DNA of 30,082 bases from positions 1 through 30,082 of the IMG/VR virus record IMGVR_UViG_3300025890_000088; one strand, written 5' to 3'. Under the pieces are notes generated by a model. The model saw nothing but the letters and a program-made list of their open reading frames with translations, did not search any database and was not told the origin of the DNA. Both the position numbers and the translations under genes were made by a program. Origin of the DNA: a virus. Within the stretch, counting starts at the first letter, position 1, and every line of letters begins with the position of its first letter. This document shows, one piece after another, positions 1 to 30,082 of this stretch.

Positions 1-56
1 ATGCCATCAGCACGTTTTACGGGCTTCAGGCCTTGGGGAGCTGCTGTAGTAGCCAT
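1..56 (-). CDS. Probable major capsid protein, N-terminal fragment
   Basis: Only the first 18 codons lie in the window; the gene runs off the left edge. The visible start reads MATTAAPQGLKPVKRADG, which resembles the N-termini of major capsid proteins of many environmental tailed phages (recalled pattern, not a search). A very good ribosome site, AGGAGG on the minus strand (bases 65-70), lies 8 bases before the ATG, as expected for a highly expressed virion protein. Its place right after scaffold and a small head-associated gene is the usual place of the capsid gene. The fragment is too short for proof; another structural protein is possible. Confidence 0.6.
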   Translation of the reverse strand, partial: MATTAAPQGLKPVKRADG

Positions 57-105
57 TTGCTCTTCCTCCTAACCAAATTAATATTAAGAAAGCTCCCTAA
101 AAAGG

Positions 106-549
106 TCACTTCCCGAATGAAGTTCGCGTGGAACGTTCGGGATTCAACACTGGCATACGAGGATCGTTTTCTCTCATAAAATTACGATCTACCGCATCCT
201 GTGCGTGTTGAGCCTGTTCAAGTTGAACTTGAATACGTTCTTCAGCAATTTCAGCAGGTATACTGCATAATAACAGACCACCTACCTCAATGTTGTCCTT
301 GAATCGAGAATCGATGTCAGACACAATGTTTAAATCACGATAATCTGATGCTTTGACTGGCGTATAGCCCTCACGGAATCGAGTAGAGACATTAGTATTG
401 TCACTGTTCCCCAAAGTTGCTGTGCGAATCCAACGGAAGTGTAATCCATCCTTTGGTTCGGGGGTCGGTAACGCAGATGGTCTTGACCATCCTTTTCTAC
501 GCTCTGTCTTCTCTCTAGTTTCGGTAGTGCGTGGAGTTCTATCAGTCAT
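106..549 (-). CDS. Conserved head-region protein of unknown function, 147 aa
   Basis: The protein starts with a basic, Arg/Thr-rich, probably disordered segment (residues 1-35), followed by a more compact middle (about 38-100, with 'GLHFRWIR' and 'VSDIDSRFKDNIEVGGLLLCSIP') and a helical, Gln/Glu-rich end (about 100-130). No catalytic motif, membrane segment or signal peptide is visible. The start follows AAGGA by 8 bases, and the scaffold stop codon lies within that spacer, so translation is probably coupled. It sits between scaffold and the probable capsid gene, so a role in head assembly or decoration is inferred from position only. Confidence 0.8.
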   Translation of the reverse strand: MTDRTPRTTETREKTERRKGWSRPSALPTPEPKDGLHFRWIRTATLGNSDNTNVSTRFREGYTPVKASDYRDLNIVSDIDSRFKDNIEVGGLLLCSIPAEIAEERIQVQLEQAQHAQDAVDRNFMRENDPRMPVLNPERSTRTSFGK

Positions 550-550
550 A

Positions 551-1489
551 TCAACTATCCTTCATTAATTGCGCCGCATACTGTTCTGCTGTTAGACCGA
601 GCCGTTTGGCGAGTGCGGCTGCGGTTGGAGTTAACTTCACCTTTCGTGGTTTTTTAGACGTACGAGACGGCGGGGCAACCACGTTACCCGCTTGAGGCTG
701 GGGTGGCGCAGACTCCTCTGCAACAACCTCAAACTTATTCGGAAACGCTTCCTTCATGGCAGCGTCTATCTCATTGTAGTACTGTTCGCTGTTTGGTTCA
801 ACACCTTTTGTGACAAGTTCTTCATGTACACCGTACGCGAAGCCTGTCATTCGCTTATCTTCCATGAACCAAGTATTCTTATCCGCCCAGTCTAAAGCGC
901 GTTGTGGGGGCTTTGTGGGTTCTGGCTGTGCCTCTTGCTTCGGTGCTTCCGTTGGAACAGGCTCGCTTCGTTTTGGAGGTACATAGTTACTTACGCGATA
1001 TTGTTCGTTCTGTAACCTTGTAAGTTCTGACTGCGCCTCTAACAACTTATCAGGATCACCTGCTTCATACGCTGTTTTGTAGTTAACGTTAGCCTGTGCA
1101 ATCTGAGCTTCAACCCTACCTTTAGCCTGATCGATCAATACAGTTTCATTATCTTCTAGAGACTTACGAAGTTTTTCATTTTCGTCTTTGACCTGTTGGG
1201 CATACTTAACAGCTTCTTCTCGGAGCTGTAGTGCTTCTTCCCTAGCCTTCTCTTCGTCACGATATTTTTTCGTTAACTGATCAATACGTTTCTGAACGCC
1301 CGCACTATACTTATCTATCTCAGTGTCAGAGTTCTCTGCTTCAGCCTCCGGTTCAGGCGCTTCCACTTTCTCTTCAACTTTTGTTTCGACTTCCTGTTTC
1401 TGTTCTACAGGAGCCTCTTCGATCTCAACCTCGATTTCAGTAGTTTCTTCTACTTCATTCTCTAAGTTTTCTGCAGTGTTCGTACTCAT
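551..1489 (-). CDS. Capsid scaffolding protein, 312 aa
   Basis: Scaffolding proteins guide capsid assembly and then leave or are cleaved. The N-terminal ~60 residues are extremely acidic (runs of Glu with Val/Pro), followed by a long predicted coiled coil (about 60-165: heptad-like 'KKYRDEEKAREEALQLREEAVKYA'), a Pro-rich linker (about 168-195) and a short globular/basic end 'SRTSKKPRKVKLTPTAAALAKRLGL' region (about 275-312). This acid-coil-basic-tail layout is typical of phage scaffolds, where the C-terminal helices touch the capsid protein. Its ATG overlaps the GroES-like stop codon (ATGA), so the two are translationally coupled. It lies upstream of the probable capsid gene. Sequence similarity alone would be weak; the call rests on composition and order. 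Confidence 0.75.
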   Translation of the reverse strand: MSTNTAENLENEVEETTEIEVEIEEAPVEQKQEVETKVEEKVEAPEPEAEAENSDTEIDKYSAGVQKRIDQLTKKYRDEEKAREEALQLREEAVKYAQQVKDENEKLRKSLEDNETVLIDQAKGRVEAQIAQANVNYKTAYEAGDPDKLLEAQSELTRLQNEQYRVSNYVPPKRSEPVPTEAPKQEAQPEPTKPPQRALDWADKNTWFMEDKRMTGFAYGVHEELVTKGVEPNSEQYYNEIDAAMKEAFPNKFEVVAEESAPPQPQAGNVVAPPSRTSKKPRKVKLTPTAAALAKRLGLTAEQYAAQLMKDS

Positions 1490-1866
1490 GCTCTTGTATA
1501 CCCCCTTGGATCGTCAACAACACCTTCTACAGTGTCATCATTTATAAGACGGAACTCTTTACCCTGAACTTTAAACCTAGTGCCTGAATAAGAACGAAAG
1601 ATTACAAAATCTCCCTCTTTACACCAAGGTCCATTAGGAAAGCGGTCCTTATCAGAATACGCATCTGATCCTGATTTTATAACAAAACCAATAATAGACG
1701 CCGTAGACTCGTCTTTACGAAGGCCATCAGGCATGAATACTCCGCCCTCTGTCTTCTCATCAATCTCTGGAAGTGCTATCAGAAGCCTATATCCCGTAGG
1801 TTCTGGTAGTTTTGCGTGAAGGTCATCTGCTACCTTCGTGTTATCGACTTTGACTGTCGCAATCAT
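1486..1866 (-). CDS. groES: GroES-like (Cpn10) co-chaperonin, 126 aa
   Basis: Cpn10 forms a heptameric lid on GroEL and enlarges or tunes the folding chamber. Phages such as T4 (gp31) encode their own for capsid folding. The core spans about residues 24-115: 'GYRLLIALPEI' (first strand), a mobile-loop equivalent with GGVFMPDG at 41-48 (GGIVLTG-like in E. coli GroES), 'ASIIGFVIKSG' and 'EGDFVIFRSYSGTRFKVQGKEFRLINDDTVEGVV' (the usual barrel strands and end). It is longer than bacterial GroES (about 97 aa), with extra residues at the N-terminus and an insert near 70-82. It is coupled by ATGA to scaffold, so a role in folding capsid or other head proteins is likely. The 73-base gap upstream holds a small GC-rich hairpin (CGCGG/CCGCG, 1909-1923) and no clear extra gene; the ribosome site is weak. 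Confidence 0.87.
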   Translation of the reverse strand: MIATVKVDNTKVADDLHAKLPEPTGYRLLIALPEIDEKTEGGVFMPDGLRKDESTASIIGFVIKSGSDAYSDKDRFPNGPWCKEGDFVIFRSYSGTRFKVQGKEFRLINDDTVEGVVDDPRGYTRA

Positions 1867-1939
1867 TTTACACCCGTTGCAGTGATTTGCAGGTTCACCG
1901 TTACCTTGCGCGGCCTATCCGCGAATATTACGAAGCACC

Positions 1940-2128
1940 TTATGCTTCAATAAATCTTTTCTCAAGCTCTTTTACATTATTTAATGCAATATCTATACCT
2001 TCAAGTTTCCCTATGAGCCTGTTGTAATCTTCCATACTTTTCACACCGCCACCTGATACAAACTCTGTTATCTCAGCTTTGTGTTCATTTAGACGCCTTT
2101 CCAAAGCATCAAATACACTAACTTCCAC
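1940..2128 (-). CDS. Small helical protein downstream of portal, 62 aa
   Basis: A short, almost entirely helical protein with charged heptad-like stretches ('DALERRLNEHKAEITEF', 'NNVKELEKRFIEA') and a Gly-rich turn at 26-28. It begins with GTG inside the last codons of the portal gene (11-base overlap). An AAGGAG sits about 10 bases upstream, supporting translation. Small coiled-coil proteins are often found between portal and capsid genes in phages, but no function can be assigned from sequence. Confidence 0.72.
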   Translation of the reverse strand: MEVSVFDALERRLNEHKAEITEFVSGGGVKSMEDYNRLIGKLEGIDIALNNVKELEKRFIEA

Positions 2129-4526
2129 CCTTATCTAGCTCCTTCGCTATATCTAATCCTATCTTTGTTCCCTCGCGCTTATCTTTACGCTGCTCTTTGT
2201 CTAGCTCTGTAGCTATCTTAGTTCCAATTCTAGCGCCTTCTATCTTCTGTGTAGTTTGTAACTTAGCTGCTTCCAGTTCTAACTTGGCGAGGTCCATCTG
2301 CCTGTTGTGCTGAGATTCTTGCTCTTTTATAGCCAACTCACGCTGTTGCATCTGTACCACTGGATCTTGCTGCTGTTGTTGTGCTTGTTGTTGTGCGGCT
2401 TCTGCTTTGTCTTTTTGCAGTACCTTCTCCGCAGCGTCTTTAGCCAACCTAGATAACTCTAACTCTACGTCTTCTGGCAATGTTTGATCTTCGTCTGGCA
2501 TATCTACGCCAAGTTTCTTCTCTATCTCACGTCTGTATTGGAATGCTACGTGTTCTGTTATGTGTGCAGCCATAGCCTGTTGTATGGCTGATGCAAACGG
2601 AGACTGCCCTATAATCTGCATAATCTTAGGATCTTGAGCCGCTGCCATATGCACAGCGATATGTGCTTCGTGGTCTTGATACTTAAATGCTTGGATCGGC
2701 TCTTGTTTAAGTATAGCCATGTTTTCTGTAACAGGGTCTGTAGGTTTAATATCTTCAGGTAGTTTGACAATCTCCTCTGCGTTCTGCACCCCTAATACTT
2801 CTAACATTTGACGATGCAGCTTGCCCATATCATAAATCTGGGGGGACTGCTGGGCAAGCTGGATCGCCGCCTGATACTGCATCACACGTTGAGACATGGT
2901 TGCAGCGTTGGGGTCGCTTACAGGTATAACGTCTACCCTTTTGTCAAAATCACTTTTGCGATCAAAGCCACCTTCTATGTCGTAGGAATACTCTGAGGGC
3001 ATATAATCATGTATAATCTTAGCTAGTATTCTAAGCTCGTTCTTGAGAGACGCGTGTAGCCTCGCCTGTACACCAGAAAGAACTTTCATGGATCTTTCCA
3101 TTAGAGCGAGTGTTGTGCCTACAGGGGCGTTAGGATTCATGTCTCCGACCTGCATGTCGGCTACAGAACCTATTCTACGTCCTTCGTCTACAATATTTCC
3201 GAGTAGAGAGTAGAGTACGCTCGATGGCTCTTTATAAGGGATAAACGTAATTGAATCGCGTATAGCGCCACCCGGTACGTCCACATCCCTAAATTCACCC
3301 GGCATAAGTGGTGTATCATCACCCTTAATACGGAGGCCGCGAGCTTTAAGACCCGCAGGTAGATTAGATAACGTACCCGCGTCAATAAGCTGACGGAGTA
3401 TCGAAGTTGCAGACTTAGCCAATCCACCCATGAGGTGAATAAGCCCTGTGCCGTAGAAGCCAAGACCCGGTAGGTATCGATAATGAACGAAATGCATACG
3501 TTTTCTTTTCTTCTCATCTTCTTCGTACCAATTCCTTCTTATCGCTAATATTGTGGAGGAGGACTTGTCTACAGTAACCACGTAGGGACGTGCAATACCA
3601 TCAGGGTCTTCAAACTCTTCTGGCATATTCATGTCAACATGCATCTCCAGAATGGTGTGACGATCATCATCCTCGATAACCGCTTCTTCACCATCTAACT
3701 CATCGTACTTCTCCTGTATGTCGGAGTAGTCTGGGGTAGGTTCAGGTAACTCACCCTCTTTATAAAACCCATTTACCTGTAGCTGTAATACTTCATTCGC
3801 TGTCTTTTTCATCACATGCGTATATCTTGGGCATGTCTTGAGGTCTGACGCTCCATAAGATGCTACAAAATCTTCTGAGGGTACAAACATAGCGCATGGG
3901 CGCTCCATCAATGGATCATAATACACTTTTTTAAACGCGGAACCCGCGATAGGGAGCTTGAACAGCATTTGCTCTGTTTCATCCCTGTACTCAGACATCT
4001 CTTCAGTTAACAGGTAATTCATCTCGCTTTGTACGCGACTTGCCTGATCAGTCTTGGCTGGGTCTTGTTTACCTACAATCTTCGTACGTACAGGACCAGA
4101 GGCGGGGAATATCTCACCCATAGCCTGTGCCTGAAACCTTACCACAGCCTCTGTGAGTAGTGGGTGAAACACACCAGATGCTCCTGCCCACGGCTGTTGA
4201 CGGTCCTCTATCTTCATCCCTAATAGGTCAAGACCCTTGACGTATGCTCTAGCCCAATCAGAACGAGACTCACGGTCTGCCTGAAAGTCTGATAGTAAGT
4301 CAGACGCCATAATCTTTAACTCGTCATCATCTATAAACTCAGCGAGGTTAGCGTCATGCCCCGGCCCCACTAGGCTGTCGGTAATACCCCCTTCGAAGTC
4401 TATGACCATCCCACCGTCTTCTGTCTCTATGGAAACAGCCTCTGGATTAACAATCTCAATCTCAAGTGCTTCAGAGTCTTCTTGGCCTTCTATTTCAAAG
4501 GGAGTCATCTGTTTCTCGACTGCCAT
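2118..4526 (-). CDS. Portal protein, large (P22-like size class), 802 aa
   Basis: The portal is a ring at one capsid vertex through which DNA enters and leaves, and the docking site for terminase and tail. Support: gene order (directly after the large terminase), length (P22 portal about 725 aa), and a body with 'SRSDWARAYVKGLDLLGMK', 'QPWAGASGVFHPLLTEAVVRF' and 'AGSAFKKVYYDP', which I recognise from large portal families of podovirus-like phages. An acidic N-terminus (1-60) precedes the body. The last ~120 residues are a Gln-rich coiled coil ('AQQQAQQQQQ') ending in two related segments, GTKIATELDKE and GTKIGLDIAKELDKG. Such a helical C-terminus could form a barrel like that of P22 gp1. The start has GAGGA 6-7 bases upstream. 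Confidence 0.85.
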   Translation of the reverse strand: MAVEKQMTPFEIEGQEDSEALEIEIVNPEAVSIETEDGGMVIDFEGGITDSLVGPGHDANLAEFIDDDELKIMASDLLSDFQADRESRSDWARAYVKGLDLLGMKIEDRQQPWAGASGVFHPLLTEAVVRFQAQAMGEIFPASGPVRTKIVGKQDPAKTDQASRVQSEMNYLLTEEMSEYRDETEQMLFKLPIAGSAFKKVYYDPLMERPCAMFVPSEDFVASYGASDLKTCPRYTHVMKKTANEVLQLQVNGFYKEGELPEPTPDYSDIQEKYDELDGEEAVIEDDDRHTILEMHVDMNMPEEFEDPDGIARPYVVTVDKSSSTILAIRRNWYEEDEKKRKRMHFVHYRYLPGLGFYGTGLIHLMGGLAKSATSILRQLIDAGTLSNLPAGLKARGLRIKGDDTPLMPGEFRDVDVPGGAIRDSITFIPYKEPSSVLYSLLGNIVDEGRRIGSVADMQVGDMNPNAPVGTTLALMERSMKVLSGVQARLHASLKNELRILAKIIHDYMPSEYSYDIEGGFDRKSDFDKRVDVIPVSDPNAATMSQRVMQYQAAIQLAQQSPQIYDMGKLHRQMLEVLGVQNAEEIVKLPEDIKPTDPVTENMAILKQEPIQAFKYQDHEAHIAVHMAAAQDPKIMQIIGQSPFASAIQQAMAAHITEHVAFQYRREIEKKLGVDMPDEDQTLPEDVELELSRLAKDAAEKVLQKDKAEAAQQQAQQQQQDPVVQMQQRELAIKEQESQHNRQMDLAKLELEAAKLQTTQKIEGARIGTKIATELDKEQRKDKREGTKIGLDIAKELDKGGS

Positions 4527-4593
4527 TTTATGTCCTCACAATGCAAAGTTATACAAACTATAGCAGATCATACTGCCACTCGTCCAGTAAAGT

Positions 4594-4655
4594 GTGGACG
4601 CCACCCAGCGGGTGGGAGGGACAGCGTCCACGTAGGGGATGGGAAAAACCCCCAT
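4594..4655. other. Structured intergenic element between large terminase and portal
   Basis: The 144-base gap (4527-4670) between the two genes holds nested inverted repeats. The outer stem is GTGGACGC (4594-4601) with GCGTCCAC (4624-4631). Inside it CCACCC (4601-4606) pairs with GGGTGG (4610-4615). A second small stem ATGGG/CCCAT (4639-4643 and 4651-4655) follows. No open frame fits the gap. In the minus-strand transcript this could be a processing or partial-termination site; there is no clean U-run immediately after the main stem. Confidence 0.5.
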
Positions 4656-4670
4656 GCGCGTACTATACTA

Positions 4671-6224
4671 CTAATAATACTCACGTCTATAATGATATTG
4701 CGGCTCATCATCCCACTCATCTGTTGGTAGGCGTATAAACCCACCCTGACGAAACCGCAATAACGCCATAACGGTGCTGTCCACAAGGTCATCATTCGAC
4801 ATAAACGGGAATCCCGCTACTTCTTCTACTAATTCTTCCGCCCAACGGGTGGATGGAACCCATGCCATACCCGATGCAATGATATCAGCTACAGAATTGA
4901 GCCGTGCCATCTTATCTCCAGTACCCCTGTGGGGGGTGTACTCTTGTACAGGTATGCCCATACGCCTCATTTCTTGGTAAATCGCCACTCCAGAGGACTT
5001 TTTCTCCACAATAAACGCGTCTGGCTCCCATTTGTGGTACTCATCCATCGATAACTGCTTCAATTCAGGAAATTCTAACCGTTTTTTGATAGAATCTAGC
5101 AAAATCAAGTGGTGTGCGCCCTCTTCTTCGTTAAAAAACACGCCCCAAGTAGTCAAAGCGGTATAATCTGCTCGATTATGCTTCTCCGCTGCCGCATCTA
5201 ACGACATAATTATGTATTCTACCTGCGGTGGCTCATCGTGAGGCCAAATCCCCCACCATTCTCGCTTAATTATAGACGCTTCTTCGGCTGTAGGTTGCTG
5301 TTGATACTGTGAGTTCCACTGGAACGCGGGCATTGACGCTTTTGTACGCTCCAAGGCTGCTAAATCAAAGAACTCAGGCCACAAAGGTTTGACTGTACCG
5401 TCATCAGAGTCCAAAAGTGCGGGAAACTCCACTATTTCGTACTGATCAGACAGCTCATTTTTCACCATATCGTTGGTTACACGCCCCGTGAGGTCATCCA
5501 TGTGCCAACGTGTCTGTACAATCGCCACTCTGCCACCCGGCATTAGTCGAGTACGCGCTCCAAATGTGAACCATTCGTAGGCTTTGTCAAACACTGAGAA
5601 GTTTCCGTTAATAACATCCTGCTCAGAGTGAGGATCATCAACAAGCAGAAGATCAGCACCCCGACCAGCAAGAGCAGATCCGATACCACACGCAAAATAT
5701 TCACCTCCGAAATTTGTATTCCACCTCCCAGCCGATTTGCTGTCGACTGCCAAGGAGACATCTGGAAAGATCTCCCTATACCCGTCTGTCGCTATCAGGT
5801 TACGAACCTTACGTCCAAAGTCTACAGCAAGATCTGTTGTGTGAGAGACCATCATAACCTTCTTGTTTGGGTTACGCCCCAAGAACCATGCGGGATAAAA
5901 GATACTCACAAGCTGCGACTTACCGTGGCGGGGTGGGATGTTAACACATACCCTGTCTTTTGACCCATCCTCCAGTGCCATAAGTTCATTCGCTAGGATG
6001 CGGTGATGTCTGCCAACCTTATAGTCTGGCTGCATACGTTTACAAAATTCTATTAGATCGTCCTTAGAAGCCGTGTTCGACTTCCGCGCAGACAACTCCT
6101 CGACTATCCGATCTATCTCTTTAAGTTCTTCGGGTGCGAACTGATCCAGATTGTCCAGCATATGTTGTATCTCCTCTGGAGAGAAGTCTACGTCTGTTGC
6201 AATTTCTGCTAAATTACTCGTCAT
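4671..6224 (-). CDS. terL: Terminase large subunit, 517 aa
   Basis: The packaging motor: an N-terminal ATPase drives DNA into the prohead and a C-terminal RNase H-like nuclease cuts the concatemer. Visible motifs: Walker A PPRHGKS at 97-103; Walker B LLLVDD at 192-197 followed by the acidic/His segment PHSEQD; nuclease acidic residues in 'IIMSLDAAAEK' (D343), 'DAFIVEKKSSG' (E407) and 'SNDDLVDSTVMALL' (D478/D479/D482). The length is normal for the family. It overlaps the preceding small-terminase candidate by 11 bases and is followed by a 144-base structured gap before portal. The packaging type (cos or pac) cannot be read from the window. Confidence 0.95.
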   Translation of the reverse strand: MTSNLAEIATDVDFSPEEIQHMLDNLDQFAPEELKEIDRIVEELSARKSNTASKDDLIEFCKRMQPDYKVGRHHRILANELMALEDGSKDRVCVNIPPRHGKSQLVSIFYPAWFLGRNPNKKVMMVSHTTDLAVDFGRKVRNLIATDGYREIFPDVSLAVDSKSAGRWNTNFGGEYFACGIGSALAGRGADLLLVDDPHSEQDVINGNFSVFDKAYEWFTFGARTRLMPGGRVAIVQTRWHMDDLTGRVTNDMVKNELSDQYEIVEFPALLDSDDGTVKPLWPEFFDLAALERTKASMPAFQWNSQYQQQPTAEEASIIKREWWGIWPHDEPPQVEYIIMSLDAAAEKHNRADYTALTTWGVFFNEEEGAHHLILLDSIKKRLEFPELKQLSMDEYHKWEPDAFIVEKKSSGVAIYQEMRRMGIPVQEYTPHRGTGDKMARLNSVADIIASGMAWVPSTRWAEELVEEVAGFPFMSNDDLVDSTVMALLRFRQGGFIRLPTDEWDDEPQYHYRREYY

Positions 6225-6801
6225 CTTTCAGACCAAACTCTTTGTCTAAGTCTATGGCATCTGCGTCTACAACCACTGCATCCTCTACAGGCTCCACAAG
6301 TCTTGCTAGTTTGGACCTTAGTTTGTCTTTTAAATCATCTGTAGACTGGTGTGTGATTGTCACCTCAGTGCGCTCTGCGAACAAACCTACATCTGCGATC
6401 TTACCCAACAGCTCCAAAGCACGGAGTCTGACCTTCGCATCTTCGTTCTCTGTCTCTTCTACGAGCTTGTTTGTTACTAAATATCGTACTTGAGCCGCGC
6501 TTTGAACTACAGAATGACCAAAATCTTTTAGAATCTTATCTGTAAGTAGTAGTGTGGCGGGGGTGAGGGTGGAGGTACGGGTGGGGGTGGCCTTCTTGGA
6601 TGTCTTAACTGGATCAGCGGCGTAAGCCATTGCCAACTTTGCGGAGACATCTTTGTCTTCACTGGATACAGACACGTCTAATCCATGCTCCGATAGAAGC
6701 TCTATAGTTTTAGAAGCGGCTGACGTGCGCTCTACTAAGTCCTTACCCTTGATGGGTGGGGGTATCGGTATACCACCTTCAGGTTCGATATGAATACTCA
6801 T
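6214..6801 (-). CDS. terS: Probable terminase small subunit, 195 aa
   Basis: Small terminases bind the packaging start site and regulate the large subunit. The middle and C-terminal part contains 'DAKVRLRALELLGKIADVGLFAERTEVTI' (about 121-149), a pattern recalled from small-terminase-like proteins ('ALELLGK..GLF...VEV'). The N-terminal half has a Thr/Pro-rich linker (about 69-83) encoded by a G-rich stretch on the plus strand. The last ~25 residues are very acidic, which could contact TerL. It is first in the minus-strand module and overlaps terL by 11 bases. No convincing ribosome site is seen before its ATG. Another early packaging or head gene is possible. Confidence 0.65.
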   Translation of the reverse strand: MSIHIEPEGGIPIPPPIKGKDLVERTSAASKTIELLSEHGLDVSVSSEDKDVSAKLAMAYAADPVKTSKKATPTRTSTLTPATLLLTDKILKDFGHSVVQSAAQVRYLVTNKLVEETENEDAKVRLRALELLGKIADVGLFAERTEVTITHQSTDDLKDKLRSKLARLVEPVEDAVVVDADAIDLDKEFGLKDDE

Positions 6802-6869
6802 AGGCGTACATTAGTACATATGAGGGATAAAATAAAGGGGGTCGCGTGTTTTCGGTAATTTTGAAAAAT

Positions 6870-6887
6870 ATTTGAGTGAAATCAAAT
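6870..6887. promoter_or_regulatory. Inverted repeat ATTTGA-N6-TCAAAT overlapping the leftward -10
   Basis: Two 6-bp arms, 18 bp in total, overlap the candidate minus-strand -10 box (6886-6891). The position suits an operator that represses late transcription. The arms are short and AT-rich, so chance is possible. Confidence 0.4.
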
Positions 6888-6912
6888 TATACATTAGTCG
6901 TGCGCGTGTCGC
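6886..6912 (-). promoter_or_regulatory. Candidate leftward (late) promoter
   Basis: The minus strand reads TATAAT at 6891-6886. A weak -35, GCGACA (4 of 6 matches to TTGACA), lies at 6912-6907 with a short 15-base spacer. It would start transcription about 75-80 bases before the first late gene. The poor -35 suggests that an activator could be needed, or that the real late promoter is elsewhere. Confidence 0.35.
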
Positions 6913-6969
6913 GTATCTAGGGGGTGGGGGGTAGGTGGGATGCCAGTTTTTATCATATATAATCGTAGT

Positions 6970-6981
6970 CAGACATGTCTG
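6970..6981. repeat. CAGACATGTCTG palindrome, copy 1
   Basis: A perfect 12-bp palindrome just upstream of the early promoter -35. An identical copy lies at 7940-7951 and a near copy (CAGACATGTTTG) at 7802-7813, all in non-coding DNA around the first early gene. Confidence 0.6.
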
Positions 6982-6987
6982 AGGCTA

Positions 6988-7015
6988 TTGGTTCGTTTGG
7001 GTATTCTTGTATAAT
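6988..7015 (+). promoter_or_regulatory. Early promoter for the 213-aa gene
   Basis: TTGGTT (6988-6993), 16-base spacer, then a perfect TATAAT (7010-7015). The start would be near 7022, leaving an ~80-base leader that contains the 18-bp palindrome. It is a sigma70-type promoter read by host polymerase. Confidence 0.65.
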
Positions 7016-7052
7016 GGTATTAGGCAAAGGGTTAAGACTTGTTACCCTTCGC

Positions 7053-7072
7053 TGTTATTATCGATAATAACA
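7053..7072. promoter_or_regulatory. Dispersed palindrome, site 1 (putative operator)
   Basis: A 20-bp perfect palindrome with the 18-bp core GTTATTATCGATAATAAC (7054-7071). It sits in the leader between the early promoter and the first early gene, about 30 bases before the ATG. An outer pair GACTTGTTA (7036-7044) and TAACAAGTC (7068-7076) can form a competing hairpin that uses one arm. Confidence 0.75.
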
Positions 7073-7101
7073 AGTCACTAGTCATTACAAGGAAATGAAC
7101 A

Positions 7102-7743
7102 ATGACACAATTTACAAAACTTGAAACTGCAACACCAACGAAAACACAAGTTGATAAGGGATTAACTATTATCCGCGATCAATTATCATTGGATAAGAAA
7201 AGGGACGATTTAAAAGAGAATAAGAAATCGCTACATGATGTGTTCGCTACGTTTTTTGATGGTGTTCCTAATTGGGTGAATGAGATCTGGAATAGCCCGG
7301 GCAATAACCCAATGAGCAATACGCATTTTGACGTGAACATGTTTGCACGTGCCTATTGCGGTATGTTGGCTAGTCCACAATATACCGAGATCCTAGAATT
7401 TACTCATGGTTTAGCCGAGAGTAAAGACAAGGCAACATTTACTATTTGGTTTACTGATAAGAAAAAAGGTAAACTGGTCAAATTAGAGCAGACCAAAGAA
7501 AAGAGAAAATGGATATCTTGGTTATCTACTCAATTCACTAATCGAGTACACTTGATCTGTGATAAAGAACGCAAGAAAAAAGAAGTAACTATCGTTAGTG
7601 AAATAAACGGTGGTGTGAAGCGTATTCTTAAAGCTTTGGAAAATGATAAATTCAAAGGTCAAAAGAGCGCCAAGCATATATCGGAAATCCAACGCCAGAT
7701 TATCGGGCTTCAAGATTACGGTATCAATGTAACACTAAAGTAA
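7102..7743 (+). CDS. Lys-rich early protein of unknown function, 213 aa
   Basis: I do not recognise the family. The protein is very rich in lysine and should be basic. A helical N-terminal part (1-50) is followed by a region with many aromatic residues ('VPNWVNEIWNSPGNN', 'MFARAYCGMLASPQYTEILEF') and a basic C-terminal half with strand-like segments ('TFTIWFTDKKKGKLVKL', 'EVTIVSEINGG'). No signal peptide, membrane helix or nuclease motif is visible. The start has AAGGAA 8-9 bases upstream. It stands alone: its own promoter and palindrome upstream and a strong terminator 8 bases after the stop. This suits an immediate-early or regulatory gene made separately from the operon; DNA or RNA binding is suggested only by charge. 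Confidence 0.85.
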   Translation: MTQFTKLETATPTKTQVDKGLTIIRDQLSLDKKRDDLKENKKSLHDVFATFFDGVPNWVNEIWNSPGNNPMSNTHFDVNMFARAYCGMLASPQYTEILEFTHGLAESKDKATFTIWFTDKKKGKLVKLEQTKEKRKWISWLSTQFTNRVHLICDKERKKKEVTIVSEINGGVKRILKALENDKFKGQKSAKHISEIQRQIIGLQDYGINVTLK

Positions 7744-7750
7744 TACCTTC

Positions 7751-7780
7751 GGGGAACCTTCGGGTTCCCCACTTTTTTTG
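7751..7780 (+). terminator. Strong intrinsic terminator after the 213-aa gene
   Basis: GGGGAACC-TTCG-GGTTCCCC, an 8-bp perfect stem with a stable UUCG tetraloop (7751-7770), followed by ACTTTTTTTG. A second T-run follows at 7784-7791. It isolates the first early gene from the rest. Confidence 0.93.
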
Positions 7781-7844
7781 TGCCTTTTTTTCTGACGACC
7801 TCAGACATGTTTGCATATGGCCTTTGATCGCGCCCGCCCGGGAA

Positions 7845-7869
7845 GCCAGTTATCGTTCTAGCAGTACGC
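7845..7869 (+). repeat. 25-bp direct repeat, copy 1
   Basis: Begins GCCAGTTATCG and ends GCAGTACGC. It is identical base for base to 8016-8040, with unrelated flanks, 171 bases apart. Confidence 0.85.
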
Positions 7870-7939
7870 GAGAAGTAGATCTCCAGTTATTCAGTTATTC
7901 AGAATGTAGGGCCGGTTATAACCAGTTTACTATCTTAGC

Positions 7940-7951
7940 CAGACATGTCTG
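7940..7951. repeat. CAGACATGTCTG palindrome, copy 2
   Basis: A perfect 12-bp palindrome identical to 6970-6981, in the non-coding block between the first terminator and the operon promoter. Confidence 0.6.
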
Positions 7952-7987
7952 TGTGTAGTGTTGTAAAGGCCCAGCTCTTCAGGCCCG

Positions 7988-8007
7988 TGTTATTATTGAT
8001 AATAACA
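7988..8007. promoter_or_regulatory. Dispersed palindrome, site 2 (putative operator)
   Basis: Core GTTATTATTGATAATAAC (7989-8006), with a flanking T/A pair that extends it to 20 bp. It lies between the two copies of the 25-bp direct repeat. Confidence 0.72.
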
Positions 8008-8015
8008 TGTATGAG

Positions 8016-8040
8016 GCCAGTTATCGTTCTAGCAGTACGC
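8016..8040 (+). repeat. 25-bp direct repeat, copy 2
   Basis: Identical to 7845-7869. It ends immediately before the GTAACC cluster. Confidence 0.85.
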
Positions 8041-8041
8041 A

Positions 8042-8320
8042 TAATGTAACCGCTAATGTAACCAAAAACCCCCCTAATGTAACCACCGTGTAACTTGTAA
8101 GTGTATGTTATTATTATATTGTTACTTTGTTACCTATTTTAAATATATAGAGTACCATGAAGCCTCTTTCGTCCGTGATCAGGCGATTACGCCTCAATTT
8201 AGATCTCTGAAATTACCCCCCACCTATCCCCTAAAAAACGGTTACAAAGTAACATTGTAATCTTATCAATGACTTATGCCAACCTCAGTGGTTACAATAC
8301 AGGTTACATGGTTACAATAC
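8042..8320. repeat. GTAACC/GGTTAC iteron cluster (candidate origin)
   Basis: Three TAATGTAACC direct repeats (8042, 8054, 8075) are followed by GTAACT (8090), GTTACT (8121), GTTACC (8129), GGTTACAAAGTAAC (8240-8253), and then GGTTACAATAC, GGTTACATG, GGTTACAATAC (8290, 8302, 8310). The left copies read GTAACC and the right copies read its complement GGTTAC, around an AT-rich core. This layout is common at initiator-bound replication origins. No experimental basis; it could also bind a regulator. Confidence 0.55.
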
Positions 8321-8373
8321 ACATTTCGGCGTATAGACGTACATTGATTGACCAGAACACGTTTGTACATCAT

Positions 8374-8402
8374 TTGACATTTAGGATGTTATATGCTATA
8401 TT
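8374..8402 (+). promoter_or_regulatory. Main early-operon promoter
   Basis: TTGACA (8374-8379), a 17-base spacer and TATATT (8397-8402): a near-consensus sigma70 promoter. The expected start near 8409 gives a ~37-base leader before the zinc-ribbon gene. It is the strongest promoter seen in the window. Confidence 0.85.
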
Positions 8403-8445
8403 CTTCATCTAACTAGAAATCAGACAAAACAAAAGGAACAAACAA

Positions 8446-8643
8446 ATGAAGAAAGCAATTTGCATTGATTGCGGCGCACACTATGACGTACGCAGACATC
8501 TCTTAGGCTATCCTATATGCAAGCCATGTGGTGAAGACGCCGCACGTCAAGTCGTCCACTGTGTCGTACCATTACATAAAGGTAACTACACTGTGATATC
8601 TCGCAAGTCTGACTTGCTACACCTCAACCAAAAATGTCGATAG
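8446..8643 (+). CDS. Small zinc-ribbon phage protein, 65 aa
   Basis: Two CxxC knuckles, C6-x2-C9 and C25-x2-C28, form a zinc ribbon, followed by 'RQVVHCVVPLHKGNYTVISRKSDLLHLNQK'. I recall short proteins of this exact style ('KAICIDCG...GYPICKPCGE') in many aquatic phages; none has a proven function. AAGGAA lies 9 bases before the ATG. It is the first gene behind the strong early promoter, so it is made early and in quantity. A role in binding nucleic acid or a host protein is a guess based on the ribbon. Confidence 0.88.
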   Translation: MKKAICIDCGAHYDVRRHLLGYPICKPCGEDAARQVVHCVVPLHKGNYTVISRKSDLLHLNQKCR

Positions 8644-8660
8644 TTATTATCGATAATAAC
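8643..8660. promoter_or_regulatory. Dispersed palindrome, site 3 (putative operator)
   Basis: GTTATTATCGATAATAAC, a perfect 18-bp palindrome. Its first base is the last base of the zinc-ribbon stop codon. Confidence 0.75.
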
Positions 8661-8673
8661 AGGGAACAAACCA

Positions 8674-8736
8674 ATGGAAAAAACCACAGCTAAGATCCTT
8701 GTGATCAGACGCCATCGTAGGAGGATATATCTATGA
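8674..8736 (+). CDS. Possible 20-aa basic leader peptide
   Basis: An ATG preceded by AGGGAACAAACCA opens a 20-codon frame ending with a basic stretch 'IRRHRRRIYL'. Its stop TGA overlaps the next gene's ATG (ATGA), which would couple translation. The AGGAGG of the next gene lies inside it. It could be a real microprotein or only the leader of the next gene. Confidence 0.35.
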   Translation: MEKTTAKILVIRRHRRRIYL

Positions 8737-8960
8737 GACCTATGGACTACAAAAAAATGAAGAAGTCGTTGAAGCGGCTGACCCAGTTTACCACCATGTG
8801 GTATGGTCATCGTTGCGACCATGATAGTTACGATCCAGATAGTTCAATACGCAAAGACGTAAAAGACGCTGAAATCTGTGTTGTGTGTGAAGCATGGGCG
8901 GTTATCGATGACATCAGACGAAGCATCGAAAGTGCAGGGGAGGATGGATACCTACAATGA
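8733..8960 (+). CDS. Small Cys/His-containing early protein, 75 aa
   Basis: Unrecognised. The basic helical N-terminus ('YKKMKKSLKRL') leads to 'GHRCDHDSYDPDSS' and then 'AEICVVCEAWAVIDDIRRSIES'. C28, H30, C49 and C52 could bind one zinc ion. A very good AGGAGG (8719-8724) stands 8 bases before the ATG. It overlaps the next gene by 4 bases (ATGA). No further function can be read. Confidence 0.75.
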   Translation: MRPMDYKKMKKSLKRLTQFTTMWYGHRCDHDSYDPDSSIRKDVKDAEICVVCEAWAVIDDIRRSIESAGEDGYLQ

Positions 8961-9139
8961 CTGACGAAGAAGTAATACGAGAGTTTATGCGTGAGATCAC
9001 GCTCGAACTTCCTAACAGGGAGCAACCTGTGCCTGATGTTATTACTGATAATAACTGGAGGCATATCGCTGATGTGATTAGCTTGGAGGCTGACCGCATC
9101 TTTCTAAACAACTACCAAGGTGAAGGAGAGCAATCATGA
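8957..9139 (+). CDS. Small acidic early protein, 60 aa
   Basis: A short, acidic, mostly helical protein of unknown function, coupled by ATGA overlap to the genes on both sides. Residues 'VITDNN' in the middle are encoded by one of the dispersed 18-bp palindromes, so part of the protein sequence may be set by the DNA site. Confidence 0.7.
   Translation: MTDEEVIREFMREITLELPNREQPVPDVITDNNWRHIADVISLEADRIFLNNYQGEGEQS
9038..9055. promoter_or_regulatory. Dispersed palindrome, site 4 (inside a gene)
   Basis: GTTATTACTGATAATAAC: 7-bp perfect arms around CTGA. It lies inside the 60-aa gene in the phase GTT ATT ACT GAT AAT AAC. Confidence 0.68.
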
Positions 9140-10071
9140 ATATGGTAGATACAAACTTGTCTGGGATTAATGTAGATGACTACCAATCCCTCGCAACATC
9201 AACATGTGTAGTAGAGTTGAATATCAGTCAACCACCGATCACGCGAGAGGACAGAGAAGCTACGCAGAAAATTGCAGAACTTTTCAAGCTTACTTTGCAT
9301 GACGTTAGCGGTAGGCCAATCAAGCCAGCGGCTGTACACAAGAACCTTTACGAAGGTTGGGAAGAGTACAAGAAGTTAAAAAGCTTCATTGGCTTTGTGA
9401 GACGTGAGCATGAAAGACTGACAGTTACTTGGTCTGACAGTGGATTACGTATCGTACCGACACTAGGTTATCTAGACTACATTGAAACCATGACAGGTTA
9501 TCAGGATCAGATGAACGATATCCTTGATAATGATCTTAAACAGACATATCCAGATGCAATGCGAGAAATGGAGCGTATCTTCGCTGACATGCACGACCCC
9601 TCTCTGTATTACGACTGGGATACGTTTCGGTCTAAGTATCGCTTCAGTCTCAAAACATGGGGTACACCTGACCCTGCGGATATACGTTGCGATCTACCTA
9701 AACAGGCTCTTGAGCAAATGAAGTCTGACATGCACAGCGCGGTACAAGAAAACGCGTTGAAGAGTAACAGCGATATGTGGAAACGTACGCACAAATGTTT
9801 GGAGCGTGTATCTAGAGCATTGGGCTACAAGGAGGACGGTAAGCTACAGACGTTCAAGGACACACTTGTTCCTGCGGCTCAAGAACTGGTAACACAGCTA
9901 CGCACGTTGAACATCACCAATGATGCCAAGATGGTCAATGCCGCAAACAAATTGGAACATATCTTCAAAGATAAAACCAATGAAGGGTTACGCGCAGAAG
10001 GTTACGAGCGTGACGAAACTAAAAGCGTGGTCGATGATGTCCTCGCTTCAATCCCCAACCTCGACATATAG
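9136..10071 (+). CDS. Protein of unknown function preceding the MoxR ATPase, 311 aa
   Basis: No catalytic motif is recognised. The protein is largely helical and charged, with no signal or membrane segment. It starts at an ATGA overlap with the previous gene and has GAAGGAGAG upstream. Its position, directly before a MoxR-type ATPase and a VWA metallopeptidase, matches phage cassettes where a third protein of similar size (often annotated DUF3150) precedes the pair. That family assignment is from gene order and memory only. If correct, it could be the substrate, adaptor or regulator of the ATPase-VWA machine. Confidence 0.82.
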   Translation: MNMVDTNLSGINVDDYQSLATSTCVVELNISQPPITREDREATQKIAELFKLTLHDVSGRPIKPAAVHKNLYEGWEEYKKLKSFIGFVRREHERLTVTWSDSGLRIVPTLGYLDYIETMTGYQDQMNDILDNDLKQTYPDAMREMERIFADMHDPSLYYDWDTFRSKYRFSLKTWGTPDPADIRCDLPKQALEQMKSDMHSAVQENALKSNSDMWKRTHKCLERVSRALGYKEDGKLQTFKDTLVPAAQELVTQLRTLNITNDAKMVNAANKLEHIFKDKTNEGLRAEGYERDETKSVVDDVLASIPNLDI

Positions 10072-10076
10072 TCGGG

Positions 10077-10094
10077 GTTATTATCAATAATAAC
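10077..10094. promoter_or_regulatory. Dispersed palindrome, site 5 (putative operator)
   Basis: GTTATTATCAATAATAAC, 5 bases after the stop of the 311-aa gene and about 28 bases before the MoxR ATPase start. The centre is slightly asymmetric; the 7-bp arms are perfect. Confidence 0.72.
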
Positions 10095-10122
10095 AAACCA
10101 TAAAACATAGGAGAACCATCTA

Positions 10123-11247
10123 ATGGTAAACTTTAATAACACTGCATCATACATGTATGCACAAGATCTCGACAACTGCGTTAACTCTATATCGTTGTTG
10201 GGTAACAAACTAACCTTCATCCTTGAGGGTGACATTGGCAACGGCAAATCAGCCACACTCAAAACGCTCGGGGAGAAACACCAGAAGCATCGTACATTCT
10301 ATTGCGATGCCACTACCAAAGACGTGGGCGATCTCATGCTACCGAAGTTCGTGGAGTTGGATAGGGATGGTCAGTTTGTTCGGTTCGTTGCGAACGAAGA
10401 ACTTGGCTTACACATTGACGGTCCAGTGATCATCATGGTCGATGAGTTTGGCAAGGCAAACAAGTCTGTGCAGAACGCATTACTTTGTCTGATGTACGAG
10501 CGCAAGATGGGTGGTTATGAATTACATCCAGAGAGTATCGTGTACGGTACAACTAACCTCGGAGCAGAAGGCGTTGGTGATCTACTACCACCTCATGCAC
10601 GGAACCGTTTCTGTATTATTACCGTCAAGAAGTGGGAGAACATACAGTGGATGGAGTGGGCTATCAATAATGACATTGATCCACAGATCATTTTGTTTGC
10701 GAAGGAACACCCCGAACTCTTTCACTCGTTCACTGATTACGAGAACCCTGATGACAATGAGTACATCTATCATCCGAAGGTACAAAGACGGGCGTTTGTC
10801 ACACCACGATCACTTGAGAACGCGTCTCACATTCTGAAGGTACGTGATCAACTCGGGCCTGACGTTACGGTAGCGAACTTGATCGGTTGTATTGGCGAAC
10901 GTGCGGCTACGGACTTGAAGGCTCAGTTCTCTCTATCGGATCAACTTGTCTCGTTGGATGAGATCAAGGACAATCCAAAGACTGCCAAAGTTCCTACCAG
11001 TGCGGCCGCTGTATGTTTGTTGATGTATCGTACTCTATCGAACATTGATCGTTCATGGATGGATGCGTGGATGGACTACATGGATCGCCTACCTGCCGAA
11101 GCGCATGGTATGTTCGTTAATGGTGTGTACGCAGACAAGTTTGACAAGAAGCGTCAACAGGCGGTGGTCACGAACAAGAAGTTCACTGACTTCACAATGG
11201 CAAACAACTATCTACGCGCAACTGATAAGAAATCGGCAGGTGTGTAA
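10123..11247 (+). CDS. MoxR/CbbQ-type AAA+ ATPase, 374 aa
   Basis: AAA+ enzymes of this type work with VWA-domain partners to remodel or mature other proteins. Visible: Walker A GDIGNGKS at 36-43, Walker B 'VIIMVDEFGKA' with D107-E108, sensor-1 'YGTTNLG' (N145) and an arginine-finger stretch 'HARNRF' (160-163). The C-terminal third is the helical lid plus an extension. AGGAG lies about 9 bases before the ATG. The downstream partner is the HExxH/VWA gene at 11508, with two microgenes between. Its stop overlaps the 28-aa gene start (TAATG). The pair is well known in bacteria and phages; the target in phage infection is not. Confidence 0.92.
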   Translation: MVNFNNTASYMYAQDLDNCVNSISLLGNKLTFILEGDIGNGKSATLKTLGEKHQKHRTFYCDATTKDVGDLMLPKFVELDRDGQFVRFVANEELGLHIDGPVIIMVDEFGKANKSVQNALLCLMYERKMGGYELHPESIVYGTTNLGAEGVGDLLPPHARNRFCIITVKKWENIQWMEWAINNDIDPQIILFAKEHPELFHSFTDYENPDDNEYIYHPKVQRRAFVTPRSLENASHILKVRDQLGPDVTVANLIGCIGERAATDLKAQFSLSDQLVSLDEIKDNPKTAKVPTSAAAVCLLMYRTLSNIDRSWMDAWMDYMDRLPAEAHGMFVNGVYADKFDKKRQQAVVTNKKFTDFTMANNYLRATDKKSAGV

Positions 11248-11333
11248 TGACACGTGAAGATCTATTAATCGGACTGCTTGCAGTCTTAATGGTGATGGGG
11301 TGGATACTCGGTGTCCACTTCCAAATATTCTAG
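11247..11333 (+). CDS. 28-aa single-span membrane microprotein
   Basis: Starts at a TAATG overlap with the ATPase stop and reads MTREDLLIGLLAVLMVMGWI then LGVHFQIF. Residues 6-24 form one uninterrupted hydrophobic helix with a charged N-terminus, so an inner-membrane peptide is likely. No separate ribosome site is seen; expression would depend on coupling. A small inverted repeat CGGAT/ATCCG (11334-11347) follows. The length makes this tentative, but the overlap and the clean hydrophobic helix favour a real gene. Confidence 0.55.
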   Translation: MTREDLLIGLLAVLMVMGWILGVHFQIF

Positions 11334-11369
11334 CGGATTAAAATCCGTATTTAAATCCAAGGAGGTACT

Positions 11370-11495
11370 ATGAGACAGAAGTTTGAAGAGGCTTTCGAAG
11401 TTATGAAAGACCTATACATGTTCATGCACGAAGACAAAGAAGCTTTGTATTTTAAACACACAATAACTCGTGAATATATACGAGTACAAAAGTAA
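11370..11495 (+). CDS. 41-aa helical microprotein
   Basis: Preceded by a perfect AAGGAGG 4-5 bases before the ATG, the best ribosome site in this stretch. The peptide (MRQKFEEAFEVMKDLYMFMH, then EDKEALYFKHTITREYIRVQK) is an amphipathic, charged helix with no known motif. It fills the gap between the ATPase and its VWA partner and may belong to that cassette. Confidence 0.65.
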   Translation: MRQKFEEAFEVMKDLYMFMHEDKEALYFKHTITREYIRVQK

Positions 11496-11507
11496 GGAGA
11501 ATAATCT

Positions 11508-12782
11508 ATGTTTGTATTAGAAAGTACTAATCTTACGCTAGAGCAACGTCTAGCTAAGAACACAATGCGTCTGATGAAGGACGCGGCTATACTAGCAGGT
11601 ATACTTATTATCGGTGATCGTAAGATTGATGACGCTGATCCTATGATGACCGCTTGCACTGATGGTCGTAACGAATGGTATGGTCGTGGCTACTGTGATC
11701 CATTGGGCGATGCACAACTACGCTTTGTCCTCATACATGAGAACTATCACAAGATGATGAAGCACCTTATTACGTGGGCGCACCTCTGGAAGATAGACCC
11801 TGAGTTGGCAAACATGTCTATGGACTACTATATCAACTATCTGATCTGGCATGAGTACAGTGACACGTCTAAGTATGGTGATCTAATCGACTGGATCGAT
11901 GGCGCACTGTATGATCCTAAGTACGATGACACATGGGATACCGCTCGGATATTCTGGGATCTGCATGATGACAAGCAGAAAGGTAAACCGCCACGTACGC
12001 CTACTAATCCTAAGACAGGGCTACCGTCCGATGTTATTAACGGTAATAACAAAGGGGGTGGTGTACCACAAGGGTTCCAAGACAAGCATGACTTTGAGAA
12101 AGCCAAGGACATGTCTGTGGAGGAAGCCAAAGAGAACGCTAAGGAGATTGATGAAGCTATACGTCAGGGCGATATCGTTGCAGGAAAAGCGGGAACTGGT
12201 GGCACAAGACATCTTGAGGAATTGCTCAAGCCACCGATTGACTTCCGTGAGCAGATACGTGAGTTCGTTACGACTTATTGTTCGGGCAAAGACTTCGGTA
12301 CGTACAACAAACCTAATCGTAGGTACTTGCAGTACGATATGATCATGCCCTCTACGGTCAGTGAGACAGTAGAAAGCTTGGTGTGTGCCAACGACATGTC
12401 TGGTTCTATTGGCGCTAACGAACTGAAGGTTGTGGTTGGAGCAACAGCCAAAGCCGCAATGGACGTTACACCGGAGGAACTGCACGTTATCTATTGGGAT
12501 ACAAAGGTGTCTGGACACGAACGCTATGAGAGGGACGAACTGGACAAGGTAGAGGATACTACAAAACCTTGTGGCGGTGGCGGTACTGATGTTCGCTGTG
12601 TGCCACCGTTCCTACGTGAACATCACGTCAATCCTACCGCGTCTATCGTTGTTACCGATGGTGAAATGTGGAATGGGTTCGGTGATTGGGATCATCCAGT
12701 ATTGTGGGTCATCGTGAACAATCCGTCTTGCGTACCGCCCGTAGGCAAACACGTCCATGTAAAGAGTGGAGACTTACGGTGA
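11508..12782 (+). CDS. VWA-domain protein with HExxH metallopeptidase motif, 424 aa
   Basis: Two domains as in DUF2201-type proteins. The N-terminal half has the zinc-peptidase motif HENYH at 77-81 and a later 'NMSMDYYIN' that could give a third ligand (D106). A hydrophilic linker (about 155-235) separates it from a von Willebrand A domain with MIDAS residues D296-x-S-G-S300, 'GGGTDVRC' (T360/D361) and 'VVTDGEMW' (D384). It ends at a GTGA overlap with the next gene. Partner ATPase is at 10123. In known MoxR/VWA pairs the ATPase remodels and the VWA protein holds or presents the target. Within the linker 'VINGNN' is encoded by an 18-bp palindrome. Confidence 0.9.
   Translation: MFVLESTNLTLEQRLAKNTMRLMKDAAILAGILIIGDRKIDDADPMMTACTDGRNEWYGRGYCDPLGDAQLRFVLIHENYHKMMKHLITWAHLWKIDPELANMSMDYYINYLIWHEYSDTSKYGDLIDWIDGALYDPKYDDTWDTARIFWDLHDDKQKGKPPRTPTNPKTGLPSDVINGNNKGGGVPQGFQDKHDFEKAKDMSVEEAKENAKEIDEAIRQGDIVAGKAGTGGTRHLEELLKPPIDFREQIREFVTTYCSGKDFGTYNKPNRRYLQYDMIMPSTVSETVESLVCANDMSGSIGANELKVVVGATAKAAMDVTPEELHVIYWDTKVSGHERYERDELDKVEDTTKPCGGGGTDVRCVPPFLREHHVNPTASIVVTDGEMWNGFGDWDHPVLWVIVNNPSCVPPVGKHVHVKSGDLR
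12033..12050. promoter_or_regulatory. Dispersed palindrome, site 6 (inside a gene)
   Basis: GTTATTAACGGTAATAAC: 7-bp perfect arms around ACGG, inside the VWA gene linker in the phase GTT ATT AAC GGT AAT AAC. Confidence 0.65.
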
Positions 12783-12934
12783 CTGCTCCTGCACCCATAC
12801 CAATCACACTGGAACACGTCTTGTCACAGATAGGTGTGGTGAAAAAGCAGAAAGATGTGTTGATGAAAGAACCAGAGGCAGAGCAATCTGCCTCTATAGC
12901 GAAGATAGATGAGAATGGAGAACCAAACTTCTGA
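12779..12934 (+). CDS. Small early protein, 51 aa
   Basis: Starts with GTG overlapping the VWA stop (GTGA), with GGAG about 10 bases upstream. It begins 'TAPAPIPITLEHVLSQIGVVKKQKDVL' and ends in a polar tail. The 'ITLEHVLSQIG' segment is a likely helix; nothing else is recognised. Its stop overlaps the following ATG (TGATGG context). The frame continues open upstream, but the overlap and ribosome site favour the GTG. Confidence 0.6.
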   Translation: MTAPAPIPITLEHVLSQIGVVKKQKDVLMKEPEAEQSASIAKIDENGEPNF

Positions 12935-13140
12935 TGGAATACTTTACTCTATTAACGATTGGCTACTCAGTGATGGAACACCAAATGCAGTTCAGTGTTT
13001 GGTTTCCAACTGAGGACGCCTGTTGGAGCGTACTACTAGATAGCGGTGCGCTCTACGATCAAATTAATGCAACTGAAGGTCATTGTGATGTAAGCGAGGT
13101 CGCATCACATATCGTACGGCCTAAACTTAGACCTTGGTAA
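12934..13140 (+). CDS. Small conserved-looking phage protein, 68 aa
   Basis: The start overlaps the previous stop by one base and follows GGAG. Hydrophobic N-terminus ('YFTLLTIGYSVM'), then 'FSVWFPTEDACWSVL' and an ending 'VRPKLRPW' that I recall from short phage proteins with a similar Cys-containing middle and 'RPK.RPW' end. C29 and C50 could form a pair. The N-terminal stretch is too short and polar for a confident signal peptide. Function unknown. Confidence 0.68.
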   Translation: MEYFTLLTIGYSVMEHQMQFSVWFPTEDACWSVLLDSGALYDQINATEGHCDVSEVASHIVRPKLRPW

Positions 13141-13151
13141 GGAATGAACAA

Positions 13152-13406
13152 ATGCCAAGATATGTAGTAACAGCCACTATGGACGTGGGTTACCTAGCTG
13201 TTATCGAAGCCGATAACGAAGAGGAAGCCTACAAGATTGCTGATAAACCAACCAAAGAACAGGCAGAGACGTTTCACTGGATGCAAACAGATAATGGTCA
13301 CGACTGGACTTTGGAAAGTACTTGGGAAGTATGTGACGTATACCACAACAGCTTGCTAAAGAAATATCACTACGCACCTGATGCATTAAGACTTGTAAAG
13401 GAATGA
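13152..13406 (+). CDS. Small early protein with DpnD/PcfM-like pattern, 84 aa
   Basis: An ATG with AAGGAATGAACAA directly before it is preferred to the TTG 18 bases upstream. The opening 'YVVTATMDVGYLAVIEADNEEEAYKIADK' has the strand-strand-helix pattern of small DpnD/PcfM-like and similar phage domains ('...VEADSEEEA...'). The second half has several Trp and His residues. 'VIEADN' is encoded by a dispersed palindrome whose arms differ from the others in a matched way. Function unknown. Confidence 0.72.
   Translation: MPRYVVTATMDVGYLAVIEADNEEEAYKIADKPTKEQAETFHWMQTDNGHDWTLESTWEVCDVYHNSLLKKYHYAPDALRLVKE
13200..13217. promoter_or_regulatory. Dispersed palindrome, site 7 (arms changed in concert)
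   Basis: GTTATCGAAGCCGATAAC: perfect 7-bp arms GTTATCG/CGATAAC around AAGC. Relative to the consensus, TA became CG at the inner ends of both arms, preserving symmetry. It lies inside the 84-aa gene. Confidence 0.6.
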
Positions 13407-13409
13407 ACA

Positions 13410-14315
13410 ATGGGAATAATTAAAGCAATATACACACCGATCTGTGACTTGGATTTTAGTTACGAAACTCATGGTGATGGTGAACTAAATCAAAGTTTCG
13501 AGACCACTAGCTTTCGTAAGACTGTGGAGAAAGCACTGAAGTGTAAGACGTGTTTTCGTGACAGAAACAGTGCGTGGGTCTATCGTGAGAATGATAACTT
13601 CACGCTTGGCTATGTTGGGTATTCGGATATGACACACTCAGGCACAGGTGGAGACAGGTACAACGTTGTTTCTAAGAACATCGAAAACAAAAAGTACAGT
13701 TCGGGTCAATCTAACTATCATGTGGCATCTGCATTACACATGGACAAGGCTGTACGTAATGCTCAAAAGCATTTGCGCCCGTGGTCACCTGTGGAGCATA
13801 TCGCTATAAGTTTCGATGCGTTCAAGAGAGATTGGCGTGACGTAGGTTATCAAGCTGACAACGAATACAACGGCAAACTAAATGCGATGACTAATGACAT
13901 TCGAGAACGAGGTAACACGTTCAAGGAGTTGGGTCACTTGCTAACCAGTGGGTACGAGTTTCTGTACCCCAACGTACGTGTCATGATTGAGGAGATACAT
14001 ACCGCTTTGTCGGAGTTGAACGAGACTAAGAAGCGTCCAAAGATGCACAAGTTTGTCTACATACGTGAGTACTTTGGTGAGCAACAGGCGGCTAGGTTTC
14101 CAATCAATGCAGATGACTATTGGTTCGATCACAAGGCGTATCAGGCAGATCACAAACATATCCATTGGATCAATGCTGATGATCTGGACGAAAGTGAGAA
14201 ACGTAAGATCTCATCTTTGTCGTTCTTGGAGAATGGACAGTACATTGATGGTGTTGGCTTCAAGGCCGCAAGTAACTGTTACTATGTTGTGCCAGAAGAA
14301 GGGAGACAAGTATGA
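13410..14315 (+). CDS. Early protein of unknown function, 301 aa
   Basis: Not recognised. N-terminal 'CKTCFRDRNSAWVYREN' (C45, C48) and 'FTLGYVGYSDMTHSGTGGDRYNVVS' suggest a compact mixed domain; the middle is helical; the end (about 258-294: 'DLDESEKRKISSLSF...GVGFKAASNCYYVV') closely resembles the end of the 80-aa protein at 14914. AAGGAATGAACA precedes the ATG, the same initiation cassette as two other early genes. Its stop overlaps the XRE regulator start (ATGA-type), so the two are probably made together. No membrane segment. Confidence 0.82.
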   Translation: MGIIKAIYTPICDLDFSYETHGDGELNQSFETTSFRKTVEKALKCKTCFRDRNSAWVYRENDNFTLGYVGYSDMTHSGTGGDRYNVVSKNIENKKYSSGQSNYHVASALHMDKAVRNAQKHLRPWSPVEHIAISFDAFKRDWRDVGYQADNEYNGKLNAMTNDIRERGNTFKELGHLLTSGYEFLYPNVRVMIEEIHTALSELNETKKRPKMHKFVYIREYFGEQQAARFPINADDYWFDHKAYQADHKHIHWINADDLDESEKRKISSLSFLENGQYIDGVGFKAASNCYYVVPEEGRQV

Positions 14316-14767
14316 GTAGAGATATAGAAATAGTTATTAGGATAAGTATCCCCGATGAACTCGGGGATGTTATCAAGGTCGATAACAACGTGAAAGAGAA
14401 GGAAACCCCTAAATTTAGTCCAAGTAACATTCCTACTGATCTAATGGGTAAGTTAGTGTGGATGCAGTTACAGAAGGTACGTAAGGATAAGGGATACACC
14501 CAAGGCATTTTAGCTGATGCAGTTGATCTAAAACAAGTGTCTATCTCGCACGTAGAAAATGGCAGGACAATACCTTCACCTCAAGCACAGACACGTATAG
14601 CTATGGCTCTTGGTTATGAGCTAGGAGACTTGCTTGATGAAATGATGGACTCGATAGACTGGTACGCACATGAAGACGTAATCGAAGAAGAAATGAAGCA
14701 TCGTGCGAGGAGAGTACCTGCCCGATATAGACGCTACTCTCTTAGAAATGAAAGGAAAATAATATAA
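14312..14767 (+). CDS. XRE-family HTH transcription regulator, 151 aa
   Basis: A classic HTH_3 domain spans about 52-107: 'LQKVRKDKGYTQGILADAVDLKQVSISHVENGRTIPSPQAQTRIAMALGYELGDLL', where 'QVSISHVENGR' is the recognition helix region. An N-terminal ~45-residue extension and a basic, Arg-rich tail (about 130-150) flank it. It is the best candidate reader of the dispersed palindromes, one of which (14369) lies inside its own gene. Only one HTH is present, so it would need to dimerise on the symmetric site. It is coupled to the preceding gene and followed by three hairpins. It could instead be a Cro-like early regulator. Confidence 0.9.
   Translation: MSRDIEIVIRISIPDELGDVIKVDNNVKEKETPKFSPSNIPTDLMGKLVWMQLQKVRKDKGYTQGILADAVDLKQVSISHVENGRTIPSPQAQTRIAMALGYELGDLLDEMMDSIDWYAHEDVIEEEMKHRARRVPARYRRYSLRNERKII
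14369..14386. promoter_or_regulatory. Dispersed palindrome, site 8 (inside the XRE gene)
   Basis: GTTATCAAGGTCGATAAC: 6-bp perfect arms GTTATC/GATAAC, inside the regulator gene near its start (codes VIKVDN). A separate hairpin CCCCGA-TGAAC-TCGGGG (14350-14366) sits just before it. Confidence 0.58.
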
Positions 14768-14775
14768 AAGAATAA

Positions 14776-14808
14776 GGGGTGCAGTAGACATCACTCTAAC
14801 TGCACCCC
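14776..14808 (+). other. Hairpin 1 of a three-hairpin cluster
   Basis: Perfect 10-bp stem GGGGTGCAGT (14776-14785) with ACTGCACCCC (14799-14808) and a 13-base loop, 8 bases after the XRE stop. There is no T-run behind it, so it is not a classic terminator. Confidence 0.7.
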
Positions 14809-14824
14809 CCATCGTTCCACTTAT

Positions 14825-14867
14825 TTTGTGTGATGCAAAGCAAAAAGAAAAAGAAACATCACACAAA
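14825..14867 (+). other. Hairpin 2 of a three-hairpin cluster
   Basis: Perfect 11-bp stem TTTGTGTGATG (14825-14835) with CATCACACAAA (14857-14867). The 21-base loop is almost pure purine (A/G). Confidence 0.7.
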
Positions 14868-14872
14868 TTATT

Positions 14873-14905
14873 TATAGGTTGTAATTAAGTATCAGTCAAC
14901 CTATA
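14873..14905 (+). other. Hairpin 3 of a three-hairpin cluster, possible weak terminator
   Basis: Perfect 9-bp stem TATAGGTTG (14873-14881) with CAACCTATA (14897-14905) and a 15-base loop, followed by TTTTA. It ends 8 bases before the 80-aa gene start and could hide or shape its initiation region. Confidence 0.65.
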
Positions 14906-14913
14906 TTTTACGC

Positions 14914-15156
14914 ATGAATGAAACATATCGCGTAAAGATAAACCCAGACAACTCTACGTTCGAAATTACAAGTTTAGATATATTTACTCTTGAAATTGAC
15001 ATTTCGGGGGTATATATGTCAGAAACTGATTTGCCTGATTGGGCAAGAAGAAAACTGTCGGCACTCTCATTCTGTGATTGGGATAAAAGATCGACAGGTT
15101 CTATAGTTGGTGTTGGGAAGCGTATTAATGAACATACATTTTGGATATACAATTAA
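14914..15156 (+). CDS. Small early protein sharing a C-terminal domain with the 301-aa protein, 80 aa
   Basis: The first half is strand-rich ('YRVKINPDNSTFEITSLDIFTLEIDISGVYM'); the second half (39-79) reads 'DLPDWARRKLSALSF...GVGKRINEHTFWIY', matching 'DLDESEKRKISSLSF...GVGFKAASNCYYVV' in the 301-aa protein. The shared domain supports it as a real gene although no ribosome site is visible before the ATG; hairpin 3 lies immediately upstream. Function unknown. Confidence 0.72.
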   Translation: MNETYRVKINPDNSTFEITSLDIFTLEIDISGVYMSETDLPDWARRKLSALSFCDWDKRSTGSIVGVGKRINEHTFWIYN

Positions 15157-15165
15157 TTACCCTGT

Positions 15166-15183
15166 GTTATTATTGATAATAAC
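15166..15183. promoter_or_regulatory. Dispersed palindrome, site 9 (putative operator)
   Basis: GTTATTATTGATAATAAC, 9 bases after the stop of the 80-aa gene. An in-frame ATG for the next gene lies 2 bases downstream. Confidence 0.72.
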
Positions 15184-15308
15184 CGATGCCAGTTTTTTTG
15201 ATAGCCCCAGACAGCGGTGGGCGGGTTTTTTGCAAAGGTTGTTTTTCCCGAAAACACTGTCAGTGCGGAGAGTCGAATTGGTTTGTTCATTATCGAGGAG
15301 ACCGCACA

Positions 15309-15977
15309 ATGAATAGTTTACGTAAACAGCTTGAAGACGAAGAACAAGGGTTACGTAATATACGTGCTAGAAGATGGCATAAACCTACAAAAAAAAGTAG
15401 GCCATACCATTCGATACCTTTCGTAACTAACAAAGAACTACAAGACTGGGATGACATAGATCTGGATATAGTGGACGAGTTTACTTCGTCAGCAATAGTA
15501 GACAAGAACTTTGATAGTATTGGTGAAGAAGAGATAAGCAATATTGTTGCCTCTCTGAAGTCTGGCTTAGATGTGTCTGTGTGTGACAATGCTTTCACGA
15601 TACCGGCGAACGCACCTATCGCAGATGTAGAGGTCTCTGTAGGTAAAAGACGTAACTACGAGAAGAAGTTAGTCAACGTCATATCTGCCGCTCATGCCAA
15701 AGGTGTAGAAGAATGGCAGAAGCGAAGACCGTTCGTAATTTTACAGAAGCGTTTGAACAGGGATAAGCAGTACGCGTTTCGTCAATTCCCCGACAAAGAT
15801 AAAAGGAGAGCAACAGGTATGAAGTATGCACTTATTATGAGCAACGTGCCTTTGGGTAAAGAGGGTAACACAGTTTTGTATTTCCATACACTAAAAGAAG
15901 CTAGGGAAAAGATGCGTGAGTTTATAGCAGACTATGGGTATGAACAGAAACATTTAGAAGTAATGAAAGCTGTGTGA
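15309..15977 (+). CDS. Early protein of unknown function, 222 aa (possible Cys-rich extension)
   Basis: GAGGAG 7 bases before the ATG at 15309 favours this start. The frame is open back to another ATG at 15186, which would add 41 residues with a possible zinc knuckle ('FCKGCFSRKHCQCGE': C-x2-C-x5-C-x-C) but has no ribosome site. The main protein has a basic N-terminus ('NIRARRWHKPTKKSRPYHS'), an acidic middle, and a basic C-terminal half with 'RPFVILQKRLNRDKQYAFRQFPDKD'. No family is recognised. It sits at the head of the nuclease/polymerase gene run, so a DNA-related role is possible but unproven. Confidence 0.75.
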   Translation: MNSLRKQLEDEEQGLRNIRARRWHKPTKKSRPYHSIPFVTNKELQDWDDIDLDIVDEFTSSAIVDKNFDSIGEEEISNIVASLKSGLDVSVCDNAFTIPANAPIADVEVSVGKRRNYEKKLVNVISAAHAKGVEEWQKRRPFVILQKRLNRDKQYAFRQFPDKDKRRATGMKYALIMSNVPLGKEGNTVLYFHTLKEAREKMREFIADYGYEQKHLEVMKAV

Positions 15978-15984
15978 GGGTAAG

Positions 15985-16326
15985 ATGGGTGTAAGGTATA
16001 TTGATAAAAATGGTGAGGTAAGATCGATGGCTAATCCCTATTCAAACGCCATCTACGAAATACTGAGGAAACAGAATAGAATTTTATATGAAGTAACTAG
16101 TGAGATACCCATGAGTAAAATAAAAGGAAGATGGGCTGATATAGTTGAGAAGATGTCTGTGGAAGATAGCGTACTGGTTGCTTCGCGGGCCGAGGCTCAA
16201 GGATTACAACACGCCATACATAGACGTTACTGGACACCAAAAATAGGTGGAACTAAGGTCGCCCATAATAAAGTGTCACGATCTAGAAAAGAAGGCGAAG
16301 GTTTTCGAGTGTGGAGATTACAATGA
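15985..16326 (+). CDS. Small phage protein ending in RVWR, 113 aa
   Basis: GAGGG lies just before the ATG. The end, 'EDSVLVASRAEAQGLQHAIHRRYW...SRSRKEGEGFRVWRL', follows a pattern seen in short phage proteins: a strand 'SVLV', a helix carrying positive residues, then a final strand 'GxRVWR'. The 75-aa protein at 25624 ends in the same way, so both may share one small domain. Many basic residues suggest nucleic acid binding. Its stop overlaps the VRR-NUC start (ATGA). Confidence 0.75.
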   Translation: MGVRYIDKNGEVRSMANPYSNAIYEILRKQNRILYEVTSEIPMSKIKGRWADIVEKMSVEDSVLVASRAEAQGLQHAIHRRYWTPKIGGTKVAHNKVSRSRKEGEGFRVWRLQ

Positions 16327-16655
16327 CACCAGAAGCAAAAGTAAAACGTAGAGTTACGAACAAGTTAAAAGAAATGGGTGCGTACTATTTCTTTCCGATG
16401 ACAGGTGGGTATGGACGTAGCGGTGTACCCGATATCATTGGATGCTACAGAGGTAGGTTCTTTGGTATTGAAACAAAAGCGGGAAATAATAAACCCACAG
16501 CGTTACAGATGAAGAACCTGAAAGATATTGATAGTCAGGGAGGGATAGCTCTGGTTATAAATGAAGATAATCTATCCAGTATAACTGAACTATTGAGGGA
16601 AGATGATGCAGAGCTTAACGAAAGAAGAGGAAGCAGAGTTACAGTTTCTACGTAA
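16323..16655 (+). CDS. VRR-NUC family nuclease, 110 aa
   Basis: A compact PD-(D/E)XK-type nuclease: basic helix 'PEAKVKRRVTNKLKEMGAYYFFP', then 'GRSGVPDIIGCYRGRFFGIETKAG' carrying G34-V-P-D37 and the catalytic E50-x-K52, followed by a conserved Gln helix ('TALQMKNLKDID', Q62) and 'GGIALVINEDN'. Stand-alone phage VRR-NUC proteins of this size are usually annotated as Holliday-junction or branched-DNA nucleases. The ATG overlaps the previous stop and has GGAG upstream; an in-frame GTG four codons earlier is less likely. A degenerate palindrome-like stretch (16554-16571) encodes VINEDN. Confidence 0.92.
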   Translation: MTPEAKVKRRVTNKLKEMGAYYFFPMTGGYGRSGVPDIIGCYRGRFFGIETKAGNNKPTALQMKNLKDIDSQGGIALVINEDNLSSITELLREDDAELNERRGSRVTVST

Positions 16656-16794
16656 CGAAGCTAATAAATATGAAGTAGAAAGTAATAGGTTGGATAGTCA
16701 TCCAAACGTCAAAAACGATCTAGCAAGAGCAAGACGTGAATTGAAAAAATATACAAAGAAACTGCAAGAAGCAGGAAGACACATATACTGTTAA
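16603..16794 (+). CDS. Small coiled-coil protein, 63 aa
   Basis: Starts within the VRR-NUC gene (53-base overlap) at ATGATG with GAGGGA just before it. The whole protein is a charged helix pair ('TKEEEAELQFLRNEANKYEVESNRL' and 'DLARARRELKKYTKKLQEAG'), a style common to short phage early proteins. Function unknown. Either of the two adjacent ATGs could be used. Confidence 0.7.
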   Translation: MMQSLTKEEEAELQFLRNEANKYEVESNRLDSHPNVKNDLARARRELKKYTKKLQEAGRHIYC

Positions 16795-16806
16795 TGGGAG
16801 ACAAGT

Positions 16807-17238
16807 ATGGGTAAGAAACAAGAAAAGGCGTGGAAGTATTTACTTCTAAACAAAAGCGCGACAGCTAAAGAGTTAGCCGAGGCCGTGGGTATATCTTACA
16901 CTTATGCGCTGAGTATTAAAAAACGAATTGGAACACCGCAAGAAATATTAGATGCGCCAGATAAATTAACTAGGTCCGATGTACTGGATACAGCAAAGAA
17001 TTTAGTCAACGGAGATAGAGCCGAACAGCATGGCGATGCCGAGAACAACTTTGTACTCATGGCGGCATACTGGAACGCGCACCTTGGACTTAGAGATTTT
17101 ATATCTGTTGATGACGTACCGATCATGTTGGCCTTGATGAAAGTAGCGAGGTTACACGGTGACGGCACAAAGAACATAGACAACTATGTAGATGTCTGTG
17201 GGTATATGTCTTTGGGCGGTGAGATTTCTCAACTGTGA
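16807..17238 (+). CDS. HTH plus DUF6378-like protein, 143 aa
   Basis: Residues 17-41 ('SATAKELAEAVGISYTYALSIKKRI') form a helix-turn-helix. Residues about 57-143 ('DVLDTAKNLVNGDRAEQHGDAENNF...VPIMLALMKVARLHGDGTKNIDNYVDVCGYMSLG') match from memory the phage DUF6378 family, a small all-helical domain with conserved GDR, HGD and DNYVD motifs that resembles MazG-type folds. Its activity is not established. GGGAG lies before the ATG and the stop overlaps the DNA polymerase GTG. The fused HTH is an unusual addition and makes DNA binding plausible. Confidence 0.8.
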   Translation: MGKKQEKAWKYLLLNKSATAKELAEAVGISYTYALSIKKRIGTPQEILDAPDKLTRSDVLDTAKNLVNGDRAEQHGDAENNFVLMAAYWNAHLGLRDFISVDDVPIMLALMKVARLHGDGTKNIDNYVDVCGYMSLGGEISQL

Positions 17239-19058
17239 ACTTTGTAACTCTAGACTTCGAAACTTATTACGACAGAGAATACTCGTTACGCAAGTTAACG
17301 ACTGAAGAATACGTGCGTGATAAAAGGTTCGAGGTCATAGGGCTTGCAATAAAGATAGGTGACAGACCTACGTTTTGGATAGAGGGTGCTGCACGAGTCA
17401 AGAGTTTCCTAACAGAAGCAGACTTCTCTGGGTGCGCCATCCTCTGTCACAACACGATGTTTGACGGTGCGATATTGGACTGGTTATATGATGTACGTCC
17501 AAAAGTTTGGCTTGATACCCTGTGTATGGCGAGAGCATTACATGGTGTAGATCAAAGTGTATCGCTAAAAAACGTAGCCGAAAGGTATGGTGTTGGAGTC
17601 AAAGGTACAGAAATACAGAACACAATGGGTAAACATATAGATGACTTCACTACCGAGGAGTTATCTCGATTTGCTGACTATGCTATAAACGATGTTGATC
17701 TAACGTATGACATATTCAAGCTGATGTTACCTAACTTTCCCCAACAAGAATTAGAACTAATAGACGTTACATTAAGAATGTATATAGAGCCAACGCTACG
17801 TCTTGATTTGGCTGGGCTACAAGAACATCTTACTGAGACACGTTCACGTAAGGAGGCGTTATTGGAAGGAGCAGGAGTAGCGAAAGAGGAGTTGATGTCC
17901 AACCCCAAGTTTGCCGCACTGCTGATAAGTCTCGGTGTAGAACCGCCCATGAAAGTAAGTCCAACCACAGGCAAAGCAACATTTGCATTTGCAAAATCAG
18001 ATGAAGGGTTCAAGGCGTTAGCAGAACATGAGAGCGATAAGGTTCAATCCCTAGTTGCCGCTCGACTGGGTACTAAAAGCACTTTGGAAGAAACACGTAC
18101 AGAGAGGTTTATCTCTATTGCAAAACGCGGGCTGCTCCCTGTACCCGTCCGTTACTATGCCGCACATACAGGGAGATGGGGTGGAGATGATAAGATAAAT
18201 CTACAGAATCTACCAAGTCGCGGTGTCAATGGTAAGAAACTAAAGAAGAGTATTATAGCGCCAGTTGGTCATACTCTTATAGATGCAGACAGTTCTCAGA
18301 TTGAAGCGCGAGTGTTAGCTTGGCTGTCCGAGCAGGACGACTTGGTTGATCAGTTCGCCAACGGTGAAGATGTCTACATAAAGATGGCTAGTTCCATTTA
18401 CGCCGTCCCCGAAGACCAAGTTACCAAAGACCAGAGATTTGTAGGAAAGACCACGATCTTGGGAGCGGGATACGGTATGGGGTATGTGAAGTTCGGAGCG
18501 CAACTCAAGACCTTTGGGTATGAAGTACCCGAGGCGGAGGCGAAGCGGATTATATCTGTATACAGAGAGACGTATCCATTCATTGGAGATTTGTGGCAAG
18601 CGGCAAACAGGTGCATAAAAGAAATGCACAGTGGCAATTTGTTCAGGTTTGGTCGGTCTGGAGTGCTTGACGTTAACGTATCTTCCCGGGCAATCGTTTT
18701 GCCATCACAGCTAGAGATGTCTTACACTGATCTAGATGCTACTACGGAAGGCGGGCGAACTGAGTACCATTATAAAACACGCCAAGGTCGTACTAGAATA
18801 TACGGTGGCAAGGTAGTCGAGAATGTATGCCAAGCTATTGCTCGTTGTATTATAGGGCATCAAATGTTACAAATAGCTAAAAAATATAGAGTAGTATTAA
18901 CCGTCCATGATAGTATCGTATGTTGCGTACCTAACCAGCTCGCAGCAGAAGCACGGGAATATATAGAGAGCTGTATGCGTACGACACCTGATTGGGCCGC
19001 AGGTCTACCTATCGATTGCGAAAGCGGTATAGGTAAGAGTTATGGAGATTGCGAATAA
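17235..19058 (+). CDS. polA: DNA polymerase, family A, with 3'-5' exonuclease, 607 aa
   Basis: The phage replicative polymerase. Proofreading domain: 'TLDFETYYD' with D7/E9, 'CHNTMFDG' (D77) and 'DYAINDVDLTYDIF'. Polymerase domain: motif A 'DADSSQIEARVLAWL' (D350, D352), motif B 'RFVGKTTILGAGYGMG' (R401, K405, Y413) and motif C 'LTVHDSIV' (H558, D559). No 5'-3' exonuclease domain, as usual in phages. The position equal to Phe762 of E. coli Pol I is Leu (L409). Starts with GTG overlapping the previous stop; its own stop overlaps the next ATG. Core of the replication module. Confidence 0.96.
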   Translation: MNFVTLDFETYYDREYSLRKLTTEEYVRDKRFEVIGLAIKIGDRPTFWIEGAARVKSFLTEADFSGCAILCHNTMFDGAILDWLYDVRPKVWLDTLCMARALHGVDQSVSLKNVAERYGVGVKGTEIQNTMGKHIDDFTTEELSRFADYAINDVDLTYDIFKLMLPNFPQQELELIDVTLRMYIEPTLRLDLAGLQEHLTETRSRKEALLEGAGVAKEELMSNPKFAALLISLGVEPPMKVSPTTGKATFAFAKSDEGFKALAEHESDKVQSLVAARLGTKSTLEETRTERFISIAKRGLLPVPVRYYAAHTGRWGGDDKINLQNLPSRGVNGKKLKKSIIAPVGHTLIDADSSQIEARVLAWLSEQDDLVDQFANGEDVYIKMASSIYAVPEDQVTKDQRFVGKTTILGAGYGMGYVKFGAQLKTFGYEVPEAEAKRIISVYRETYPFIGDLWQAANRCIKEMHSGNLFRFGRSGVLDVNVSSRAIVLPSQLEMSYTDLDATTEGGRTEYHYKTRQGRTRIYGGKVVENVCQAIARCIIGHQMLQIAKKYRVVLTVHDSIVCCVPNQLAAEAREYIESCMRTTPDWAAGLPIDCESGIGKSYGDCE

Positions 19059-19723
19059 TGGCATCTTGGTCGTTTAGTAGATTAAAGTCTTTCGAGACTT
19101 GCCCCAAACAGTTTTATCATGTGACTGTATTGAAGGAACATCCTGTCGTTGAAACAGATGCAATGTTGTATGGAACTGCAATGCACAAAGCGGCAGAAGA
19201 TTACATTGGAGAAGACAAGCCACTCCCAGAGAAGTTTATGTACGTTAAAGGAACATTGGACGAGCTGTTGGGGATTAGAGGTAATAAGTTAACTGAGCAA
19301 AAGTTAGGACTTACCAAGGAGTTGAAACCTTGTGGGTTCAGAGACAAAGATGTCTGGTTCCGTGGTATCGTAGACCTTGCGATTATAGACACACTGGCAG
19401 AGCGAGCGTGGATCGTAGATTATAAGACAGGCAAGTCTACAAGATATGCTGATAAGGGTCAGCTTGAGCTTATGGCTCTAAGTATTTTTAAAAAATTTCC
19501 AGAGATAAAACATATTAATGCGGCACTGTTGTTTGTCGTTGCTAACGAAATAATAGAAGCCGAATACAAAATAGAGAACAGTTTTAGTTTGTGGGGGAAA
19601 TGGTTAAAGAAGTATGCTAGAATGGAAAAAGCATATGAGACAGATGTATGGAACCCGAGACCTTCAGGGCTGTGTTACCATCACTGCCCCGTACTAGAAT
19701 GTGTCCACAACGGAAGGAACTAA
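19058..19723 (+). CDS. PD-(D/E)XK nuclease, RecB/Cas4-like, 221 aa
   Basis: Motifs: 'GTAMHKAAEDYI' (H43), 'FRGIVDLAII' (D106), 'WIVDYKTGK' (D121, K123) and the Gln helix 'KGQLELMALSIF' (Q135). One N-terminal cysteine ('FETCPKQFYH', C15) and three near the end (C206, C210, C215) match the spacing idea of the iron-sulfur clusters in Cas4/AddB-type nucleases. There is no helicase domain, so it is a stand-alone exonuclease, probably used in recombination or DNA processing. The ATG at 19058 overlaps the polymerase stop (TAATG) and is preferred to a TTG three codons earlier. Confidence 0.9.
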   Translation: MASWSFSRLKSFETCPKQFYHVTVLKEHPVVETDAMLYGTAMHKAAEDYIGEDKPLPEKFMYVKGTLDELLGIRGNKLTEQKLGLTKELKPCGFRDKDVWFRGIVDLAIIDTLAERAWIVDYKTGKSTRYADKGQLELMALSIFKKFPEIKHINAALLFVVANEIIEAEYKIENSFSLWGKWLKKYARMEKAYETDVWNPRPSGLCYHHCPVLECVHNGRN

Positions 19724-19725
19724 TC

Positions 19726-19983
19726 ATGCCTTACAAAAATAAACCACGACCATATAAGAAAGAGTACAAACAACAGAGAGCCAGAGGCGAACATGAGGAC
19801 CGGATGGAACGCCAACGTGCAAGGAGAAGTCTGGATAAGAAAAGAGTAAATCGTAAAGGCAAAGATATTGCACACAAAAAAGCATTAAGCAGAGGCGGCT
19901 CAAATAAAGACGGTTACACTCTACAAAGCCCAAAGAAAAATAGAGCCGCAGGTGGGCGTATGAGTAAGCCAAAAAAGAAGTAA
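19726..19983 (+). CDS. Very basic small protein with HNH-like tail, 85 aa
   Basis: AAGGA before the ATG at 19726 sets the start. About 40% of residues are Lys or Arg. The C-terminal part 'GKDIAHKKALSRGGSNKDGYTLQSPKKNRAAGG' keeps the spacing of an HNH/McrA-type fold ('H...LS.GGSN...L....NR'), but the first histidine pair and zinc cysteines are missing, so catalysis is doubtful. A DNA-binding structural protein or a degenerate nuclease domain is likely. An 18-bp palindrome begins at the base after its stop codon. Confidence 0.78.
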   Translation: MPYKNKPRPYKKEYKQQRARGEHEDRMERQRARRSLDKKRVNRKGKDIAHKKALSRGGSNKDGYTLQSPKKNRAAGGRMSKPKKK

Positions 19984-20001
19984 GTTATTATTGATAATAA
20001 C
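19984..20001. promoter_or_regulatory. Dispersed palindrome, site 10 (putative operator)
   Basis: GTTATTATTGATAATAAC, immediately after the previous stop codon and directly before the AAGGAG of the helicase gene. Last copy in the window. Confidence 0.73.
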
Positions 20002-20013
20002 AAGGAGAACAAA

Positions 20014-21420
20014 TTGGGAAGAACAAACGCGAGGCCAGTTACCACGCTCATGGATGAGTTATATGACTGGACGGGAGAGTATAAACCGTTTCAACATCAA
20101 AAGAAAACGGCAACTTTTTTAACTGAAAACAAAAAGGGTTTCTGCTTTAACGAGCAAGGCACAGGAAAAACTGCCAGTGCTATTTGGGCAGCAGATTTTT
20201 TGATGGATCAGAACATACTACATAGGGTGCTAGTGATATGCCCTCTGTCAATCATGGATAGTGCATGGCAACAAGACATACAGACGTTTGCGCCGCACAG
20301 GTCATCAGATATAGCGTACGGAGAGAAGTCTAAAAGAGAAAGAGTACTGTCCAGCAGTGCGCGTTTCGTAATGATAAACTATGACGGTGTTAAAATCGTA
20401 GAGGACGCTATAAAGAAATCAGGGTTTGACTTGATAATTGTAGACGAGGCTACACACTACAAAAACCCGCAGTCGCAACGATGGAAGGTATTAAATCGTA
20501 TCGTTGAAAAGACAGGGTGTGGTCTGTGGATGATGACGGGTACGCCCGCAGCACAAAGTCCGTTGGATGCATATGGTCTAGCTAAACTCGTAAATCCTTT
20601 AAGTGTACCGAGGTTCTTTAGTGGGTTTAGAGACCAAGTAATGCAACAACTATCAAGGTTTACTTGGGTTCCAAAACCATCTGCCATAAATGTAGTTCAT
20701 GCCGCCTTGCAACCCGCGATTAGATTTACAAAAGAGCAGTGTATGGATTTACCTGACATGTTGTATGTAAAACGTAGGGTGGCGCTGACCTCACAACAAA
20801 AGAAATACTACGATAAACTAAAACGGGAAATGGTGTTAGAGTTAACGGATGATAGTATAACGGCAGTAAACGCGGCGGTAGCACTTAACAAACTCTTACA
20901 GATAAGTTCTGGTGCGGCATACACCGATGACGGAGGCGTTATAGCGTTCGACATAGACAACAGGTATAAGGTTCTAAGAGAGGTCATAGACGAGACTGAA
21001 CACAAGGTTCTTATCTTTGTACCTTTTAAACATACTATTCAGATACTAACTGACCGTCTGCGGAAAGATGGTATAAACACAGAGGTCATACAAGGATCGG
21101 TCAGTGCACCAAAACGTGCAGACACGTTCAAGAGATTTCAGGGAGATGAGAACCCCCGGGTATTGGTTATACAACCGCAAAGTGCCGCACATGGGGTAAC
21201 TCTTACGGCGGCAAACACTGTCGTATGGTGGTCACCAACTCCTTCCCTAGAGACGTATGCACAGGCAAACGCTAGGGTACATCGGGCAGGGCAGAAAAAC
21301 AGATGTACAGTTATTCAATTAGAAGGCTCTGTGGCAGAACGTAGAATGTATACGTTACTTGATAAGAAAATAAACGTGCATTCACAAATAATAAATCTTT
21401 ATCAAGAGCTACTTGACTAA
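20014..21420 (+). CDS. SNF2-type superfamily 2 helicase/translocase, 468 aa
   Basis: Helicase motifs in order: Q/I region 'FQHQKKTATF', Walker A 'NEQGTGKT' (46-53), Ia 'VLVICPLSIMDSAW', II DEATH (144-148), III 'MMTGTP' (174-178), IV 'VLIFVPFKHTIQIL', V 'QSAAHGVTLTAANTVVW', VI 'YAQANARVHRAGQ' (R421, R424). This is the compact SNF2-like helicase typical of phage replication modules. TTG is the likely start because AAGGAG lies 6 bases before it; an ATG 12 codons later lacks a ribosome site. The role is DNA translocation during replication or recombination. Confidence 0.93.
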   Translation: MGRTNARPVTTLMDELYDWTGEYKPFQHQKKTATFLTENKKGFCFNEQGTGKTASAIWAADFLMDQNILHRVLVICPLSIMDSAWQQDIQTFAPHRSSDIAYGEKSKRERVLSSSARFVMINYDGVKIVEDAIKKSGFDLIIVDEATHYKNPQSQRWKVLNRIVEKTGCGLWMMTGTPAAQSPLDAYGLAKLVNPLSVPRFFSGFRDQVMQQLSRFTWVPKPSAINVVHAALQPAIRFTKEQCMDLPDMLYVKRRVALTSQQKKYYDKLKREMVLELTDDSITAVNAAVALNKLLQISSGAAYTDDGGVIAFDIDNRYKVLREVIDETEHKVLIFVPFKHTIQILTDRLRKDGINTEVIQGSVSAPKRADTFKRFQGDENPRVLVIQPQSAAHGVTLTAANTVVWWSPTPSLETYAQANARVHRAGQKNRCTVIQLEGSVAERRMYTLLDKKINVHSQIINLYQELLD

Positions 21421-21480
21421 TAAGCTGTAGCTCACTATATGACGTATAGAACAATAAAAATCGTATAACGGAGAATAATC

Positions 21481-21876
21481 GTGTCTGTATCAATAGAGAA
21501 CCTTACAAGCGCATACTTAAACATTAGAGCCAAACGTTCAGAGCTTTCTACTAAGTTTAAGAAAGAAGATGCGGAACTTGTAGAAGCGCAAACTCAACTC
21601 AAAGCGGCACTACTAAACTATTGTGATGAGCAGGGTGTTGAGAGCGTTAAGACTGCTCAAGGTTTGGTCTACAAAACAAGCAAGGAAAAATATTGGACAT
21701 ATGATTGGGATCATTTCCACGCATTTGTCTTGGAGAATAGAGTTCCTGAATTGCTTGACCGTAGAATAAATCAAACAAACCTACGAGAGTTTATTGAAGA
21801 TAACCCTGATAAACTACCAAAGGGGTTAAACAAATCTGTAGATGTGTCAGTAACAGTAAGGAAGCCAAGCAAATGA
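21481..21876 (+). CDS. Conserved phage protein of unknown function, 131 aa
   Basis: Helical N-terminus ('LTSAYLNIRAKRSELSTKFKKEDAELVEAQTQLKAALLNYC'), then a strand-rich part ('GVESVKTAQGLVYKTSKEKYWTYDWDHFHAFVLEN') and an ending 'LPKGLNKSVDVSVTVRKPSK'. I recall this exact layout from many phage replication modules, next to ssDNA-binding or helicase genes, always without known function. GTG start with GGAGAA upstream. Its stop overlaps the next ATG (ATGA). Confidence 0.85.
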   Translation: MSVSIENLTSAYLNIRAKRSELSTKFKKEDAELVEAQTQLKAALLNYCDEQGVESVKTAQGLVYKTSKEKYWTYDWDHFHAFVLENRVPELLDRRINQTNLREFIEDNPDKLPKGLNKSVDVSVTVRKPSK

Positions 21877-22091
21877 CAGATAAATTAGAGTTTGATTATT
21901 CTAAAAAGAAATATGTTGATTCGTCAACAATAGCAGAGTACTTTGGTGTCTCACCATCGACTGTACGGTTGTGGGTTAAAGAAGAACGTATCCCACGGAG
22001 TACATACATAAGGGCGGGAAGGGAAACTATCCGCTATGATCTAGCGTCCATAGAGGCGCATTTAACCCAAGGAGAACAGAATGGCGAATGA
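21873..22091 (+). CDS. Excisionase/MerR-like HTH protein, 72 aa
   Basis: Residues 14-62 form a winged helix-turn-helix of the excisionase/AlpA (HTH_17) type: 'YVDSSTIAEYFGVSPSTVRLWVKEERIPRSTYIRAGRETIRYDLASIEAHL'. In phages such proteins act as excisionases, as activators, or as DNA-bending factors. No integrase lies in the window. It overlaps the ssDNA-binding gene by 11 bases, which ties it to the replication operon and makes an origin or transcription role as likely as excision. Confidence 0.85.
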   Translation: MTDKLEFDYSKKKYVDSSTIAEYFGVSPSTVRLWVKEERIPRSTYIRAGRETIRYDLASIEAHLTQGEQNGE

Positions 22092-22803
22092 AACTTTTAT
22101 AATCGCAGACGTAACTGCAATGTACCCGAAGATCGATAAGACATATCGATACGATGAGAAAGCGGGTGAGAAAGGTGGTTGGGTCGAGTGCAAAGCCACC
22201 GATGCGGGCGCACAGTACAAAGTAAACTTTATTATGGAGCAGTCTGTAGCTGAAGACTTGTACACACGTATGGAGAAGATCTATGCGGGCAGTCGTAGAT
22301 CAAACTGGCCTGAAGAACTAAAGGCTCCTACTGATATATTTAAGGAGACTGATGAAGGCACTTGGGAAGGGTCTGCTAATATCAAAGGTCAGTACAGTAA
22401 CAGAGTTGTACCTGTGCCAGATCAGTTTGACGCTGACGCTAATTTGTTACCAAAAGATTTTCAACTTACTAGTGGTAGCACAGTCAATATCATGGTTGAG
22501 TTCGTACCCTATGCCATGACTAAAGAGAACTACGGTGTGTCTCTAAGACTACGTCAGGTTCAAGTTACTAAACTTGCGGAGCGTCAATCGTACAATCCGT
22601 TTAAGAAAGTTGAGGGGGGTTTCGTTGCAGGTAAAGAAACCACACCATCCTTTGGCGCACTTCCAGAAATCGAAGACGGTATGGAAGATGTCAAGGAACC
22701 AGAGAAGGTCGTTAAAATGAAGTCTAAGGAGCAAGCTACGGCTCCTGCAACTGAAGAAGACCTTAGTGGATTAGTCAACAAATGGGGAACCAAGAAAAAA
22801 TAG
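22081..22803 (+). CDS. Single-stranded DNA-binding protein, gp2.5/DUF2815-like, 240 aa
   Basis: Strand-rich OB-fold-like body (about 1-165: 'YPKIDKTYRYDEKAGEKGGWVECKATDAGAQYKVNFIM', 'RVVPVPDQFDADANLLPKDFQLTSGSTVNIMVEFVPYAM'), then a long disordered, acidic tail region (about 195-228: 'PEIEDGMEDVKEPEKV'), as in phage ssDNA-binding proteins whose tails contact polymerase. The very end is basic ('KWGTKKK'), unlike the acidic, aromatic last residue of T7 gp2.5. Coats ssDNA at the fork. ACCCAAGGAGAACAG precedes the ATG. A terminator follows 14 bases after the stop. Confidence 0.8.
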   Translation: MANETFIIADVTAMYPKIDKTYRYDEKAGEKGGWVECKATDAGAQYKVNFIMEQSVAEDLYTRMEKIYAGSRRSNWPEELKAPTDIFKETDEGTWEGSANIKGQYSNRVVPVPDQFDADANLLPKDFQLTSGSTVNIMVEFVPYAMTKENYGVSLRLRQVQVTKLAERQSYNPFKKVEGGFVAGKETTPSFGALPEIEDGMEDVKEPEKVVKMKSKEQATAPATEEDLSGLVNKWGTKKK

Positions 22804-22816
22804 ACTAACCACAACC

Positions 22817-22850
22817 ACGGTGGGCTTCGGGTGGGAGTCCACCGTTTTTA
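22817..22850 (+). terminator. Intrinsic terminator after the ssDNA-binding gene
   Basis: Stem ACGGTGG (22817-22823) with CCACCGT (22839-22845), then TTTTTA. It would give partial termination, raising ssDNA-binding protein messages over the downstream primase-helicase, which has no promoter of its own in the 15 bases left. Confidence 0.82.
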
Positions 22851-22865
22851 CCTGAAAGTAGCATA

Positions 22866-25643
22866 ATGAAAACAATAGACTTTTTAAAGTCAGTTTTGGG
22901 AGACAATGGACTATACTGTGCTTGGGGATTCAAAGGAAACAAAAGAGTACAGCAGTTCTACAAAACTGTAGAAGAATTAGAGACCGCTGCGTATGAATAT
23001 GACACAGACGGTTATGATATATACTATGCACTAGCTACCTATAAAGAAGCGGGTGAGCAAAAATCACCGGAGATGGTGCTTGGTAGAGAACAAAGCAACG
23101 TACAAGAGATGCGTTCTTTTTTCCTAGATTTAGATTGTGGTGAGAAGAAAGATTACCCATCACAAGAGGCGGCAGTGGACGCACTACAAGAGTTTCTTGC
23201 GGAGGCTTGTCTACCTGAACCTATACTAGTCAACTCGGGAAATGGGGTACATGTATATTGGCCCTTAGATAATCCTGTGTCCCGTGATAAGTGGGAGCCA
23301 GTAGCTAACAAGCTCAAACGTGTCTGTAGGAGTTTGGGACTTAGGGCCGATCCTGTACGCACGTCCGATGCCGCTAGTATTTTACGTATACCCGCAACAC
23401 ATAACCATAAGAGCGATACACCTAAAGAAGTAGTCGTATATGGAGATGGTACTGAGTTAACCTCTCTTGAAGGGTTCAGCAGTGCGCTTGCGCCAGATGA
23501 AGAGGATAAGACAGACGAAGCGTATACGTTTGGTTCGGCAGAAGCATTTACTCCGCATAAGAGTAATAAAGAATACTTGTTTGAGACCATCATGCATAAG
23601 ACAATGGATAACGTGGGGTGTAGTCAGCTAGGTTACATTGCATCGTATCAATCACTTGTCGATGAACCTTTATGGGTATCGGGGCTGTCTATAGCCAAAC
23701 ACTGTACGGATGCAGCGTATGCGACAAAGGCCATATCTGATGAGCATCCTGACTTTAACGAAGAGATGCTACAGAAGAAGCTTGAAGGTATTAGTCACAG
23801 ACACACCTGTATTACCTTTGATGATAGACGCCCATATGTGTGCGGTAGCTGCCCACACTGGGGTAAGATACGATCACCGATAGATCTTGGAGAGTATATA
23901 GTAGAGGCAGAGCCAGAGCCAGATATGCCTACGTACCCTGCTCCATACTTTAGGGGTAAGAACGGTGGTGTATATAAAAGAGTACAAGATGCCGAAGGTA
24001 ATCCAGAAGATTTAGAGATATATAAAAACGATCTCTTTATAACGAAACGGCTACACGACCCTGATCAGGGAGAGATAGCTGTGTATAAACTGAAGCTACC
24101 TAAAGATGGCGTAAGAGAGTTTAGCATACCGCTAGCTTCTGTGTCGTCCACTGAAGAGTTTCGCAAGCACATGTCTGCACAGGGAGTTACATCTATGGGT
24201 GCAGGATTAAAATTATTAATGGAGTATTCTATGAGATGGGTTGATGAATTACAGGCACAAGGGGCGGCTGATAAAGCGCACCAACAATTTGGATGGACTG
24301 ATGATACACTAGAGGAGTTCGTACTGGGCGACCGACTGGTGGTAGAAACAGATATAAAGTTTAGCCCACCATCTGCAAAAACTTCAGGGTTAGTGAGTGC
24401 ATTTGTTCCTGCAGGTACTGCCGATAGACAGAAAGAACTGTTTAACTTCTACAATCAAGACGGGTTTGAGTTGCACAGGTTTATTATTGGTATGGGCTTT
24501 GGCACTGCTTTGATGCCTATGACAGGCATAAATAGTATGTTGGTTCATTTGTTTGGTGGCACAGGGGTAGGTAAGACTACGGCTCAGATGATGGCGTTAT
24601 CTGTATGGGGTCACCCCGAACTTTTGATGAACCAGAGAGACGATACCTACAACGCTATGATGAACCGTGGAGAAGTCTTACATAACATACTGCTGTCTAT
24701 GGATGAGATGACAAACATAACAGGACTAGAGTTCTCTAAGTTTGTGTATCAACTATCTGGTGGTAGACAAAAGAACAGACTGGCTGTTAGTGGAAACCAA
24801 GAAAGGACAAGAGGTAGACCGTGGGAGTTGCTTAGTGTTTCGTCAGCTAACACAAGTGCATGGGAATTACTTAGACAGGGCAAGGCCGAACCCAAAGCAG
24901 AAATGCAACGGTTACTAGAGATAGACGTGCCTAGTATGATCAAGCCTGATCCAAAGCTAAAGATTGTTACAGACGCTTTGTTTGAAGATGTAAAGAAGAA
25001 CTATGGATGGTTTGCTGAAGAATACGTGCAGTGGGTGATAGCCAACAAAGCTACCGTTCGTGGTCTGATGCAACAAGCTAGACAGAGAATAGACGAAGCA
25101 GCGGGGCTTACTTCCGAGAACAGGTTCTGGAGCGCGGGGTGTTCGGCATCTATGGTAGGACTTCTTATAGCATCTAAGTTAGGTATTGTAGATTACCCTA
25201 TGGACAAACAGTTTGACTGGATCGTAGACTTGTTACGAAAGCAGCGTAATACTGTAAATGATATAGGCTCGTCTGTGACTGAGACTATGAATGACTTTAT
25301 TGCAGAGCATTGGAGTAACATTCTACACATAAGAAGTAGTCAGGATAAAAGAAGTGACGGTGTAGAAGAGATAGTTATACCTGAATTTAACCCACGATCT
25401 CTGGTTGCACGGTACGAGACAGATAGAAGAAAGTTATACATTCGTCCGACACCGTTACGAGAGTGGTGCGCTAAACAGCAGCTAAACTACGCAGAGCTTG
25501 TTAAAAATTTAAAGGCAGACATGAACGCAAAGTCGAACGTAGTCGTGCGATTTGGTAAGGGTACAAAGTTTGACATCCCACCGTGTAAAGCACTTGAATT
25601 AGACTTTAGTATTGATAGCGCAAATGAATCAGAAAGTACTTAA
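22866..25643 (+). CDS. Primase-helicase: primpol-like N-terminus with DUF927-type helicase, 925 aa
   Basis: N-terminal archaeo-eukaryotic-primase-like signatures: 'FFLDLDC' (D88, D90), 'VNSGNGVHVYWPL' (H129) and 'DAASILRIPATHNHK' (171-182). A zinc-binding stretch follows (C315, C326, C329: 'TCITFDDRRPYVCGSCPHWGKI'). The C-terminal DUF927-like ATPase has Walker A GGTGVGKTT (564-572) and Walker B 'ILLSMDE' (D613-E614), then 'NRLAVSGNQERTRGRPWELLSVSSAN'. It would make primers and unwind the fork, replacing the T7-type gp4 arrangement. It is separated from the upstream genes by a terminator with no obvious new promoter. Confidence 0.92.
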   Translation: MKTIDFLKSVLGDNGLYCAWGFKGNKRVQQFYKTVEELETAAYEYDTDGYDIYYALATYKEAGEQKSPEMVLGREQSNVQEMRSFFLDLDCGEKKDYPSQEAAVDALQEFLAEACLPEPILVNSGNGVHVYWPLDNPVSRDKWEPVANKLKRVCRSLGLRADPVRTSDAASILRIPATHNHKSDTPKEVVVYGDGTELTSLEGFSSALAPDEEDKTDEAYTFGSAEAFTPHKSNKEYLFETIMHKTMDNVGCSQLGYIASYQSLVDEPLWVSGLSIAKHCTDAAYATKAISDEHPDFNEEMLQKKLEGISHRHTCITFDDRRPYVCGSCPHWGKIRSPIDLGEYIVEAEPEPDMPTYPAPYFRGKNGGVYKRVQDAEGNPEDLEIYKNDLFITKRLHDPDQGEIAVYKLKLPKDGVREFSIPLASVSSTEEFRKHMSAQGVTSMGAGLKLLMEYSMRWVDELQAQGAADKAHQQFGWTDDTLEEFVLGDRLVVETDIKFSPPSAKTSGLVSAFVPAGTADRQKELFNFYNQDGFELHRFIIGMGFGTALMPMTGINSMLVHLFGGTGVGKTTAQMMALSVWGHPELLMNQRDDTYNAMMNRGEVLHNILLSMDEMTNITGLEFSKFVYQLSGGRQKNRLAVSGNQERTRGRPWELLSVSSANTSAWELLRQGKAEPKAEMQRLLEIDVPSMIKPDPKLKIVTDALFEDVKKNYGWFAEEYVQWVIANKATVRGLMQQARQRIDEAAGLTSENRFWSAGCSASMVGLLIASKLGIVDYPMDKQFDWIVDLLRKQRNTVNDIGSSVTETMNDFIAEHWSNILHIRSSQDKRSDGVEEIVIPEFNPRSLVARYETDRRKLYIRPTPLREWCAKQQLNYAELVKNLKADMNAKSNVVVRFGKGTKFDIPPCKALELDFSIDSANESEST

Positions 25644-25851
25644 AATAGATGATTTGAACCCAGATGGCGTTGGTATAAGCGTCAACTGGGAAAAAATGGC
25701 GGTAGGTTACTCTGTATTTGTACCCTGCGTGAATACAGAAAAAGCAAAAGAACAGGCCAAGAATGTTGCAAAAATGAAATACTGGGAAATAGAAACGCGA
25801 GTTTTAGAAGAAGACGGTAAATTAGGCTTGCGTATTTGGAGAACTACATGA
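25624..25851 (+). CDS. Small phage protein ending in RIWRT, 75 aa
   Basis: The ATG at 25624 lies within the end of the primase gene (20-base overlap); an in-frame TTG four codons earlier is possible. The protein reads 'VGYSVFVPCVNTEKAKEQAKNVAKMKYWEIETRVLEEDGKLGLRIWRT', the same strand-helix-strand plan and 'G-R-[VI]-W-R' ending as the 113-aa protein at 15985. Similar short proteins occur in many aquatic phages without a known role. Last gene of the early operon. Confidence 0.75.
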   Translation: MNQKVLKIDDLNPDGVGISVNWEKMAVGYSVFVPCVNTEKAKEQAKNVAKMKYWEIETRVLEEDGKLGLRIWRTT

Positions 25852-25921
25852 TACAGGGAAGTATACAATATGTAGGGGTTTATAAACATATTCGCGCTAT
25901 AGATTGTTCTCCCAACACTAG

Positions 25922-25948
25922 CCCCTACTTTATGTAGGGGTTTTTTTT
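25922..25948 (+). terminator. Intrinsic terminator closing the early operon
   Basis: Stem CCCCTAC (25922-25928) with GTAGGGG (25934-25940), five-base loop, then eight Ts (25941-25948). It faces the end of the convergent giant gene. An extra GTAGGGG at 25872-25878 could pair with the same left arm. Confidence 0.92.
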
Positions 25949-28900
25949 CTAATTAAAGATAGTTGGATCTCCGTATCTCTCAGCTTGTTCTACCAATATA
26001 TTCTTTAACCTTGGGTTTAAAGTGAGGCCATTGTACGCCCCGGTACGTTGACGTATCCTACCACGTATAGACTTCTCTAGGTTGTCTTGTAGAATTGGAT
26101 ACCCCGGATAGCGTTGGTTATATTCTGCTATTCTTTCCCCTGCTCTTTGCAAACCACTAACATCTCCATCAAAATACGCTCTGGCGTACATGTTATAGAT
26201 ACTTCTTCTCTTTCTAAGTATAGCTTTCTGTAGCCTCATAGTTTGTGAATTTGTCGCCATTTGCGCGGAATATGCTGAAGGGCTAAACCCAAAAAACTGA
26301 GCGACTAGATGTCCATCTGCAATGTCAGCTACAATAGGCTTACCGTCCATAGTATATGCACCGCCATCTTGTGCAAACCTAGCCGCCTTCTGCATATTCT
26401 TTATAGCTGCGGGAGATATAGTCTCTATACCACGTCTTAGCTTATTCATATCTCCGTCAGCAGCACCTTCTAATATTTGAGTAGCTCCACGTCCTGTGTT
26501 TAAGGTTATACCTACAACAGGACCACCCAACTGCTCTATTGCTCTAAACAACAGAGGCCAATCTCTGTCCATCATGGAGTCTCTATATATTAGCTCACTA
26601 AGTCCAACACGAGAAGATATATTAACACCTGTAAAATAGTTTACCCCTCCTCTGTATACTCCATCATGTAGGTAGGCACGTGCCATTGTCTTTGCGTCAT
26701 CGTCTTCTCCGCCGGGGTCCATTCCCATAGCAGCCATAACCGTGTCTATGACTGTTGTTGCTAATCCAAATCCGGGCATACCGTATACCCCTGCCAAGAG
26801 ACCAGACGATCCATAAATACCTGCTAATTGAAACAACGCCAGACGTCTATCCGCGGGGGAGCCTTTTGTTATCTTCATGACCATCTCAGTAAGCATACCG
26901 ATCATCGACACACCGTATCGTTTATACATGAAGATAACTGCGCCTATGTTTTTTCTACCAAGTTCGGGAGCAGCGGCTGCGGCTATACCACCGTTTGTAG
27001 TTTCTGTATCATAGACTGCATCCTGCGCGGCTTTAAGTACTAAGTCGGGGTTGGCTCTCTGCTCTGGAGATAATTTACGTAAACCTCCACGGAATGCAGC
27101 GAACAAAGCCGCTTCTCTATTTACACGTTCTGTGTGGTGTTGGATGAACCCAGTAAATTTGTTAAACTTAGACCAGAAGCCCCCCATCCTATCTACGTCT
27201 AATATCTCATGATCAAGAGATCTTTTAAACTGTCCTAGATCTACGCCAGTATCTATGAACACTTGCAGCTCTTCTGGGGTTACATCTTGTTTGTTAAGGA
27301 TACGTCTCTGTGTGTTTGTTAAGTTTCTAGGGTCCACGTTACTTATCGAGTACCCCGAGCCTACTTCAGTCTCAATAGGTTGATTGTTGGCATCTGTGCC
27401 GTAACCCATAATTGTACGAGTGCCGCCACTATTTTTCATAAGAGACATAGCACCTTTTATACCTCTCATAGTGGTTGGATACCCATATTTAGCGCCAAGG
27501 TATGGAAGAGTAACTAGTGGTATTTGTGTCAAATTAACAAGCCCACCTGATATGTTCATACCGAGTGTCATATTAAATCCAAAACCTGTTAAAGCTCTAG
27601 ACGCCCTACTACGTTCTGGTATTGGTCCATCTTTTACTGTCTCACGTAGAGAGTTAAGAAGTTCGTTTTTGTCTATACGATTACCACCGCTCTCGTTCAT
27701 TTCTTTTTCGACTTTGCCAAGTGCTTGCTGCATCTTTGCCTTATATTTTATGTTGACAGTCTGTCGTATTAAAGACCGTGAGCGATCCGAGATAGCCTTT
27801 ATAGAATCTTCATTATACCCCATACGCGCTTTGATAAGGTCACCACCCTTACGCATCCTAAACGATTGTAAGTATGATGTTTCAGGTAATGTTTTAAGTA
27901 TGACATCAGCTATCTCGTTCTTTGTATCAGCAGATAGCTCACCACTGCTTTCTAGCTTAGACATTAATTCGTTGACAAAAGATGCGTTTGGCGCACGTCT
28001 CATAAAACTTGTAGCGTCTAGTTCTTGTGTAGATTCTACAGCAAGTATATCGTTTAGTGCATCTGTTTCAGACATCTGAGACATACCTTGAGTACGGGAT
28101 TCGAGAGCAATCCTTGCGCTAGAACCCTCTGGAGCGTTTAGTATGTTTTGTCTAGCGTCTGCTACTATGACTTCTCTAGCTCGATCTCTGGCCTGTTCCC
28201 CTTGAAACGAGTCTGTGTACCTTTCTATGCGCCCTGTTAGTGGGTCGATAGCATTAAGAGCTAACCAATAATCGCCGGGTTCACGCTGCAATGGGGTATA
28301 AGGCTCTAACTTACCTTTTTTTATTAAGTTAGTGTAGAAAGTATCTCGTATAGCAGCCCTAGATTGTTCTGGTACGCCAGATGCCTCTAAGCGTGTGTCT
28401 ACAGCATTAATGACATCTTCTACTAAACCCTTAAACATATTCTGAGACTGATGATAAAGGCGTATAGGCTCACCCCTATCTACGCGTTGTAGTCTCTTAT
28501 AATCTTTTCGTGCTATCTCATATACTTTATACACATCAGGAGCGTACTTATCCCTAGCTTCTGTCTCTGAAAGCGCAGGATTTACTTGATAAGAAGTACC
28601 TACGTTATTTATACGGTTCCATGCAGCTATATTCTTTTTACTAGACTTGTTAGCCCACTTAACAATCCCATCATTTACTTGATTTACTTTATCATAACCC
28701 GACTGTAGTTCTCCGCCTGACTGGTTTACTAGATTATTTATACTTGCTGCGCTAGGTGAGAATTTCTCAGCCATTCTTGTGACGTAATGTAGAGGAGTAG
28801 CTTTTAACACCCATCCTTTAAACGTTCCTAGTTTGTCTTGACTCCAGTCTTTAGGTGTCTGTTTTGTTAACTCATCAAATTTATTATACGCTGTTTCATC

Positions 28901-30082
28901 AAACACAGGACTGTTTGTCGTTGCGTCTTGGAACAGTCGATCTACTGCATTGGGGTTGTGAGCAATCTGAAACAATGGAGCAGCATCTCTAGAAGTCGGT
29001 GCAGGTTCCATGAGTTTATATACAAGCGGGTCTATTACTTCTAACAAAGACTTCTGTACTGGAGGTTTACCACCAAGCTCAAATCCGATCCTTTGAAATA
29101 TACGGCGTACTGCTTCTAGAAGTCTTTGATAGGCTGTGCCGTATCTGTTAGGGTCTAATAGTTCAGACAGAGTAGACCGCATCTGTTGGTTCGAAGGTAA
29201 CTCAGCAACAAACTCATCAAAGTTATAGGCACTAGGAAAAGCTTCTTTGACATCGTTGTATATCTTACGAAGTGTCTGCACAGGCGCGGATTGTGGATTG
29301 TTTGCTATATACGAAGACATAACAGCGTGACCCGCTTCATGTAGGAATGTGTGTTCTGTCGTTGGTACGTTGGTATTAAAGGTTATTGTATTTGTTTTAG
29401 GATTAAACAATCCTGCTATCTGTTCGCCTTTATTCTCAAAACGTACTTGAGTGTTCCCTGCATACTTAGCAAAAGTTTTTGCAAACATCCTAGAGGCGGG
29501 GTTTGCGTCTGCAGCATACCGTCTTAGTGCATCAGCTAAATTGTTGTCCTCTAACATAGTCATGACTGTAGGATCTAAAGGTCGATTTCGATCCGTAACA
29601 AATTGAGTGAAGAGAGCATCTTTTTTGTTAAACAAGTCTGGAAGACCTAGAGAAACGTCTCTGTCCTGAGTTAGGTCTTCGTAAGTAAGCCCTTCTCCAT
29701 ATAAACTCGCTAATAAATTTTTGTCTTCTCTGTACTTCGCCCGCATAGAGTTCCTTCTAAACTCTAGCTTTTCCATCGCACGGAGAGCGTTTTCGTCATT
29801 AGCTCTGTTAGCAGTCTTAAAGTTTAATGAACGCTCTTCTGCTTTCGTGAGAAACTCTGTCCTGTCTAGTTTAGATAGCGCAGACTCTGTATCTAAATCC
29901 ACTACGTCTGTGCTTAGTCCTTCTATCTCTGAAGGTAATGAGATACCAGTTGCTAGTCTTTCTTGTCTTTCTTGTTCTACTTGCTCTCTTTCTAACTGAT
30001 CGTTTAGAGTATCTTTTGCTTCTGCCTCGTCTTTCTTTACTTTAGCTGCCATTGCTTCGGCTTGCGTAGGTTTGGGTTTACC
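25949..30082 (-). CDS. Giant virion-associated protein with zinc-protease motif (5' end outside window)
   Basis: At least 1367 residues. The first Met in the window (30052) has no ribosome site and the frame stays open to the edge ('GKPKPTQAEA' before it), so the true start is probably outside. From that Met: charged N-terminus, then a gluzincin-like motif 'TTEHTFLHEAGHAVM' (HEAGH 238-242) with 'DEFVAELPSN' (280-288) as a possible third ligand; long helical body; and hydrophobic segments near the C-terminal third ('GAVIFMYKRYGVSMIGML', 'GIYGSSGLLAGVYGMPGFGLATTVIDTVMAAMG'). Proteins of this type are usually ejected or tail-associated virion proteins that open the cell envelope. It would be the last late gene on a circular map. 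Confidence 0.85.
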   Translation of the reverse strand, partial: GKPKPTQAEAMAAKVKKDEAEAKDTLNDQLEREQVEQERQERLATGISLPSEIEGLSTDVVDLDTESALSKLDRTEFLTKAEERSLNFKTANRANDENALRAMEKLEFRRNSMRAKYREDKNLLASLYGEGLTYEDLTQDRDVSLGLPDLFNKKDALFTQFVTDRNRPLDPTVMTMLEDNNLADALRRYAADANPASRMFAKTFAKYAGNTQVRFENKGEQIAGLFNPKTNTITFNTNVPTTEHTFLHEAGHAVMSSYIANNPQSAPVQTLRKIYNDVKEAFPSAYNFDEFVAELPSNQQMRSTLSELLDPNRYGTAYQRLLEAVRRIFQRIGFELGGKPPVQKSLLEVIDPLVYKLMEPAPTSRDAAPLFQIAHNPNAVDRLFQDATTNSPVFDETAYNKFDELTKQTPKDWSQDKLGTFKGWVLKATPLHYVTRMAEKFSPSAASINNLVNQSGGELQSGYDKVNQVNDGIVKWANKSSKKNIAAWNRINNVGTSYQVNPALSETEARDKYAPDVYKVYEIARKDYKRLQRVDRGEPIRLYHQSQNMFKGLVEDVINAVDTRLEASGVPEQSRAAIRDTFYTNLIKKGKLEPYTPLQREPGDYWLALNAIDPLTGRIERYTDSFQGEQARDRAREVIVADARQNILNAPEGSSARIALESRTQGMSQMSETDALNDILAVESTQELDATSFMRRAPNASFVNELMSKLESSGELSADTKNEIADVILKTLPETSYLQSFRMRKGGDLIKARMGYNEDSIKAISDRSRSLIRQTVNIKYKAKMQQALGKVEKEMNESGGNRIDKNELLNSLRETVKDGPIPERSRASRALTGFGFNMTLGMNISGGLVNLTQIPLVTLPYLGAKYGYPTTMRGIKGAMSLMKNSGGTRTIMGYGTDANNQPIETEVGSGYSISNVDPRNLTNTQRRILNKQDVTPEELQVFIDTGVDLGQFKRSLDHEILDVDRMGGFWSKFNKFTGFIQHHTERVNREAALFAAFRGGLRKLSPEQRANPDLVLKAAQDAVYDTETTNGGIAAAAAPELGRKNIGAVIFMYKRYGVSMIGMLTEMVMKITKGSPADRRLALFQLAGIYGSSGLLAGVYGMPGFGLATTVIDTVMAAMGMDPGGEDDDAKTMARAYLHDGVYRGGVNYFTGVNISSRVGLSELIYRDSMMDRDWPLLFRAIEQLGGPVVGITLNTGRGATQILEGAADGDMNKLRRGIETISPAAIKNMQKAARFAQDGGAYTMDGKPIVADIADGHLVAQFFGFSPSAYSAQMATNSQTMRLQKAILRKRRSIYNMYARAYFDGDVSGLQRAGERIAEYNQRYPGYPILQDNLEKSIRGRIRQRTGAYNGLTLNPRLKNILVEQAERYGDPTIFN

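Follow-up and report, generated by a model that had tools for sequence, protein, structure and literature searches.

A probable initiator-driven replication origin of SaPI-Rep type, read by comparison among related tailed phages

In the origins of SaPI pathogenicity islands, sets of iterons lie on both sides of an AT-rich core. The alpha protein of phage P4 acts as primase, helicase and origin recognition factor in a single polypeptide, at an ori with iterons, and P4 uses a second site, crr. Phage lambda O has no helicase of its own and relies on P to bring in host DnaB, and the lambda iterons lie inside the O gene. SaPI Rep and Cch2 of SCCmec elements bind their iterons via a C-terminal domain, the iterons of Cch2 being direct repeats (PMC7581432). 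For most uncultured phages the origin and its initiator are not known; in the locus described here an origin could be read by comparison, together with its likely initiator.

The DNA analyzed (the window) is the whole of virus record IMGVR_UViG_3300025890_000088, 30,082 bases long and probably a fragment, the phage map in relatives being about 58–66 kb. Comparison with these relatives strongly supports reading one non-coding block as a replication origin, and about 7842–8405 is in our judgment probably an initiator-driven origin of SaPI-Rep type in a tailed phage, with iterons that would be bound by a 925-aa primase-helicase. The predicted initiator resembles SaPIbov1 Rep in its DUF927-type MCM-like helicase, related to the solved structure 8tch, and the locus resembles a SaPI origin in having iterons that a C-terminal domain may recognize. 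In contrast to SaPIbov1, the helicase is fused with a PrimPol domain in one protein. The SaPI origin lies directly downstream of rep, whereas the block is 14.5 kb from the putative initiator gene (8.0–8.4 kb versus 22.9–25.6 kb, with similar separation in relatives), sits at the divergence point of two gene arms, belongs to a tailed phage and not to a satellite, and carries additional CCAGTT boxes and an IHF-like site. Structurally, the helicase part is matched best by SCCmec Cch (5dgk), but SCCmec is a mobile cassette element whose putative origin immediately follows the Cch2 operon, and Cch2 belongs to another helicase family. The arrangement is also reminiscent of P4, in which one phage protein serves the same three functions at ori iterons, although the primase and helicase domains of alpha are of other types and crr is an extra site, and of lambda, where phage iterons beside an AT-rich segment act with host-factor assistance, although O lacks a helicase and its gene contains the iterons.

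Eleven GTAAC/GTTAC sites fall within 8046–8315 (starts 8046–8311), whereas 300 order-1 Markov-shuffled versions of the window had at most 6 in any 280-nt stretch; at least ten in about 270 bases had been claimed in the initial annotation. GTAACC/GGTTAC occurs 7 times against a shuffle maximum of 4, and no other 7-mer of the record is as clustered as GGTTACA (7 copies versus a maximum of 5 in 15 Markov-2 simulations). On the plus strand, three exact copies of TAATGTAACC (L1–L3; 8042–8051, 8054–8063 and 8075–8084) are followed by a degenerate iteron, GTGTAAC (L4; 8088–8094). On the minus strand lie an inward pair, GTTACTTTGTTACC (8121–8134), inside the AT-rich segment; a right inverted pair, GGTTACAAAGTAACAT (8240–8255), identical across all relatives with the GTAACC iteron type; and exact GGTTACA copies R1–R3 (8290–8296, 8302–8308 and 8310–8316). 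With the copy at 8240, the latter make up the four GGTTACA repeats previously listed beside the three TAATGTAACC repeats, all seven of which proved exact. The layout is one of nested inversion, in which GTTACTTTGTTACC mirrors GGTTACAAAGTAAC (8240–8253) and the inverted arms, 43 nt each, are 74% complementary. Between the opposed repeats, the AT-rich segment noted earlier at 8101–8152 has 19% G+C, and 8104–8153 is the least stable 50-bp duplex among all 30,082 bases by nearest-neighbor energies; 8101–8153 is the predicted unwinding segment. The gap of ∼700 bp that holds these elements (7744–8445) contains zero open reading frames of at least 60 aa, in agreement with the annotated non-coding character of the block.

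The functional block seems to be wider than the 8042–8320 first delimited. Two kinds of element absent from that description, CCAGTT boxes and an IHF-like site, recur alongside the iterons in relatives. An intrinsic terminator of the upstream gene (7751–7780, plus strand), also found in aligned relatives, forms the left border of the non-coding block. Two plus-strand copies of the 25-mer GCCAGTTATCGTTCTAGCAGTACGC, of RCCAGTT-N-GC type, follow at 7845–7869 (box 1) and at 8016–8040 (box 2), the second 30 nt before the first iteron core. Nearly all relatives carry between one and three boxes of this kind, with an RCCAGTT start and a GC-rich end, close to their left iterons; single-sequence folds were inconsistent as to a hairpin in the box, and a structured RNA was rejected, as 7600–8500 yielded no Rfam match above gathering score. 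Downstream of the right inverted iterons is a candidate IHF site, identified by sequence match (TATCAATGACTTA, matching WATCARNNNNTTR; 8264–8276, plus strand). It is exact in 10 of the 17 origins tested, against a chance expectation of 0.0033 per 50-bp segment, and has a constant offset wherever two inverted iterons precede it; as six of the ten belong to one lineage, the exact matches amount to five lineages. In lambda attP, arm-type opposed repeats are likewise combined with IHF, and the block recalls that site in outline. A phage attachment site, composed of integrase arm sites and IHF, nonetheless has next to no probability here and was rejected: a search directed at tyrosine integrases (PF00589) gave no match in any of 13 related records, all possibly incomplete, of which three measure 55–66 kb.

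A predicted sigma-70 promoter, TTGACA-17-TATATT with an extended −10 (11 of 12; 8374–8402, plus strand), reads into the replication module, and promoter-like sequences were also seen by eye in relatives. This promoter is strong and lies 58 bp right of the last iteron, the gene arms diverge at the block, and the window encodes an HTH_3 protein, all of which would suit an operator array in which a repressor or activator on the repeats controls the early promoter and leftward transcription, with no origin involved. We regard this explanation as quite improbable. The iterons reach 330 bp upstream without overlapping the promoter, relatives that carry the very same iterons lack the HTH_3 gene, and the placement of the least stable duplex between opposed iterons would be left unexplained. 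The block might also serve both purposes, as origin and as promoter control.

Leftward genes for the portal, the large terminase and a putative small terminase, the last named from its position, lie left of the block, and one rightward gene of 213 aa, with no function assigned, intervenes between the block and this terminase arm. To the right, rightward genes encode an AAA ATPase, VWA proteins, a family A DNA polymerase (PolA; 17235–19058, plus strand), an exonuclease, an SNF2 helicase, a gp2.5-like single-strand binding protein (SSB; 22081–22803, plus strand) and, in the same module, the 925-aa PrimPol–DUF927 MCM-like helicase fusion (22866–25643, plus strand). The DarB-like gene that follows (25949–30052; 1367 aa, related to antirestriction proteins) points leftward, so the gene arms run apart in the vicinity of the block and meet close to 25.8 kb. 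Gene order is the same in four near-complete relatives (58–66 kb); one of them, G036, has a self-overlap of 150 nt at 99.3%, which indicates a complete and circular map. A conserved trio of genes at 9136–12782, encoding a 311-aa protein, an AAA_5 ATPase and a VWA/DUF2201 metallopeptidase-like protein, lies to the right of the origin in every relative whose sequence is complete at that place.

With a putative small terminase gene about 1.2 kb away, and with contigs of several relatives ending between that gene and the boxes, the block could be imagined as a terminase-bound packaging site (cos or pac). The contig ends in question, however, map within or adjacent to a G-rich tract that neighbors the small terminase gene (position 6920 in the window) and lie outside the iterons, and the large terminase is 72–87% identical across iteron types, leaving very little probability for a packaging role of the block. 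The G-rich tract itself (GGGGGTGGGGGGTAGGTGGG; 6920–6940 in the window) precedes the putative small terminase gene by about 120 bp, and each of the relatives scanned (13 besides the window) has one or several copies; contigs G007, G031, G033, G043 and G048 start in or beside it. It may signal packaging or a DNA end, or else be a sequence at which assemblies break.

The origin reading is supported by recurrence of the block at the same syntenic place, with the putative small terminase gene on one side and the 311-aa/ATPase/VWA genes on the other. All six close relatives whose contigs span this place have the block, at 93–100% identity in G002–G006 and with kept architecture but lower identity in G001. 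About 18 more distant contigs have no GTAACC; other clustered repeats, detected by an unbiased scan for clustered words, occupy the same place and include ATGTTACC, ATGTTCC, ATGTTCG, ATATTCG and AAGTTC. Iterons were assigned as ATGTTCC in G019, G031, G032, G033 and G036; ATGTTCG in G010 and G020; ATGTTCT/G in G007, G009, L095, L101 and G047; ATGTTAC in G022, G043 and G048; ATATTCG in G015; AAGTTC in L099; CAGAAC in L100; and, by eye, a degenerate form in L098. In most of these contigs an AT-rich core is bracketed by iterons that face it from either side. The proposal that the repeats mark an origin thus gains support from a conserved place and layout, with the block itself or analogous changed iterons under the same gene order, and from the melting-prone core. 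All relatives with shared iterons are metagenomic contigs, and no isolated phage matched at the DNA level. Scans of two isolated relatives, Rhizobium phage RHph_TM27A and Pseudomonas phage Rollin, gave no clear iterons, the Rhizobium phage having an AT-rich non-coding stretch at a similar place; KPP25 was compared for gene order alone.

The 925-aa primase-helicase matched Pfam DUF927 (2.5e-26) and, in profile searches, PDB entries 8tch (2.1e-19) and 5dgk (3.9e-14), which were also the top Foldseek matches of its predicted structure (mean pLDDT 83). Entry 8tch is titled "Initiation of replication protein with helicase activity encoded by Pathogenicity Island SaPIBov1". The C-terminal two thirds of the model aligned with SCCmec Cch (5dgk; VIA-align Z 30.6, 479 aligned, rmsd 6.6) up to model residue 919 and with SaPIbov1 Rep (8tch; Z 25.6, 443 aligned, rmsd 7.7) up to residue 915, the overall rmsd being high in these multi-domain alignments, while the N-terminal PrimPol domain aligned with the PrimPol of cyanophage S-2L (Z 19.0, rmsd 2.5, 174 aligned). 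Recognition of the iterons by this protein is likely, well supported by homology to SaPIbov1 Rep and SCCmec Cch and moderately by covariation. HTH proteins or the primase-helicase had initially been named as candidate initiators; the latter was favored by its SaPI Rep/Cch homology and the association of its C terminus with iteron type. The HTH_3 protein (14312–14767) was rejected because its gene is missing from G001–G004, which keep the iterons. This gene is present in the window and in the near-identical G005 and absent from all other relatives examined, perhaps as a recent insertion.

Covariation was seen between G036 and G043, nearly the same phage in the replication arm, whose iterons differ (ATGTTCC versus ATGTTACC) within nearly identical flanks; such an iteron swap between close relatives is a direct test of joint change in initiator and origin specificity. 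As far as residue 860 the two primase-helicases share 91% identity, and residues 875–917 form the most diverged stretch of the protein (12 of 39 differ, versus 82 of 889 elsewhere; p = 2e-4). In G031 and G033, which share iterons, the same C-terminal stretch is 90% identical as compared to 77% elsewhere. Across 15 genomes, no part of the protein is as strongly associated with iteron type as the C-terminal segments at 871–923, although there are exceptions (0 of 5000 label permutations, phylogeny not corrected for). The association rests on few lineages and is imperfect, as the window and G001 have the same iteron core, yet their C termini are 53% identical versus 68% elsewhere.

The origin may instead be real but read by another phage protein, with the primase-helicase recruited later, an arrangement we consider unlikely. 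Candidate readers include a 301-aa protein (13410–14315), a MerR/HTH_17-like protein (21873–22091) and the 311-aa protein (9136–10071), all with genes also in relatives. In favor of this arrangement, the 301-aa (50.6% identical) and HTH_17-like (70.4%) proteins are far more diverged than their neighbors between G036 and G043, whose iterons differ; the 311-aa protein is 97% identical in this pair despite the differing iterons. The HTH_17-like protein is, however, 61% identical between the window and G002 despite the same iterons. The 301-aa protein is equally diverged where iterons are equal (56% in G031/G032, 72% in the window and G002) and so appears simply fast-evolving; it was rejected as initiator on this same-iteron control, and its AlphaFold model (mean pLDDT 87.6) had no PDB match with E <0.001. 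Almost every relative encodes a member of the 301-aa family, in most cases a short distance ahead of polA, and a C-terminal motif resembles, by eye, the neighboring 80-aa protein (14914–15156).

Taking the primase-helicase as the reader of the iterons, we infer a course of initiation in which the PrimPol–DUF927 helicase would use its C-terminal domain to bind the opposed GTAACC iterons, and helicase rings would assemble on both sides of the core, probably with DNA bending at the IHF-like site. The primase-helicase would then melt the AT-rich segment (8101–8153) and prime with its own N-terminal PrimPol domain, and PolA and SSB would extend two forks, the rightward one via the replication arm and the leftward one via the terminase and structural arm, both co-directional with transcription. 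On this model, SaPI-Rep-like initiation, known from satellites and cassettes, would be the main replication start of free-living tailed phages. More tentatively, and with somewhat less than even confidence, the phages may represent a widespread lineage with a composite origin, its iterons read by the PrimPol–MCM-like fusion initiator and its 25-nt CCAGTT boxes by a second factor, in which iteron sequence and initiator C terminus swap together as a specificity module between near-identical phages such as G036 and G043. All parts are of known kinds; in the open-licence literature searched, no description was found of a fused PrimPol–DUF927 initiator with a remote composite origin, extra boxes and co-change of iterons and C terminus.

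Cumulative GC skew of the window decreases as far as ∼6.5 kb and then increases up to ∼26 kb, tracking gene direction. Its minimum lies near 6.0–6.5 kb, where gene direction flips, and not at 8.1–8.3 kb, where a switch had been expected. On rotated maps, four of five near-complete relatives (G001, G010, G032 and G036) likewise have their skew minimum 1.4–1.9 kb left of the iterons, a position confounded by gene direction; in the fifth, G007, the minimum is far from the block. The skew, a weak test, is compatible with an origin here, and because it follows gene direction it cannot separate replication from transcription.

An 18-bp palindrome, GTTATTAT(NN)ATAATAAC, occurs in eight copies in the window (7054, 7989, 8643, 9038, 10077, 12033, 15166 and 19984), several of them in gaps right before genes of the rightward arm. 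Other palindromes occupy such intergenic gaps in relatives (e.g., GTTATAACACGTGTTATAAC in G036). The element is likely a dispersed operator or other regulatory site, its sequence also being variable between phages.
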